64,000 nt of DNA from NCBI RefSeq assembly GCF_026016465.1, contig NZ_CP100390.1, positions 930,001 through 994,000 on the forward strand, written 5' to 3'. Each line of letters begins with the position of its first letter. Within the stretch, counting starts at the first letter, position 1. This stretch comes from Alkalimarinus alittae. Lineage in GTDB: Bacteria > Pseudomonadota > Gammaproteobacteria > Pseudomonadales > Oleiphilaceae. Below, piece by piece: positions 1 through 64,000 of the stretch. The position numbers were made by a program, and so were the translations under genes. The notes beneath the pieces are model-generated. The model saw only the letters and a program-made list of their open reading frames with translations, was not told the DNA's origin and searched no databases.

Positions 1-3000
1 TGTGGGTCGGGGCATTTTTTGCTAACCAGCTTTGAAAGAGTTTTTGATGACTGGTTAAAGCGAGAGCCAGGCACCAATAGTCGAGAGCTCGCACAAAGGG
101 CATTAGACGTTGTACATGGTGTCGATATTAACCCCTATGCTATTGCGATATGCCGATTTCGATTGTTTATTGCAGCCATGAAAGCGGCAGGGTCAAGCAA
201 GGTAATAGATGCGCCAAATTTTCATTTCAACTTGGCTTGTGGTGACTCTTTGCTGCATGGTCGTCGATGGCAGACATGGGGAACACAAACAGATTTGATT
301 GATGAAGACCCGATCAAGCATGTCCTTGAGGTCGAGGACAAAGACAAGCTGCAGAAAATTTTAGGTCAGCAATACCATGTCGTTGTAGGTAATCCACCTT
401 ATATAGTTGTTCGTGATAAAGCGCTTAATCAAGCCTACCGGGATAGATATTCAACATGCCATAGGCAGTACTCATTAGGCGTACCTTTTACTGAAAGGTT
501 TTTTGACTTAGCTATTGATTCATCGTTTGATAATAGAGCTGGATATGTAGGTATGATCACTGCAAATGGCTTTATGAAGAGGGAGTTCGGAAAGAAACTA
601 ATTGAATCATTTTTATCCAAAATATTAGTTACGCATATTATTGATACATCCGGAGCCTTTATACCAGGGCACGGGACTCCCACGGTAATTTTGTTCGGAA
701 GAAATCAAACTGTTGATGATATTGTTAAGTTGAGGGTTGTAATGGGAGTCAAAGCAGAACCCATAACTCCAACCAGACCTGAAGACGGAAAAGTCTGGCA
801 GTCAATAATAACCCATCTTCAATCAGATGGTGGGGGGGAGGAATATACAACTGTAGTTGATAAAGACCGCAGCGACTATAAAAAGCACCCATGGAGTTTA
901 ACGGGCGGTGGTGCAAGTGAGTTAAAGCAAAAAATTGATCTCTGCGAGAATCTAAACCTTGGAGACATAGTCGCTGAAATCGGATTTGGAGTTGTTACCA
1001 GAGAAGATGATGCGTTTTGTATATCTGAATCCGTATGTCGTAGATATGGACTCAACCCAAAATTCATTAAGCCTATTGTAGAAGGGGAGGCTGTTAGGGA
1101 TTGGTCTGTTGTAGATCCTGAATATGGTATTTGGCCTTATGATGAAGAAACTCTCTCTGTGACTAATGATATCAATGTGAAAAAGTCATTGTGGCCGCTA
1201 AAATCCAGGCTTTCTTCTCGTGTTGCATATGGGAAGACCCAACTGGAACATGGCAAATCCTGGTATGAGTATTCAATGTTTTTTAGTCGCAGGTATAGGG
1301 CGTCATATTTGATTGTGTTTCCTGAGGTTGCCAGTCACAATCATTTCACGCTGGCAAAAGGAGGGGACAAAGTTTTTCGTCAAACAGCTCCCATTATTCG
1401 ACTCGAAGATAGCGAGTTAGTTAAATGCTTACGGTTGCTCGCATATTTGAATAGCTCAATTGCATGTTTTTATATGAAACAGGTAAGCCACCAAAAGCAG
1501 CTCACGGGAGGTGATGGTGTTCGTATAGAGTTCGTTTCAAAGGTCCCGTATCAATTTGCTGGAACTGCATTAAAAAAGTTACCTGTTGCAAATGCACTGT
1601 TTAGTGGGAAATTTGAGAAATTAGTAGTGAAGTATGCAGAAGAGATGGAGTCATGTGCAAGATATATTAGCGTGAACTTTGCCGCTAAATCATTGGAGCA
1701 AGCTCTGCTGAATGATGGTGATATTGAAGAGAATTTGAATCGATTTCTTACAAAGAAGAAGGCTCTATTATCGAAGATGATTTTACTTCAAGAAGAAATT
1801 GATTGGATAACTTACTCTGCTTTTGGTCTTTGTGAAACGTTACTTATTGGTGATCCAGAAAAATGGGAAAAAGTAGATGTTGAAGTTGGTCAGCGCCCGT
1901 TTGAGATTGTTGAGCAGCAAAATCAAGATGGTTTTGATGTGCCGATGGGCGTCCCATCTCACTGGCCTGAGGATATGCAGGAAAAGTGGAAACAGCGAAT
2001 TGACTGCATCAAAAGTAATAGAGACGTTCGAATAGTTGAAGACCCTAATTATAAACGTCGTTGGATAGGTCGCCAGGGGCTATTCAATAAATCTGCGAAG
2101 CCAGATAATATCCAGAGGGCCTGTAAAAAATGGTTGCTAGAACGAATCGAGCACCAAAGTCTAAATAACGAAGAGCGGCTGTGCACATGTGCGTCCTTGT
2201 CTGACCGATTAAACAAAGATAGTGATTTTATAAAAATCGCAGGTCATTACTCGGGTGAGTCTGATTTTGATAGTCAGTTGCTAGTTAATAAGTTGGTTCA
2301 TGAGGATAGCATTCCTCAATTTTCTGCTGGCAGATACAAAGCAAAGGCAATGCCAAAATTCAGGGCCTGGCAAGAAACCTGGGACAAACAGCGCCAAGAA
2401 GATGCAATAGATGCAGAATTTGGCGTTGATAATCCGTTGTCTGAGCAAGACGCTGAATATCCAGAAAAAGTAGCCGCCTACGAAACTGCCAGAAAACAAG
2501 CCAACCAGAAAAAGGCGGAAGTCGTTGGCGATATTCCACTCCCACCAAAATATGCCGCAGGCGACTTTCGCAAAGCCAGTTACTGGCCACTGCGCGGGAA
2601 ATTAGACGTACCAAAAGAGCGTTTCTTTAGTTTGCCGGGCTGCGAAAAAGACGGCGACTCCACGCTGGTAATTGGTTGGGCAGGTATGAATCACCTGCAA
2701 CGAGCTCAGGCCATTGCCTCTTGGTATCTCGATCGAAAAGAAACGGATGGCTGGGAGGTTGAAAGGCTAAAACCCATGCTCGTCGCCTTAGATGAATTAA
2801 TACCCTGGCTAAAACAATGGCACAACGACATTGACCCGGAATTCGGCGAACGTATGGGTGACCATTACGAAGGTTTTTTATTAGAAGAACTGCGTATGCT
2901 CGATATTAGCCGGGAGGAGTTGCTTACCTGGGAACCGCCAGCGGCCCCTAAAAAGAAACGTGCCACGAAAGCAAGAAAAGCCAAACCGAAAGCTGAAAAC

Positions 3001-3003
3001 TAA
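1..3003 (+). CDS. pglX: PglX, BREX type 2 adenine-specific DNA methyltransferase (5' truncated by window)
   Basis: N6-adenine methyltransferase of the BREX/Pgl phage-defence system; it marks host DNA so that phage DNA is told apart. The frame is open from base 1: the first codons read CGSGHF, the AdoMet-binding motif I, so the true start is upstream and the TTG at 19 is internal. The catalytic motif NPPY lies at about 388-400, within VVVGNPPYIVV. A long target-recognition and C-terminal region follows, ending in a Lys/Ala-rich basic tail. About 1000 codons are visible; family members are roughly 1200, so some 200 N-terminal residues are missing. The stop is 24 bases before pglY, in the same operon. 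The family call rests on the motifs together with the pglY-pglZ-brxD-brxHI context. Confidence 0.93.
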   Translation, partial: CGSGHFLLTSFERVFDDWLKREPGTNSRELAQRALDVVHGVDINPYAIAICRFRLFIAAMKAAGSSKVIDAPNFHFNLACGDSLLHGRRWQTWGTQTDLIDEDPIKHVLEVEDKDKLQKILGQQYHVVVGNPPYIVVRDKALNQAYRDRYSTCHRQYSLGVPFTERFFDLAIDSSFDNRAGYVGMITANGFMKREFGKKLIESFLSKILVTHIIDTSGAFIPGHGTPTVILFGRNQTVDDIVKLRVVMGVKAEPITPTRPEDGKVWQSIITHLQSDGGGEEYTTVVDKDRSDYKKHPWSLTGGGASELKQKIDLCENLNLGDIVAEIGFGVVTREDDAFCISESVCRRYGLNPKFIKPIVEGEAVRDWSVVDPEYGIWPYDEETLSVTNDINVKKSLWPLKSRLSSRVAYGKTQLEHGKSWYEYSMFFSRRYRASYLIVFPEVASHNHFTLAKGGDKVFRQTAPIIRLEDSELVKCLRLLAYLNSSIACFYMKQVSHQKQLTGGDGVRIEFVSKVPYQFAGTALKKLPVANALFSGKFEKLVVKYAEEMESCARYISVNFAAKSLEQALLNDGDIEENLNRFLTKKKALLSKMILLQEEIDWITYSAFGLCETLLIGDPEKWEKVDVEVGQRPFEIVEQQNQDGFDVPMGVPSHWPEDMQEKWKQRIDCIKSNRDVRIVEDPNYKRRWIGRQGLFNKSAKPDNIQRACKKWLLERIEHQSLNNEERLCTCASLSDRLNKDSDFIKIAGHYSGESDFDSQLLVNKLVHEDSIPQFSAGRYKAKAMPKFRAWQETWDKQRQEDAIDAEFGVDNPLSEQDAEYPEKVAAYETARKQANQKKAEVVGDIPLPPKYAAGDFRKASYWPLRGKLDVPKERFFSLPGCEKDGDSTLVIGWAGMNHLQRAQAIASWYLDRKETDGWEVERLKPMLVALDELIPWLKQWHNDIDPEFGERMGDHYEGFLLEELRMLDISREELLTWEPPAAPKKKRATKARKAKPKAEN

Positions 3004-3027
3004 GTCAAGGGATAAGGATAAGAAAAC

Positions 3028-6000
3028 ATGACACTGATTAAAGACCTGATTGATATCCCGGAGAAAGTTCAGCGAGGGGATTTTGTATTGAACCTATCCA
3101 GCGGTTTGGCGGAAGAGGCCATTGCCCAGACCCTTGCTCAATATGTAGTGACGCCCCAACTTGAGAAGTCATTTGAAGATGCCTTGAGCTTTATTAAGAG
3201 TACCGTTGTCGGAAACCAGAATCGACAAAAGGGCGCTTATTTACACGGCAGCTTTGGTAGCGGTAAATCGCACTTTATGGCGGTACTGCATTTATTGTTG
3301 CAGGGGAATACCCAAGCCAGAGAAATAAATGAACTAGCCCCAGCCGTTGCCAAACACGACCATTGGCTGCAGAAAAGCAACATCTTACTGGTGCCTTACC
3401 ATATGATCGGTGCGGCCAGTATTGAGTCAGGCATTTTGGGTGGATACGCCAAACATATCAAAAAACTGCACCCTGAAGCGCCCATTCCTGGTTTTTACAT
3501 GAGTCACCGCTTATTTGAGAATGCCAAGCAGCTCAGAGAAAGTATGGGCGATGAGGTTTTCTTTAATACCTTGAATAAAGGCGCTGGCGCAGTAGCTGAA
3601 GATGATGGGTGGGGCGACCTGGCCAGTGGATGGGATGCCATAAGTTTTGATGCCGTATTAAACGACCAATCAGGTGATGAAGACAAAACTCGCCTGGTGA
3701 GTGATTTAGTGGGTACACTCTTTAGCTCGATGGCGGATATGGCGAACACCGAATACGGTGGTTATGTCGATTTTGATGAAGGCCTGCGGGTGATGACTAA
3801 CCACGCGAAAGCGCTGGGTTACGATGCCGTGGTGTTGTTCCTGGATGAATTAATCCTATGGCTGGCAAGTCACTTGTCTGATCAAAAGTTTATTGCCGGT
3901 AATATACAAAAGGTGGTGAAGCTGGTTGAAGCCAGTGAGCCAAGAGCCTTGCCCATTGCCAGCTTTATTGCCCGACAGCGTGATTTAAGAGAATTTGTAG
4001 GGGACCAATACACTGGTACCGAGCAGCAGATTCTAAGTGACTCCTTGAAGTATTGGGAAGGACGCTTCCATACCATTACCCTGGAAGATCGTAACCTGCC
4101 AGTGATCGCAGAGAAACGTTTGTTAAAGCCTATCGATGAGTCTGCGAAGAACCAAATAAACGCGGCATTCAGTTCGATGGATACCAAGATGCGAGAGGAG
4201 GTGCATAACATCCTGCTTACAAATCAAGGAGACCGTGAAATGTTCCGGTCTTTGTATCCTTTTAGTCCGGCACTGGTGCAAGCGTTGGTTGCGCTTTCAT
4301 CGGCATTGCAACGTGAGCGTACTGCATTAAAAGTGATGCTGATGTTGTTGGTTGATCAGCGCGAAACCCTGGAACTAGGCAGTTGTATCCCCGTGGGGGA
4401 TTTGTATGATGTGATCGGGTCCGAAGCTGAGCCGTTCTCTGAAGCGATGCGCATCCATTTCGATAATGCCAAAAACCTTTTTGAGCGTAAGCTAATCCCC
4501 TTACTCGAAGAAGAGCATCACATCATCTTCGCCAACTTAAATGATTTGTCAGACACGGATACGTCTAAACGTGCGTTTAGTAATGATATGCGTTTAATTA
4601 AAACGCTTTTGTTGTCAGCGTTGGTACCCGAGGTTGAGTGTTTTAAACAGCTTACCGCAAATAAATTGGCGGCGCTTAATCACGGTACCATTAAATCACC
4701 CATTCCTGGGCGAGAAACCCAAACTGTATTACAAAAATGTCGCAAGTGGGCAGGTAGGGTCGGCGAAATTAAGATCAGTGACGATGCAAACCCGACCATT
4801 GCTATTCAGCTGTCTGGTGTCGACACTGAGAGTATTTTGGAGCCTGCTAGAATTAACGACAATACAGGGGCACGACGAAAACTCGTCAAAGACATGGTGT
4901 TTGAGTCGTTTGGTATTCAAGATGATAACCAGTTATTCCTTGAGCACAAATTTCAATGGAATGGCACACACAGGCGTGTGGAAGTTTTGTTTCAAAACAT
5001 TCGTGAGATTTCTGACAATACGACTTTTGAGGCACGAGGAGACGATTGGAAGGTCATCATTGATTTTCCATTTGATATGGAAAACCACTCGCCAGCGGAC
5101 GATAAGGCCCGAATCCAGGATTATGAGGCCGCAGGAAATTCTGCCAGAACCCTATGCTGGTTGCCCTATTTCTTGAGTCAAAATGCGCAACGAGATCTAG
5201 GTAATCTGGTCACCCTGGAATATGTGCTAAAAAATGAGGATCGGTTTAATTCCTTCAGCAAACACCTAAGCCCTGTGGATCGTGCGCAAGCGAGAACACT
5301 CCTTGAAAATCAACGCAGTCAATTACGCCAGCGTATTAAAGATTATTTGGCAGGGGCCTATGGTGCTGCCGAGCCAATTCCAGGTTCGCTAGATGACAGT
5401 GGTTCCCTGGAAAATCAAATTTACTCTTTGGAGGCAGGGTTTAGTCCTCGTTTGCCTATTGGCAGTAATTTAGGAAAAGCATTTGATAATTTACTTGGCC
5501 AGGCATTGAATTTTCAGTACCCAGACCACCCGGAATTTGATAGCGAAGTAAGGTTGAATGATTTGGGCAAGGTCTTTGAGCAGTTGCGCAGAGCTATGCA
5601 TGCAACCAACGGCCGCATAGATGTTGATGGGCCACTTAGGTCGTTAATGCGCTCTATTGCACAGCCACTAAATTTGGGAGAGATGCACGAGCGTCACTTT
5701 ATCTTTAAGCCAGACTGGCCTCAGCACCTCACTAGAGAATTAGCCAAGGATGAATTTGCTGGTGACCCAGTTACGGTTAAGCGGCTTCGTGCAGCGATTG
5801 ACCAACCCACACCCAAGGGGCTACCTGATATGCTGCAAAACCTGCTAATAATGGTGTTTGCAGAGCATGGACAATACGCATTTACTTATCATGGTGGCGA
5901 TTACGGTGATGTCGTTATCAAAGATATTCGAGATGACCTGGTATTAATCAAGCAGGATTTAGCAGAGCCCACAGTCTGGAAGCAGGGGATCGATAATGCA

Positions 6001-6699
6001 GCGGCTGTATTTGGTATTACGGTAAATGCCCTGAGAACAGCTAACCACCAAAATGCGCTACAAAAGGATGTGTTGGATACAGTTAATCGTGAAATACATG
6101 ACGCAGAGCAGCTGGTCGCTGAAATAAAAACAGCGCTGAATAGACTGGGTCAAGGTTTGCAATGTAAACGTTTGCAGAATGCAGAGTATGCTCATTCTCT
6201 TGTTAAGGAATTAAAGGATAAGGAAGGCGCAGAGTTAGTAAAAGCGTTGGCAGAAATTAAGCCAGTCACTAGCTTGTCAGCCCTGGCAAAAAGTCTGTCG
6301 TCTTCAGCGAGTGTGACTCAGTCTATTCAAGACAATAACTGGCAATTGTTAGAGAGTGTTTGGTCATCTTCTGGTAACGATGGCAAAGTTATCAAGAAAC
6401 AGGTTTGCGATGCTTTGGCTGCTGATGAACTCGTCACTTCGTTAGCCCCGGCGCTGAGGCAAGCACAAACTGACGCCACTAACATCATTACAGCTCAAGT
6501 ACCAAAAACAGAACCCCCCGCTGCACCTAACCCGATACAGGGAACTCCTCGGAGTAGAGTTGTGTCTCAACAGCAAAAGTCTGGTCTCAATGTTGCTCAA
6601 GCTAAAAGCTTGTTTGCGAAAATAGAACAGGACCTAGGGGAAGATTGCAGGCTTGATGTAAGTTATACCATTACTAAAACAGACGGCAGTGGGAGCTAA
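3028..6699 (+). CDS. pglY: PglY, BREX type 2 P-loop ATPase
   Basis: Large ATPase of BREX type 2, the counterpart of BrxC in type 1 systems, thought to act in the defence complex with PglX and PglZ. The protein has 1223 residues. Walker A is GSFGSGKS at residues 74-81, and a Walker B-like VVLFLDELILWL lies near residue 275. The long C-terminal half has no motif I recognise, though its last third looks helical. An AAGGA ribosome site precedes the ATG. It sits 24 bases after pglX and 5 bases before pglZ, so it is co-transcribed. Length and order match type 2 systems, where this gene always stands between pglX and pglZ. Confidence 0.93.
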   Translation: MTLIKDLIDIPEKVQRGDFVLNLSSGLAEEAIAQTLAQYVVTPQLEKSFEDALSFIKSTVVGNQNRQKGAYLHGSFGSGKSHFMAVLHLLLQGNTQAREINELAPAVAKHDHWLQKSNILLVPYHMIGAASIESGILGGYAKHIKKLHPEAPIPGFYMSHRLFENAKQLRESMGDEVFFNTLNKGAGAVAEDDGWGDLASGWDAISFDAVLNDQSGDEDKTRLVSDLVGTLFSSMADMANTEYGGYVDFDEGLRVMTNHAKALGYDAVVLFLDELILWLASHLSDQKFIAGNIQKVVKLVEASEPRALPIASFIARQRDLREFVGDQYTGTEQQILSDSLKYWEGRFHTITLEDRNLPVIAEKRLLKPIDESAKNQINAAFSSMDTKMREEVHNILLTNQGDREMFRSLYPFSPALVQALVALSSALQRERTALKVMLMLLVDQRETLELGSCIPVGDLYDVIGSEAEPFSEAMRIHFDNAKNLFERKLIPLLEEEHHIIFANLNDLSDTDTSKRAFSNDMRLIKTLLLSALVPEVECFKQLTANKLAALNHGTIKSPIPGRETQTVLQKCRKWAGRVGEIKISDDANPTIAIQLSGVDTESILEPARINDNTGARRKLVKDMVFESFGIQDDNQLFLEHKFQWNGTHRRVEVLFQNIREISDNTTFEARGDDWKVIIDFPFDMENHSPADDKARIQDYEAAGNSARTLCWLPYFLSQNAQRDLGNLVTLEYVLKNEDRFNSFSKHLSPVDRAQARTLLENQRSQLRQRIKDYLAGAYGAAEPIPGSLDDSGSLENQIYSLEAGFSPRLPIGSNLGKAFDNLLGQALNFQYPDHPEFDSEVRLNDLGKVFEQLRRAMHATNGRIDVDGPLRSLMRSIAQPLNLGEMHERHFIFKPDWPQHLTRELAKDEFAGDPVTVKRLRAAIDQPTPKGLPDMLQNLLIMVFAEHGQYAFTYHGGDYGDVVIKDIRDDLVLIKQDLAEPTVWKQGIDNAAAVFGITVNALRTANHQNALQKDVLDTVNREIHDAEQLVAEIKTALNRLGQGLQCKRLQNAEYAHSLVKELKDKEGAELVKALAEIKPVTSLSALAKSLSSSASVTQSIQDNNWQLLESVWSSSGNDGKVIKKQVCDALAADELVTSLAPALRQAQTDATNIITAQVPKTEPPAAPNPIQGTPRSRVVSQQQKSGLNVAQAKSLFAKIEQDLGEDCRLDVSYTITKTDGSGS

Positions 6700-6704
6700 A
6701 ATAA

Positions 6705-9479
6705 ATGCAAAGTGCTCAAGCATCTGCTGTGCATGCGCCAATGCCAATCACGACGCAGCTACAGGCAATTTTTCTGAAAGATCAACAAGCCGACTGTGTG
6801 GCTATTGTGTGGCCCGAAGAATTAACCAATCGTGAAATGGTTGCCACCATTGATGGTAGAGCAACTCGGTTTGTTTACTGCCCATCTGAACTGGCAATAA
6901 GAGAAGCTTTAGTTGAGCATACGAAACAGCGTGAATCAGATAAAAACAAAGAACGATTGGTACTGTTATCAAAGTTTGATGAAGTGCATCTTGCTAAAGA
7001 TGTATTAGCCCGTATTTGGAAAAATGAGCCTCAGCGTATTAGTCCCTGGAAAACCCTGCAGCAGTTAATTAAGGTTAGAGATGTTGACCCCCGGCTAACC
7101 AAGAAAAACGGCCGGTGGATGGCGGAAGCGTTACTAAATCGGTTTGATAAATACCATCAGCAAATGACTTTCGGTGAGGTGCTCGATACTGAAAGTGCTT
7201 GGCAAGCACTAGCGCTAGGCTACCTAAACTACTGTGAGCCGGTTATGGATTTGCAGTCACTTTTTCAATGGTCTATTCAAAATGACGAGCGAGCTCTTGT
7301 TAATGCGTTGCCAGAGGATATCAAGCTTAATCTTGGTGTGTGGTTGAATTTCGGATTACCCAAATTAAGTGAACTTGTTCATACCATTCTTTTAGGCAAG
7401 CAAAATGAAAGTTTGTTATCAATTGCGCTAGCTTGTTCGGTGTTGTATCACGAAGATATTCAAAAAACGTCTTTAATAGATTTGACCGCACTTCATACTG
7501 CCAGAGGAATGTTTAAATCCCAATTTTTAGGTGGAAGTAATTTTAATGAAAGTTTGTTACAAACGCTTGGATTAGAAGCCAGCTTATTTGCTAACAAAGT
7601 GGTTACATCGACAGGTTATAAACCGGTAAATATTGCTTTAGGTGAAGCGGAACAGATATTAGCCAGCATAGACATAATCGACGCCATTGAGCTATCGCCT
7701 GTATTACCCGGGAGTCTTAATAAACGACTAGACCGTTTTGCTTTATCACTGGAGGATGCGCTTAATGACGGTGAAACTCATAAGGCGGATTGCAGCTTTT
7801 CTTATATAAAAGACCACAGCTTTACCAAGTTAGATGCTAAGAAAGAACTATTGCGGCGAGCGAGCATGGCTTTGCGATTGGTTCGTTGGTTAAGTTCGGC
7901 TGAGGATGCGTTGATTGATGCGGCAAGTTCAATAAATCACTATATGCGTGAGGGCTGCTATTCTGATTGGGGTAGGTCACTGCTGTGGTCCGGTGATGTG
8001 CATGAAAAACTGAACCAAGTCTATCAAAGGATTTCTGAAGAGGCAGGTAAACGAAGAGAGCAGCAAAATAAAACGTTTTCTTCGCAATTAACACCTCTTT
8101 CGCGAGGGGACACGATAGATGATCGGTTTATACCTGTTGAACAAGCTATTGACCGATTAGTTATCCCCGTTGCTGACCAAAGCCCGGTATTACTGCTGGT
8201 ATTAGATGGCATGAGTGAGGCCGTATATCGGGAGCTAACGGAGGATCTTCTAAAGCATCACTGGCTGGAAATACGAGAAAAAAGTCGCCAGGATGAGTGT
8301 TGCTTGGTGTCTGCTTTCCCTACTATTACCAAAGTGAGTCGTTGTTCTTTATTGTCTGGTCGATTAGCGTCAGGCGTCGCAGTTGATGAAAAACTCGCGT
8401 TTAAAGAACATCCTTCTTTGAAAAAAATCGCATCGACAAAGTTTCCTCCCACACTCTTCCATAAACAAGATTTACAACAAACGCGCAGTGTGGCTTTGAA
8501 TAACGAGGTGAGAGCAAAACTGGCGAGTACAGAGCACAGGGTATTAGCTGCCGTGATTAACGCTGTAGATGACCATTTATCCAGCGGTTCTCAGGTATCC
8601 GTTGCTTGGACCTTGGACGCCATCCCATTATTAAGGCAGGTTCTTGAAGCGGCGAGAGAGGCTGGTCGAGTCGTGATTTTTACTAGTGATCATGGTCATG
8701 TTCTAGATCATGACTCTGTGTATCAGCAAGCTCAAACAGAAAACGGTGAACGTTATCAGTTGTCGACCGGTCAGCCCAGTGAGTATGAAGTCGCTATTTC
8801 AGGCAAACGAGTGGTTACTGAGACTAACTCTGTCGTTCTGCCTTGGTCAGAACGTCTTCGCTATACCAAATCGAAAAATATGGGTTATCACGGTGGTGGA
8901 AGTCTCCAAGAAGTCGTCATCCCGCTTGGTGTGTATGTGAGTGCCACTGATAGCGATGTTATTGAGGGTTGGTCTCCTGTGGCTAGAAACCTGCCTGAGT
9001 GGTGGTACGAAGAGCTGGCTGTTGAAGAAAACCCTCCGACAGTAATGAGTAAACCTTCGGAGAATACTCGAAAAAGTAAGAAGATCAAGAACGCAGAAGC
9101 AGCGGCAGAAGTCATGGATGATATGTTTGGTATCCCGCCAGAACAAGACAAGGTCTCGACTGAAATTAATACGAGCCCATGGATTAGTGATATTTTTACT
9201 TCAGCTGTTTACCAACAAGCTAAACAACGTGTAGGACGCAATGCGGTCAAGGATGAGCAACTAATGGCGTTGATAGAATTGCTGAGTCAGCAGAATGGAC
9301 AGGCAATGGAAGCGGCCGTGCTCAGACATTTATCCTTACCGAAAATACGTTTGAGAGGATTTTTGGCAGGCGCACAAAAACTATTGAATGTAGATGGTTA
9401 CCCTATACTGTCTGTAGAGCGAGACTCACAAACCATCAAATTGAATCTGACTGATCTGAAAAAACAATTCGAATTATAA
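6705..9479 (+). CDS. pglZ: PglZ, BREX alkaline-phosphatase superfamily protein
   Basis: PglZ is the signature protein of BREX systems; its phosphatase-fold domain is needed for phage exclusion, though its substrate is not settled. The 924-residue protein shows the metal-site motifs expected of the fold: LLVLDGMSEAVY around residues 498-509 and FTSDHGHVLDHD around 659-670. The N-terminal half has no recognisable motif. A serine/lysine-rich linker around residues 780-810 separates the phosphatase domain from a small C-terminal helical domain. The start ATG follows GGGAG in the end of pglY. It lies in the middle of the operon, 17 bases before brxD. Confidence 0.94.
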   Translation: MQSAQASAVHAPMPITTQLQAIFLKDQQADCVAIVWPEELTNREMVATIDGRATRFVYCPSELAIREALVEHTKQRESDKNKERLVLLSKFDEVHLAKDVLARIWKNEPQRISPWKTLQQLIKVRDVDPRLTKKNGRWMAEALLNRFDKYHQQMTFGEVLDTESAWQALALGYLNYCEPVMDLQSLFQWSIQNDERALVNALPEDIKLNLGVWLNFGLPKLSELVHTILLGKQNESLLSIALACSVLYHEDIQKTSLIDLTALHTARGMFKSQFLGGSNFNESLLQTLGLEASLFANKVVTSTGYKPVNIALGEAEQILASIDIIDAIELSPVLPGSLNKRLDRFALSLEDALNDGETHKADCSFSYIKDHSFTKLDAKKELLRRASMALRLVRWLSSAEDALIDAASSINHYMREGCYSDWGRSLLWSGDVHEKLNQVYQRISEEAGKRREQQNKTFSSQLTPLSRGDTIDDRFIPVEQAIDRLVIPVADQSPVLLLVLDGMSEAVYRELTEDLLKHHWLEIREKSRQDECCLVSAFPTITKVSRCSLLSGRLASGVAVDEKLAFKEHPSLKKIASTKFPPTLFHKQDLQQTRSVALNNEVRAKLASTEHRVLAAVINAVDDHLSSGSQVSVAWTLDAIPLLRQVLEAAREAGRVVIFTSDHGHVLDHDSVYQQAQTENGERYQLSTGQPSEYEVAISGKRVVTETNSVVLPWSERLRYTKSKNMGYHGGGSLQEVVIPLGVYVSATDSDVIEGWSPVARNLPEWWYEELAVEENPPTVMSKPSENTRKSKKIKNAEAAAEVMDDMFGIPPEQDKVSTEINTSPWISDIFTSAVYQQAKQRVGRNAVKDEQLMALIELLSQQNGQAMEAAVLRHLSLPKIRLRGFLAGAQKLLNVDGYPILSVERDSQTIKLNLTDLKKQFEL

Positions 9480-9496
9480 TTGAGAGATAACTAGCA

Positions 9497-10816
9497 ATGG
9501 GTATTAGCCAGCAACGACGACAAGATATTCTCGATGCATTGCGACGTGGCACGGTACCACAATATGGTCTAGATGCATTGGCGGTTGGTCTGCAGTCTTT
9601 TGAACATGCTTTTGATGAAGAGCTCAGTAAAGTCGCTCGCGGCGGTGCAGTATTTAAGGCAATTAGGGGAGAGTACGGTAGCGGTAAGACCTTCGCGTCA
9701 CGTTGGCTACGGGAGCGAGCTCATAAGTTGGGTTTTGCTTGTGCTGAAGTGCAAATCTCGGAAACTGAAACACCTTTGCATCGACTAGAAACGGTTTATA
9801 GACGATTGATGGAGAGGTTAACCACACCAGATACACCATCCGGTGCGTTTCGCAATATCGTTGAATCCTGGTTTTATACGTTAGAAGAAGATGTGTTATC
9901 TCAAGAGGAGATAGATCCTGATGATGTTGATTCTTTAGTCGCTGCAACAGATGCACTAATGGAGAAACGATTAGGTGAAGTGGTGAGATCAGCCCCTGCA
10001 TTTGCACTTACACTTAGGGCCTATAGAAAAGCATTGGTTGAGGGTGAAGATGAAATTGCAGATGGCTTGCTTGCCTGGATGGCAGGACAACCCAATATTT
10101 CTGCCGCAATAAAACGCTATGCAAAAATAAAAGGCGATATTGACCATTTTGGCGCACTAAGTTTTTTACAGGGCGTCTTAACCATACTAAAAGACTCTGG
10201 CCATCCCGGTTTGTTGCTTGTACTTGATGAGGTAGAAACTCTTCAACGTATGCGGGGGGATGTTAGAGATAAAAGCTTAAACGCATTAAGACAGCTAATG
10301 GATGAGGTAGATAGCGGTCGATTTCCTGGGCTGTATTTGGTAATTACCGGGACACCTGCGTTTTTTGATGGGCCTATGGGTGTTCAACGGTTAGCGCCAC
10401 TGGCCCAGAGGCTGGCGGTCGACTTTGCGACTGATGTGAGGTTTGATAATCCTCGTGCTGTACAAATCCGACTGAAAGGATTCAATCGTGAATCGCTTGA
10501 AGAAGTGGGAGCAAAGGTTAGGGATTTGTACGCAAAAAATACTGCAGCAACAGAGCGAATCGAAACATTGGCAGATAACAACTATATTGCTGATTTAGCA
10601 AATGCAGTGACGGGTAATTTAGGCGGCAAAGTCGGTATTGCACCAAGGATATTTCTGAAAAAGCTTGTTGGTGAGGTGTTAGATCGTATCGATCAGTTTG
10701 ATGATTTTTTTCCAAGAGAACATTATGCGCTGACAATTTCTGATACAGAATTAACGGATGTGGAACGTGCCTCTAAATCTGCTGGTAGTGTCGATGATAT
10801 TGAGCTAGACCTATGA
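9497..10816 (+). CDS. brxD: BrxD, BREX type 2 ATP-binding protein
   Basis: ATP-binding protein specific to type 2 BREX; in the family it is expected to work with the BrxHI helicase. The 439 residues carry Walker A GEYGSGKT at 58-65 and Walker B LLLVLDEVETL near 238-248, followed by RQLMDEVDSGRFPGLYLVITGTP, an ORC/Cdc6-like sensor region. The C-terminal part is winged-helix-like in length but has no clear motif. Its TGA overlaps the brxHI start in ATGA, so translation is probably coupled. Length is normal for the family and the frame is intact. Confidence 0.92.
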   Translation: MGISQQRRQDILDALRRGTVPQYGLDALAVGLQSFEHAFDEELSKVARGGAVFKAIRGEYGSGKTFASRWLRERAHKLGFACAEVQISETETPLHRLETVYRRLMERLTTPDTPSGAFRNIVESWFYTLEEDVLSQEEIDPDDVDSLVAATDALMEKRLGEVVRSAPAFALTLRAYRKALVEGEDEIADGLLAWMAGQPNISAAIKRYAKIKGDIDHFGALSFLQGVLTILKDSGHPGLLLVLDEVETLQRMRGDVRDKSLNALRQLMDEVDSGRFPGLYLVITGTPAFFDGPMGVQRLAPLAQRLAVDFATDVRFDNPRAVQIRLKGFNRESLEEVGAKVRDLYAKNTAATERIETLADNNYIADLANAVTGNLGGKVGIAPRIFLKKLVGEVLDRIDQFDDFFPREHYALTISDTELTDVERASKSAGSVDDIELDL

Positions 10817-12915
10817 GTGAGTTTGATAAACTCCATCCGGCGATACAGCACCATATCGTTAATAGCCTAGGTTGGCCAGGCCTGAGGCCTCTTCAAGAAT
10901 CTACCATTCAGCCGGTATTAAATGGCGAACATGCAATTTTGCTGGCACCTACAGCAGGCGGTAAGACTGAAGCAGCGAGTTTTCCCGTATTTTCTAGAAT
11001 GTTATCTGAAAACTGGAATGGTCTAAGTGTTCTGTATATCTGCCCAATCAAAGCACTACTTAATAATCTGGAAGAGCGCTTAAGCTATTATGGTCATTTG
11101 CTTGGTCGGCGCGTTGAAGTGTGGCACGGGGACATTAGCGCTTCAAGAAAAGCAAAAATCACTTCAGAGCCTCCTGACATATTGCTCACTACTCCTGAGT
11201 CACTTGAAGTGATGTTGGTTTCCGGAAGAATTGATCAACGAAGCCTTTTTGCCAACGTCAACAGCGTTATTATAGATGAGGTGCATGCTTTCGCAGGCGA
11301 TGATAGAGGGTGGCACTTACTTTCAGTGTTAGAACGTATAAGTGTGATTGCGGGTCGAGAGTTACAGCGGCTAGGTTTATCTGCAACCGTGGGTAACCCT
11401 GATCTTTTATGTGACTGGCTCGCAAGCGCTTGCCAAGCTCGAAGAAGCGTTATAAACCCTCCCGCTGAAAACAACGTTATCCCTGATATACAAGTCGATT
11501 GGGTGGGATCAATTAGAAATGCTGCGCTTGTCATATCACGGTTGCATCGAGGTGAGAAACGACTGGTTTTTGTAGATAGTCGTTCACGAGTAGAAGAGCT
11601 TTCCATGGAGTTGCGGGCGCTCGGAGTTGCCACCTATGTTTCTCATAGCTGTTTAAGCTTGGAAGAACGTCGCTCTGCAGAGGAAGCATTTTCCCAAGGC
11701 TCTGACTGTGTCATCGTAGCAACCTCGACTTTAGAGCTGGGTATCGATGTCGGCGATTTAGATAGGGTGATTCAAATAGATTCACCGTTCACGGTCGCAT
11801 CGTTCTTGCAGCGTATCGGTAGGACGGGAAGAAGAGCTGGCAGTTCACGTAACTGCTTATTTTTAGCCACTAAAGAAGATGCATTTCTTAGAGCCTTAGC
11901 GCTTCTCCATTTGTGGAAAAAAGAGTTTGTTGAACCTATCGTACCACCGCCGAGACCCATGCATATTTTTGCTCAACAGGTCTTGGCGTTGACGCTGCAG
12001 GAAGATGGGATCATTCAACAGGATGTGGGCAAATGGATTGGCAATATGCCTGGGTTTTCCGGTATCCCAGAAGAAGAGAAGGAGTATCTGGTTAGTTATA
12101 TGCTTTCGACGGGCATATTGCATTCTGACTCAGGAATACTTGGGATAGGGCGTGCCGGGGAAAAATCGTTTGGCCAGAAGAACTTTATGGAGCTGTTTTC
12201 TGTTTTTACCAGTCCGCCAATGGTTAAAGTTTTTCATGGTAAACAAGAGCTAGGGGAGGTTCACCAGTTAACATTTGCTGTGAAGGAAGAAGGGCCTGCA
12301 TTACTGACTTTGGGCGGTCGTAGTTGGCAGACCAAGTACATTGATTGGCCACGAAGAAAGGCCTATGTTGAACCTACCGATCAGCGAGGAAGGTCTCAAT
12401 GGATTAGTGCGGGTCAACCCATGCATTATGAAATGTGCCAAGCGATTTCTGAGATTTTATCCTCTGAAAACATCCCTGAAGGCCTTTCGCAACGCTCAAA
12501 AACGCTATTGGAAGAATTGAAGGAAGAGTTTGATTGGGTTGACGCAAGTAATTCCACGTTACTCATTGATTCAGATCGTAATGTCCATTGGTGGACATTT
12601 TCAGGAAAACTGCTTAATGCGGCGTTATCGGAATCTTTAATAGGCGAAGCGGATAATGTTTCGTCAGACAATCTATGCATCTCATTTTCTCATGTTTATG
12701 ATGTTGAGTCATTGGTGAGTAAAATCAAAGAGATTATGGAAGATGACGAGATTCGTGTTCTCCTTTCTTTAGAAGAGGATTTTATCCAGGAGCTGAAATT
12801 TTCTGAATGCCTTCCACAGTCTGAAATTGATAGAGAAATTCTCGCTCGTTATTCAGTTGATAAGAATCTTGAACGTTTACGGTGTCTCAGATTGAGTGTG
12901 TTGAGAGTCGTATAG
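10813..12915 (+). CDS. brxHI: BrxHI, BREX type 2 Lhr-like superfamily 2 helicase
   Basis: DEAD/DEAH-box helicase that completes the type 2 BREX operon. Motif I is APTAGGKT at residues 45-52, the DEVH box IIDEVHAF is near 151-158, motif III appears as LSATVGNP near 190, and motif VI is QRIGRTGRRAG near 335. This is the Lhr-type helicase core followed by a 300-residue accessory region. It has 700 residues, typical for BrxHI. It starts inside the brxD stop and is the last gene of the operon: 168 bases without a gene follow, with no obvious strong terminator. Confidence 0.92.
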   Translation: MSEFDKLHPAIQHHIVNSLGWPGLRPLQESTIQPVLNGEHAILLAPTAGGKTEAASFPVFSRMLSENWNGLSVLYICPIKALLNNLEERLSYYGHLLGRRVEVWHGDISASRKAKITSEPPDILLTTPESLEVMLVSGRIDQRSLFANVNSVIIDEVHAFAGDDRGWHLLSVLERISVIAGRELQRLGLSATVGNPDLLCDWLASACQARRSVINPPAENNVIPDIQVDWVGSIRNAALVISRLHRGEKRLVFVDSRSRVEELSMELRALGVATYVSHSCLSLEERRSAEEAFSQGSDCVIVATSTLELGIDVGDLDRVIQIDSPFTVASFLQRIGRTGRRAGSSRNCLFLATKEDAFLRALALLHLWKKEFVEPIVPPPRPMHIFAQQVLALTLQEDGIIQQDVGKWIGNMPGFSGIPEEEKEYLVSYMLSTGILHSDSGILGIGRAGEKSFGQKNFMELFSVFTSPPMVKVFHGKQELGEVHQLTFAVKEEGPALLTLGGRSWQTKYIDWPRRKAYVEPTDQRGRSQWISAGQPMHYEMCQAISEILSSENIPEGLSQRSKTLLEELKEEFDWVDASNSTLLIDSDRNVHWWTFSGKLLNAALSESLIGEADNVSSDNLCISFSHVYDVESLVSKIKEIMEDDEIRVLLSLEEDFIQELKFSECLPQSEIDREILARYSVDKNLERLRCLRLSVLRVV

Positions 12916-13083
12916 GTGGCCGCTTTTATTGTTTGAGCAGTAATTAATTTGGCTAAATCTCTCATCTATTTTATCTAAAAGTTTTAACATGACGTTTTTC
13001 GCAATCTTTAGGACCAAAAACCCCTAGTATTTTGTTGCAAACTGATCCTGAAATTCAATCAAATAGATAAAAGGATCAATAAA

Positions 13084-13401
13084 ATGTTTCAATCAAAAAA
13101 ACTATCATCGTCTTCCGTTCGGGTTTTCCCATCTACAGTTAAAATTGTAGATAAAATGACCCAGGTTCATAATCACCCCTTGTCTGACAAAAATGGACTA
13201 TCACCGAAACTGCTCAAAATTACAATGGATTGGAGTGTCGAGTCAGTTCTGGATGGATCATTCGATTTTGCTGGGTTTCTTCAGCGTGTAGAGACGCTCA
13301 ATAGTCATGCAGAACGCGAGGCAGCGGTACTGTGGATGATGATACAAATAGAGAACGCACAGGCAGAAATTATTGAGGAGCTAGAAAATTTGTCGAACTG
13401 A
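13084..13401 (+). CDS. Unrecognised 105-residue protein
   Basis: I do not recognise this protein. It has a Ser/Lys-rich basic start (SKKLSSSSVRVF), a middle section with WSVESVLDG, and an acidic helical end (IENAQAEIIEELENL). It has no Cys pairs and no membrane segment. An AAGGA ribosome site stands nine bases before the ATG, which supports expression. It stands alone between the BREX operon and the zinc-ribbon gene, on the BREX strand. It may be island cargo or a small accessory of BREX; nothing in the sequence decides between these. Confidence 0.6.
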   Translation: MFQSKKLSSSSVRVFPSTVKIVDKMTQVHNHPLSDKNGLSPKLLKITMDWSVESVLDGSFDFAGFLQRVETLNSHAEREAAVLWMMIQIENAQAEIIEELENLSN

Positions 13402-13455
13402 ATCTGGTTATACGTAGTTTGGTATAGGGGTTGCATTTGAATTGGGAGTGTTAGA

Positions 13456-13512
13456 ATGCACACCACTAACTATTCATGGTTGGTACTCCTAGTCCGCCCG
13501 GAGTCTATTTGA
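13456..13512 (+). CDS. Possible leader peptide (18 codons)
   Basis: A short frame reads MHTTNYSWLVLLVRPESI and is preceded by GGGAG seven bases before its ATG. It ends inside the left part of the hairpin at 13492-13536, so a ribosome on it would melt that hairpin. It lies 85 bases upstream of the zinc-ribbon gene. This is the layout of a translation-coupled attenuator, but no homologue is known to me and such short frames arise by chance. Treat as a candidate only. Confidence 0.3.
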   Translation: MHTTNYSWLVLLVRPESI

Positions 13513-13536
13513 TCAATAGGCTGTTGTCCGGGCGAC
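13492..13536 (+). ncRNA. Candidate structured RNA / attenuator hairpin
   Basis: The outer arms GTCCGCCCGGA (13492-13502) and TCCGGGCGAC (13527-13536) pair almost completely. They enclose a second hairpin, CTATT at 13505-13509 with AATAG at 13515-13519. A competing hairpin, ACTCC at 13485-13489 with GGAGT at 13500-13504, uses part of the same bases. No run of T follows directly, so it is not a simple terminator. It precedes the zinc-ribbon gene. The function is unknown. Confidence 0.35.
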
Positions 13537-13597
13537 ACTTTTGCTGGTCTTGCATTACCTCAGAATTCTATATCATCTGAATTTTTGGAGAGTTCAG

Positions 13598-13798
13598 ATG
13601 TCTAAAACCGACGATAAAATAATCTGCTGTCATTGCGGGCGGCGCATAGTTCCGAGAATTTCATTCCGATACGGGGAGCCATATCGTTCATGGTGCCCAT
13701 TCTGCAAAGCGCGGGTTGACGAGGAGGACATTGATACCGTGCCGATGTTGATTCTGGTCTCACTTGTCATAGCTGCATATTACGTTTTCTGGGATTAG
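13598..13798 (+). CDS. Small zinc-ribbon protein with C-terminal membrane anchor
   Basis: A 66-residue protein. The ATG at 13598 was chosen over an upstream start at 13541 because GGAG stands seven bases before it and the zinc ribbon begins right after. CCHC at residues 10-13 and CPFC at 33-36 form a two-knuckle zinc ribbon. Residues about 48-64 (VPMLILVSLVIAAYYVF) form a single hydrophobic segment at the C-terminus, giving a tail-anchored layout. It stands on the BREX strand, and its end is 12 bases from the convergent gene at 13810. The biological role is unknown; zinc-ribbon/TM mini-proteins of this kind are common hypothetical cargo of islands. Confidence 0.65.
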   Translation: MSKTDDKIICCHCGRRIVPRISFRYGEPYRSWCPFCKARVDEEDIDTVPMLILVSLVIAAYYVFWD

Positions 13799-13809
13799 GA
13801 ACTTGATTT

Positions 13810-14115
13810 CTAATGAATCAAATTCGTTAACTCTGGCGCAATGACACCCTCGAATCTAGCCAATTGTGCCATTCGTAGTATTAGTAATGAGGATATTACA
13901 TCGGCGTCTCGTGGGTTTGGGTGAATATGTTTCATTCTACGTATGGTTTTATCTATTAAAATGTCGGCATCAAGACTATAAAAAGGGTTGTGCTTTCTGG
14001 GTGATGTCATAATCCAGTCATGATATAGAAACAGCAATTGTTCCATATCACTGTCGTATGTTGGCCATCCAGTTTCCTCTAGCCATTCTCCCACATCAAC
14101 ATTGATTTTTATCAT
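13810..14115 (-). CDS. TGWPT-motif protein, copy 1 (unrecognised family)
   Basis: A 101-residue protein on the minus strand. The start at 14115 has GGAG seven bases upstream and makes the length match its paralogue at 18430-18729; a start at 14226 would add 37 unrelated residues. Residues about 8-20 read VGEWLEETGWPTY. Shared with the paralogue are W, TGWPT, D, Y and W, SPR, LD, RMK, H, DA, LL, AR and EG, roughly 30 percent identity along the full length. No Cys pairs, membrane segment or known DNA-binding motif is seen. It points away from the replication module, so it is transcribed apart from it. The function is unknown. Confidence 0.7.
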   Translation of the reverse strand: MIKINVDVGEWLEETGWPTYDSDMEQLLFLYHDWIMTSPRKHNPFYSLDADILIDKTIRRMKHIHPNPRDADVISSLLILRMAQLARFEGVIAPELTNLIH

Positions 14116-14233
14116 CTCATTTTCTCCACATGGATTTCCCGTCCATGATATTCGTGGGAGAGATAATGCAAGAAAAAATTTCATTTGACTGAACAAAAAT
14201 GTGAGTAATTTTTCATGGCAGCTCATCTAAATA

Positions 14234-14257
14234 TGTAGGCATTGTAGGGGTTGTAGG
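14234..14257 (+). repeat. Three TGTAGG repeats at exact 9-bp spacing
   Basis: TGTAGG occurs at 14234, 14243 and 14252, followed by a GGGGTAACAGG stretch. The repeats lie in the 280-base gap between two divergent genes: the TGWPT gene reading left and the HTH/primase genes reading right. The place and spacing suit an operator or a repressor/replication-protein binding array. This is inference. Confidence 0.45.
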
Positions 14258-14396
14258 GAGGGGTAACAGGAGGCATTACTGGCTTGTTCGGTCAAAAGGT
14301 TGTTACGGTTGCGAGTTTCGCAAAAATATGGAGCTTTTTGGCTGTTGCGAATCTTCAGAATGTATGTTTCCGAATAACGTAATAAAGGCCATACAT

Positions 14397-14594
14397 ATGA
14401 CAAATTCTAATATTAACTCACCACAGCCCATTCGTGACGCTCTTCGACCAGTCCCTAGCCTCGTTCCCGCTATGTTGCCGGATGCTATTTCTGGGATCGT
14501 ATTTGACGGTGCAGAGCGTATAGGTTGCCAGCCTGACTTCTCGTATTTTGTATCAATTGGGTTACCACTCCTGAAACGGTGGGAGTGGCCTAAC
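14397..14594 (+). pseudogene. Remnant of the N-terminus of a DUF3987-type (YfjI-like) protein
   Basis: This frame reads IRDALRPVPSLVPAMLPDAI and then AERIGCQPDFSYFVSIGLP, which resembles the first 60 residues of DUF3987 helicase-like proteins of satellite islands. The similarity stops abruptly before a run that belongs to the next gene, and no helicase core follows. It stays in frame with the HTH gene at 14595, so a fused reading of 168 residues from the ATG at 14397 is possible (AAAGG precedes it). I read it as a deletion scar left when one replication module replaced another. The family match is from memory and moderate. Confidence 0.45.
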
Positions 14595-14900
14595 ATGAAA
14601 ACCAAAAGAAACTGCAGCGGCACCACTCCACCACCAGAAGAAAGTGTTTACAACACCGTTATTTTAGCACAACAAAAAGTCACCATTAACGCTCTGATTA
14701 CTAACCACGATGGTTCAATCACTATTCAGTTAAGGGAAGACTATAGCGTTATGCTGCCAGCGGCTAGGGTTTGGGAATTGCGGCACGACGTCAACTACAG
14801 AGTAGTTACCCATTGGCACACCAGCGAAAACGCCCAAGGCCATAAACACAGAAACGCGCGTTATGTGTTGTTACCCGGTCAACACAAAGGGGGCCAGTAA
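14595..14900 (+). CDS. Small helix-turn-helix protein preceding the primase (HTH_39-like)
   Basis: A 101-residue protein whose ATG at 14595 has GGGAG nine bases upstream. The core VTINALITNHDGSITIQLRE followed by MLPAARVWELR has the pattern of small winged-helix proteins (helix, TT/QLR, M-PAAR-ELR) often found directly before satellite primases. They are thought to be DNA-binding regulators. Its stop overlaps the primase start in TAATG, so the two are translationally coupled. The same frame extends upstream into a DUF3987-like remnant, leaving the exact N-terminus uncertain. Confidence 0.7.
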   Translation: MKTKRNCSGTTPPPEESVYNTVILAQQKVTINALITNHDGSITIQLREDYSVMLPAARVWELRHDVNYRVVTHWHTSENAQGHKHRNARYVLLPGQHKGGQ

Positions 14901-15928
14901 TGAACACCATAGAACTGGCAAAAGGCAACTATCAAGCAATTTACGCGGCTTTGTTTCCTGATTTGAAATACAACACTAAGCACCAGCCTTGCATTATTTG
15001 CGGGGGTAAAGACCGGTTTAGATTCTTCTCTGACTATCAAGAAACCGGCGGGGCTATCTGTAACCAGTGTGGAGCGGGCAACGGGATTACTTGGGTAATG
15101 CGCGCCCTTGGTTGTAATTTCAAGGAAGCCAGCAGGCAGATAGAAAGTATTTTAGGTATTAACCGCGACAATCAGAATAGTTTTGATGATGTGGTCATTA
15201 ACCTAAAGAAACAACGGCAAAAGCAGGAGGCAAAAGAACAAACCAGAATAAAGGCGCTAATCCCTTACAAGAAACACCAGCTTAATACATTGCTTGCTAA
15301 GGTCAGACCGATAACCGAGGTAAACGCAGCGTTAGACTATTTATGCAATCGCGGCCTTGGAGAATTGATAGCGAGTGATGATTTGCCGGAGGTTTGGGGA
15401 GCAGTAGAAAGCCTCGAATATAACGAGGAATCAAAGAAGGCGATTTACCCGGCGTTAGTTGCTCCCGTTGTTTCTAGTGGTGAATTGGTGAATGTTCACC
15501 GTACCTACATTGCCAACAATGGACAAAAGGCACCGGTTGAACATGCAAAAAAACTAATGCCTTCCATCTACCCCGGCGCTATGAAAGGCGCAGCAATAAA
15601 ACTCTATCCTGCAGGATCTCGGTTAGCGATTGCCGAAGGAATAGAAACAGCCTTGGCGGTAAGAGTGGCTAAACCTGATCTACCCGTATGGGCGACCGTC
15701 ACCGCTTATGGCATGAAAACCGTTAAATTACCGGGCATGGTAGCAGAGGTGTTTATCATGGCTGATCTGGACGCTACCGAGACCGGCGAGAAGGCCGCTA
15801 TTGAGCTGCAAAAGCGATTACAAAGGGAAGGACGAAAAGCAGTTGTATGCCTTCCAGATGGCGCTATACCAGAAGGGGCAAAAGGTATTGATTGGTTGGA
15901 CATGCTAAATCAGGGGGTAGCGGTATGA
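14900..15928 (+). CDS. P4-alpha-like primase: zinc ribbon plus Toprim domain
   Basis: DNA primase of satellite-phage/island replication. The zinc ribbon has CIIC at residues 31-34 and CNQC at 54-57, as in the P4 alpha family. The second half is a Toprim domain, with IAEGIETALAV near residue 248 (catalytic Glu) and FIMADLDATETG near 285 (DxD). With 342 residues it is a stand-alone primase, the helicase being the next gene rather than fused as in phage P4. It overlaps the genes on both sides by four bases or fewer. It would let the excised element, or its integrated origin, replicate. Confidence 0.85.
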   Translation: MNTIELAKGNYQAIYAALFPDLKYNTKHQPCIICGGKDRFRFFSDYQETGGAICNQCGAGNGITWVMRALGCNFKEASRQIESILGINRDNQNSFDDVVINLKKQRQKQEAKEQTRIKALIPYKKHQLNTLLAKVRPITEVNAALDYLCNRGLGELIASDDLPEVWGAVESLEYNEESKKAIYPALVAPVVSSGELVNVHRTYIANNGQKAPVEHAKKLMPSIYPGAMKGAAIKLYPAGSRLAIAEGIETALAVRVAKPDLPVWATVTAYGMKTVKLPGMVAEVFIMADLDATETGEKAAIELQKRLQREGRKAVVCLPDGAIPEGAKGIDWLDMLNQGVAV

Positions 15929-17805
15929 GCAAAGAAAGCGTATTGAGAGCCCTAACATCTGCAGTAACAGAGTCAGATTGCTCTAAAACGGCGTTACCAA
16001 CGTTACCTACGTTACCAGCCAGCAAAGACGGGTTTTCCGGTGGTAACGAAAGCCATAACAGTAACGATACCAATGTTACTGAATGGCCGACTTTAGAGGA
16101 TCGCCCTTGCTGGCGTTGTTATCCTGAGTGGGTAAAAGACTTAAACGGCGATGCTAGAAAGAGCGGTGTTTGGTATCACAGTGTTGAGGGTGAAGGGGAC
16201 AACCAAATATTAATTGATACCTGGCTGTGTACTTACCTATCAGTGGAGGCCATTACCTCAGATGGCACCGGCGCAGAGTTTGGGCGCTTGCTGGTGATTA
16301 AAGACCCCTACGGCCAACTAAAGGAATGGGCAATGCCTATGCGTATGTTAAGCGGAAGCTTTGAAGAAGGCCGAGGGGAATTGCTTAATATGGGCGTGGA
16401 GTATTGCCAGCGAAACAGAAACCGCTTAATGGATTACCTATTCAGCGAACACCCCAAAAGACGGGTATTAGCAGTCAACCAGACAGGATGGAAGGAAACC
16501 GAGAAGGGCCGCGTTTTTGTGATGCCTGATTGCTTGTTTGGTGATGTTGATGTGGTGTTTCAATCAGAACAAGCCGCACTAGGCGACTATGCCAACAATG
16601 GCAGCTTTGACGGTTGGCAAAATGAAATAGGCAAACGATGCAGAGAAAATCCTATCTTACAATTTGCCGTTTGTGCGTCCCTGGCGGGGCCATTACTCCA
16701 CCTACTGCATAAAACTAACGGCGGGGTTCACTTTGTTGGTGATTCATCATGCGGCAAAACCACGGCGCTAAATGTGGCTTGTTCCGTTTGGGGCCAGCCT
16801 GACCAGTTTATGAAAACATGGCGCGCTACCGGTAATGGGTTGGAAGGGATAGCCGCACTTAGGAATGACACCATTCTTGTGTTGGATGAGATCGGAGAGG
16901 CAGACCCCAAGGAAGTTGGCGGCATTGTTTATTCCCTTGGTAATGGTACCGGAAAACAAAGAGCCAACGTTAAGGGAAACGCCAGAAAGGTGAATAAGTG
17001 GCGCTTGTTTCTGCTCTCGAGTGGCGAACGTACTTTAAATGCCATTATGGGGGAAGCAGGTAAACGATCCACTGCAGGACAGCAAGTGAGACTTTTGGAC
17101 ATCCCTGTTACTGGTACTCATGGCGCTTTTGATGAACTGCACGATGCAAAAGATGGGCGCGAACTTTCTGATTATCTAAAAACCTCCTGTAACCGCCACT
17201 ATGGGCATGTTGGTAAAGCATTCATTCGCGACTTACTGGGAGAAAAAAGTGACCTAGGCGAAGGTCTGGAAGCCGTTAAACCATACTTTGAAGCAGAAAC
17301 CAGCAATCAGGAAGGGCGAGGGGCTGACCGATTTGCTGTAGTCGCTTTGGCTGGTGAATTGGCTATTAAATATGGCCTATTGCCTTGGGAAGAGGGTGAC
17401 GCAATAGAAGCTGCTTTAAGCTTGTTCGATGCTTGGCGAGAGCTGCGGGGCACTGGCAATGCAGAAGACACCCAGATAAAAGAAATGATTTTGGATTATC
17501 TCGATAAGTATGGTGATTCCCGTTTTACAAACCTTAATCCGAAAGCAAACAGCTTTGATACTTCACCTGATAACCGGCTAAGCGGCGCAGAAAGGGCGGG
17601 ATATTGGGAGGAAACCGGAGGCGAAAGGCAATACCGATTTTTAGTAGCTGGTTTGAAGGAAGCCACAAAAAGCCATGATATGAGGCGAGTTAAGCAGGCA
17701 CTTGTGTCTGCAGGTTGGTGGAGCAAGGACACTGCAGATCAAGTAAAAACCACTGATGGCAATAAACGCCTTTACCAACCATTGAAAATTAGAGGGGGTA
17801 AATAA
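15925..17805 (+). CDS. DUF927-family replicative helicase/ATPase of the island
   Basis: A 626-residue protein; the ATG at 15925 overlaps the primase stop (ATGA) and is preferred to an upstream start at 15892. Walker A GDSSCGKT is at residues 272-279 and Walker B ILVLDEIGE at 317-325, the typical DUF927 core. The N-terminal 60 residues include TLPTLP and a Cys/Trp motif PCWRCYPEW. The DNA encoding TLPTLP carries three CGTTACC repeats spaced 9 bp. DUF927 proteins pair with satellite primases and are taken to be the element's helicase. The frame is intact. Confidence 0.85.
   Translation: MSKESVLRALTSAVTESDCSKTALPTLPTLPASKDGFSGGNESHNSNDTNVTEWPTLEDRPCWRCYPEWVKDLNGDARKSGVWYHSVEGEGDNQILIDTWLCTYLSVEAITSDGTGAEFGRLLVIKDPYGQLKEWAMPMRMLSGSFEEGRGELLNMGVEYCQRNRNRLMDYLFSEHPKRRVLAVNQTGWKETEKGRVFVMPDCLFGDVDVVFQSEQAALGDYANNGSFDGWQNEIGKRCRENPILQFAVCASLAGPLLHLLHKTNGGVHFVGDSSCGKTTALNVACSVWGQPDQFMKTWRATGNGLEGIAALRNDTILVLDEIGEADPKEVGGIVYSLGNGTGKQRANVKGNARKVNKWRLFLLSSGERTLNAIMGEAGKRSTAGQQVRLLDIPVTGTHGAFDELHDAKDGRELSDYLKTSCNRHYGHVGKAFIRDLLGEKSDLGEGLEAVKPYFEAETSNQEGRGADRFAVVALAGELAIKYGLLPWEEGDAIEAALSLFDAWRELRGTGNAEDTQIKEMILDYLDKYGDSRFTNLNPKANSFDTSPDNRLSGAERAGYWEETGGERQYRFLVAGLKEATKSHDMRRVKQALVSAGWWSKDTADQVKTTDGNKRLYQPLKIRGGK
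15992..16048 (+). repeat. Iteron-like cluster 1: CGTTACC/GGTAACG
   Basis: CGTTACC occurs at 15992, 16001 and 16010, exactly 9 bp apart. The inverted form GGTAACG follows at 16042, with looser copies AGTAACG at 16060 and TGTTACT near 16075. The array lies inside the 5' end of the helicase gene, where it encodes TLPTLP. The same word recurs in both orientations in another gene (17864-17961), which favours selection on DNA over selection on protein. Confidence 0.6.
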
Positions 17806-18191
17806 TGTCTGTCGTCGCTCTAAAAGAATTTTTAAAAGATTTTACCCCCCGAAACCACCGAAAGGTAACACCGGTAACGTTACCAAAAACGCAATTGTTA
17901 CCATTAAAACCCGCGCCAACCGTGGGCGGTAACGAAGGTAACGTTAAAAACGATAGTAACGAGAAAGATTTGATAAACATATTAGGCGGGTATGGATTAA
18001 CTAAAGACTCAATAATGCGCGGATTGTCATTATGGAAACAGCCATTTGATGAAGAAGACCTGCAGGATATCAAGCAGGGAATTATTACCTTGGATAACGT
18101 TAGAGATTATCTGGCGCTTTGGATTGTCCAAAAAAACGAAATGTACTTGGAACTAAAAAGAGGTGCCAGCAAGTGTGCATTCAAAAAGTAG
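17805..18191 (+). CDS. Unrecognised 128-residue protein of the replication module
   Basis: The start overlaps the helicase stop in TAATG, so it belongs to the same transcript and is probably coupled. Residues 1-55 are basic and low in structure (KVTPVTLPKTQLLPLKPAPT, then GNEGNVKNDSN) and are encoded by the second GGTAACG cluster. Residues about 58-110 look like a folded helical domain (GLTKDSIMRGLSLWKQPFDEE). No catalytic motif, Cys pair or membrane segment is seen. It may be a replication accessory factor or initiator partner; this rests on position alone. Confidence 0.6.
   Translation: MSVVALKEFLKDFTPRNHRKVTPVTLPKTQLLPLKPAPTVGGNEGNVKNDSNEKDLINILGGYGLTKDSIMRGLSLWKQPFDEEDLQDIKQGIITLDNVRDYLALWIVQKNEMYLELKRGASKCAFKK
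17864..17961 (+). repeat. Iteron-like cluster 2: GGTAACG/CGTTACC with 12-bp palindrome
   Basis: GGTAAC words begin at 17864, 17873, 17928, 17937 and (as AGTAACG) 17955, all separated within each group by 9 or 18 bp. At 17873-17884 two copies face each other to form the perfect palindrome GGTAACGTTACC, and TGTTACC lies at 17896. This is the densest set of the word in the window. It fits binding sites for the island's replication protein, but lies within a coding sequence. Confidence 0.6.
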
Positions 18192-18430
18192 ACTTCACAA
18201 TACCTGCTGTCAAATACATTGGGGTTGATGCCTCAGTTCTTCGAAGCTTCTGCTCGCGTGTAATCCTGCACAAGAACCAGCTAATCCGACTATCAAAAGG
18301 ACTAGGCCTTAGCCTACATTCCCTACAAATAAATATTGTAGCGTTTGTTTTTCGTGAAATTGACGGTTGCATAATTAAACAGGTTGTTACCCTGGCTCGT
18401 CTAATAGATAGAGTTAGGAGGAAAAACTAA
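18173..18430 (+). CDS. Unrecognised 85-residue protein of the replication module
   Basis: I place the start at the GTG at 18173, which has an AGAGG about 10 bases upstream, rather than at 18119, where the frame would overlap the previous gene by 73 bases. The product is basic (ends DRVRRKN) and reads VGxDASVLRSFCSRVILHKNQLI then LSLHSLQINIVAFVF. It contains no motif I know. Its stop overlaps the ATG of the next gene in TAATG after an AGGAGG site, so the row of small genes behind the helicase is one translational unit. The function is unknown. Confidence 0.5.
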   Translation: MCIQKVDFTIPAVKYIGVDASVLRSFCSRVILHKNQLIRLSKGLGLSLHSLQINIVAFVFREIDGCIIKQVVTLARLIDRVRRKN

Positions 18431-18729
18431 TGACTAAAGAATGCTGGGAAGTAGAAATTGAAAGCTGGATAGACAATACCGGCTGGCCTACTCATGATGC
18501 AGATATTCTTGAGATGGGCCAAGTTTATGCGATCTGGAAAGAGAGAAGCCCGCGATGCAAATATACTGGGTGTCTAGATAGTAAATTACTCAGCACTATG
18601 ATTCTCGAGCGAATGAAAGATTTGCACTGCTGTGAACATGATGCATATATGGTCTCAGGAATGTTGTTACTAGAGGCAACGATAATGGCCAGGAAGGAGG
18701 GGCTATTGCAGAGAGTGTTTACCGATTAG
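18430..18729 (+). CDS. TGWPT-motif protein, copy 2 (unrecognised family)
   Basis: A 99-residue protein with a strong AGGAGG ribosome site eight bases upstream. ESWIDNTGWPTHDADI at residues about 11-26 matches the VGEWLEETGWPTYDSDM of the gene at 13810-14115, and the similarity runs to the C-terminus (SPR, LD, ERMK, DA, AR-EG). The two therefore form a diverged paralogous pair flanking the replication module, on opposite strands. Four Cys residues are scattered, not paired as in a zinc finger. No known domain is recognised. It is the last gene of the module operon. Confidence 0.72.
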   Translation: MTKECWEVEIESWIDNTGWPTHDADILEMGQVYAIWKERSPRCKYTGCLDSKLLSTMILERMKDLHCCEHDAYMVSGMLLLEATIMARKEGLLQRVFTD

Positions 18730-18929
18730 GTGGTTGTGATGACACTCAGCTATCCTTTATGGTGGTAACAATATTTGAGGTTAAGAACGTTTTGATGATG
18801 CTGGAAAGTTTATGACTTATCACAATGGGGTTAATGTCGATATTCATGCGGAGCGGTACTAGAAAGAAATTTTCTATTTCGGCATTTTTAAGACATAGGT
18901 GATAAACATAGTTTTACTAAGGTAAATAT
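18730..18929. other. Gap with a possible gene-fragment tail
   Basis: There is no intact gene here. A 25-codon open stretch at 18785-18859 (reads ERFDDAGKFMTYHNGVNVDI and stops at 18860) has protein-like composition but no start, and may be the tail of a decayed gene. An AAGG site at 18920-18923 serves the next gene. Confidence 0.25.
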
Positions 18930-19781
18930 ATGAGATCTATAAAATTTAAAGTTTCAGTATCCGTTGCTGCTCTTTTAGTTGTGGTGTTGTCATTGACAGG
19001 TTGGATTGATAATAAAGGCAGTGAATATGCGTCCGAACAAATAAAAGTCGCGGCTATAACCTACGGTGTAGCTAGGTCGTTAAATGCAGGTATATCTGTT
19101 GCTCAAGGGACTGAAATAACATTATCACCCGCAGGTGTTGGTACATCTTTAAGCGTTGGGGAGTTACTTGACCCTGTTAATGATATGGTTGAGCGCTTCT
19201 CGTTGGTCGTGCTCGCTGCGATAACATCACTGGGCATACAACAAATATTGATTAGTATTGCATCAACAAAACTCAGCAATTTATTAGTAGTGATTTCTAC
19301 AATCAGCTGCTTAGCTATTTGTATAAAGCCAAAATTAGCATCACAGGGTTTTCGAATAGTTGCATTTAAAGCCTGTTTACTTCTGATAGTTTTTAGATTC
19401 TTTATCTCGTTAAGTCTTCTACTTAACCAAGCTGTATATGTAAACATTATTGAAAACGAACAAACAGAATCTCTAGCATCGCTGAAAATCTCAGCAGGAG
19501 AGATAAAAACAGTCACATCACCGCAGGACTATTCAAACAACTCGGAAGGTTCTTTGTACGATGAATTAAAAAATAAACTGGAAAACCTTAAAGAGAGTAT
19601 GAGTAATGCACTTGATCTCGAAAAACTTAAAAATAAAGCCAACAAGACAATTGACAGCATGACAGATCTAATAATTTCATTCGTTCTGCTGACGCTCCTA
19701 ATGCCGATTGCTTTCTTGTGGTTTGGCATAAAACTGATTGGCTATATCATTACATACAAACCAAAGCTATCAGTTGATTAG
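18930..19781 (+). CDS. Unknown multi-pass membrane protein with coiled-coil segment
   Basis: A 283-residue protein. Hydrophobic segments are seen at about 8-24 (signal anchor), 90-108, 111-130, 143-165 and 248-272, with a charged, probably coiled-coil stretch at 208-245 (LYDELKNKLENLKESMSNAL) between the last two. The region after the first segment (VARSLNAGISVAQGTEITLS then GVGTSLSVGELLDPVND) has the feel of a conserved periplasmic motif that I recall in uncharacterised proteins of Vibrio and Shewanella islands, without a known function. AAGG precedes the ATG by seven bases. It is a single gene between the replication module and the integration genes, so it is plausible cargo. Confidence 0.7.
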   Translation: MRSIKFKVSVSVAALLVVVLSLTGWIDNKGSEYASEQIKVAAITYGVARSLNAGISVAQGTEITLSPAGVGTSLSVGELLDPVNDMVERFSLVVLAAITSLGIQQILISIASTKLSNLLVVISTISCLAICIKPKLASQGFRIVAFKACLLLIVFRFFISLSLLLNQAVYVNIIENEQTESLASLKISAGEIKTVTSPQDYSNNSEGSLYDELKNKLENLKESMSNALDLEKLKNKANKTIDSMTDLIISFVLLTLLMPIAFLWFGIKLIGYIITYKPKLSVD

Positions 19782-20151
19782 ATAAGTCAAATTCCATTTA
19801 AACAATCTATCTGGAGACCCCTCCCGATAAAGAGGTCTCAGCTATACGTATTTTTCTGTGTCATCAAGCAGATAGAAAGCTGGGCTGGCAGTTATATAAA
19901 CAATTCAGATTATCTGTTAGGTAAACAATCGTTACTTTTTTCACTCCATTCGTAATCGCTTTTCTTGCATAAACTCACCGATCTATATCATCACTCAATA
20001 TTTTTATATTTCTTTGTCGATTAATTGAAACATAACGAAACACGCAATCTTTTACTGCTTTTACATTTGCCGAATCTGTTGAAATAGAGTTAGTTAAACA
20101 AGAGTAAGGCAATGAAATGTCAAATTATAAGGTTAGGAAGAGGGTCGGGTT
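19782..20151. other. 370-base gap before the integration genes
   Basis: It is AT-rich and has no convincing gene. GAGACC at 19814-19819 pairs with GGTCTC at 19834-19839 and may terminate the membrane-protein transcript, although the T-run (TTTTT near 19851) is displaced. The last 60 bases presumably hold the promoter of the AlpA-like and integrase genes; I see no clear -35/-10 pair. Confidence 0.4.
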
Positions 20152-20505
20152 GTGAGCAATCTATCGTTACAACCACGAATTATTAGGGTAGGTCATGCAC
20201 CCGCATATTGCGGCATGAGTGATCGTGTTTTTAATTCTGATATACGCCCATTTCTAACTGAAATCCCGGTAGGCGTTCAGGGTAAAGCATTTGATCGGTT
20301 TGAATTAGACAAGGTTCTGGATGATTATGTAGCGCGGTATGGACGCGCTCCAGAAATGAAATGGGAGTATAACCAATGCAAAAAAGAAGAACCACAGGCC
20401 TCAGGCAAATCAAAGGCATTTGGCATATCGACAAAACCATCAACGGTCAAAGATTTTGCCAAAGCTGCGGCACGAGCGAAAAACAAGAAGCCGAAGAGAT
20501 GCTAG
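20152..20505 (+). CDS. AlpA/excisionase-like small protein
   Basis: A 117-residue protein with a GTG start preceded by a GAGGG site. Its first 70 residues (RVGHAPAYCGMSDRVFNSDI, then LTEIPVGVQGKAFDRFELD) match the small helix-turn-helix proteins that sit directly before integrases in many gammaproteobacterial islands. Their layout resembles MerR/AlpA-type excisionases, which bend att DNA and steer excision. The basic, Lys-rich tail (ARAKNKKPKRC) is encoded in the 130 bases that also encode the start of the integrase in another frame. The directionality role is inferred from position and fold. Confidence 0.7.
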   Translation: MSNLSLQPRIIRVGHAPAYCGMSDRVFNSDIRPFLTEIPVGVQGKAFDRFELDKVLDDYVARYGRAPEMKWEYNQCKKEEPQASGKSKAFGISTKPSTVKDFAKAAARAKNKKPKRC

Positions 20506-21497
20506 CAAGGTTGATAGATCAACAGAGAAAAGCGAGGCTCTTTGGCGAGCGGCCTGATAGAATTTTTAGGGTTGCTGCGACTAAATACCTCGAAGACTAT
20601 TGCCATAAGAAAAGCATAGGTTGTGATGCAAATGATCTCATAAAGCTTGATGAGTTTATCGGTGACGTGTATTTAAAGGATATTCATAACGGTACTCTAG
20701 AAAAGTTTATCAAAGCTCGTAAGAAGGATGGCGTTAAGTCTGGGACGGTTAACAGAAGCCTTGCTGTGCTGAAAATTATTCTAAATCTGTGTGTGAACGA
20801 ATGGCGGGATCAACAAGGGCTTACCTGGCTAGAAACGATTCCTAAGATCTCAAATGTTGACTGGAAGGATAAACGTAAGCCACGACCGATTTCATGGAGT
20901 GAACAGAACAAGTTATTTTCTAAATTGCCTGAGCATTTAAGAGAGGCTTGTTTATATAAGGTAAATACAGGATGCAGAGAGCAGGAAGTATGTCAGTTGC
21001 AATGGGACTGGGAGGTACAAATACCTGAGCTAAAGACTTCCGTGTTTATTCTTCCAGAATGGGTTACGAAGAATGGGAAGGAAAGGGTAGTAGTTTTAAA
21101 CTCTACTGCTATGGCAGTGATTAATCGTCAAAGAGGTAAGCACGAAGAGAGGGTGTTCACCTATCAGGGTAAACCATTGGCGGGGTTAAATGAAGGGGCT
21201 TGGCAGCGCCATAGAAAAAAAGTTGGACTGTCTGATGTCAGAATTCACGATTTACGACATACCACTGGCAGGCGTTTAAGAGCTGCTGGAGTTCCCAAGG
21301 AAACAAGAAGTGATATTTTGGGGCATGATAATGGTGATATGACTAGTCATTATTCGATTGCTGAAATTGATGAATTGATAGAAGCAGTTGAAAAAATTGC
21401 GGATGAAAGTACTTCAGCAACACCGACTTTAAACTCACTTAGAAATGATCAATCACGAAAAAATCACGAAGACATAAAAAAAGAGCTTACAATATGA
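20376..21497 (+). CDS. int: Tyrosine recombinase (site-specific integrase)
   Basis: A 373-residue integrase that inserts and excises the island. The catalytic set is complete: R201 (GCREQEV), H291-x-x-R294 (IHDLRHTTG), H317 (LGHDNG) and Tyr326 (SHYSIAE). The N-terminal 60 residues form the arm-binding region and the middle the core-binding domain. The ATG at 20376 has GGGAG eight bases upstream, which fixes a 130-base overlap with the preceding gene. The stop lies within a terminator hairpin, and the tRNA-Met 3' end follows 41 bases later, which identifies the target site. Confidence 0.95.
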   Translation: MQKRRTTGLRQIKGIWHIDKTINGQRFCQSCGTSEKQEAEEMLARLIDQQRKARLFGERPDRIFRVAATKYLEDYCHKKSIGCDANDLIKLDEFIGDVYLKDIHNGTLEKFIKARKKDGVKSGTVNRSLAVLKIILNLCVNEWRDQQGLTWLETIPKISNVDWKDKRKPRPISWSEQNKLFSKLPEHLREACLYKVNTGCREQEVCQLQWDWEVQIPELKTSVFILPEWVTKNGKERVVVLNSTAMAVINRQRGKHEERVFTYQGKPLAGLNEGAWQRHRKKVGLSDVRIHDLRHTTGRRLRAAGVPKETRSDILGHDNGDMTSHYSIAEIDELIEAVEKIADESTSATPTLNSLRNDQSRKNHEDIKKELTI

Positions 21498-21525
21498 GGT
21501 TGTTACCTCTGTAAGCTCTTTTTTT
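21476..21525. terminator. Bidirectional terminator between int and tRNA-Met
   Basis: A 16-bp perfect stem (21476-21491 with 21510-21525) is bounded by seven A at the left and seven T at the right, so it can end transcription both ways. Inside lies a second stem, GAGGT 21496-21500 with ACCTC 21505-21509. The int stop codon (21495-21497) falls within it. Leftward, it would end the tRNA-Met transcript 14 bases past CCA. Confidence 0.85.
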
Positions 21526-21538
21526 ATAAGAATAAAAA

Positions 21539-21583
21539 TGGTGGCTACACCGAGATTCGAACTTGGGACCCCATCATTATGAG
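21539..21583. other. Probable right attachment site (attR) in the tRNA-Met 3' part
   Basis: The integrase gene abuts the 3' end of tRNA-Met, and integrases of this kind recombine within the tRNA 3' half and restore the gene. The crossover point cannot be set without the other copy, which I did not see inside the window. Confidence 0.4.
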
Positions 21584-21615
21584 TGATGTGCTCTAACCAA
21601 CTGAGCTATGTAGCC
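21539..21615 (-). tRNA. metT: tRNA-Met (CAU), elongator type
   Basis: On the minus strand a 77-base cloverleaf including encoded CCA: 5' arm GGCTACA pairs with TGTAGCC, the D-loop has AGTTGGTT, the anticodon loop CTCATAA gives CAU, and the T-arm has GTTCGAATC. It is very close to the elongator tRNA-Met of E. coli, not the initiator. It serves as the island's insertion target. Confidence 0.97.
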
Positions 21616-21633
21616 GCAACATTTGAGGCGCGT

Positions 21634-21662
21634 ATTTTGTTGTTTTTGCAGGGGGTTGTCAA
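21634..21662 (-). promoter_or_regulatory. Promoter of tRNA-Met
   Basis: On the minus strand a perfect TTGACA (21657-21662) is followed after 17 bases by CAAAAT (21634-21639) and then a GC-rich discriminator GCGCC, as in stringently controlled stable-RNA promoters. The -35 lies inside the palindrome GGGGGTTGTCAACCCCC (21651-21667), which may also act as the ychF terminator. Confidence 0.7.
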
Positions 21663-21710
21663 CCCCCTTATCTCAGGAAACTATAACAAGTTGCTAAAAA
21701 TCGTAATTAA

Positions 21711-22802
21711 TTAGACGTTGAAGCGGAAGTGCATAATATCGCCATCTTTTACGATGTACTCTTTTCCTTCTAAGCCCCACTTCCCAGCTTCTTTAGCGCC
21801 TTGCTCGCCATTGAACTCGATAAAGTCATCATAGGCGGTTACTTCTGCACGAATAAAGCCTTTTTCAAAGTCGGTATGAATAACGGCAGCTGCTTGAGGG
21901 GCTGTGGCTCCAATGCGAACTGTCCATGCGCGAACTTCTTTTACGCCGGCAGTGAAGTAGGTTTGAAGGCCTAAAAGAGAGTACCCCGCACGGATTACAC
22001 GATCTAAGCCTGCTTCTTCCATGCCTAGGTCTGCAAGGAACTCTTCTTTTTCTTCATCATCTAGCTCGGCAATCTCTGCTTCAAGTTTGTTGCAGATAGG
22101 CACTACAAGTGCGTTTTCTTCTGCTGCAATCGCTCTAACGGTGTCTAAGTGCGGGTTGTTTTCGAATCCGTCTTCGTCAACGTTTGCGATATACATTGTT
22201 GGCTTAATGGTCAGCAAGTGAAGCTCTTGTAGAAGGGCTAGCTCTTCATCTGTGAGGCCGGCGGTGCGAACGGGTTTGGCTTCATTTAGGTGAGGTAGTA
22301 GTCTTTCTAAAATATCTATTTGTGCTTTGGCTGTTTTATCGCCGCCTTTGGCGATTCGGCCTAAGCGTTTGACCCCTTTCTCAACGCTATCAAGGTCTGA
22401 TAACGCTAATTCGGTATTGATTACATCAATATCGGCAGCGGGATCTATTTTTGATGCAACGTGAATAACGTTGTCATCTTCAAAACAGCGAACAACATGT
22501 GCGATTGCATCTGTTTCTCGAATGTTGGCTAAGAATTGGTTGCCTAGACCTTCACCTTTTGAAGCGCCTGCAACAAGGCCTGCAATATCGACAAACTCCA
22601 TGGTGGTTGGAAGTACGCGCTCAGGCTTGACGATGGCTGCAAGCTTATCTAGGCGTGGGTCGGGCATAGGGACAACACCAGCATTTGGCTCGATGGTGCA
22701 GAACGGAAAGTTCTCAGCACCTATACCTGCTTTGGTAAGCGCGTTAAATAGAGTCGATTTACCTACGTTTGGTAGGCCGACAATGCCACATTTGAAACCC
22801 AT
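21711..22802 (-). CDS. ychF: YchF, ribosome-associated ATPase of the Obg family
   Basis: Obg-related P-loop protein that prefers ATP, binds ribosomes and dampens stress responses. From the ATG at 22802 it has 363 residues, the same as E. coli YchF, and begins [17 protein letters not shown] (P-loop at residues 9-16). A start at 22844 would add 14 residues not found in the family. The G4 position reads NKLE in place of NKxD, the hallmark of the ATP preference. The C-terminal TGS domain ends [15 protein letters not shown]. It is the last gene of the minus-strand series prs-rplY-pth-ychF. Confidence 0.97.
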
Positions 22803-22927
22803 AGACATAATCTCTAACAAGAGTGTATAAAAAAGATGCAGCATTATACCTGCAGACAGGATGCAAATAAATGGTGTCGGGTTGCTTAAAGGGGATTCTG
22901 TATTGGTTTAGGTGTGAAACGGTGCTG

Positions 22928-23515
22928 TTAGGCTTTAAAGGCGTGAAGGCGGTTCATGGCTTTTTGCCAATCGCCATTAATAATCTCAGGGAGCACTCTG
23001 TCTATTTCGTCAAACACAGCGGTGAGTTGCTCGCTTTCTTGTTTTCCGATTTTGCCTAATACATGGCCAGTTACGCGCTCGCTGCTGCCAGGGTGATCGA
23101 TTCCTAGGCGCAGTCTATAAAATTGCTTGTTGCCGCCAAAGTGACTAATGATATCTCGTAGCCCGTTATGACCGCCATGGCCGCCGCCTTGCTTTAGCTT
23201 AAGGGTGCCACAGGGTATATCGAGTTCGTCATGCGCGACTAAAACTTCTTCAGGTTGGATTTTAAAGAATTGGCAGAGAGCGTTAACGGAAAGTCCGCTA
23301 CGATTCATAAAGGTGGTAGGGTTTAAAAGGTGTAGGTCGTTACCGTGAACATTAACTTTGGCATAAAGTCCGTGGTATTTTCTTTCGGGTCTGAGGTTGC
23401 TGCCTGCACTTTTTGCAAGCGCTTCAACAAAAAGAGCCCCAGCATTATGGCGGGTATTCTCATATTCTTTGCCTGGATTTCCCAAACCAACGATTAAGCG
23501 AATACTGTTCGACAT
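22928..23515 (-). CDS. pth: Peptidyl-tRNA hydrolase
   Basis: Releases tRNA from peptidyl-tRNAs that drop off the ribosome. It has 195 residues, normal for the family. The N-terminal signature [19 protein letters not shown] contains the catalytic His at residue 23. VAHDELDIP supplies the conserved Asp, and [13 protein letters not shown] the substrate loop. It lies 35 bases after rplY and 125 bases before ychF on the same strand, the usual Pseudomonas order. Confidence 0.97.
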
Positions 23516-23550
23516 TATGTGGGGCTCTCTTTTGACGTGAGGGGGGAGGC

Positions 23551-24186
23551 TTATTCTTCGCCTGCTTCCTCTGAAGCTTCTTCACCTTCTTCTACTTTTT
23601 CGCCTTTAGGCTTTTGTACTGCTGCAACAGGCATGTTGTGGTCTTCGCCGTGCTGTAGTGCAGTAATGGTAACGCCTTTAGGAAGAGTAAGGTCTGACAG
23701 GTGAATAATGGTGTCTACGTGAACATCAGTCATGTCAACTACGATGTACTCAGGAAGATCAGCAGGTAGGCAGCTGATTTCAACATCTGAAGCTTGGTGA
23801 GAGATTGCACCGCCTTCTAATCGAACACCAACACACTGCTCTTCGTTGTTGAAGTGAAGAGGAACGTTTACAGTGATAGGTTGGTTTTTGCTTACACGCA
23901 AAAAGTCAACGTGCATGATTTCTTCACGTGCAGGGTGGCGCTGAAGGTCTTTCAAGATTGCGCTTTCTTCTGTGCCGTCAATGCTGATGGTCAGAATGTG
24001 AGAGTAAAAAGCTTCACTTTCTAAAGACTTGATGATCTCATTGTGCTTAAGTGTTAAAGATACAGGCTCTTTATCGCCACCGTAAATGATAGCTGGAACC
24101 AAGTTCTCTAAACGACGAAGGCGGCGGCTCGCACCTTTCCCCTTGTCTGTACGAACTACTGCGTTAACTACAAATGCATCAGTCAT
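23551..24186 (-). CDS. rplY: 50S ribosomal protein L25 (CTC-type, long form)
   Basis: Binds 5S rRNA in the large subunit. This is the two-domain CTC form (211 residues), not the short E. coli L25. The N-terminal 5S-binding domain has [10 protein letters not shown] and PAIIYGG, and the C-terminal beta domain has [21 protein letters not shown]. The last 20 residues form an acidic tail of Glu and Ala. A GAGGA site precedes the ATG. It follows prs in the same direction after 177 bases, which include a short hairpin (24294-24309) without a T-run. Confidence 0.96.
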
Positions 24187-24363
24187 TTGTTATTCCTCAA
24201 TAAATATATAAACCGTTACTGTAATCTTGCGACCAGATCAGCAGTATGGCTATTTCAAATGACGGCTAAGGCCGCCGGCTAATACGACAACGAGCTTCCA
24301 TGTGGAAGCCCGCTATCAAAATACGTATTCTCGACAGTGTTTAGTTGTCAGAGTGATCAATTA

Positions 24364-25308
24364 TTAGTCAAACATGGCGCTGATTGATTCTTCGTTGCAA
24401 ATCCTTCTAATGGACTCTGCAAGTAGGCTGGCCATCGAAAGGGGGCGGATTTTACCACATTTTTGTGCTTTGTCACTAAGTGGTATGGTGTCAGCCACGA
24501 TCAACTCGTCGAGAGTTGAATTTGTAATATTTTCAATTGCAGGCCCTGAGAGTACTGGGTGAGTAATATATGCAATTACTTTTTCAGCGCCGTGTTCTTT
24601 AAGTGCTTCAGCAGCTTTACAAAGTGTGCCTGCAGTATCAACGATGTCATCGATAAGAATACAGGTCTTTCCTTTTACATCGCCGATGATATGCATTACT
24701 TGAGATACGTTTGCTTTTGGGCGACGCTTATCAATGATTGCTAAATCGACATCGTTTAGGCGTTTTGCCATGGCTCTTGCGCGAACAACACCACCTACGT
24801 CTGGTGATACAACCATGAAGTTTTCGTAATTGGCGCGTTCGATATCGTCAACTAGAACCGGCGTTGCGTAAATGTTATCAACGGGGATATCAAAGAACCC
24901 TTGTATTTGATCGGCATGAAGGTCTACGGTTAAAAGGCGGTCTATGCCTACACCTGTCATCATGTCTGCAACTACTTTCGCGCTAATAGCGACTCGCTTT
25001 GAGCGAACACGACGATCTTGTCGTGCGTAACCAAAATAAGGTACAACGGCCGTGATTCGAGTAGCTGAAGCTCTACGTAAGGCGTCAGCCATTACGATAA
25101 GTTCCATGATGTTGTCGTTGGTGGGGTGGCAGGTCGGCTGAATGATGAAAACGTCTCTTCCTCGTACATTTTCATTGATTTCTACTGAGATTTCCCCATC
25201 GCTAAACTTTTCAACGACTGCGTTTCCCATAGGAATGTGGAGAGCCTCAACGACTTGAGCAGCCAGTTTTGGATTAGCGTTACCAGTAAATACCATTAAC
25301 TTAGACAC
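24364..25308 (-). CDS. prs: Ribose-phosphate pyrophosphokinase (PRPP synthetase)
   Basis: Makes PRPP from ribose 5-phosphate and ATP for nucleotide, His and Trp synthesis. I choose the GTG at 25308 (protein [12 protein letters not shown]..., 314 residues), with AGAAGG upstream, matching the start in Pseudomonas. A longer frame from 25389 would run through the tRNA-Gln gene. Conserved sites include [22 protein letters not shown] and the PRPP loop [12 protein letters not shown]. It lies directly downstream of tRNA-Gln. Confidence 0.97.
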
Positions 25309-25362
25309 GACGAATACCTTCTGGATAGTTATCGGATTTAGTATGAGGAGGAGATAGAATAA

Positions 25363-25437
25363 TGGCTGGGGTGGCTGGATTCGAACCAACGCATGACGGG
25401 ATCAAAACCCGTTGCCTTACCGCTTGGCGACACCCCA
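25363..25437 (-). tRNA. glnT: tRNA-Gln (UUG)
   Basis: The minus strand folds into a 75-base tRNA including encoded CCA: 5' TGGGGTG pairs with CACCCCA, the anticodon loop TTTTGAT gives UUG, and the T-arm has GTTCGAATC. It lies between ispE and prs, a position conserved in Pseudomonas relatives, and may be processed from their shared transcript. The gene symbol is only indicative. Confidence 0.96.
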
Positions 25438-25485
25438 GTAATATCATTTATGATACTCTTTCAGTTTCTTCAGTTAGGTTTGGTC

Positions 25486-26328
25486 TCAACGCAATAAGGG
25501 GGAGGAGTTGAGTCCTTTACTTATGAAACCTTTAATGCTTTTGGGAAGTTTAGAAAAGGCTAATTCAGCTTTTTCTTTAGAATCAAATGCTGCGAATACG
25601 CATGCGCCTGTTCCTGTTAGTCTTGATCTACCGTGCTTGTTAAGTGTTTCAATTGCAAGCTTTACCTCTGGATAGAGTTCGCTAACAATGTTCTCACAGT
25701 CATTGCGGTAGTTCTTGACGTCTCCCTCAAGAGCGGGCGCTATTTTCATCTTTGGCGTGTCTCTTGTCAAGCGTTGGTGAGAAAAAATTTCACCGGTGTC
25801 TACGTGACAGTCAGGTGTAAGGATTACGTACCAAGACTCAATGGGGTTGGCGGGCGTTAATATTTCGCCTACACCTTCAGCCCAAGATGCTTGACCTCTA
25901 ACAAATATAGGGACGTCTGCGCCGAGGGATAGACCTAGCGCCATGAGTTGCTCGGTGCTTCGGTTACACTGCCAAAGCGTGTTAAGGGCAACCAGTGTTG
26001 TGGCGGCATCTGAGCTGCCGCCGCCAAGACCTCCTCCCATGGGTAATTTTTTGTCGATATTAATCAATACTCCAGACGTGGCCGTTTTATAGGGGGTCAG
26101 AAGTTTTGCGGCCTTGTAGATGAGGTTGTCCTCAAGACGGACGCCCTTTATGGGAGGGCTTACCTGTATGTTATCGTCAGATGTTGTTGTGAAGCACAGG
26201 GTGTCGCAGCGATCAATAAACTGAAATAGCGTTTGGAGCTCATGGTAGCCATCTTTCCGTCTACCGTTAATGTGAAGAAATAGGTTGAGCTTAGCAGGTG
26301 CGGGTAGGGTGAGTGTTGTTTGCTTCAT
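25486..26328 (-). CDS. ispE: 4-diphosphocytidyl-2-C-methyl-D-erythritol kinase
   Basis: GHMP kinase of the MEP isoprenoid pathway; phosphorylates CDP-ME. It has 280 residues from the ATG at 26328, chosen because it starts just after the lolB stop with AAGAG upstream and begins MKQTTLTLPAPAKLNLFLHI as in the family. The start at 26355 would overlap lolB. The ATP-binding GHMP loop is PMGGGLGGGSSDAA, and the C-terminal motif is SRLTGTGACVFAAF. It follows lolB by seven bases in one operon. Confidence 0.96.
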   Translation of the reverse strand: MKQTTLTLPAPAKLNLFLHINGRRKDGYHELQTLFQFIDRCDTLCFTTTSDDNIQVSPPIKGVRLEDNLIYKAAKLLTPYKTATSGVLINIDKKLPMGGGLGGGSSDAATTLVALNTLWQCNRSTEQLMALGLSLGADVPIFVRGQASWAEGVGEILTPANPIESWYVILTPDCHVDTGEIFSHQRLTRDTPKMKIAPALEGDVKNYRNDCENIVSELYPEVKLAIETLNKHGRSRLTGTGACVFAAFDSKEKAELAFSKLPKSIKGFISKGLNSSPLLR

Positions 26329-26335
26329 ACTGCTC

Positions 26336-26986
26336 TTAATGTAGTTGCCATTCATTGATAATAACGGTTATTTTGGCTTGATGTTGCCGCAAAACGACTT
26401 TTCGGGGCAGGTTAACTTGGCCGAAAAGGGCGTATTTAGAGAGGTTGATCTGCCAGCCATTTTGATTGAGCTGAGATAGTTGACCCTTGTCGTCAAACTT
26501 GAGTGCGGTTACTTGGTCTGTTTGTGTTCGTTCGGGTGCAGGAATACCTTTAACCCAGTATCTTAGTTGTGCGATAGGAAGTGGCCATCCGATATGCTGC
26601 TGGATGAGTCCTCTGGGGTTGTAAGACGTTATAGGTTCTTCTCCTGATTCTGTCATGGTAATAAAATCAGGGTTGCCTTCTATGCGGGTGGCGCCAAGAC
26701 CGAAGATGGCTGATGATAGGTCGATAGTAAACTGGTTGTCGTCTTGTTGCCAGCGATTGATGACGGCGCTATCGATTCGCTCAGGCACCCTCACGCCTAT
26801 CTTTCCTGAGAATGCCCAGTGGTCAATTGCTGATATTTGAGCAATCGTCGTCTGCCAGTTATGGGGTTGGGTGAGCGTTAAGGTTAAGGGTGTCTCTGGG
26901 GTGCTTGCACACCCTTGTATCAGTAGTACCAGCAGGAAGCTAAAAGCCCAGAAAGGTGGCTTTGATGTGAGTGCTGAGTGTCTCAT
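26336..26986 (-). CDS. lolB: Outer-membrane lipoprotein receptor LolB
   Basis: Accepts lipoproteins from LolA and inserts them into the outer membrane. From the ATG at 26986 it has 216 residues with a lipoprotein signal ending LLVLLIQGC, so Cys26 would be the lipidated residue. The start at 27025 would overlap the TPR gene by 26 bases and make an unusually long signal region; the ribosome site is weak for both. WAFSGKIGVRVP and the pair of conserved Trp-rich strands (YWVKGIPAP) are typical of LolB. It stands between the TPR lipoprotein and ispE. Confidence 0.92.
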   Translation of the reverse strand: MRHSALTSKPPFWAFSFLLVLLIQGCASTPETPLTLTLTQPHNWQTTIAQISAIDHWAFSGKIGVRVPERIDSAVINRWQQDDNQFTIDLSSAIFGLGATRIEGNPDFITMTESGEEPITSYNPRGLIQQHIGWPLPIAQLRYWVKGIPAPERTQTDQVTALKFDDKGQLSQLNQNGWQINLSKYALFGQVNLPRKVVLRQHQAKITVIINEWQLH

Positions 26987-26999
26987 CTTGGTTGTCGAG

Positions 27000-28793
27000 T
27001 TATGGTTGCTGGGTGGTTGGCTCATCAGTAAATGTTACGCCTAGTTTCTGCATGGTGTCTTGGACAATGGTGTTGGTGCTCTTTCCTTTAAGGGATTCTT
27101 GCCAAAGCTTAAGCGCTTCATCTTTATTCCCTTTTTGCCATAAAACTTCACCTAAATGGGCGGCTACTTCAGGGTCAGGGAATTGCGAGTAGGCTAATGT
27201 TAGGTACTCAAGTGATTTTTCAAGGTTGCCCATTTTGTAGTAAACCCAACCCATACTATCAAGGATTGCAGGGTTGTTTGGGTTTAGTTCATGCGCTTTT
27301 GAGATAAGGTCAAAGGCTTCCATTAGTCTTGATGTTTTATCTGCAAGGGTATAGCCCAGCGCGTTAAGTGCAACGGCATTATTGGGTTCAGCCGCTAAAA
27401 TAGTGCGTAGGTCTGCTTCCATCTCTTCAAGTCTGTTTGCTTTGTCTAGTAGCATAGACCTTGAATAGAGGAGTTTGGAGTTCTTTGGGAAGTCCATTAG
27501 TGCTATGTTGATAGAGCCTAATGCGAGGTCATCTTCGTTAATGTCGAGCAGTAGGTTAACTTCTATTAGCCAAAAGTTTTCTGCTTGGTCGGGTGCGGCT
27601 TGGCGTAATTTTTCTAGGCCCATTAATGCATCATTAAGACGTCCTTCTTGAGCCAATAAAAAACTAGCTCTAGAGATGGAGGAGTAAAAATGTGTGCCGC
27701 TTTCTACATTTAAATAATGGTGGATTGCATTACCTGTGTCTTTTTTGCTGTCTGCGATTCTACCGAGATAAAAATGAGACTCATTGGTGTGCTGCTGAGC
27801 GTCTAAAAGTAGGTTGAATTGTTCAATGGCTTCATCTTCATCTTTATTTTCTAATGAGACTAGAGCATAAGATAGCCTTAAGCCTGCAGCCTCTGGGAAT
27901 CGTTCCATTAGATCTTTGAATACTGACTGAGCCTCATCGAGTTGTTTGCTGTCGATAAGTAGTCGGCCGTACAGTGTGCCCATTTTTCGGTTTTCAGGAA
28001 AAATAACGGTCTGCTCTTTTAGGTATTGGGTGGCTTCGTCTAACTTTCCTTGGTCATAAAGTAGCCCTGCTTGTAATAGCACAGCGGGTTGAAATTCAGG
28101 GTCTTTTTTTAGTAGCGGGGCTAAGGTGGTAATGGCCTCACCGGTATGCTCGGTGTTTTTTTGCATTACGGCAAGGCTATAGATAACTTCTTTATTTTCG
28201 GGGTGTCGTTGGTATAAAGCCGTATAAAGGTTGAGTAATGTTTGCTGTTCTTCGTGTGTAAGTGTTTTTGAGTGTGCGGCTAATCTATCTAAGTCGGCGT
28301 CGCCACCTAACTCGATGATTCTCTCCATATAAACCATTGCTTCTTCATACTTCTTGTTGCGAGCATGATGGAAGGCTGCCAGTTGGTTGGCTTCTATGTC
28401 GTTAGGCTCTACTTCTGCCCAGGTTTTTGAAAGCTGGAGTTGAGCGTTGCTTGCTTTTAGAAATTGAGCAATTCGAAATGCACGCTGAATAATGGCCAGG
28501 TCTTTAGTGTCGCGGGCTTGCTGGACATAGTTTAGAAGGGTGATGTCGTAGCGTCCGCGTTGAGCTGCAATTTCTGCGGTTAACAGCGCATACATGGTTT
28601 CTGCATCAAACTCTGCATACTCGATTTCTGGGTCAGCGAGGGGGAATTGGTCGTCTGTTTGCTTGGGTGTGTTATCTACTAAATTATCTGAGGTTGGCTG
28701 CTTATTGAGTGACTGCATTGAACAGCCTGTAATCAAAGCAGAAAGTACGATAGTGGATAGCGCTTTAGAGGTGTTATTCATACTGAATTTCAT
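27000..28793 (-). CDS. TPR-repeat lipoprotein
   Basis: A 597-residue protein made almost wholly of tetratricopeptide repeats after a lipoprotein signal ending LSALITGC (Cys24). Repeats are easiest to see at the C-terminus, for example AVALNALGYTLADKTSRLME and PAILDSMGWVYYKMGNLEKS. Orthologues hold the same place between hemA and lolB in Pseudomonas and are presumed outer-membrane scaffold proteins; no exact role is known. The ATG at 28793 is preferred to an upstream TTG at 28814; another ATG at 28781 is possible. It is divergent from hemA. Confidence 0.88.
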   Translation of the reverse strand: MKFSMNNTSKALSTIVLSALITGCSMQSLNKQPTSDNLVDNTPKQTDDQFPLADPEIEYAEFDAETMYALLTAEIAAQRGRYDITLLNYVQQARDTKDLAIIQRAFRIAQFLKASNAQLQLSKTWAEVEPNDIEANQLAAFHHARNKKYEEAMVYMERIIELGGDADLDRLAAHSKTLTHEEQQTLLNLYTALYQRHPENKEVIYSLAVMQKNTEHTGEAITTLAPLLKKDPEFQPAVLLQAGLLYDQGKLDEATQYLKEQTVIFPENRKMGTLYGRLLIDSKQLDEAQSVFKDLMERFPEAAGLRLSYALVSLENKDEDEAIEQFNLLLDAQQHTNESHFYLGRIADSKKDTGNAIHHYLNVESGTHFYSSISRASFLLAQEGRLNDALMGLEKLRQAAPDQAENFWLIEVNLLLDINEDDLALGSINIALMDFPKNSKLLYSRSMLLDKANRLEEMEADLRTILAAEPNNAVALNALGYTLADKTSRLMEAFDLISKAHELNPNNPAILDSMGWVYYKMGNLEKSLEYLTLAYSQFPDPEVAAHLGEVLWQKGNKDEALKLWQESLKGKSTNTIVQDTMQKLGVTFTDEPTTQQP

Positions 28794-29141
28794 ATTGTTA
28801 TTTAGTCGCAGCAATTATTATGCTTTATGATGACACAAGAAAAAAAATAAGCCTACTATCACAAGTAAAAATTAAATGACGGTAATTTTACTAAATATCA
28901 TTTGCTTATGCGGTTAGGGCGCAATCTTTTAAGTTTGCCATTAATATTTTTAAATTAGCATGTCGTTATTTCTATTCGTAGCATTTATTGGCTTTAATCA
29001 AGGAATAATAACCCCATTCTGACTATTATCTGTCTCTCGTGACAATTATTAACAACTGTAATGCAGGGTTCTGTGGTCTTATTGCTAGGGGCCCTGTAAA
29101 ATGCGAATTATTCGAAATTCAGTAAAGGTTTTACAGATTAT
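28794..29141. promoter_or_regulatory. Divergent promoter region with a nested inverted repeat in the hemA leader
   Basis: This AT-rich gap of 348 bases separates the TPR gene and hemA. CTGTAAAA (29094-29101) pairs with TTTTACAG (29129-29136), and inside it GAATT (29105-29109) pairs with AATTC (29116-29120). The only purine-rich site near hemA (AAAGG, 29124-29128) lies within this structure, so folding could limit translation of hemA. I could not assign -35/-10 boxes with confidence. Confidence 0.45.
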
Positions 29142-30428
29142 ATGGCGTTGCTGGCGTTAGGTATTAATCATAAAACTGCCTCGGTTGCAGTACGCGAGAA
29201 GGTTGCCTTTTCGCCAGAAAAAATAGTCGCTGCGCTTCAGGAAGCTCAACAGGTTTCTGTGGTGAACGAAGTGGCTATCTTATCGACCTGTAACCGCACA
29301 GAGCTTTATTGCGCGACTGAACTTGAAGGTAGCCGAGCCTTGCTTGAGTGGTTAGGGAATTATCATGATTTGCAATTGGGCGAGCTCGAGTCATGTAGTT
29401 ATGCGCACTGGGATGAAGACGCTGCTAGGCATATGATGAAAGTTGCTAGTGGTCTCGATTCATTAGTTTTAGGCGAACCTCAAATTTTAGGGCAGTTAAA
29501 GTCTGCTTATGCCACTGCGCGTGATGCTCAAACCATCGGTGGAGAGTTAGGGCGGCTTTTCGAACAAACCTTTTCAGTTGCCAAGCGTGTTAGAACCGAT
29601 ACCGCCATTGGCGAAAACCCCGTTTCAGTTGCGTATGCTGCAGTACACTTAGCGAGTAATATATTCACCGATATGAGCAAAAATAGGGCGCTTTTAATTG
29701 GTGCGGGTAAGACCGTTGAGCTGGTGGCGCGACATTTAAAAGAAGCCGGCGTACGTGATATCACCGTTGCCAATAGAACCTTATCTAGAGCGCAAGAGCT
29801 TGCTAATGAAATTCAGGGTGATGCGATTCTTTTGTCGGATATCCCTGATCGTCTTCCGTATGCCGATATTGTTATTGCCTCAACGGCTAGTCAGTTACCT
29901 ATTTTGGGCAAAGGCGCTGTTGAGCGTGCCTTGAAGATGAGAAAGCATCGGCCGATATTTATGGTAGATATTGCTGTTCCCCGTGATATAGAACCTCAGG
30001 TTGGCGAACTACAAGACGTATATCTTTATACCGTTGATGATTTAAAACAGGTCATTGATGAGAACGTAAAATCTCGAGAAGGTGCTGCACGAGAAGCAGA
30101 GCACTTGGTTGAAAGTGGTGCTGCTGACTTTATGTTTCAAACCCGAGCGTTATCGGCCACTAGCACGCTTAAGCAGTTTCGCGGTCAGGTAGAAGATATT
30201 AGAGATCTTGAAGTAGAGAAAGCACTAAGAGTGATTCGAAACGGCGGCGACCCTGAGGCGGTACTTAAAGGGTTGGCTCGAGGTTTGACAAATAAAATTA
30301 TTCATAGCCCAACTGTTCAAGTGCGTAAAGCCTCTGCAGAAGGGCGAATAGAGGTCACTGACTGGCTAAGAGAGTTGTTTGAATTGCCGACCTCCAAGCA
30401 AGATTCTACCGCTGAAGATAAGCATTAA
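29142..30428 (+). CDS. hemA: Glutamyl-tRNA reductase
   Basis: First committed step of tetrapyrrole synthesis by the C5 route; reduces Glu-tRNA to glutamate 1-semialdehyde. The 428 residues include the catalytic Cys50 in ILSTCNRTE, the LGEPQILGQ substrate loop, a Rossmann segment ([17 protein letters not shown], about residues 184-200) for NADPH and the C-terminal dimerisation helix. It starts a rightward operon with prfA, prmC and moeB. The leader has an inverted repeat (see 28794-29141). Confidence 0.97.
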
Positions 30429-30553
30429 AGCAGGCTGTGCCACCCTCTTTCTTTTCTGAGTATTAGATTTTCTTACTAAAATATGATTATTTCGGCTTTA
30501 ATCATATAGAATACGGTAACTTGATTTCACAGAATAATGGTAAAAACACTAAG

Positions 30554-31639
30554 ATGAAAGCATCAATAGTTGCAAAGCTGGATAACATTAGTGAGCGCTA
30601 CGAAGAAATAGCCGCTCTACTTAGCGATCCAGGTGTTATCTCAGATCAGAATAAATTTCGGGACCTGTCTAAAGAATATGCTGAACTAGAACCCGTTGTT
30701 AAGTGTTTTGCTGATTATAAGCAAGTAGATAATGATATTGAAGAAGCGAATATGCTGCTTCAAGATGGCGATGCAGATATGCGTGAAATGGCTCAGGAAG
30801 AGCTGACTGATGCAGAGTCTCGTAAAGAAGTTTTAGCGCTTGAGCTACAAAAGCTTCTATTACCTAAAGACCCGAATGATACGCACAACGTATTTCTTGA
30901 AATACGTGCGGGTACCGGTGGTGATGAGGCGGCTATTTTTGCTGGTGATTTATTTCGAATGTACTCCCGCTATGCCGAAACGCAACGTTGGAAAGTAGAA
31001 GTGGTGAGCGAAAGCCTAGGCGAGCATGGTGGTTATCGTGAAATCATTACACGGTTGGTAGGTGATGGTGTTTATGGTCAGTTGAAATTTGAGTCGGGTG
31101 CGCATCGTGTACAGCGAGTGCCTGAAACAGAATCACAAGGGCGAATACACACTTCAGCTTGCACGGTGGCGGTAATGCCTGAGGCTGATTCATTAGAAGA
31201 GATCGATATTAATAAAGGTGATCTCAGAATTGATACCTTTAGGGCGTCTGGAGCTGGTGGTCAGCACGTAAACAAAACTGACTCAGCTATTCGAATTACT
31301 CACTTGCCGAGTGGTATTGTGGTGGAGTGTCAGGATGAGCGTTCACAGCATAAAAACAAAGCTCGAGCGATGTCTCTGCTGCAGGCTAAGTTAAATTCTT
31401 CTCAGAAAGATGCCGCGGATAAAGAGCAGGCTGATGCCCGTAAGAGTTTGGTCGGTAGTGGTGATCGTTCGGAGCGAATCCGCACATATAACTACCCTCA
31501 GGGGCGTATTACTGACCACCGCATCAACCTTACGCTGTATAAATTGGCAGAAGTGACGGAAGGTGATTTAAACCCTATCATCGAACCGTTGCTGCAGGAG
31601 TATCAGGCTGATCTTCTTGCTTCATTAAGCGAAGATTAA
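30554..31639 (+). CDS. prfA: Peptide chain release factor 1
   Basis: Recognises UAA and UAG and triggers peptide release. From the ATG at 30554 it has 361 residues, as expected; an upstream TTG at 30521 would add 11 residues not in the family. The GGQ catalytic motif is at 235-237, within [13 protein letters not shown]; the codon-recognition region near [13 protein letters not shown] is intact. The next gene, prmC, methylates this Gln. Its stop overlaps the prmC start in TAATG. Confidence 0.97.
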
Positions 31640-32472
31640 TGTCTCTCAGTATTGCGGATGCGATTCGTCAGGCAGAAGTACCTGACTCAGACACGCCTGA
31701 ACTAGATAAAGAAGTATTGCTCTGTCATGTGTTAAACAAAGACAGAGCTTATCTTTTTACTTGGCCAGAAAGAATCTTAGAACAATCTCAATATGATGCC
31801 TTTTCGATCTTGCTTGAACGCCGGAATAACGGCGAACCTATTGCTTATTTAACAGGCGTTAGAGAGTTCTGGTCACTGCCACTTAAGGTTCACCCGTCTA
31901 CACTTATTCCTCGCCCTGATACCGAGCGCTTAGTAGAGGTCGCGCTTGAATTATTGCCTAATAAACCTACAAATGTTGTTGATCTCGGTACCGGTACAGG
32001 GGCAATCGCGTTAGCGTTGGCTTCAGAAAGGCCGTTGTGGTCGGTTATGGGAATAGATCAGTCTGAGGAAGCTGTTGAGTTAGCGAAAGACAATGCACGG
32101 ATTAACGATCTAGACCGAGTGGCCTTTAAGGTGGGCTCGTGGTGTGAAGGGTTAAACCCCGATAGCGTTGACTTGATGGTGAGTAATCCACCATATATTG
32201 CTGAAACTGACCCACATTTAAGCCAAGGAGATGTTCGCTTTGAACCCTTATCTGCATTGGTTGCTGCGCAAAATGGCTTGTCGGATATTGTTGATATCGC
32301 GCAGCAATCCCGTGTTTGTTTAAGGTTGCAAGGTTGGTTGATTGTGGAACATGGCTTTGAGCAAGCGAGTGATGTGCGGCAGATATTTAAAGATTGCGAC
32401 TATAGGGATGTAACAAGTTACCAAGATTTATCGGGTAATGACCGCGTCACTGTTGGGTGCTGGTTAGGATGA
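31639..32472 (+). CDS. prmC: Release factor glutamine methyltransferase
   Basis: Methylates the GGQ glutamine of release factors with AdoMet. It has 277 residues. The N-terminal helical domain contains PIAYLTGVREFW; motif I is VVDLGTGTGAIALALA; the catalytic NPPY is near residue 183 (MVSNPPYIAE). It overlaps prfA by one base, so enzyme and substrate are translationally coupled. moeB follows after 13 bases. Confidence 0.97.
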   Translation: MSLSIADAIRQAEVPDSDTPELDKEVLLCHVLNKDRAYLFTWPERILEQSQYDAFSILLERRNNGEPIAYLTGVREFWSLPLKVHPSTLIPRPDTERLVEVALELLPNKPTNVVDLGTGTGAIALALASERPLWSVMGIDQSEEAVELAKDNARINDLDRVAFKVGSWCEGLNPDSVDLMVSNPPYIAETDPHLSQGDVRFEPLSALVAAQNGLSDIVDIAQQSRVCLRLQGWLIVEHGFEQASDVRQIFKDCDYRDVTSYQDLSGNDRVTVGCWLG

Positions 32473-32485
32473 TAGGAAGGTAGTA

Positions 32486-33250
32486 ATGACATTGCGTGAT
32501 GATTACGATTTTAACGACGAGGAATTATTGCGTTATAGTCGTCAAATAATGCTACCAGCTTTTGATATTGTTGGTCAGTCTCGGCTGGCTTCGAGTCGAG
32601 TGCTTATTATCGGATTGGGTGGGCTGGGGTCACCTATTGCACTTTATTTGGCGGCTGCGGGTGTGGGTACGCTGCACTTAGCTGACTTTGATGAGGTTGA
32701 ATTATCAAACCTGCAAAGGCAAGTTGCGCATACCATGGAAGACTTAGGCAGTAAGAAAGTGGTGTCAGCGCAAAGAGCTGTCGCTCAAATAAACCCCAAA
32801 GTTAACGTGATTGTGCAGGCTGAGCGGTTAGACGGTGTCGCATTGTTAGATGCGGTATCTGAGGCAGATGTTGTGATCGATGCGACAGATAACTTTTCAA
32901 CACGGTTTGCTATTAATCAGGCGTGCGTTAAACATAAAACACCCTTGGTGTCAGGCGCTGCTATTCGAATGGAAGGGCAGGTGTCGGTGTTTGATAGCCG
33001 CACGCAGGATGCGCCTTGTTATCAATGCTTATATTCTGATATTTCAGAAGAGCAACTCACGTGCTCTGAGGCTGGCGTAATGGCGCCTCTTGTTGGGATT
33101 ATTGGTTCTGTTCAGGCGATGGAGGCTGTTAAGGTTATTTCAGGCATAGGGCAGCCTCTTGCCGGTAAATTATTAATACTGGACGCTATGACGATGGAAT
33201 GGCGTACAATGAAGCTGAAAAAAGACCCGCAATGTAAGACCTGTTCCTAG
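32486..33250 (+). CDS. moeB: MoeB/ThiF-family adenylyltransferase
   Basis: E1-like enzyme that adenylates the C-terminal Gly-Gly of a ubiquitin-like sulfur carrier (MoaD or ThiS). The 254 residues contain the nucleotide loop IIGLGGLGSPIALYLAAAG at 41-59, the zinc pairs CYQC and CKTC, and CSEAGVMAPLVG with the reactive-Cys region. Position after prmC matches moeB of Pseudomonas. MoeB and ThiF cannot be told apart by sequence alone. In P. aeruginosa murI comes next; here the neighbour is an unrelated regulator on the other strand. Confidence 0.88.
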   Translation: MTLRDDYDFNDEELLRYSRQIMLPAFDIVGQSRLASSRVLIIGLGGLGSPIALYLAAAGVGTLHLADFDEVELSNLQRQVAHTMEDLGSKKVVSAQRAVAQINPKVNVIVQAERLDGVALLDAVSEADVVIDATDNFSTRFAINQACVKHKTPLVSGAAIRMEGQVSVFDSRTQDAPCYQCLYSDISEEQLTCSEAGVMAPLVGIIGSVQAMEAVKVISGIGQPLAGKLLILDAMTMEWRTMKLKKDPQCKTCS

Positions 33251-33273
33251 TCAGGCAAAGATGAATTTATGCG

Positions 33274-34071
33274 CTAAACAGCGTTGTAATGACAGTCCTC
33301 ATAATAACAATAGTCACTTGCTAAGGTTGTTTCGGTATTGCGCTTGTGGAGTAATGCTAGCAATGACTGGCTTTCAATTATCTGAATATCACTTCTTTTA
33401 ACTGTTAAAAAGCCACTCTCTTGGAAGCGAGTGAGAGTACGGCTAATGGTCTCGGCTGTTACAAATAGGTAATGACTAATTTCTATGCGAGACATGGGGA
33501 GGTTGAAATGATCTCTTGCATAGTTTTGATGGTGCATTCTTGCCGCAATATTGAGCAAAAAATAAGCGAGTTTTTGGTCTGAGTCTAAATTGCCAATTAA
33601 CGCGGTTCTGCGGTTGGCTTCTAGCAGCGCTTGCCCCATGAGTGAAGCATGGCACTTTGCCAGTGATAGCGGTGATTCGGGCAGTTGCCAATATTTGTCC
33701 ATTGGTAAAATGAAAAGGTAGGTCGTGCACAAGGCAACGGCTTCATATGTTGACTTGCGCATGGCGGGGCCATCAAACCCTAGTAGGTCGCCCTGAAGAT
33801 AGAAACCAAGAATCATGACTCTGCCATTAATATCTGACACCTGTGTTTTTAACACGCCACTCACAACAATGCAGATGGCGCCAGGGTGATCCATGAGTTC
33901 AGTAATAGATTCACCCTTTTGAAAAACCTTAAACGAACCGTTCTGATGAAGGCTCTGTTTAAGCTCTTTAGAAAGAGGGTGGGGCCAGGCGATTGAGTCA
34001 ATTGATTGAGTACGGGCACTATTAATTTTTAATGATATGCCTGTATCATAAGGGCATATTAAATCTAGCAT
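33274..34071 (-). CDS. Crp/Fnr-family transcription regulator
   Basis: A 265-residue regulator with an N-terminal cyclic-nucleotide-binding-like barrel (GAICIVVSGVLKTQV, VMILGFYLQGDLLGFDG) and a C-terminal winged helix with ISHYLFVTAETISRTLTRF, the Fnr-type recognition helix with Glu and Arg at the DNA-contact positions. The N-terminal Cys cluster of Fnr is missing: only one Cys lies near residue 6, so oxygen sensing by a 4Fe-4S cluster is unlikely. The ATG overlaps the HPP gene stop by seven bases, so the two are an operon and may be functionally linked. Confidence 0.88.
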   Translation of the reverse strand: MLDLICPYDTGISLKINSARTQSIDSIAWPHPLSKELKQSLHQNGSFKVFQKGESITELMDHPGAICIVVSGVLKTQVSDINGRVMILGFYLQGDLLGFDGPAMRKSTYEAVALCTTYLFILPMDKYWQLPESPLSLAKCHASLMGQALLEANRRTALIGNLDSDQKLAYFLLNIAARMHHQNYARDHFNLPMSRIEISHYLFVTAETISRTLTRFQESGFLTVKRSDIQIIESQSLLALLHKRNTETTLASDYCYYEDCHYNAV

Positions 34072-35036
34072 GATTGAGTCTCCTCAGCTGACAACATATG
34101 TAATTCTCTGACCCAGTTTTTGTCTTGAAGGATCACAGTATACCGGGCCCAAATAGCAAAGCGGCCTCGCGAGCAGCTTGCTATTTCGCCTTTTCCCATT
34201 CCGCTTACCACTTCATAATAGACGTGTTGACCCGAAACTTTGGTCACTTGTCGAATTGACCAATTTAGCCCTAGCTTACCATTACTGTAGCAAACGCCCG
34301 CTGAAATAGACTTTGGTGAGATAGTAAAGTCATATGACTGGGTGTGTTGTAGAGCGCGCTCAAAAATATCACTGAGGTCTTCAGCTGAAACATCAATAAA
34401 TGAATCGAGTTGCTGAAGTGCTGCAGTAAAGTCTTCCTGGGTTAATCCATGAGCTGGTTTGGTGCGCTTATGGGCGCTAATGCGCTGAGACTTTGTGAGT
34501 CCATGCGCAGGGTAACGTCTTCTCTTAAATAGATAATTGAACGCTACAGCGGTAAGTAACAGTATAGATACATTGGTTAGAATTGGGTCGATGACAAACC
34601 CAAACCCCATGTTATGGATAGGCTCGCCACCGATAACTGCCAATAGTGCGGTCGCCCCTCCTGGTGGGTGAAGGCATCTTAGATAATACATAGCGAGAAT
34701 AGAGAGCCCAACAGCGGTAGCACTTGCTACAATGACATTGTCAAAAGACTGGAAGCAGGCGACGCCTATAATGGCCGAGATAATATGCCCACCCAGTACC
34801 GGCCAAGGTTGTGATAGCGCGCCGTGAGGTACCGCAAATACAAGTACTGCAGACGCGCCGGTTGATGCCACAATAAGGGCGGAAGGTGTAGCGCCTTCAA
34901 TTCTTAACGATAAGAGATAGACTATCGCAATACCCACTAAGCCGCCTAAAGATGAGATTAGTTTTTCCAAATGGGACGTGGTGTTTTGCTCAACCCCTAA
35001 CACTAGGGCTATTTCTCGTAACCAATAATTTGTCAT
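34065..35036 (-). CDS. HPP-family membrane protein with extra C-terminal domain
   Basis: An integral membrane protein of 323 residues. Four or five hydrophobic segments lie in the first 170 residues, with the family signature CLHPPGGATALLAVIGG near 120-136. HPP proteins are linked to nitrite transport in cyanobacteria and chloroplasts; many bacterial ones carry CBS domains. Here the last ~135 residues are soluble, lack a clear CBS pattern and are unassigned. The downstream Crp/Fnr gene overlaps it, as expected for nitrogen-oxide-related regulation, but this link is inference. Confidence 0.82.
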   Translation of the reverse strand: MTNYWLREIALVLGVEQNTTSHLEKLISSLGGLVGIAIVYLLSLRIEGATPSALIVASTGASAVLVFAVPHGALSQPWPVLGGHIISAIIGVACFQSFDNVIVASATAVGLSILAMYYLRCLHPPGGATALLAVIGGEPIHNMGFGFVIDPILTNVSILLLTAVAFNYLFKRRRYPAHGLTKSQRISAHKRTKPAHGLTQEDFTAALQQLDSFIDVSAEDLSDIFERALQHTQSYDFTISPKSISAGVCYSNGKLGLNWSIRQVTKVSGQHVYYEVVSGMGKGEIASCSRGRFAIWARYTVILQDKNWVRELHMLSAEETQSC

Positions 35037-35269
35037 GTAAAACAGGTGCCTTATCTAAAGTCTCTGATTAAGTTAGGTTAAATTGGGGTGTTAGCTTTAG
35101 CAGTTGCTCGTGAGGATTGGCTTTGAGCGGCACTATTATGGAGCGCTCGCACCAAAATACAGCGTGTCTAACAGAAAGGCAGCAGTCTATAGTTGATGTT
35201 AATAGTTGTATAATGAATATATTTAAATAAACAATTCAATATTATTGATATTAAAATACGGTAGAAATC

Positions 35270-36115
35270 ATGGATGTCGAATTAGCTCGAACGTTTCTTG
35301 AAATAATGAGTGCTGGTAGTTTTCTTGAAGCTGCTGACCGTTTGCACGTTACGCAAACGGCTGTTACTGCACGAATAAGTAGTTTGGAGGCAAAGCTAGA
35401 CTGTAAGCTGTTCGTAAGAAACCGGTCGGGCGCCAAACTCACGCCCGATGGTGAGCGTTTTGTTGATTATGCTACGTCGCTGGTGCAGTTGTGGGATAGA
35501 GCCCAAATAGAAATGAAACTACCCTCTGGTGTAGATACTCGGCTCTGTATTGGTGGGGAAACGAGCCTGTGGACACCACTAATGGTCAATTGGGTGTTAT
35601 GGGCTCAAAAGAATATAGAAAATATCGCCTTGCACACTGAAGTTGCCGACCCTGAGAATTTGATTGAAAAGCTCGGTAAGAATAGTCTTGATGCCGTTAT
35701 TGTTCATCGCCCTAATTATTACTCTGGTTTTGTTGTTGAACAGTTAATGGAAGAAAAATTAATACATGTGAGGTCTGTAAAAAATCCAACGCCTGACCTT
35801 TTTGTCGATTGGGGCCCAGCGTTCCGCGATCAATTTGATGCAGCACTGCCCCAACCAAGACAGACTACTTACTCGTTTAACTTTGGACCTCTCGCGCTAC
35901 AAGTATTGCTGCAGAAGGGGGGGAATGGTTATTTTCGTACACGGGTAGTTAAGCAGTATATTGAGCGGGGTATGCTAGAGCGGGTGCCTGGCGCGCCTGA
36001 GTTTACTCACCCTGTATACTTACTCTATAGGCAAGGAGAAATGACGGAGAGCTTACAAAAAGCACTAATGGGGTTAAGGCTGTTGGCAAGCGAAGATTCG
36101 CGCTGGTTTCTTTAA
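35270..36115 (+). CDS. LysR-family transcription regulator
   Basis: A 281-residue protein, slightly short for the family. The N-terminal helix-turn-helix spans residues 1-60 (FLEAADRLHVTQTAVTARIS, then LEAKLDCKLFVRN). The rest is the periplasmic-binding-protein-like effector domain, with VDWGPAFRDQF instead of a typical ligand pocket motif. It is divergent from the HPP/Crp pair with 233 AT-rich bases between, and convergent with phoH. LysR proteins usually control the divergent neighbour, so HPP may be a target; this is inference. Confidence 0.88.
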   Translation: MDVELARTFLEIMSAGSFLEAADRLHVTQTAVTARISSLEAKLDCKLFVRNRSGAKLTPDGERFVDYATSLVQLWDRAQIEMKLPSGVDTRLCIGGETSLWTPLMVNWVLWAQKNIENIALHTEVADPENLIEKLGKNSLDAVIVHRPNYYSGFVVEQLMEEKLIHVRSVKNPTPDLFVDWGPAFRDQFDAALPQPRQTTYSFNFGPLALQVLLQKGGNGYFRTRVVKQYIERGMLERVPGAPEFTHPVYLLYRQGEMTESLQKALMGLRLLASEDSRWFL

Positions 36116-36129
36116 TGCTAGGTTAAAGG

Positions 36130-36167
36130 ACACCACTGCAAGCGAGGTTGTTCGCTTGCAGTGGTGT
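36130..36167. terminator. Shared hairpin between convergent lysR-type gene and phoH
   Basis: A perfect 16-bp stem, ACACCACTGCAAGCGA (36130-36145) with its complement at 36152-36167, and a six-base loop. It sits between two convergent stops (36115 and 36170). Only short T-runs flank it, so it may be a termination or RNA-end-protecting hairpin. Confidence 0.7.
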
Positions 36168-36169
36168 AA

Positions 36170-37552
36170 TTAAAGGTTAGCTTCCGCAAATTCCGCTAAT
36201 ATCGAACGAGGTACACCCTTTAGGTGAACGTGTCCGCCATGTTTGAACCGTTTAAAACGTTCCGTCATATAGGTTAAGCCAGAGCTTAGTGGGCTGAGGT
36301 AGGGGGTATCAATTTGTGCAAGGTTGCCTAGACAGATGACCTTGCTGCCAGTGCCTGCACGGGTAATAATGGTTTTAATTTGATGGGGGGTTAAATTTTG
36401 AGACTCGTCAATCAGTATTAAGCTGTATTGAAAGCTTCGCCCTCGTATATAGTTTAAAGACTTAAATTGAAGCGGAACCTTGTCGAGTATGTACTCGACG
36501 CTACCATGAGTGTTTTCATCGTCTTGGTGAAGTGCTTCGAGGTTGTCTGTAATAGCACCAAGCCAAGGTTCCATTTTCTCGGTCTCTGTGCCGGGAAGGA
36601 AGCCAATATCTTCATCCAAACCTTGAACGCTTCGTGTAGCAATAATGCGTTTGTATAGTTTGCTGGCCACTGTCATTTCTATGGCTGCGGCCAGTGCTAG
36701 AATTGTTTTTCCTGAGCCGGCTGCTCCGGTGAGATTTACTAAGTGAATATCGGGGGAGAGTAATAAATGAAGCGCCACTGCTTGGTAGATGTCTCTTGGG
36801 GTTAGTCCCCATGCTTCTTGTTGCATGAGCTCATCTTGGCGAATATCTTCTAATACAATTTTTTCATCATCAAGTTCAATAACCTTGCCTACAAAACCTT
36901 GCTCGTCAATAACAAACTCATTGATATGTAAATTTGAAAGTACTCCGTCGCGTTTAAGAATATGCTCGGTGACACCTTCACGCTGTATGGTCTCAACCTT
37001 GTCGATGTTATCCCAGAATGAGTTTTTAAATTCAGTGTAGCCAGAGGGAAGAAGCTCTACGTCGTCTACTAATTGGTCGTTATGATAATCTTGTGCTTCA
37101 ACGCCAAACCCTCTCGCTTTCAAGCGCATGTTGATGTCTTTGCTGACGAGAATTATTTCAAGATTCTTATGAAGTGATTGAAGGTCTGCAAGGCTATTAA
37201 TAATTTTATTGTCGTTGAGGTGATCTGGTAGGTGGGGGCCTTTGCCATCTATGGGGTGCATTAATATTGAAATGGTCCCCAGTGGGTCGGATTTTTCGGT
37301 ACGTTTAATCGGTACGCCTTTTTCAATTTGGTTGGGGGTGGCGTTACCCAGCAGTTGGTCAATCATGCGTATTGCTTGTCGGCAATCAGCGGCAATCGAT
37401 TGCTTTACAGATTTGAGCTTGTCGAGCTCCTCTAGGACGGTCATAGGGATGATGACCTGATGCTCTTCGAAGCTTAAAAGAGCGCTCGGGTCGTGAATGA
37501 GGACGTTGGTGTCGAGTACGTATGCTTTTTTCTTATTTCTGCTTACAGCCAT
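36170..37552 (-). CDS. PIN domain-PhoH ATPase fusion (PhoH2-like)
   Basis: A 460-residue protein. The N-terminal PIN nuclease domain starts with YVLDTNVLIHDPSAL (catalytic Asp) and carries further acidic residues (EELDKLK, DINMRLKA). The C-terminal PhoH ATPase has Walker A LTGAAGSGKTILALAAAIE near residue 275 and Walker B LILIDESQNL near 380. PhoH2 proteins are RNA helicase/nucleases thought to unwind and cut RNA. The gene is alone on its transcript, with a CBS gene upstream on the same strand after 107 bases. Confidence 0.92.
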   Translation of the reverse strand: MAVSRNKKKAYVLDTNVLIHDPSALLSFEEHQVIIPMTVLEELDKLKSVKQSIAADCRQAIRMIDQLLGNATPNQIEKGVPIKRTEKSDPLGTISILMHPIDGKGPHLPDHLNDNKIINSLADLQSLHKNLEIILVSKDINMRLKARGFGVEAQDYHNDQLVDDVELLPSGYTEFKNSFWDNIDKVETIQREGVTEHILKRDGVLSNLHINEFVIDEQGFVGKVIELDDEKIVLEDIRQDELMQQEAWGLTPRDIYQAVALHLLLSPDIHLVNLTGAAGSGKTILALAAAIEMTVASKLYKRIIATRSVQGLDEDIGFLPGTETEKMEPWLGAITDNLEALHQDDENTHGSVEYILDKVPLQFKSLNYIRGRSFQYSLILIDESQNLTPHQIKTIITRAGTGSKVICLGNLAQIDTPYLSPLSSGLTYMTERFKRFKHGGHVHLKGVPRSILAEFAEANL

Positions 37553-37659
37553 ACAATAAATACCTCTATGAGCACAATGTTGGATTAAGCTAGTGGGTTA
37601 TGTGAACAACGTATGTTATGCCATTATTGAGAGTATGCGGTTGCTGCAGTGTTAAGGTT

Positions 37660-38124
37660 TTATTGTGCATCCGCGATGACTTTTAATAGGTCGTAGGTTG
37701 TTATAATGCCTGTGACTTCACCTGCATGAATGACGAAAACCCGATGAAGATGTTCATCCATCATTAGCTCAGCAATTTCTTTTACGGGGGCGTCTTCTTC
37801 TACAGAAAAAACAATGGGCGTCATTATGTCTCTTACTTCAACAGGGACATTGATCATCTCTTCGAAGATAAACTGTTTGAGGCGGCGAGCCTCTTTTTGG
37901 TCTTCTTCAGTCATCCTCTTTTCATGTTCACTTGATACATTATTCAAATGAAAGTCGGCAATATCTTTTAGGGTCGCAATGCCAATGACATCACCCGCTT
38001 CGTCAATAACAGGGCTTCCGCTGATTTCGTTGTCAGATAAGAATTTTGCAAATTTTTGCATGGTCCACGATTGAGGGACCGATTTAACATGCGGAGTCAT
38101 GATGTCGCGTGCGACAGGGGTCAT
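37660..38124 (-). CDS. Two-CBS-domain protein
   Basis: From the ATG at 38124 (AAGGA eight bases upstream) it has 154 residues; a start at 38160 would add 12 residues without a site. Two CBS domains fill the protein: VARDIMTPHVKSVPQSW with SGSPVIDEAGDVIGIATLKD, and VRDIMTPIVFSVEEDAPV with HRVFVIHAGEVTGIITTYD. Such pairs bind adenine nucleotides and regulate a partner. No partner domain is fused, so the target is unknown. Confidence 0.9.
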   Translation of the reverse strand: MTPVARDIMTPHVKSVPQSWTMQKFAKFLSDNEISGSPVIDEAGDVIGIATLKDIADFHLNNVSSEHEKRMTEEDQKEARRLKQFIFEEMINVPVEVRDIMTPIVFSVEEDAPVKEIAELMMDEHLHRVFVIHAGEVTGIITTYDLLKVIADAQ

Positions 38125-38196
38125 TGCGAGTTCCTTTTCATTTATGCCTATTATCTGCATTCTAACCCTAGGGTGAAACTTTGAAAAGCAGCAAGT

Positions 38197-38931
38197 TTAA
38201 GGTGTTGCTGTTTGTTGGCGAGATAACGTTGAATCTACGCCGATAATCATCCCTTGTGAATCAAATAAGATGTTCGCATCTTGGTATTTAGGTGACTGAG
38301 CAGCACGCTCTAGTGCCTGAAGTGATTGAACTGGAATATCTACAATCAGTGCATTTACTAACCAGCCAGGAAGCATGCCGCCTGGTTCTGTGTGCTGTAG
38401 CCAAGTCATTTTAGTCTTGTTGTCTTCGAGTGGCTCAAACGAATAAATGGTTTGAGCAACATGTACTCTTTCATATTCGTCACTAATCGCTTTTTTATGG
38501 TCTGTTGCATTCATATGCATATAAATTATGCCGCTTTTAGGGTCATTGCTTGTCTTGATATGAAGTACGTAGTCTCTATCTTTGAATGGCCAGGGCATAT
38601 CGTTGACAGAATAAGCATAGCGATCGTTAAAGCTTTTTTCATCGAAGGCGCTCGCAACGGTGCAGCCTAATACCCATTCCATACACGATTTAGGGTTAGC
38701 CATAACCGCCATCAGGTTGTTTATTGGAGCATCAATAATGGTAACGGCTTTAAACGCTTTGAAGTTGGAGTTGGGGTGTGGGCGAGTGTATATAGTAATA
38801 CTACCCTCTGTTGTTTGCTCTTCCCAGTCTGGGGCATCCATAGGCACCTCGCTAGAAATAGCGAAAGAAGAGGCAATGGTCGTTGTTAGTGCAAGTATTA
38901 TTGAAATAGCAGATAAAAAAGAACGAGTCAT
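38197..38931 (-). CDS. Secreted START-domain protein
   Basis: A 244-residue protein with a Sec signal peptide (MTRSFLSAISIILALTTTIA, cleavage near residue 25). The body is a START/SRPBCC lipid-binding fold: WEEQTTEGSITIYTRPHPNS, MEWVLGCTVASAF, MPWPFKDRDYVL and TKMTWLQHTEPGGMLPGW are characteristic. It presumably carries a hydrophobic ligand in the periplasm. It lies 37 bases downstream... of no other gene on its strand and is followed by the CBS gene after 72 bases. Confidence 0.87.
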   Translation of the reverse strand: MTRSFLSAISIILALTTTIASSFAISSEVPMDAPDWEEQTTEGSITIYTRPHPNSNFKAFKAVTIIDAPINNLMAVMANPKSCMEWVLGCTVASAFDEKSFNDRYAYSVNDMPWPFKDRDYVLHIKTSNDPKSGIIYMHMNATDHKKAISDEYERVHVAQTIYSFEPLEDNKTKMTWLQHTEPGGMLPGWLVNALIVDIPVQSLQALERAAQSPKYQDANILFDSQGMIIGVDSTLSRQQTATP

Positions 38932-39256
38932 AATTAAACTTTATTGAGGGTTAAAAATTAGGTTCAGCATTGTATAACTAGCTTAAGTGCAAAAGCTCGA
39001 GTTATATCAGCGACCGACTGCAACCTATGAGTTATTAGCACCTGATAAATAAAGGCAGTCGAGTCTAAATCGGACAAAATCAGCTAATTAACATATAGAT
39101 AGCAGGTGGATTTTATCACTGACTGAAGGTTATAAATGATAATTCATATACATTTTGGTAAAAATGTTCGAGTTTACCTTGGCCGTTAGTTGGAGAACGT
39201 GTCCAATTAAATAATAATGATCAGATATATTGAGCACTGACTATAAAGGGGGTCTA
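38932..39256. other. 325-base divergent gap
   Basis: No gene is seen. It must hold the promoters of the START-domain gene (leftward) and the DUF2804 gene (rightward). CGACTGC at 39015-39021 and GCAGTCG at 39055-39061 form a loose inverted repeat, with no T-run. The end (AAAGGGGGTCTA) is the strong ribosome site for the gene at 39257. Confidence 0.4.
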
Positions 39257-40285
39257 GTGAAAAAGCCTACGACAACGTTAATTCAAGATAATGGCAGTCC
39301 TATATTCGGTGAAATACATCTGCCGGTTTCTGAGGTTAACTACCTAAAGTACGATCTAAGAACCCCGATGGACAAACCTATTGAAGGTGTTCGTAAGCGA
39401 ATGGCGTTTAATCAGTTTCAGTTTATTGGCGTGATGAGTGAAGACATTATTGCGGGTATTGCGATTGTTGATTTGAAGTTGGTCAGTAATGTGTTTGTCT
39501 ATGTGTATGATTTGAAAACAGGCGTTCTTGTTGAGAAAAGTTTATTGCAGCCGCTGTCTATCGGAACAATTATTGAAACCAGGCCTGATACGGGAAAAAG
39601 CGTGTTTAAACAGCTAGGAAGTAAGGTTGAAATCACAACAAACGAGAGTGGTAGTGAGCGCTATATAGCGGTTAGTCTTGGACGAAATATATCGATAAAT
39701 GCGACGATGTTTCAGCCTCAAGAGTATGCCCCACTAAGAGTTTGCTCAAAAGCGGGCTATAACGGTTGGGTTTACACTCAAAAAACCGCGGGGTTGGCGG
39801 TTAAAGGGGTGATTCGCTGTAGCGGAAAAGAGTACATTTTGTCACCCGAAACGTCTTCAGCGAGTTCGGACTGGAGCTGTGGGTTTATGCGCAGAGAAAC
39901 CGCCTGGAATTGGGCAAGTTTTTCTGGGATGTTGGCTGATGGGCGGCGCGTTGGGCTTAACTTGGCGGCAGGTGTTAATGAAACGGGCGTAACTGAAAAC
40001 TGTCTGTGGGTCGATGGCACTTTAACTAAACTTAATATGGCGATTTTTGAGTTTGACCGCTACCAACCCGAAAATTCATGGCAGGTGAGAACAACAGATG
40101 GTCTTTTAGCGCTTACGTTTCAGCCGATGGGAAAGCGAGAAGAAAAGATTAATGCATTAGTTATTGCTTCAAACTTCAAGCAAGTATTTGGCTATTTTAG
40201 TGGATGGATGATTGATTCATCAGGCGAAAAAATAGCGCTTGAGCGCATTCCAGGCTTTATGGAAGATCATTATGCTAAGTGGTGA
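39257..40285 (+). CDS. DUF2804 family protein
   Basis: A 342-residue protein; the GTG at 39257 was chosen because AAAGGGGG stands five bases before it, whereas the TTG at 39230 has no site. The pattern with NWASFSGMLADGRRVGLNLAAGVNETG and ENCLWVDGTLTKLN matches DUF2804, a beta-rich family distantly like hydroxyneurosporene-synthase (CrtC)-type lipocalin folds. There is no signal peptide or membrane segment. The function is unknown. It stands alone and is followed by a REP-like repeat. Confidence 0.85.
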   Translation: MKKPTTTLIQDNGSPIFGEIHLPVSEVNYLKYDLRTPMDKPIEGVRKRMAFNQFQFIGVMSEDIIAGIAIVDLKLVSNVFVYVYDLKTGVLVEKSLLQPLSIGTIIETRPDTGKSVFKQLGSKVEITTNESGSERYIAVSLGRNISINATMFQPQEYAPLRVCSKAGYNGWVYTQKTAGLAVKGVIRCSGKEYILSPETSSASSDWSCGFMRRETAWNWASFSGMLADGRRVGLNLAAGVNETGVTENCLWVDGTLTKLNMAIFEFDRYQPENSWQVRTTDGLLALTFQPMGKREEKINALVIASNFKQVFGYFSGWMIDSSGEKIALERIPGFMEDHYAKW

Positions 40286-40293
40286 TTCAGCTG

Positions 40294-40323
40294 TGAAGTA
40301 CGATCTTTTGAAGTACGATCTTT
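40294..40323 (+). repeat. Tandem 15-bp direct repeat (two copies)
   Basis: TGAAGTACGATCTTT occurs twice back to back, at 40294-40308 and 40309-40323, just behind the DUF2804 stop and overlapping the start of the inverted repeat. It may be a replication slip or a target duplication. Confidence 0.6.
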
Positions 40324-40392
40324 GGTAGGAGAGAGCTGCGATGCGATAGTGTGGATGTTAACACTATTGCGCCAAAGTGACGCTCCTACCAA
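40322..40392. repeat. REP-like inverted pair (BIME-like)
   Basis: TTGGTAGGAG (40322-40331) is mirrored by CTCCTACCAA (40383-40392), and ATAGTGT (40346-40352) by ACACTAT (40361-40367). Between each pair the sequence differs. The GTAGGAGCG head is like the REP sequences of Pseudomonas relatives. It lies between two convergent genes and may serve as their terminator. Confidence 0.6.
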
Positions 40393-40425
40393 GCGATGTA
40401 AAGGACAATCAAAAAGTAATGACTA

Positions 40426-40674
40426 TCAATCGGGCAAAGTTACATTGAGCTCTAGCACTGAACAGTTACCGTTGTTATCCAGTTGAACTTGGACTTGATC
40501 TTGGTCGATGGCTACATACTTGCGAATAACGGCTAAGATTTCCTGCTGAAGCTCTGGCAGGTAGTCAGGTTGGTCACGCTTTGTACGTTCATGGGCGACA
40601 ATGATCTGTAACCGCTCTTTGGCGATCGACGCAGTGTTTGTTTTCTTTGTTTTGAAGTAGTCGAAAAAACTCAT
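40426..40674 (-). CDS. minE: Cell division topological specificity factor MinE
   Basis: Stimulates MinD ATPase so that the Min system oscillates and the septum forms at mid-cell. It has 82 residues. The N-terminal membrane-targeting stretch [11 protein letters not shown] and the MinD-binding helix [20 protein letters not shown] are clear. It follows minD by two bases and is the last gene of minCDE. Confidence 0.96.
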
Positions 40675-40676
40675 TA

Positions 40677-41486
40677 TTACCCCCTAAACATCCTTTTAAA
40701 GAACCCTTTTTTCTCGACTTCAAGGAAACGATGTTCGCGCTCTTCCCCTAATAGTCGGTCTACAGCATCTAAGTATGCTTGGCCGGCATCACTGGTTTCA
40801 TCCAATATAACTGGAACACCTTGGTTTGAGGCACTCAAAACAGTTGGAGATTCAGGAATAACACCTAATAATTTGATGGCTAAGATGTCTTTCACATCTT
40901 CAACGCAAAGCATTTCACCCGTTTCTGCACGAGCGGGGTTGTAGCGTGTTAGCAGTAAATGCTCTTTTACTGGCTCTGAACCCATTTCAGCTCGTTTGGA
41001 CTTGCTTTGTAAAATGCCCAAAATGCGGTCTGAATCTCGAACCGAAGAAACTTCTGGGTTCGTCACGATGATGGCTTCGTCTGCATAATAAAGCGCCATT
41101 TGTGCGCCATGCTCAATACCCGCTGGTGAGTCACAAATGATAAACTCAAAACGCTCAGCCAATTCATTGAGAACGCGCTCAACCCCTTGTTGTGTTAGCG
41201 CATCTTTGTCGCGTGTTTGAGACGCAGGCAAAATAAATAGGTCGTCAATGTGCTTATCTTTGATAAGCGCTTGGTTGAGCGTTGCTTCACCGTTAATTAC
41301 GTTAACGAAATCATACACAACGCGACGCTCACAGTTCATGATGAGGTCAAGGTTTCGTAGGCCCACATCAAAGTCAATAACGACAGTTTTGTGCCCGCGT
41401 TTTGCCAGCCCCGTTGCAATGGATGCACTAGATGTTGTTTTACCAACACCTCCTTTGCCTGATGTAATAACTATTATCTTAGCCAA
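40677..41486 (-). CDS. minD: Septum site-determining ATPase MinD
   Basis: Membrane-bound ATPase that recruits MinC and oscillates with MinE. The 269 residues start at a TTG codon (41484-41486) exactly where homologues have ATG, with GGGAAA upstream. The deviant Walker [11 protein letters not shown] is at residues 9-18, and the C-terminal amphipathic helix [16 protein letters not shown] targets the membrane. The minC gene lies 165 bases upstream on the same strand. Confidence 0.96.
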
Positions 41487-41651
41487 TGTTTATTTCCCGT
41501 TTGTCATGGTTAATCGTTGCTGATTGTCCCTATCATTCTTTTTCGCACACTAATCAGGTTTTATACTTGGATCTGATTATAAGGCGAGCCTATTGTGCTT
41601 AATGCTATCATCCTATGAGTGCAGCACTTACAACAGAGTGCCGACTCGATC

Positions 41652-42500
41652 TTATTCTACTAATGCTTTTACTGTTAATGTTTCATCGGAAAGATGAATT
41701 TGAGCTGGTTTCTTCCAACTCCCATTTTGTAAATCTTCGCTGATTTTATACTGTCCTGCAATGGAAACAAGCTCTGCTTCTAGACTGTGGCAAAAAATGC
41801 GTGCTTTGGTGTTTCCTTTAACGCCTGCCAATGCTCGACCTCTCAGAGGGCCATACACGTGAATATTACCGTCAGCCAGTATTTCTGCTCCGGCGCTAAC
41901 TTGAGCAAGTACGATTAAATCGCCATTTTGGGCATAGACTTGCTGGCCTGAACGGACAGGTTGATAGATAATACGCGTTTCGTGTGATTTCACTTCTACG
42001 ACTTCAGCGTCTTCTGCTGGCTGAGCCGTCTTTTCAGTTGGTTGAGTGTCTTGCGTTTCTGAGTTAGCGGATGTGGCATCTTTTATCTCCGCTGTTTCGG
42101 TTGCCGCAACAATGTCTTCAATTGCGTGTACGGCGGCTTGCTCAGCCTCTACGGGCGAGGTTTTTTCTTTCTGTGCTGGCAATGTTGCTAAGCCTGCAAG
42201 TTTAGCCGCTATCTGCTGAGTTTCACTCCCCCCTCGCACTGCAATAGGTTTAACTGAGAAGGTGCTACAAATTCGAATTATCTTCTCAAAATCTGCGGGT
42301 CCCTTGGAACCGTCAAATTTTGCCAAGCCAATAACGACAGGCAAGTTTTTAAAGAAATCGGGGGCTTGCTCTGTTTTTGCGGCTAGCTCAGCTGAAAACT
42401 GAGACGGCTCGAAATAGCTGAGTTCTAATACGGTTAGCGGAAGCAGGGAGCCTTTTAACTGTAGGCAGCTTGCTTGAGATGATAGTGCGGTTGAATTCAT
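41652..42500 (-). CDS. minC: Septum site-determining protein MinC
   Basis: Inhibitor of FtsZ assembly. It has 282 residues, longer than E. coli MinC (231) because of an acidic Thr/Glu/Ala-rich linker at about residues 110-165. The N-terminal FtsZ-inhibiting domain is at 1-105. The C-terminal beta-helix has the repeats ILADGNIHVYGPLRGRALAG and ARIFCHSLEAELVSIAGQY, which bind MinD. The gap before minD may contain a second promoter. Confidence 0.95.
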   Translation of the reverse strand: MNSTALSSQASCLQLKGSLLPLTVLELSYFEPSQFSAELAAKTEQAPDFFKNLPVVIGLAKFDGSKGPADFEKIIRICSTFSVKPIAVRGGSETQQIAAKLAGLATLPAQKEKTSPVEAEQAAVHAIEDIVAATETAEIKDATSANSETQDTQPTEKTAQPAEDAEVVEVKSHETRIIYQPVRSGQQVYAQNGDLIVLAQVSAGAEILADGNIHVYGPLRGRALAGVKGNTKARIFCHSLEAELVSIAGQYKISEDLQNGSWKKPAQIHLSDETLTVKALVE

Positions 42501-42773
42501 GGATTAGTCCTAGCATTCGTCCCTGATACGCCAATACCTTAACGGATATTTCCGAGAGTGTTTGGCTGAACGTTATTATGTGTAATATGACGCTTATGTT
42601 AACACGAACATAAAAAAATATGAGGCTTCTTTTAACGGCAATGATTTTTTCTTCTGGCTGTGATTGTAAGCTTATTGATGGGGCACTTAATGCTTAAAAG
42701 TGGCCTAGTTGACTGTATAAAAAAACAGTATATATTGTGGGTTAATGTAGTATTACCTTAGAGATCGTGATTA
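42501..42773. promoter_or_regulatory. Divergent minC-dinB region with SOS-controlled dinB promoter
   Basis: The dinB promoter is TTGACT at 42709-42714 and TATATT at 42731-42736 with 16 bases between. The LexA box lies within this interval (see next entry). The minC side is AT-rich, without boxes I can assign. Confidence 0.65.
42713..42728 (+). promoter_or_regulatory. LexA (SOS) box of dinB
   Basis: CTGTATAAAAAAACAG matches CTGT-N8-ACAG exactly and is flanked by GA and TATAT like strong E. coli boxes. It covers the spacer between -35 and -10, so LexA bound there would block RNA polymerase. This puts dinB under the SOS response. Confidence 0.88.
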
Positions 42774-43850
42774 ATGGGTAAACGAAAGATAATTCACTGC
42801 GACTGTGACTGTTTTTATGCCGCTGTTGAGGTCAGAGACAATCCCTTGTTGCGTGGTCGGCCATTAGCAGTAGGTGGTTCTCCCAATTCTAGGGGGGTTA
42901 TCGCAACGTGCAGTTATGAGGCAAGAGCGTTTGGTATTCATTCAGCAATGTCGTCTGCAAGGGCAGCCCAGCTATGCCCAGATTTAGTATTTATAAAACC
43001 TGATATTGCAAAATATCAGGTGGTCTCTAAAGGTATTCATGAGGTATTCAAACAATATACCGATCTTATCGAGCCGTTGTCCCTTGATGAAGCGTACCTT
43101 GATGTAACTGATTCTCCATTTTTCGCTGGCAGTGCAACACTCATCGCTGAAGACATACGTGCAAAAGTGAGTCAGCAATTAGGCATTACTATTTCTGCTG
43201 GTGTGGCCCCCAATAAATTTCTCGCCAAGGTTGCCAGTGACTGGAATAAACCCGACGGTCTTTTCGTGATTCGCCCTGAAGATGTCGCTTCATTTGTTGT
43301 TGCGTTAGATGTTTCAAAAATTAATGGTGTTGGCAAAGTGACTAAAGCAAAGCTTAACCAAATGGGAATAGAGACGTGTGGCGACTTGCAAAACGTAGGT
43401 GAGGCGGAGTTAATACAGTCGTTTGGGCAGTATGGAACTCGCCTATTTTCTGTTGCTCAAGGAAAAGATGATCGGCCGGTACAAACGTCTCGAGTGAGAA
43501 AATCGATATCTGTAGAGCATACTTTCTCAGAAGACTTGAAAGATATTGTGTCAATTATTGATCGGTTGCCAGTATTAATAGATGAGCTAAGGGCTAGGTG
43601 TGAGCGTAAGCTAGGACAAGATCGCGTCATCGCAAAGCGGTTTGTGAAAGTAAAATTTTTTGATTTCACACAAACAACACTCGAACACAAAATAGAAACC
43701 GCTCATGAAGAGTGGGACTCTAATGATATCTATCGCACACTGTTAGAAGCCGCTTGGGCGAGGGAAGGTAAGCCCGTCAGGCTTTTAGGTGTGGGGGTTA
43801 GGTTGAGTGTTAGAGAAAATGTGGCGGGTCGGCAGCTATCTTTACTGTAA
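42774..43850 (+). CDS. dinB: DNA polymerase IV
   Basis: Y-family translesion polymerase. It has 358 residues. The catalytic acidic residues are in HCDCDCFYAAVE at the start and SLDEAYLDVTD near residue 103. The helix-hairpin-helix region INGVGKVTKAKLNQMGI and the little-finger domain follow. The C-terminus QLSLL is a sliding-clamp-binding motif. The upstream LexA box indicates induction by DNA damage. Confidence 0.96.
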   Translation: MGKRKIIHCDCDCFYAAVEVRDNPLLRGRPLAVGGSPNSRGVIATCSYEARAFGIHSAMSSARAAQLCPDLVFIKPDIAKYQVVSKGIHEVFKQYTDLIEPLSLDEAYLDVTDSPFFAGSATLIAEDIRAKVSQQLGITISAGVAPNKFLAKVASDWNKPDGLFVIRPEDVASFVVALDVSKINGVGKVTKAKLNQMGIETCGDLQNVGEAELIQSFGQYGTRLFSVAQGKDDRPVQTSRVRKSISVEHTFSEDLKDIVSIIDRLPVLIDELRARCERKLGQDRVIAKRFVKVKFFDFTQTTLEHKIETAHEEWDSNDIYRTLLEAAWAREGKPVRLLGVGVRLSVRENVAGRQLSLL

Positions 43851-44021
43851 AGAATATCGATAATTATAAAATTCTTTTGGTTGCTGTTTTATTGATGTGT
43901 TCTGATGCCTATAATGAGTGCAGTTCACGGCATTTTGATGTCGCTCGGTAATGTTTTGATCTTCCATATATAAGAGTAGTGACCAACCATAATAATGAAA
44001 GCAGGTTTCTAAGGGTAATTC

Positions 44022-46313
44022 ATGACAACGATTATTGATCAACTGGATGAAGGTGTTGAGCGGGTATCGCTTAAAGAATATACCGAGAAAGCGTATCTCG
44101 ATTATTCGATGTATGTCATTCTCGATCGTGCCTTGCCTCATATTGGTGATGGGCTAAAACCGGTTCAGCGTCGTATTGTGTATGCGATGTCAGAACTCGG
44201 GTTAAAATCAACCGCTAAGTATAAAAAATCAGCAAGAACGGTCGGTGATGTATTGGGTAAGTTTCACCCTCATGGTGATAGTGCCTGCTATGAAGCCATG
44301 GTTTTAATGGCGCAGCCGTTTTCATATCGTTATCCATTAGTTGACGGTCAAGGTAACTGGGGCGCACCAGATGACCCGAAATCATTTGCTGCCATGCGTT
44401 ATACCGAATCTAGATTGGCGCATTATGCCGATACCTTGCTAAGTGAATTAGGCCAGGGGACTGTTGAATGGGGGCCTAACTTTGATGGCACAATGGAAGA
44501 GCCGTTAACATTACCTGCACGACTCCCCAACTTGTTATTAAATGGTACTACAGGTATTGCTGTCGGGATGGCGACTGACATCCCACCTCATAACCTGAGA
44601 GAGATGGCATCTGCTTGTGTGCGTCTACTTGATGAGCCTTCTGCAACTACGGAGCAACTATTAGAGCACGTAAAAGGCCCCGATTTTCCAACGGGCGCAG
44701 AGCTTATTACACCTCAAGCAGAGCTGCAAAAGATATATGAAACCGGTCGTGGTTCATTACGCATGCGGGCGGTATTTAATCAAGAAAGTGGTGATGTTGT
44801 CGTCACAGAGCTTCCGCATCAGGTGTCGGGAGCCAAAGTACTTGAGCAAATAGCCGCACAAATGCAGGCTAAAAAGTTACCAGTGGTGGCAGATTTACGA
44901 GATGAATCTGACCATGAGAACCCTACACGCTTAGTGATTGTTCCCAAGTCGAACCGCATTGATATTGATGCACTCATGGCGCACTTATTCTCAAGCACCG
45001 ATCTTGAAAGAACCTACCGTGTGAACATGAACGTTATTGGTATTGATGGTCGGCCAGCCGTTAAAGGGTTGTTGACCCTCTTAACAGAATGGCTTCGCTA
45101 TCGAACTGACACTGTCAGAAGGCGACTACAGTATCGACTTGATAAAGTTCTTAAGCGGTTGCACTTATTAGAAGGTTTGTTGACAGCCTTTCTTAATATT
45201 GATGAAGTTATTCATATTATTCGTACCGAAGATGAACCTAAATCTGTGCTGATGCAGCATTTTGATCTTACGGATGTTCAGGCGGATTATATTCTTGATA
45301 CCAAATTGCGCCAGTTAGCGCGTTTGGAAGAGATGAAGATTAGAGGCGAGCAAGACGAACTCGAAAAAGAAAGAATTTACCTAGAGAAGATACTGGGCTC
45401 AGCGCAACGCTTAAAAACATTGGTCAAAAAAGAATTGATTGCTGATGCTGAAACGTTTGGTGACGATCGTCGTTCACCCATTGTTGAAAGAGCTGAAGCA
45501 AAAGCATTTTCAGAGGCAGATTTAGTTTCATCTGAACCTGTAACGGTTGTTTTATCCGATAAAGGGTGGGTGCGATCAGCAAAAGGGCACGATATAGACC
45601 CTACAGGTTTAAGCTACAAGGCGGGCGACAGCTATGCGCTATCGGCTAAAGGGCGAAGTAATGAAGGGGTCGTGTTTCTTGACTCTACTGGTCGAGCTTA
45701 TACACTGCCTGCCCATAGCCTGCCGTCAGCGAGAGGTCAGGGTGAGCCGCTGACGGGGCGAATTAATCCCCCGTCAGGTGCAACCTTTAAAGGGGTTGTG
45801 ATGGGCAATCAAGATAGTAAGCTGTTGATGATGAGTGATGGTGGCTACGGTTTTGTAACCAGCGTGGCAGACCTTCAGAGCAAAAACAAAGCCGGTAAAG
45901 CCGCTATAAGCTTACCTAAAGGTGCAGAAGTGATGATGCCGGTACCGATTGACGATGCTGCCAGCCAATATTTGGTTGCTGTGAGTAATGAAGGGCGGAT
46001 GTTGGTATTTCCTGTTCGAGATCTACCAGAGCTGTCAAAAGGTAAAGGTAATAAAATCATTAGCATCCCTTCTGCGCGAGTACAAAGTCGTGAGGAGTTA
46101 ATGACATTAGTGACGGTTTTCCGCGAGGAAGATCGCTTGGTTATTCACTCAGGCAAACGCCACTTAAAATTACGTTTTAGTGATTTAGAGCACTACCTTG
46201 GTGAGCGAGGACGGCGAGGTCATAAGCTGCCAAGAGGCTTGCAAAAAGTTGATCGAATTGAAGTGATTTCAAATCGACCAGACGATGCTGAAGACGAAAA
46301 TGATGCGGACTGA
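44022..46313 (+). CDS. parC: DNA topoisomerase IV subunit A
   Basis: Breaks and rejoins DNA to unlink daughter chromosomes. It has 763 residues. The active Tyr is in [10 protein letters not shown] near residue 125. The quinolone-determining region reads [13 protein letters not shown] with Ser and Glu unchanged, the sensitive form. The C-terminal beta-pinwheel ([30 protein letters not shown]) distinguishes it from GyrA. parE is not next to it. AAGGG precedes the ATG. Confidence 0.96.
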
Positions 46314-46360
46314 GCTGAATAACCGTATTTAGCTAAGCACTAACTGATAAGGGTCAACGT

Positions 46361-47572
46361 GTGAACGAAATAGTATTAATTAATGTATCGGGCCAAGATA
46401 AGCCAGGGCTGACCTCTGAAATTACTGAAATAATGGCTCAGTATCAGATCAGAATCCTGGATATCGGGCAAGCGGTCATACATGACCACTTAACGTGGGG
46501 GATTTTGATTGAGCTGCCAAAAGAACAGTCTTCATCCCCGCTGCTTAAAGATCTTTTATTTAAAATGCATGAATTAGGACTGCCTGTTCGTTTTGAACCG
46601 GTATCTAAAGAAGAATATGAAAACTGGGTAAAGGGTAAAGGTAAGGCGCGATATATTGTGACGTTGCTTGCTCGCTCTATTACTGCTGATCAGATTGCTC
46701 AGGTTTCAAAAGTCACGGCTAATAACGGTTTGAATATTGATAATATTACTCGTTTATCTAGCCGTCCGCCGGTTGAGATAGATGAGAACCAGAGCCAGGC
46801 ATGTATTGAGTTTTCAGTGCGGGGCACGCCCCCAGACCTTGATCGACTCCGTGCCGAGTTCCTTCAAATTGCCAGCAAAATGAATGTTGATATTGCCTTT
46901 CAAGAAGACTCGGTTTTTCGTCGTAATCGTCGATTAGTCGTGTTTGATATGGACTCAACCCTTATTGATGCTGAAGTTATTGATGAGCTGGCAAAAGAGG
47001 CCGGTGTTGGTGATCAGGTTATTGAAATCACTGAGCAGGCAATGCGAGGTGAAATTGAGTTTACTGAGAGTTTTGCACGCAGAGTGGCGTTATTAAAAGG
47101 GCTAGATGAAACGGTACTGGCTAAAGTCGCTGCCCGCTTAAAGCTAACAGAGGGCGCGGAACGACTTATTGGGACGCTCAAGGGCTTGGGGTATAAGACT
47201 GCAATACTATCAGGCGGATTTACTTATTTTGCTAACAATCTCAAGCAGAAACTGGGTATAGATTATGTTTATGCTAATGAGCTTGAAATAGAAAACGGCA
47301 AAGTAACAGGCAGGGTGACAGGGCAGGTTGTTGATGGTGCACGCAAGGCTGAGTTGTTGTTAAAAATAGCGGAGAAAGAAAATATTCAGCAGCAGCAGGT
47401 GATTGCCGTTGGCGATGGCGCGAATGATTTACCTATGCTGAGTCAGGCCGGTCTTGGGGTTGCGTTTAGAGCGAAGCCATTAGTCAAAGAGAGTGCAAAG
47501 CATTCAATTTCAACCTTGGGGTTGGATGGGATTCTTTACTTGATTGGCTTCAGAGATAGTGAGACTGAATAA
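46361..47572 (+). CDS. serB: Phosphoserine phosphatase with ACT domains
   Basis: Last step of serine synthesis. The GTG start at 46361 follows AAGGG. The 403 residues begin with two ACT-like domains (NVSGQDKPGLTSEITEIMA; YIVTLLARSITADQIAQVS), followed by a HAD phosphatase with VFDMDSTLIDAEVIDELAK near residue 195, SGGFTYF and GDGANDLPML. This long form matches Pseudomonas SerB. A strong terminator lies beyond the stop. Confidence 0.95.
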   Translation: MNEIVLINVSGQDKPGLTSEITEIMAQYQIRILDIGQAVIHDHLTWGILIELPKEQSSSPLLKDLLFKMHELGLPVRFEPVSKEEYENWVKGKGKARYIVTLLARSITADQIAQVSKVTANNGLNIDNITRLSSRPPVEIDENQSQACIEFSVRGTPPDLDRLRAEFLQIASKMNVDIAFQEDSVFRRNRRLVVFDMDSTLIDAEVIDELAKEAGVGDQVIEITEQAMRGEIEFTESFARRVALLKGLDETVLAKVAARLKLTEGAERLIGTLKGLGYKTAILSGGFTYFANNLKQKLGIDYVYANELEIENGKVTGRVTGQVVDGARKAELLLKIAEKENIQQQQVIAVGDGANDLPMLSQAGLGVAFRAKPLVKESAKHSISTLGLDGILYLIGFRDSETE

Positions 47573-47613
47573 CGTTATTGAAAAGCATTCAGGTTGCATA
47601 AGACTATAAACAC

Positions 47614-47641
47614 AATCGCGCCACGTTGGCGCGATTTTTTT
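47614..47641. terminator. Terminator between serB and fimX
   Basis: AATCGCGCC (47614-47622) pairs with GGCGCGATT (47628-47636), and the stem runs into seven T. It lies between two convergent genes, ends serB, and on the other strand could help end fimX. Confidence 0.9.
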
Positions 47642-47651
47642 AACTCGTTAT

Positions 47652-49736
47652 TTACTCTTCACTAAAGTCATAGTTCATTTCAGTAGTAGGGGCTTGCAGA
47701 TAGTAACCTTGAATATAGTTAACACCTGCTTGCCATAAGGTAGAAAGAATAGATGCATTTTCTACTAACGGTACGATAGTGAGTTTGCCCTGAGCTTGCA
47801 GAGACTTAATCATCTCTTTTATTTGCTCGCGGGTTTCTTCATCTTTTTGAATTTCATCGGTAAATGATCCATCAAGTTTAACGTAGTCAGTGTCGACGTG
47901 CTTTAGCGTATTGAACGGGTTTAATGCGCAACCAAAACGACTAATCGACATCTTACAATGCAGCTCTTTTAGCCCTTTTGAAAAATCTTTTGCTTGCTTC
48001 ATATAGGTAACCGCATCAGATTCGCTGATTTGGAATATTAATGAATCACCGGGTAGCCTTGCGGCTTTGAGTGCGACACTTAACCAAGGCATAAAGGTCT
48101 GATCTTGGATTGTTTCTGCGGTTAAATTCAGAACCAACTTTGTTTGGTGGCCTTTAGAACGGTGGCTGCTGAGGTGTTTGATCGTCTGCAAGATAACCCA
48201 ACGGTCAATTTTGTTGGCCATTTCTGAAGGACCAGAGGGGGGTAAAAAGTCATAAGGCGATACTTCGTTGCCACCGTTATCGTACATTCTTAGGTATGCT
48301 TCGTAGTGCTCATCACTTTCACCTCTTAAGCTGATAATTGGCTGAAATAATAGCTTGAAGCGGTTGTCGTCTAGTGCTTTTTGCAGGCTCGAAACCGTTG
48401 TTTCATTTTCATCTCCGGCGATGATCTTTTGGGTGAAAATAACAACGCCATTACCACTTTCGTGCCCTTCTACGTCTCTTACGCTATCGGAGGCGCTGTG
48501 AGAACGCCCGAGTAGATCTTGTGCTTTAGGTGATGCGTCATTGATTAACGCTACGCCGATGCTAGTGGTAACCTGAATCGTGCGCCCAGATACGTCGGAC
48601 ATGTGGTTCTCTACTGCAGCACGCACTTTTTCGGCTGTTGCTTGAGCTTCTTGGTCATCCTGATTCATAGCCAGTAGACCGTAAGCGTCATCGCTGATAC
48701 GTGCTAATGTCCAGCCTTCTTCAGTCTGCTCACGTAGCACATTGGCAATATCGCTGAGTACTAAGTCTGCGCCAGCAATACCGACGTTTGACTTGATCTG
48801 AATAAAACTGTCGAGTGCGATATAGTAAAGGGCGCCTGTTTGCTCTTTATCAACGGCCAACTCTATTGCGTCATTAATCTTGTCCATCAGGTATTGACGG
48901 TTATAAAGGCCCGTTAACAGGTCTTGGCTGCTAATCTCTTTTAATCTTTCTTCTAGTTCAGCGCTATCTTGTTCGGGTCTAACAACAATTTGTGTACAGG
49001 GCTCGCTGTCATAGGTGGCTACCGAGAAAGACATGTTGACTTTAACTTCTGAGTCATCGCTTCGTCGCGAGACGCAAGTGATTTGTTTTTGCTCTTCTTC
49101 GCCTTCGTTATATAGTTTGGTTATTTCTTTAAATTCATCTTGGCTTTCTTGCGTTAAGGTATCTAACACGGGAATACAGATGAGCTCGTCTATATCGTCG
49201 TACCCAAGGAAGTCCATATATGAGCTGTTGGCATATATGTGCATGCCATCATTAATATAGGCTATGGCGTCTTTTGAACTGTCTAGTAGTAACTGGCAAC
49301 GTTTTTCAGCTTCTCTAAGATGTACTTCAATGGAGCGGCGGTTTCTACGCTCATAGAGGTTGTTGAGCTCTCTATTGATTGCCAGTACCAGGTGCTTACG
49401 GTCTTCGAAGGGGATAACGTCTTGAGCGCCGGCTTTCATGTAGTTGACAATTTGATCGTCGTCTAATTGCTTGTTTAATACAATAAATGGAATATCTTTA
49501 TCGAGGCGTTTAATGTGGGAAAGCGAAGCTAAAGCCGTAAATTCCGTTTCTTCTTCTCGAGCGAGGAAAAGGTCCCATGAGTGTTCTTTGAGTGACTCTA
49601 ATAGGTCTTCTTCTGAGGTAATACGGTGTGCTCGGGTTGCTCGTCCTGAGTTTCTTAGTAGGCTGACCATCTCTTCCGCATCATTTTGTGATTGATCTAA
49701 GATTAGAAGGTGGACTGTTTCGTTTTTCTTTCGCAT
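47652..49736 (-). CDS. fimX: FimX-like c-di-GMP effector for type IV pili
   Basis: A 694-residue protein very similar along its length to P. aeruginosa FimX, which binds c-di-GMP and positions type IV pilus assembly at a pole. Domains in order: REC-like (1-125), PAS (145-265), GGDEF (275-430), EAL (445-690). The receiver lacks the phosphorylated Asp (reads WDLFLAREEE), the GGDEF site is SDDAY and the EAL site EAYLRM, so it should bind but neither make nor break c-di-GMP. The ATG at 49736 is preferred to the adjacent TTG. The place next to serB is conserved. Confidence 0.93.
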   Translation of the reverse strand: MRKKNETVHLLILDQSQNDAEEMVSLLRNSGRATRAHRITSEEDLLESLKEHSWDLFLAREEETEFTALASLSHIKRLDKDIPFIVLNKQLDDDQIVNYMKAGAQDVIPFEDRKHLVLAINRELNNLYERRNRRSIEVHLREAEKRCQLLLDSSKDAIAYINDGMHIYANSSYMDFLGYDDIDELICIPVLDTLTQESQDEFKEITKLYNEGEEEQKQITCVSRRSDDSEVKVNMSFSVATYDSEPCTQIVVRPEQDSAELEERLKEISSQDLLTGLYNRQYLMDKINDAIELAVDKEQTGALYYIALDSFIQIKSNVGIAGADLVLSDIANVLREQTEEGWTLARISDDAYGLLAMNQDDQEAQATAEKVRAAVENHMSDVSGRTIQVTTSIGVALINDASPKAQDLLGRSHSASDSVRDVEGHESGNGVVIFTQKIIAGDENETTVSSLQKALDDNRFKLLFQPIISLRGESDEHYEAYLRMYDNGGNEVSPYDFLPPSGPSEMANKIDRWVILQTIKHLSSHRSKGHQTKLVLNLTAETIQDQTFMPWLSVALKAARLPGDSLIFQISESDAVTYMKQAKDFSKGLKELHCKMSISRFGCALNPFNTLKHVDTDYVKLDGSFTDEIQKDEETREQIKEMIKSLQAQGKLTIVPLVENASILSTLWQAGVNYIQGYYLQAPTTEMNYDFSEE

Positions 49737-49799
49737 CAACTCTACTTCTATAAGATTATAGGGTGTTATTTATTAGAAATATGATTCGTGAACTTGAAA

Positions 49800-49816
49800 G
49801 AGGGGCGCGACCCCTC
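49800..49816. terminator. Hairpin after the PilZ-like gene
   Basis: GAGGGG (49800-49805) pairs with CCCCTC (49811-49816) around CGCGA. Leftward it is followed by TTTC only, rightward by GGTTTTAT. It separates the PilZ-like gene from fimX on the same strand. Confidence 0.55.
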
Positions 49817-49842
49817 GGTTTTATATTTCTGCTTTATTGAGG

Positions 49843-51645
49843 TTATAGCGATGGCCATAAGGAATCAAAATCATCCTCCCCACCGGTTTTGGTCGCTTTG
49901 GGTAGTTCGGTAATGGCTGTGCCTGAAAATATCTTTAATTCGAACTGACTAAAGCTACCTGTGGCAGCAACGCGCCTGTTAAGTTGGCACTTGGTTTCTT
50001 CACCCTGTTGGTTGAGTAGTATCCTTTGACCAGTCTGAAAAGGCAACCTGGGTGTAATAAGTGTTGCCGCTTGACTGATGGCTGAAAGCTCTGGTAACAG
50101 CAACCCTCGTAGGTATTCGCTATTGTCACCTGTTTTTTGAATGAGTTGCACGCCGCAGGGTTGTGCTGAGGGTGCTAATAACTCAATACCAATTTGAGTA
50201 CCGTGCTGTTTAACCTGTCGAATCCAGCGTATAACGGCGACACTCCAAGGGTGTGACTCATTTTCTCGAATGCCTAGGATTTCACCCGCTTGAATATTTC
50301 CAGGGATTTCGCCTAGCCACTGCAAGCAGTAACCACCAGGGCTGGTATTAATGAGTGGTGTGTCATAATGCTTGAAGTTGGGCTTTTTCGTTTTTTCTTC
50401 ATCGTAAATAGAGCGAGTGAAGTTAACTGGAATGCTAGCATGCTCTTCAGTATCTGAACCACCGGCATCAAAAGCACCCGACCAAGCGTCATTTTGTTTT
50501 TTGCTACGATGCAGAAAGATATTGTCGCTATCTTGCTCAATATTTTGTTTGATCAGGTTCTGTAATAGCTGAGTATTAAAGTCGACCTCTCCTGAACAAA
50601 AGTAATGAGCTGCACTTAAGCCTGCACACAGCTGCAAGTGGCCCTTGCTAGACATACGTTTGAAATTACGTTTGGTTAAAATGCCGAGTGCTTGTGCAAG
50701 GTGAGCGACTAATTGATCTTGGATGTTTTTTGGCACTTCAATAGGAGATTCATCCTGATCCTTGCGACCTTTAGTCGAGAGGTAATCTGCTAAATACTGC
50801 ACTAATGTTGAAGTATCGAATCCGTAAAAATGATCTGTTAATGAATCATGAAGAAGGCTCCGATAGATCGGTGGCGCATCATTTTCCATATTTAGAACAA
50901 ATGTTGAATTTGATGAGTAGTATTGGCCGATGTCAGTGTAAGACGCCCAAACTTCAAATGCATCATATATTTGAGCCAAGTCACTCTGTCGTAATTGATT
51001 AGTTTTACAGCAGCCAACAAGTAATAGTCTTTTGTATGCGTCTTCAATGCTTGTTTCAATTTTACTGGTGTTTTGCTCGTCTTTTATCGCGTACTTCAGT
51101 AAATCGGATGATTCAGAAAACTTAAAAATAGAATGAGCTTCAAGCCAAACGCCTTTTGGGCTGGGGCAATACAGCTGAGATGATCGTAATACTGTACGGC
51201 TATATATACTGATGACCCTATGACATGCAATCGCGAGATTTTTCTTGGCTTTTTCGTTTTTAGGTTGCTCTGAATTTTCAACAATGACTATTTTGTAGCC
51301 GGTTGCTAAGTGTATTTGCAGTGCTTGTGACAAGTTAGCTATCTTGCGCTGCTTCTCAGGCAAAATAATAGGCTGATTAAGGTAGTGCTTAGACAGTTCA
51401 TTACAGACATATTGAATAGCTGGGCGTACAAGCTCCAATAATTGACTGCGTGTTTGCGAGTTGATGATAAGCTGGTTTAGCTCAATGATGGCATGATATA
51501 GCTGGCGTGCAGTCTCACCAATGTTCGCCATTGGGAGTGAGCTAACCCACTCTTCTATGTGATTCGGTGTTGCATCGCAAAAAGAAAGGGAGGCCAGGCT
51601 CTGTTCTGGGATATTTAGATTGAGTTTATTTACCTGGCTAGTCAT
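49843..51645 (-). CDS. Unknown 600-residue protein with a PilZ-like C-terminus
   Basis: The ATG at 51645 is preferred to the neighbouring TTG. Residues 1-400 are helical and without known motif. Residues about 435-560 contain YDTPLINTSPGGYCLQW, like the (D/N)xSxxG motif of PilZ c-di-GMP-binding domains, then GEILGIRENESHPWSVAVIRW and further beta strands. The Arg pair usually placed before the motif is not clear, so ligand binding is uncertain. Its position upstream of fimX corresponds to PA4958 in Pseudomonas and suggests a c-di-GMP or pilus role. Confidence 0.7.
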   Translation of the reverse strand: MTSQVNKLNLNIPEQSLASLSFCDATPNHIEEWVSSLPMANIGETARQLYHAIIELNQLIINSQTRSQLLELVRPAIQYVCNELSKHYLNQPIILPEKQRKIANLSQALQIHLATGYKIVIVENSEQPKNEKAKKNLAIACHRVISIYSRTVLRSSQLYCPSPKGVWLEAHSIFKFSESSDLLKYAIKDEQNTSKIETSIEDAYKRLLLVGCCKTNQLRQSDLAQIYDAFEVWASYTDIGQYYSSNSTFVLNMENDAPPIYRSLLHDSLTDHFYGFDTSTLVQYLADYLSTKGRKDQDESPIEVPKNIQDQLVAHLAQALGILTKRNFKRMSSKGHLQLCAGLSAAHYFCSGEVDFNTQLLQNLIKQNIEQDSDNIFLHRSKKQNDAWSGAFDAGGSDTEEHASIPVNFTRSIYDEEKTKKPNFKHYDTPLINTSPGGYCLQWLGEIPGNIQAGEILGIRENESHPWSVAVIRWIRQVKQHGTQIGIELLAPSAQPCGVQLIQKTGDNSEYLRGLLLPELSAISQAATLITPRLPFQTGQRILLNQQGEETKCQLNRRVAATGSFSQFELKIFSGTAITELPKATKTGGEDDFDSLWPSL

Positions 51646-51976
51646 CAAAGAACACCATATTTATCATACAAAATACACAGCACCACCTTTGGAGAGTAAA
51701 AAGAATCTCGGCAATGGCAGAAATTTGTTGATGCATCAGTAAAGTTGCTACGCAACTATCTATAGAATACAAGCACCTATCGAAAAGAATAGCAGAGATT
51801 TGCAAAGTGTCAGCAAAAACTAGTTGATGCTCTGATATTAATCTCAAATAGATTATATTTTTCATTCTTTTACTTTTTGAACAACTAATAGTATTGCATT
51901 TTTACCAGAAATTCATGCCTGAGTTGATGTTAAATGCGCAAATCTTTAGTTAATTTCATTCATTTGTTTGAGTAAT
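51646..51976. other. 331-base gap between epmB and the PilZ-like gene
   Basis: AT-rich sequence. I see no gene, repeat or clear terminator. It must carry the leftward promoter of the PilZ-like gene if that is not co-transcribed with epmB. Confidence 0.4.
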
Positions 51977-52990
51977 CTACTCCAAATATAAGTCCAAGGG
52001 CGTTTTTGAGGCTTTATGGGGTATTTCAGCAACTAGTTTCGGTACTAAGTAACCAGGTAGTGAGGCCAGTAGGTCTGTGTATATTTCATTTATTTTTGTT
52101 TGAGAGAGGTCGAAATGAGCGGCGCCTTTGATTTTGTCCAACCGGTGAAGGTAGTACGGAAGAACCCCTGCATCAAATAAATCTTCACTGAGACTCGTTA
52201 ATACCTCAGCGTTATCATTAACGCCTGCTAATAACACCGATTGATTGAGAACCAGAGTCCCGGTTTCTTTGATTTTCTTAATGGCCTGCTTCACATATTG
52301 ATCTATTTCGTTGGGATGATTGATGTGAAGGACCATGATTTTTTGTAACTGAATACTTGAAAGCCAGCGAATAAAAGATTCATCAACTCGTTGCGGTATA
52401 ACAACGGGTAAGCGGGTGTGAATTCTGAGCCTTTTTATATGGGGGATTTGGCTGATTTGTGTCGTTAACCAGTGCAGTTGTTTATCATTGCTGACCAGCG
52501 GATCTCCGCCACTTAAGATGACTTCATTTAATTCAGAGTGCTGATGGATATAGTCGATAGCGCTTGACCATTGTTCTTTTGAAAGCCTGTTATCTGCGTA
52601 AGGAAAATGCCTTCGAAAGCAATATCGACAATTGATAGCGCAGGAGGCGCCTGAAACCAATAGTACTCGGCTCTTATATTTGTGTATGAGCCCTGGTATG
52701 GCATTATACGTATCTTCAGATAGCGGGTCTTTTGAATAATCTGGCGGTGATATAGCCTCCTGATGGTCGGGTAAAACTTGTTTTAACAGTGGGTCATCGA
52801 TGTTACCTTTTTCTATTCTCTGCAAGTAAGGCTCGGGTACAAATAGCTTAAAATCATTGTTGGCATTACTCGAAATGCTCGAAATTGGGATGTTTAAGTG
52901 ATCTGAGAGCTGTTTAGGCGAAGAAATTGCATTAGAAAGTATTTCTTTCCAGCTAGGAACTTCGACAGCATCAAGGGTTCGCGGTATCAT
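51977..52990 (-). CDS. epmB: EF-P beta-lysylation protein EpmB (lysine 2,3-aminomutase-like)
   Basis: Radical-SAM enzyme that converts L-lysine to beta-lysine for attachment to EF-P. The 337 residues contain the cluster motif CAINCRYC in SCAINCRYCFRRHFPY near residue 117 and SGGDPLVSND behind it, with the PLP-binding region later (VLLAGVNDN). It is divergent from efp and epmA, with which it forms the EF-P modification set. A short version (no C-terminal extension of true aminomutases) confirms EpmB. Confidence 0.95.
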   Translation of the reverse strand: MIPRTLDAVEVPSWKEILSNAISSPKQLSDHLNIPISSISSNANNDFKLFVPEPYLQRIEKGNIDDPLLKQVLPDHQEAISPPDYSKDPLSEDTYNAIPGLIHKYKSRVLLVSGASCAINCRYCFRRHFPYADNRLSKEQWSSAIDYIHQHSELNEVILSGGDPLVSNDKQLHWLTTQISQIPHIKRLRIHTRLPVVIPQRVDESFIRWLSSIQLQKIMVLHINHPNEIDQYVKQAIKKIKETGTLVLNQSVLLAGVNDNAEVLTSLSEDLFDAGVLPYYLHRLDKIKGAAHFDLSQTKINEIYTDLLASLPGYLVPKLVAEIPHKASKTPLDLYLE

Positions 52991-53100
52991 TAGCTAGTTT
53001 CCATAACAACATTTATAAGCAACGTTTATGAGCGTTATCTGAATACAGAAAAATAGTGCGCATAAATTTTATCGTTAATATTACAGACCGGTGAGGAACA

Positions 53101-53673
53101 ATGGCCAACTATTCTACCAATGAATTCAAATCAGGTGTTAAAGTAATGCTTGAAGGCGACCCGTGCGCCATGCTTGAGGTTGAGTTCGTAAAGCCTGGTA
53201 AAGGGCAGGCCTTTAGCCGAGTAAAGTTGAGAAACCTTAGAACAGGGCGCGTTTGGGAGCGTACATTTAAGTCGGGTGAATCACTTGAAGGTGCTGACGT
53301 TATTGAACTTGATATGGAGTATTTGTACTCTGATGGCGAGTTCTGGCATTTCATGCTGACAGACGGCTCATTTGAGCAGTATGGCGCAGACGAAACAGCG
53401 GTGGGTGATTGTAAACTATGGCTTAAAGAGCAAGTAGTGTATGCAGTGACACTTTATAATGGTGCTCCGCTTTCGGTTACTCCTCCGAACTTTGTTGATC
53501 TTGAAGTGGTTGAGACAGACCCTGGGCTAAAAGGTGATACGGCTCAAGGCGGCACTAAGCCGGCGACTCTTTCGACGGGGGCAGTTGTAAACGTACCGTT
53601 ATTTGTCAATATTGGCGAAGTGCTGAAGTTAGACACGCGTACTGGCGAATATGTTAGTAGAGCGAAGGGTTAA
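53101..53673 (+). CDS. efp: Elongation factor P
   Basis: Relieves ribosome stalling at polyproline. It has 190 residues. The modified lysine loop reads [10 protein letters not shown], with Lys34 in the position beta-lysylated by EpmA. Domains II and III follow to [17 protein letters not shown] site precedes the ATG. The stop codon directly abuts the epmA start. Substrate and both enzymes (epmA downstream, epmB divergent) are together here. Confidence 0.97.
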
Positions 53674-54651
53674 TTGGTTGATAGTTCAGTGAGTTGGCGT
53701 CCTAGTTGTCAGCTTGCTGCGTTAAGGTTGCGAGCTGACATACTGGCTGCAACCCGATGTTTTTTTGCTGAAAGGTCGGTGCTAGAAGTTGAGACACCCC
53801 TTTTATCTTATTCCACGGCAACAGATCTTCATTTAGCGAGTGTTTCGGCGCAAGTTGATTTACCCCATCAGCAAGGTTCGAAACAAATGTTCCTGCAAAC
53901 ATCTCCTGAGTTTGCAATGAAGCGTCTATTAGCGGCGGGTTCGGGTGCTATTTACCAAACCACCAAGTCTTTTAGAAATGGAGAGTCAGGAATACGTCAC
54001 AATCCTGAATTTACCATGTTGGAGTGGTACCGACCCGGCTTTAGCTTATCGGAATTGATGTCGGAGGTGGCAGATTACCTTTCTGTTGTTGCTAAGTTAG
54101 ATAAACCTGATGTCATCACCTATCAGCAGGCCTTTCTACAGTATCTCAATATTGACCCACACAGAGCTGATGAGCAAACGCTCTTCCAACTAGCAAAACA
54201 AAAGACAGGGATCTCAGGCGATGGCCTTTCGCGAGATGACTGTCTCGATTTATTGCTAACTCATTGTATTGAATCAAAGTTGGGGTGTGAAAAGCCTGTC
54301 TTTATGATTGAATACCCCGCGAGTCAGGCGTCTTTAGCCAACATTAAAGAGATTGATGGCATCAAGCTTGCGCAGAGATTTGAGTTATATGCCAATGGTT
54401 TAGAGCTGGCCAATGGATATGATGAGTTAATTGATGCGGATGAGCAGTTACACCGCTTTAAGGCTGATAATAAGGCTAGAAAGTTAGACGGGTTACCTGA
54501 AATACCGATTGATCATCACCTCATAGAGGCACTAAAGTCTGGACTGATTAAATGCTCGGGTGTTGCTTTAGGCATGGATCGCTTGCAGATGGTAATACAA
54601 AAAACGTCATCAATTGATGACGTTATCGCATTTCCGGTAGGGCGGGCGTAA
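53674..54651 (+). CDS. epmA: EF-P lysine ligase EpmA (PoxA/GenX)
   Basis: Lysyl-tRNA-synthetase-like enzyme that joins beta-lysine to EF-P. The start is TTG at 53674, the base after the efp stop: homologues also begin with SxSWxPS, so this is the right position. The 325 residues have class II motif 2 FRNGESGIRHNPEFTMLEWY and motif 3 CSGVALGMDRLQM. It lacks the tRNA anticodon-binding domain of LysRS. It ends exactly where the convergent psd gene ends. Confidence 0.95.
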   Translation: MVDSSVSWRPSCQLAALRLRADILAATRCFFAERSVLEVETPLLSYSTATDLHLASVSAQVDLPHQQGSKQMFLQTSPEFAMKRLLAAGSGAIYQTTKSFRNGESGIRHNPEFTMLEWYRPGFSLSELMSEVADYLSVVAKLDKPDVITYQQAFLQYLNIDPHRADEQTLFQLAKQKTGISGDGLSRDDCLDLLLTHCIESKLGCEKPVFMIEYPASQASLANIKEIDGIKLAQRFELYANGLELANGYDELIDADEQLHRFKADNKARKLDGLPEIPIDHHLIEALKSGLIKCSGVALGMDRLQMVIQKTSSIDDVIAFPVGRA

Positions 54652-55515
54652 TTAGGCGTTTGGTAGTTTGCCGAATGCTTGTCCCATTCTAACGACCGAC
54701 CCTGCCATTAGCTCTTCTTTAAACTCGACCATATTCTCAGGAAACGCTAACACAACCGTTGAGCCGAGCTTAAAGCGACCCATTTCATCCCCTTTATTAA
54801 GTGTGATGGGGTTTGTGGGTTCTGCAGGATACTCGGTTACTTTTAGCTGCCTTACGGGTGGCGCTACTTGACCAGACCAAACCGTTTCAATGGCTGCAAC
54901 AATCATTGCGCCAACTAAAACCATAGCCATAGGCCCGTGTTCGGTATCAAAAATAGCCACTAAGCGCTCGTTTCGCGCAAATAGGCCGGGTACTTTTTCT
55001 GCGGTTAATGGGTTTACTGAAAATAACTTTCCTGGTACGTAAATCATTTCCCTCAGGGTGCCGGCGAGTGGCATGTGGATACGATGGTAATCTTTAGGTG
55101 CAAGATAAATTGTTGCAAACTTGCCGCCCATGAAGGGTTTGGCACGAGCAACGTCGCCTCCTAAAAGGTCTATTAAACTGTAATCTTGACCTTTTGCTTG
55201 GAATATTTTTCCGTGGTTGATATCACCTAATTGGCTGATCGCTCCGTCTACAGGGCAAGATATTTGTGTACTGTCATCTGCAAGAGGGCGTAGACCTGGT
55301 TTGAGCTCTCGAGTAAAAAAGTCGTTAAAGCAAGGGTAGTCGCTAGGATTCTCTTTAGCGGCTTCAGCCATGTTGACTTGATACCTATTAATAAACCACT
55401 TTATAAATGCATCTTTTATCTGCGGTTGCTTGCAATCAGCTAGCATGCCTACGGTTCTAGAAAGCGTATGCTGAGGGGTTAGGTACTGACTGAGAACAAA
55501 TAAGTTATCGAGCAT
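54652..55515 (-). CDS. psd: Phosphatidylserine decarboxylase proenzyme
   Basis: Makes phosphatidylethanolamine in the inner membrane. It has 287 residues and cleaves itself at the LGST motif (RFKLGSTVVLAFPEN) to form the pyruvoyl group on Ser. Other signatures are PVDGAISQLGDI and LAPKDYHRIHMPLAG. It directly abuts the stop of epmA on the other strand without a terminator between. The rhodanese gene lies upstream. Confidence 0.96.
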   Translation of the reverse strand: MLDNLFVLSQYLTPQHTLSRTVGMLADCKQPQIKDAFIKWFINRYQVNMAEAAKENPSDYPCFNDFFTRELKPGLRPLADDSTQISCPVDGAISQLGDINHGKIFQAKGQDYSLIDLLGGDVARAKPFMGGKFATIYLAPKDYHRIHMPLAGTLREMIYVPGKLFSVNPLTAEKVPGLFARNERLVAIFDTEHGPMAMVLVGAMIVAAIETVWSGQVAPPVRQLKVTEYPAEPTNPITLNKGDEMGRFKLGSTVVLAFPENMVEFKEELMAGSVVRMGQAFGKLPNA

Positions 55516-55643
55516 TAATCGTGTTTGCCTGTAGTGAGTAAGATCGGGTTAATAAAATGGGTTAGTAAAAAGAGGTTATTAATGTGCAATTCTACTGCTT
55601 TACCTCTAGAACTCAAGTTTGAACTGATCGCACTTGTCCATCA

Positions 55644-56468
55644 CTATAGTTCAACAGGGGTTTCGGGTCGGTTTCCCCACTCAGACCATGAGCCGTCATA
55701 GGCTTTGACTTCGCTGAATCCTAATATTTTTGCCACCAAGTAAGTAAACCCTGAGCGGTGGTGTGTTTGGCAATGGGTGATCACTTTTTTGTCTGTCGTA
55801 ATACCGAGCAATGTGAGTGTTTCTAGCAGTTGTTGTTGATTTTTTAGTCGCAGAGCCCGCTTAGGGTCCATTGCTTCGGTCCATTCAAGATTGGCTGCGC
55901 CTGGGATATGCCCTTTTTTAGCGGCGAGTACTTTTTCTCCACGATATTCTTGTGGTGATCGTGCATCCCAAATGACTGTCGATGTTTCAGTGATGGCAGC
56001 AAGTACCTCTTCTAGTGAGGCTGTATGGTTATAGTTAAGGCGAACGGTATAGTTAGAGAGTCGAGTGGGGTGGACTACTTGTGTTAACGGTCTTCCTTCA
56101 TCTTTCCAAGCAAGGTATCCGCCATTTAAGTAAGAGTATTGAGTGTGTCCGATGCTATCGAGTAGCCAGATAAATCGGCCTGCCCAGCCACCCCCTTCGT
56201 CGTCATAAACAATGACATGCTTGTCTGAGGTTAGGCCTATCCGTTTAAACAGTTGATCTAGTGATTCTTCTGTGGGCATCTTTCCAGGGGCGGGGGGGGT
56301 GCCAAGCTGAGTTTCCCCTGGAGACACATGGATAGCCCCTTCAATATGGCCTTCTTGATAGCGAGTTGGGCTACAAATATCGATAATGAGCAATGATGGC
56401 TCACCGATCATTTCTTGAAGTTGTTCGGGTTCAAGTAATAAGGGGATGTTCTGCGAGGTATTTTCCAT
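55644..56468 (-). CDS. rhdA: Thiosulfate sulfurtransferase (two-domain rhodanese)
   Basis: Transfers sulfur from thiosulfate to cyanide or other thiophiles. It has 274 residues in two rhodanese domains: the N-terminal one (DICSPTRYQEGHIEGAIHV) is inactive, the C-terminal one carries the active Cys in ITHCQTHHRSGFTYLV, as in RhdA of Azotobacter and Pseudomonas. CQTHHRS differs from the CRxG loop of 3-mercaptopyruvate enzymes. It lies in the conserved psd neighbourhood. Confidence 0.92.
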   Translation of the reverse strand: MENTSQNIPLLLEPEQLQEMIGEPSLLIIDICSPTRYQEGHIEGAIHVSPGETQLGTPPAPGKMPTEESLDQLFKRIGLTSDKHVIVYDDEGGGWAGRFIWLLDSIGHTQYSYLNGGYLAWKDEGRPLTQVVHPTRLSNYTVRLNYNHTASLEEVLAAITETSTVIWDARSPQEYRGEKVLAAKKGHIPGAANLEWTEAMDPKRALRLKNQQQLLETLTLLGITTDKKVITHCQTHHRSGFTYLVAKILGFSEVKAYDGSWSEWGNRPETPVEL

Positions 56469-56588
56469 TCTTTAAAGCTCTTGCTAGGCGAAACTATCAA
56501 TTTAAACGGTTAATGAGTACTGCTGTTGAGTCATATTATCAGATTTTACTGCTTACCTTGCACCTGTAAGGCTGATTCTAGTGGTAAA

Positions 56589-58355
56589 TTACGTTTTTTT
56601 TGTTCGCTTTTCTGCTAAGTATTGGAGGCAGTGGGTCGCCGCTCCGCACATATATTTAAACTGTTTGTAGTCTTCATCTGTTAGCAGTCGCTTCTCATGC
56701 CCTGAATCGGCATAAAATATAGCGACAGGTTTTTTGTTGATGAATATCGACATTAGGAAGAACTCTCTAGCGCCACTCGCTACCTTAAACTCTGGTGGAA
56801 TCATCGCCCAAATGCTTTTACTGCTGTCTGGTTTAACCCAAACGCTTGATGGTTTTTCAATTAGCCTAGAAAACAGGCTAGGCTTTGTTAGAGACTCTTG
56901 GTAGCTGCTCAGTTCTGGGTAATCTCGCGTTCCTACGCTGTAATAAGCTTTTAAGCGGGTTTCATTGGTGCTAATGAGTGCAACAATAGCCTTTTCTAGC
57001 CCTAGCCCGTAAGAAAGGCATTGTGTTGCTGCGTTCATGAGTTCATGAAGATCAACAAAATTGTCTGGGTTTTTAAGCATTATATTGGTGAATTCATTGA
57101 ATACTGCTTTGTCGCCGCGTGGAGCTTGTTCGATTTGGCTGTCTTCCATCATTCCCTCTTGCATGAGTTCTTTTTCGGATTTTATTCGTGGTTGTTTTTT
57201 GGGCGCTTGTTTAGCGACGTGACTTGATTCTGATTTTGTTTGGATTGTTGGCTCAACTGGATTGATGGGCGCGGGTGCAGTGTTGTCCACGGTTAAATGT
57301 GCTTCTGGTATAGGTGCTACAGATATAGGTGTATCAGTGTGTGGTGGTGTGTTTTGTTGCGGACTTGGTCGCTGTTTTTTCTGTTTCTCTCTTGGTGGCA
57401 GTAGCAGCTTTGCGGCGGGCAGCATAATGCCCGGCATAGGGTGTTCCCTCGACATGTCTATTGCACATTGGTGGGTGAGTGAAACCACTTGATGTAACGA
57501 CACCCCCAAGTATACAGCAATGGCTTTTTGAACCCTGAGTGTTGATTTTGAATACCAGTCTTGCGAAGCATAATAGGCTAAAAGGTTTGCAAGTGTAATA
57601 GAAAATGATGGGTGGGAGGTAATGAGCTTAATGTCTTTGTCATCTACCTTTCGCGGGCGCCCGTTTTGGTCAACATGTTGGCTTACCTTAATCCACTGCT
57701 TGGGCGTTAATTGGTTCTCTGCCATATAACATGCTTTTGTTAGGGGAGGCAGGTTAAGGTGTTCGACTAACGCTTCTGCTATCGCTGGAAGTGTACACCC
57801 AAAAATATCTATTTCCGCTTCTTTTGAGGGTTTAAAGTCAACATGCATCGCTTTACGCACTTGCTTCATTTTTGTACTTGCAAACTCCCATAAGTACCAC
57901 ATGGGTACTCCGCATAAAAGAGCTCCCCAATAGCTGTCTTTGGCTTGGCTTGGTTGTTTAATAGTGGAGAAATGGTACGCCAAATACGAAGCAAGAAGGC
58001 TCGCGTTTATGGCTCGAGCGTAATATAGCTGCTGAGTGTTGCTTGGTTTTGGTCCTTGGGTAGGCAGTGATAACGTTATTTGTTTCAGTTGCTCAGTGCC
58101 TATCATGCTGATAGCGTGCTCTAGGTTCTTGCTATATGGGGCTTTCTCTTCCTTATTTTGGTTGGCTTTGCTGATAATGTGGTAACAGAAAACCGGATCA
58201 TTATTCGCCAGTTCCGCTAATTTTTTATAGGGGAGTTCGTGTGTCGATAATGTTTGTAATATTTGTTTTCCAACAATAGGGCCAATCGGCAGTACTTGCA
58301 CCGAAAGAAATTCTGACCACTCTTTGGCGCCGGAAAATGTGTCTGATTTATTCAT
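56589..58355 (-). CDS. HDOD-domain protein with C-terminal GAF-like domain
   Basis: A 588-residue protein. Residues 15-290 are an HDOD domain (QVLPIGPIVGKQILQTL; HAISMIGTEQLKQITLSLP; LAEALVEH-like helix), a catalytically inactive HD relative found in signalling proteins. Residues 310-400 are Pro/Gln-rich and unstructured. Residues 420-588 look like a GAF domain (YGLGLEKAIVALISTNETRL; SIFINKKPVAIFYADSG). Such proteins occur in c-di-GMP and motility control; its place before motA fits this but does not prove it. Confidence 0.85.
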   Translation of the reverse strand: MNKSDTFSGAKEWSEFLSVQVLPIGPIVGKQILQTLSTHELPYKKLAELANNDPVFCYHIISKANQNKEEKAPYSKNLEHAISMIGTEQLKQITLSLPTQGPKPSNTQQLYYARAINASLLASYLAYHFSTIKQPSQAKDSYWGALLCGVPMWYLWEFASTKMKQVRKAMHVDFKPSKEAEIDIFGCTLPAIAEALVEHLNLPPLTKACYMAENQLTPKQWIKVSQHVDQNGRPRKVDDKDIKLITSHPSFSITLANLLAYYASQDWYSKSTLRVQKAIAVYLGVSLHQVVSLTHQCAIDMSREHPMPGIMLPAAKLLLPPREKQKKQRPSPQQNTPPHTDTPISVAPIPEAHLTVDNTAPAPINPVEPTIQTKSESSHVAKQAPKKQPRIKSEKELMQEGMMEDSQIEQAPRGDKAVFNEFTNIMLKNPDNFVDLHELMNAATQCLSYGLGLEKAIVALISTNETRLKAYYSVGTRDYPELSSYQESLTKPSLFSRLIEKPSSVWVKPDSSKSIWAMIPPEFKVASGAREFFLMSIFINKKPVAIFYADSGHEKRLLTDEDYKQFKYMCGAATHCLQYLAEKRTKKT

Positions 58356-58543
58356 AAGTATTTGTTAAATGATTAAAAATGATCTTAACTAACTATAGTA
58401 TGAAATAGCCAAAACGGTACAAATTAGTAGTGGTAGATTGAAATATTCTGCTGGTGTACAAAAAGACTACTGTTTTTAAATGGCTATTTAACGTTATTGG
58501 AATAACATACTGTATTTATTGTTCATTTTTTTGGTTTATATTT

Positions 58544-59395
58544 ATGGCGTTAATTATTGGTTTTATCATCGTACTGGCTAGCGTATTGGGTGGCTATGTG
58601 TTGTCACATGGGGAGATCGCGGCACTTTGGCAGCCCTTTGAGATATTGATTATTGGTGGTGCTGCCTTTGGTGCATTCGTGGTATCAAACTCTGTGCATA
58701 CGATTAAAGCTGTGTTTGCCTCATTACCGTCTTTAGTGACGGGGTCAAAATTTAATAAAGCAATGTATATTGATTTGCTAAGCCTACTCTACGACATATT
58801 TGATAAATCCCGTAAACAAGGCGTAATGTCGATTGAGGCTGATGTAGATGATCCTCATGGAAGTGAAATATTTACCCGTTACCCCGCTATTCTAAAAATG
58901 CCTGCGGTCATTGAATATATTACTGACTATTTGAGAATTATTAGTACCGGTAATATGGCCTCTCATGAGCTCGAAGGTCTAATGGATCTTGAAATAGAGA
59001 CGCGCCAGACAGAACTTGAAGAACCGGCTCACGCACTGCAAAAGGTCGCAGATGCGCTTCCAGGGTTTGGTATTGTGGCGGCGGTGTTGGGTATTGTTAT
59101 TACTATGGGGTCTCTTGGTGGTCCTCCAGAAATGATTGGTACTCACGTAGCGGCAGCACTGGTCGGTACGTTTCTCGGGATTTTATTGGCTTATGGTTTT
59201 GTAGGCCCTATGTCTTCTTTGATGGAGCATATGGTTCATGCCGAGGTAAAGGCGCTTGAGTGCATTAAGGTGAGTATTCTGGCTACGATGGGTGGAATGG
59301 CGCCTCAGATGGCTGTTGAGTTTGGCCGAAAGGTGCTGTTTTTTGATGTTAGGCCTAAGTTTCAAGAGCTTAATGATCACGTAAAGTCTCGTTAA
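58544..59395 (+). CDS. motA: Flagellar motor stator protein MotA
   Basis: Forms the ion channel of the stator with MotB. The ATG at 58544 gives 283 residues starting MALIIGFIIVLASVLGGYVL, which aligns with MotA of Pseudomonas; a GTG at 58454 would add a hydrophobic extension not in the family. Four membrane segments are seen, and the charged cytoplasmic loop with torque residues lies between the second and third. The pair AVLGIVITMGSLGGPPEMIG includes the conserved prolines. The ribosome site is weak. motB follows after 43 bases. Confidence 0.93.
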   Translation: MALIIGFIIVLASVLGGYVLSHGEIAALWQPFEILIIGGAAFGAFVVSNSVHTIKAVFASLPSLVTGSKFNKAMYIDLLSLLYDIFDKSRKQGVMSIEADVDDPHGSEIFTRYPAILKMPAVIEYITDYLRIISTGNMASHELEGLMDLEIETRQTELEEPAHALQKVADALPGFGIVAAVLGIVITMGSLGGPPEMIGTHVAAALVGTFLGILLAYGFVGPMSSLMEHMVHAEVKALECIKVSILATMGGMAPQMAVEFGRKVLFFDVRPKFQELNDHVKSR

Positions 59396-59438
59396 TTAGG
59401 GGCGACATAAACCTCATGCAACAAATTAGGGTGTAAGA

Positions 59439-60371
59439 GTGGAAGATCGTCCTCCTATAATTGTTAGAAAGATTGTTAAAAAAAGCGGGCATCATGGTGG
59501 TGCCTGGAAAGTTGCATTTGCTGATTTTGCAACGGCTATGATGGCGTTTTTTTTGGTGCTGTGGCTGACTGCGACGACTAGCCCTGAACAGAAAGAAGCG
59601 ATAGAGGGCTATTTTAAAGACCCAATAGGGTTTGTTGAAGGTGGCAGTCCCAATCCTATTGATTTAGACGGCAGTGCATCGGTGGTTCGTTCGTCTTCTG
59701 CAGATCAGCAGGATGCTGATATTCAGTTTGAAGATGAAGAGATTACGCAACTAGCAGATACGATTGAAGAAGAACGCCTGCAAACTCTTATGATGACGCT
59801 GCAAGATAAAATTGATCAAAACAAAACGCTTAGAGAGTTTAAAGACCAACTTTTACTGGATATCACGCCCGAAGGGTTACGAATCCAAATAGTTGATCAG
59901 TCCAAAAGACCGATGTTTGATAGTGGTAAATCAGAACTTAAATTTTATTCTGAAGATCTGCTGATTGAGCTAGGCAAAACGATATCACAGGTACCGAATA
60001 AAATTAGCCTCACAGGGCATACTGATGCCCTGCCATTTTCGGGGCGTGAAGGGTACTCTAATTGGGAGCTGTCGGCAGATAGAGCCAACGCTGCTCGGCG
60101 TGCTGTTGTTGCAGGTGGTGTTGACGAAGAGCAAATATCACGCGTGGTGGGGTTGGCATCTTCAGTTTTATTTGATCCCAATGACTCGTATGCAGCTGTT
60201 AATCGTCGAATTGCTATTATTGTGTTAAATAGAAAAGCAGAAGATGAATTTGCTCGAAATGCTGGCGTTAGAGACGCGGGGACTAGCAGTAAAGAAAGCA
60301 CCCAAAAGCTAGAAGGGGGTAGCTGGTTTGATGATGTTAAAGAGGTTAAGCCTAATGAAGTTGATTGGTAA
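59439..60371 (+). CDS. motB: Flagellar motor stator protein MotB
   Basis: Peptidoglycan-anchored stator subunit. The GTG start follows AGGG. It has 310 residues with one membrane segment, ADFATAMMAFFLVLWL, whose Asp is the ion-binding residue, and a C-terminal OmpA domain (LTGHTDALPFSGREGYSNWEL; NRRIAIIV). The Tyr/Phe pattern near the Asp cannot settle Na+ or H+ use. It forms an operon with motA. Confidence 0.94.
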   Translation: MEDRPPIIVRKIVKKSGHHGGAWKVAFADFATAMMAFFLVLWLTATTSPEQKEAIEGYFKDPIGFVEGGSPNPIDLDGSASVVRSSSADQQDADIQFEDEEITQLADTIEEERLQTLMMTLQDKIDQNKTLREFKDQLLLDITPEGLRIQIVDQSKRPMFDSGKSELKFYSEDLLIELGKTISQVPNKISLTGHTDALPFSGREGYSNWELSADRANAARRAVVAGGVDEEQISRVVGLASSVLFDPNDSYAAVNRRIAIIVLNRKAEDEFARNAGVRDAGTSSKESTQKLEGGSWFDDVKEVKPNEVDW

Positions 60372-60437
60372 GGTATGATCAGAGCTGTGCTAGGCTGACG
60401 TTTTTATAACGGCATTTAAGCTAGGTTGCGCGCGTTT

Positions 60438-60456
60438 AAAAGCGGCTCGAGGCCGC
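60438..60456 (-). terminator. Terminator of rsgA
   Basis: On the minus strand GCGGC (60452-60456 side) pairs with GCCGC (60442-60446 side) around CTCGA, followed by TTTTAAA. It lies 30 bases past the rsgA stop. Confidence 0.6.
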
Positions 60457-60486
60457 GACCACGTTATAATAGAGCAATGTCTGCAA

Positions 60487-61557
60487 TTAATCCCTAAGCA
60501 TCAAGCCTCTAGCATTTTGGTCTGCTATTGCATGCTTAATACGCCTGTAGCTGTCCATTCGTCTTTCAGAAATTTCACCGCTTTCAACGGCTGCGAGTAT
60601 GGCGCACTTAGGTTCTTTTTCATGGTGGCAGTCCCTAAAGCGACAAAATCCAAGGTGCGGACGAAACTCAATAAAGCCCTCAAGCAGCTCTTGCTCTCCG
60701 ATATGCCACAAACCAAACTCTCGAATACCTGGAGAGTCGACAAGATCACCTCCGCTTGGCAAATGAAATAGCTTAGCGGTGGTGGTCGTGTGGGTGCCTT
60801 TACGAGTGTTTTCAGAAAGTGCGCCGACTCTAATATCATGCTCGGGTAGTAGGGCTTGGATTAACGATGACTTACCTACGCCTGATTGACCTACAAAGAC
60901 GCTGGTGTGCTGGTCGAGCCAATCTAGGAGTTCAGACATACCTTTGTTGCTATCATCCCCAGTAGATGATTTAACGGAGGCTCTTATTGTGTGATAGCCC
61001 AATGACTCATATAGCGCCATCATGTCATCAATGGGTTTTCGGTTTTCATCGGTCAGCAAGTCTGTTTTGTTAAGCAGAATGACGGGTGGAATGCCAACAG
61101 TTTCAGCGGCAACAATGTATCGATCTACCAAGCCTTGAAAGGGTTCGGGTTCAGGTGCAATGACAATAACAATGTAGTCAATGTTGGCTGCAACAGGTTT
61201 AAGGTTGCCGAAGTTGTCTGGGCGTTGGAGAATGGTTTGTCGTTCAAGTCTGGCTTCAATGACGCCGGTGAGGTCTTTTCCTGCACGCCAAATAACACGA
61301 TCGCCCGTCACTAGAGATTCAATATTAGCTCTAACATGACAGCTGTGAATCTCGCCTTTGTCTTCACCTTCGAGCGCTTCAATATTCAGGAGTTGGCCAA
61401 AATGGGCGATGACGATCCCTTCTTGCTCTTCGCTTAAGTCACCTGCTTGTAATTGTCGGCTAATATCGCGTTCGCGTTTTTGGGCGCGAATCGTACGTTC
61501 TTCTTGTACTTTTTCTACACGCCATTGCTGTCGTCTGTTGAGCTTTCGTTTGGCCAT
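60487..61557 (-). CDS. rsgA: Ribosome small subunit biogenesis GTPase RsgA
   Basis: Circularly permuted GTPase that checks 30S maturation. It has 356 residues: an N-terminal OB domain, then the GTPase motifs in permuted order (NKTDLL, GQSGVGKSSL, DSPGIREFGL) and a zinc finger with CRFRDCHHEKEPKC. It is divergent from orn, a conserved pair. Confidence 0.96.
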   Translation of the reverse strand: MAKRKLNRRQQWRVEKVQEERTIRAQKRERDISRQLQAGDLSEEQEGIVIAHFGQLLNIEALEGEDKGEIHSCHVRANIESLVTGDRVIWRAGKDLTGVIEARLERQTILQRPDNFGNLKPVAANIDYIVIVIAPEPEPFQGLVDRYIVAAETVGIPPVILLNKTDLLTDENRKPIDDMMALYESLGYHTIRASVKSSTGDDSNKGMSELLDWLDQHTSVFVGQSGVGKSSLIQALLPEHDIRVGALSENTRKGTHTTTTAKLFHLPSGGDLVDSPGIREFGLWHIGEQELLEGFIEFRPHLGFCRFRDCHHEKEPKCAILAAVESGEISERRMDSYRRIKHAIADQNARGLMLRD

Positions 61558-61672
61558 ATTCTCTAAGAGACCTTTCTTTTATTTGGAGCACTGTAAATAA
61601 CTGCTAATATGACTCTATGATATTGGATTTACAGATGATTAGCAGCTTTTGATGGCTGATAAAGGAAATTTT

Positions 61673-62215
61673 ATGGCTAGAAATGAAAATTTAGTGTGGA
61701 TTGACCTAGAAATGACGGGCTTAGAGCCAGACGTTGATCGCATCATTGAGATAGCAACCATTATCACCGATGCAGATTTAAATATATTGGCCGAAGGTCC
61801 TGTAATTGCCGTGCATCAGCCAGATAGCGTCTTGGCTCAGATGGATGAGTGGTGTACCAAAACACACGGTGCTACTGGATTGACGCAGCGGGTTAAAGAG
61901 AGTCGGGTGAGCGAGGCTGAAGCAGAGCGACAAACGATTGAATTCATCGCACATTACGTCGATAAAGGTGTTTCACCGCTTTGTGGTAATAGTATTGGGC
62001 AGGATCGTCGGTTCTTAGTGAAGTATATGAAAGAGCTTGAGGCTTTTTTTCATTATCGAAATCTAGATGTTAGTACGGTTAAAGAGTTAGCACGGCGTTG
62101 GAAACCAGAGGTGGCTAGCAGCTTTAAAAAGAAAGGTGTTCACTTAGCCCTTGATGATATCCGTGAGTCTATTGGTGAGTTGCACCATTATCGTGAGCAC
62201 TTTTTTAAGCTTTAG
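61673..62215 (+). CDS. orn: Oligoribonuclease
   Basis: DEDDh 3'-5' exonuclease that finishes RNA decay and degrades pGpG from c-di-GMP breakdown. From the ATG at 61673 (AAAGGA seven bases upstream) it has 180 residues, the family length; upstream TTG/ATG at 61649/61652 have no better site. Motifs: [21 protein letters not shown] and [10 protein letters not shown] with the catalytic His. Its end overlaps queG by 11 bases. With FimX in the region it ties into c-di-GMP turnover. Confidence 0.96.
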
Positions 62216-63335
62216 GTGTAATATCGATAAGCTGTAATTTACTTTCATGCTGCTTCAGTGCCCATTCGACATGCTCTTTAACGATATTGGATGGGTGATC
62301 TTGTTTTTCTTTTAGCGCATTAATAATTTTTTCTGAACTAGGTGCATTGCCGAGGGCAATCGCGATATTCCGTAACCAGCTTTCGTAGCCTGCACGGCGA
62401 ATAGCAGACCCTTCTGTAAGTTTAAGGAATGTAGGTTCATCCCAGTTAAATAGGTCAATAAGATCGGGGGCTGTGAATTGGTGTCGAGGCGTAAAATCAG
62501 TTTCTTGAGATGATTTTGAGAATCGGTTCCACGGGCATACAAGCTGGCAGTCATCACAACCAAAAATGCGATTCCCCATCATGGGCCTTAACTCTTCAGG
62601 AATAGCCCCTTTTAATTCGATAGTTAAATAAGATATACAGCGTCGAGCATCTAGAACATAGGGTGATACAAATGCATTAGTAGGGCACTTGTCGAGGCAT
62701 TCCGTGCACTGCCCGCAGTGATCTTTCTCGTAGGGCGGGTCTAGAGGCAGTGGGATGTTGGTAAATATCTCGCCCAGGAAAAAATAAGTACCGGCTTGGC
62801 GATTGATGATCATCGAGCTTTTTCCAAACCAACCGAGCCCGCTTTTTTGGGCAAATGCCCGCTCTAGTACTGGCGCGCTGTCAACAAACGCCCGAAAGTA
62901 AAAGCCAGACATGGCCTCGTTAATTTTTTGTGTGAGTAGGTTAAGTCTTTTTCGAATAAGCTTGTGATAATCGCGTCCTAACGTATACCGAGAAATATAG
63001 CCTTTGTTCTTATCTTTTAAGACTTCAATCATCCTGCTATCTTCCGGCAGGTAGTCCATTCGAAGTGAAATAACACGCGAGGTTTCTTCGACGAGTTGGT
63101 CTGGGTGATAGCGCTTGCTGCCGTGCTTGCCCATGTAATCCATATCGCCTTGGTACTTATTTTCCAACCATTGAATGAAGCGTTGTTCATGCTCCCCTGG
63201 GTCAACGTCCGTAATGCCGACTTGTTGAAAGCCTAACTCTCGCGCCCACGCCTTTATATTTGCAGCAAGCGATTGAAACTCGTCATCTGACGGGTTCTTT
63301 TCGCGGGCCGTGGGTGTGGTTGGAGGTATATTCAA
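62205..63335 (-). CDS. queG: Epoxyqueuosine reductase
   Basis: Cobalamin-dependent iron-sulfur enzyme that makes queuosine from epoxyqueuosine in tRNA. It has 376 residues from a TTG start at 63335 (AAAGGA upstream); no ATG lies near the family N-terminus. Two 4Fe-4S motifs are seen: [12 protein letters not shown] and [16 protein letters not shown]-like C-terminus ([20 protein letters not shown]) binds tRNA. It overlaps the orn stop tail to tail and is divergent from nnr. Confidence 0.95.
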
Positions 63336-63540
63336 CGGGTTTTATCCTTTATATTAAAAATTGTTTATAAAATGATCTTTTTCTTACTGTTTGCTATTAT
63401 TAACAGTAGTCTAAAGGGTAATCTTTAAGCAGTTTATTATCTTATCCTTAACAGTATTAGTATTTTTTTCGGCTATTGGTTCAGGGTTTCAATTGAATCA
63501 ATAAGTTAACTTGGTTGAGTATTATACGACAGTTTACGAT

Positions 63541-64000
63541 ATGAATAGAGCGTTAAAATCGCCATTATCGCCTTTTGAAGATAAGGCTCTTCCTCGAGAG
63601 CTGTACACGGCTAAGCAGGTGCGAGCACTCGATCGACTGGCCATGGAGACCATGCCGATTAATGGGTTTGATTTGATGAAGCAAGCGGGTAAGGCTGCTT
63701 TTCGTATGATGCTGCGTCTATGGCCGGAGACGCCGTCTTTGTCGGTTTTTTGTGGAGGTGGCAATAATGGTGGCGATGGGCTTGTTATTGCGGGCTTGGC
63801 AGCCCAAAAAGGGCTCTCTGTCGAGGTTATTTTGTTGGCGGATACGGAGTCGTTAAGCGGCGAAGCCGCTGAGGCTTGGGCTTGGTTGCAGCAGCTGGAT
63901 GTATTTTCATCGCTCACTATTATGGCTTGGCAGGTGGGTCTACAGGTTCAAGGGGCGCTCATAGTTGATTGTCTACTGGGTACTGGGTTGATAGGTGATG
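63541..64000 (+). CDS. nnr: Bifunctional NAD(P)H-hydrate repair enzyme Nnr (3' truncated by window)
   Basis: The frame starts at the ATG at 63541 and is open to the last base. It shows the YjeF N-terminal epimerase domain: LPRELYTAKQVRALDR, then GGGNNGGDGLVIAGLAAQKG near residue 77 (phosphate loop) and VDCLLGTGL. It repairs damaged NADH hydrates. Only 153 residues are visible, so the C-terminal dehydratase domain is expected beyond the edge. The place next to queG is conserved. Confidence 0.93.
   Translation, partial: MNRALKSPLSPFEDKALPRELYTAKQVRALDRLAMETMPINGFDLMKQAGKAAFRMMLRLWPETPSLSVFCGGGNNGGDGLVIAGLAAQKGLSVEVILLADTESLSGEAAEAWAWLQQLDVFSSLTIMAWQVGLQVQGALIVDCLLGTGLIGD

Follow-up and report, generated by a model that had tools for sequence, protein, structure and literature searches.

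The 64,000-nucleotide stretch of the Alkalimarinus alittae genome analysed here (the window) encodes two homologous proteins of about 100 residues on either side of a primase-helicase module. We show that they belong to a family, here called TGWPT, with four aligned members, each encoded on an island that also has an integrase, a replicase and a MobI-like gene. Our best explanation, to which we assign a probability of about 0.3, is that the small, soluble and mostly acidic TGWPT proteins, which are predicted to be all-helical, serve integrative islands as protein-binding accessory factors and would adjust how the excised island is replicated or maintained.

The TGWPT family

TGWPT protein 1 (101 residues; 13813-14115, minus strand) and TGWPT protein 2 (99 residues; 18430-18729, plus strand) are homologues, with 31 of 94 aligned residues identical (33%) and 53 of 94 similar (56%; BLASTP as a single comparison, 60.5 bits, E 2e-18). 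An earlier note on this DNA had reported similarity along their full length, and indeed their Smith-Waterman score of 147 compares with a mean of 25 and a maximum of 49 in 2,000 shuffles. The frame of protein 1 is open from 14226 and its plausible start is the ATG at 14115, preceded by the ribosome-binding site GGAGAAAATGAG. In all pairwise comparisons within the family codon position 2 shows the fewest changes (46/28/60 for copy 1 against the third copy), which is the pattern that constraint on coding sequence should produce. Because of the BLASTP result, the shuffle scores and this codon pattern, the likeness is far above chance and both frames look like genuine coding genes.

We defined the family by full-length similarity together with the motifs W-x5-T[GS]WPT, SPR, LD, M[KR], DA and A[RK].EG. 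The motifs first listed for the two window proteins (W-x5-TGWPT, SPR, LD, RMK, DA, AR-EG) are mostly retained in two further homologues. The third paralogue lies outside the window at genome position 915.1 kb, 29 kb off and within the same element of about 50.35 kb, and the fourth member is a gene (610-918, plus strand) of the congener G003 (public contig CAJXUY010000012.1, labelled uncultured Oleiphilaceae). The predicted pI is about 5 in three of the four proteins and nearly neutral (6.8) in the G003 copy. Pairwise identities are 46% between copies 1 and 3, 48% between the G003 protein and copy 3, 44% between the G003 protein and copy 2 and 33% between copies 1 and 2. These values show the copies to be old paralogues and not the product of a recent duplication event beside the replication module.

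Beyond the window genome and G003, profile searches found no member in the whole taxonomic family (163 genomes) or in the sampled order, class and phylum, where the matches were weak, chance-like and interrupted by in-frame stops. A match in G073 (21 bits over 54 residues inside a 455-residue frame) was not accepted as real. Likewise, no homologue was found in IMG/VR contigs, PLSDB plasmids or INPHARED phages, and the G003 contig was the sole match when GTDB contigs were scanned with the TGWPT alignment; these scans of contig collections rest on short patterns and may miss distant members. Relatives of the window's DUF927 replicase mostly occur in genomes without the family, which by these searches is rare and narrowly spread, being found in one genus among the genomes searched. 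Such a narrow distribution could be that of decaying selfish or orphan genes with no present function. However, all four frames are open and have plausible ribosome-binding sites, 24 columns are invariant at 33-48% identity and codon position 2 changes least, so we regard decay as very improbable.

As the earlier note had supposed, the proteins fall into no named family: profile and sequence scans of Pfam, PHROGs, NCBIfam and PADLOC gave no convincing match (the best, SPIN90_LRD at 17.2 bits, is under its cut-off of 27), and the four-member profile found no PDB chain. An AlphaFold model built from three of the sequences (mean pLDDT 76.3, pTM 0.69) is an all-helical four-helix bundle, with helices at residues 12-19, 25-41, 53-67 and 72-93 of the G003 protein and low confidence for the first ten residues; copy 1 modelled by itself was unusable (pLDDT 50.8). 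Structural matches to the model were not above helical-bundle background, with a best Foldseek E of 3.1 in the PDB and 0.70 among viral structures and a best VIA-align Z of 7.8, inside the range expected for helical bundles. The model has no apparent DNA-binding fold, and neither model nor profile scans contain a helix-turn-helix. A reading of the proteins as DNA mimics was rejected on their net charge of just about -5 to -6.

The element and its replication operon

The copies of the window genome lie on an integrative element at a tRNA gene. Its tyrosine integrase (20376-21497, plus strand; Pfam, PHROGs) abuts a tRNA-Met (21539-21615), whose 3' part is covered by attR, a 54-bp direct repeat at 21534-21587. 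The attL copy is found at genome position 901182-901235 with 51 of 54 bases identical, so that the repeats are 50.35 kb apart and enclose all three TGWPT copies. These boundaries are supported by the congener G001, in which the genes flanking the element are about 3 kb apart and adjoin the same tRNA. A phage-type small protein (PHROG 13517; 20152-20505, plus strand) is, from its position, a likely excisionase. At the same tRNA-Met G003 retains a remnant of a related integrase, and in the congener G002 (C1:2813782-2825506) the region just 5' of this tRNA is split by about 11 kb, which suggests another insertion at the site.

As cargo the window carries a type 2 BREX system (19-12915, plus strand) that comprises PglX, a PglY-like protein, BrxD, a DEAD-box helicase and an ORF taken by eye and position for PglZ. 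In NCBIfam PglX scored 979 against a cut-off of 400 and BrxD 676 against 350, and the PglY score of 1051 is under its cut-off of 1700. Upstream of the window, a 1,389-residue ORF was named by eye and position as the kinase-like first BREX gene. The left part of the element holds two RAYT-like genes, named by eye and 95% identical (L012 8808-9794 and L006 5579-6565), that bracket alkane-hydroxylase-like and reductase genes.

TGWPT protein 2 is encoded by the last gene of a co-directional replication operon (14328-18729, plus strand). The operon starts with a protein that has a winged-helix C-terminus (14328-14900, start possibly at about 14398; HTH_39, 28.0 bits against a cut-off of 21.3) and continues with a primase with zinc ribbon, DUF7146 and Toprim_3 domains (14900-15928; Pfam, PHROG 510), a DUF927 replicative helicase identified by profile matches (15925-17805), a 128-residue protein (17805-18191) whose C-terminal domain is common to the post-helicase ORFs of the G003 and G080 elements, and an 85-residue ORF (18173-18430; GTG start inferred) that overlaps both neighbours. 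Successive genes meet in TAATG or ATGA overlaps at 14900, 15925, 17805 and 18430, the last of them joining TGWPT protein 2 to the preceding ORF, and in a 19-base overlap at 18173. TGWPT 2 is followed by a 283-residue membrane-type ORF (18930-19781) with no match in Pfam, PHROGs or NCBIfam. The earlier note had described two copies flanking the primase-helicase module. The flanking is confirmed, but there are not just two copies, since the third lies elsewhere in the element. Nor do the copies form a special pair around the module: the G003 island has only one that was found, and for the antagonistic functions proposed for the two we see no evidence.

The gene for TGWPT protein 1 diverges from the winged-helix gene that opens the operon, and that of G003 diverges from alpA (209-424, minus strand; Pfam, 80.7 bits). 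Regulators of islands are commonly located divergently beside alpA or a replication operon. The arrangement at these two of the four loci could thus point to a protein that regulates the island at the transcriptional or post-transcriptional level, such as a repressor, an anti-repressor or an antiterminator-like protein. By eye, the region LD..LLI...I.RMK also resembles phage antitermination protein Q (PF06530), which is likewise about 100 residues long and has a vaguely similar central pattern, D..L.ID..I.RL. However, PF06530 itself matches no TGWPT copy, and a comparison by hhalign with three PF06530 proteins was not significant (probability 0.3%, E 0.18, both profiles being thin), so the identity with Q was rejected. 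Moreover, a helix-turn-helix is missing from model and profile scans, and the four upstream regions share only scattered 9-base words, with no shared operator found among them. A regulatory role therefore appears rather unlikely.

The operon also carries repeats. In the 64-kb window there are 16 copies of the heptamer GGTAACG against an expectation of 4.2, and two clusters, often with 9-base spacing, account for eight of them. Cluster 1 (15992-16048) has four GGTAACG, three of them at 9-bp spacing, at the start of the helicase gene; cluster 2 (17864-17943) consists of GGTAAC/GGTAACG at 9-bp spacing inside the 128-residue ORF, with its full heptamers at 17873-17943. Arrays of other heptamers are found behind the helicase elsewhere, namely eight GGTGCAA and twelve TGTGCAA in two G080 elements and ten GGGGAAC in phiAH14b. 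Three CGATAAA pairs lie behind the helicase of G003; behind those of vB_Pae_U10 and G022 there is no comparable array. Arrays of 7-base words with a spacing of about 9 bases lie in or just behind the post-helicase gene at L030 9150-9343, L031 9855-10231, L016 9300-9521 and L018 5408-6006, and in the window element and G080 the repeats are within coding sequence. In the window and in G080 C80 the count is eight, which stays within the maxima of first-order Markov shuffles, so that the argument for these two rests on clustering and 9-base spacing. The arrays are likely to be iterons that bind the replicase, some of them placed inside genes, and those within the helicase and post-helicase genes yield a prediction, open to experiment, of the sites at which such islands begin replication.

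A linked zinc-ribbon family and the G003 island

The recurrent neighbour of three of the four TGWPT copies is not a second TGWPT copy but a zinc-ribbon protein of membrane type. Next to TGWPT 1, and tail-to-tail with it, lies a gene for a 66-residue zinc-ribbon protein with a C-terminal hydrophobic helix (13598-13798, plus strand). A paralogue is head-to-head with the third TGWPT copy (L006 10554-10742), and a gene in G003 (L008 1757-1960, minus strand) is 0.84 kb from the TGWPT gene. These proteins, two in the window genome and one in G003, are 63-68 residues long, contain two CxxC pairs and are hydrophobic at the C-terminus. The G003 protein passes the zf-LITAF-like model of Pfam (25.5 against a cut-off of 23.8) and that of the window does not. 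This is a second undescribed family, apparently of membrane type. Three of the four TGWPT genes thus have a zinc-ribbon gene less than 1 kb away, those of the window genome at about 15 and 150 bp. Orientation varies between convergent, divergent and separated arrangements, which disfavours a simple operon and, as the two genes form no short operon, also a classical type II toxin-antitoxin pair of copy 1 and its zinc ribbon.

The G003 island and the window element both have TGWPT, a zinc-ribbon protein, a putative lipoprotein, a MobI-like protein and the C-terminal domain that was noted in the 128-residue ORF, but the G003 island differs in its DUF3987 replicase, its integrases and its Dnd-like cargo (named by eye and from a PAPS-reductase match). 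Because the islands have this set in common and differ in cargo, TGWPT is part of a shared accessory set rather than of one defence system. The lipoproteins (514 and 492 residues; L006 13815-15356 and L018 6992-8470) are 41% identical, with a weak DUF6923 match and no clear family. Each island has one MobI-like protein (L006 18626-19348, at genome 923.6-924.3 kb, and L018 8664-9392), whose matches to PF19456 (E 1.7e-5 and 0.0023; 25.3 and 18.5 bits) are both under the cut-off of 26.6; these genes suggest helper-dependent conjugative mobilisation. Large defence-type systems on both islands could indicate that TGWPT is a defence or anti-defence accessory of the BREX-2 or Dnd-like cargo. Yet these cargoes are different, no PADLOC model matches TGWPT and copies 1 and 2 stand beside the replication module and not within the BREX operon, which makes such a role improbable.

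Another possibility is that TGWPT and the zinc-ribbon protein form a two-protein unit, for example for the exclusion of a second island or a conjugative helper or for early establishment, with copy 2 as a diverged copy that the replication operon has captured. Both zinc ribbons of the window genome adjoin TGWPT, the only one of G003 is close to its sole TGWPT gene, this linkage persists through the changes of orientation and the MobI-like genes hint at conjugative mobilisation. On the other hand, no zinc-ribbon gene lies near copy 2, TGWPT and zinc ribbon never share an operon and the MobI matches are under the curated cut-off. We consider this reading possible but tentative. The more far-reaching version is doubtful; in it the two proteins would together make up a membrane-linked system for control or exclusion, so far undescribed in integrative islands, which was multiplied in one island and in part became tied to the replication operon there.

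Proposed role and comparison with known islands

A role in control or maintenance of the element, as the earlier note had suggested, is the proposal that we favour, with the gene at 18430-18729 being the last of the primase-helicase operon. As accessory factors, TGWPT proteins would act by contacts with a replication or maintenance protein. Copy 2, translated together with primase and helicase, would bind a replication protein and limit or assist iteron-directed initiation, whereas copies 1 and 3 together with the zinc-ribbon protein might do a related job from their own promoters, possibly at the membrane. This proposal agrees with the overlap of copy 2 with the operon that it ends, with the divergence of copy 1 and the G003 copy from the replication operon and alpA, with the restriction of the copies found to mobile islands and with a model that lacks an apparent DNA-binding fold. 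Against it, 29 kb separate copy 3 from the replication genes, and its neighbours are a lipoprotein-like gene and an AbiE-like pair. The G003 replicase belongs to another family and is encoded about 15 kb away from TGWPT, so that no obligate partnership of TGWPT and replicase is visible. The near-neutral pI of the G003 copy and the lack of the family in most genomes with a related DUF927 replicase also count against the proposal. The pair near copy 3 was named AbiEi/AbiEii-like by eye (L006 11691-13005). The functional reading draws on four sequences and the model on three. Islands like that of the window carry BREX and Dnd between bacteria, and their copying, keeping and transfer are poorly known. 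A replication-linked factor with a membrane-type partner and three copies in a single genome would be a genetically simple handle on island upkeep.

The role of MobI has been described for MobI-encoding mobilizable genomic islands of the MGIVchHai6/MGIVmi1 type (PMC5397120). With these the window island has in common an integrase, a likely excisionase, a MobI-like gene and integration at a conserved gene end (PMC5397120). However, it is integrated in tRNA-Met and has its own replication module, and its MobI matches are under the Pfam cut-off. Among the proteins scanned with general profiles, no genes of the P4-like satellite set (psu, sid, delta, epsilon, alpha, alpA) were noticed. In satellite phage P4 the copy number is controlled by Cnr (PMC8628076). 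TGWPT resembles Cnr by analogy alone, both being small and encoded on integrative elements that can replicate after excision with a primase-helicase of their own. In the window element this replicase is split into a Toprim primase and a DUF927 helicase, unlike P4 alpha.
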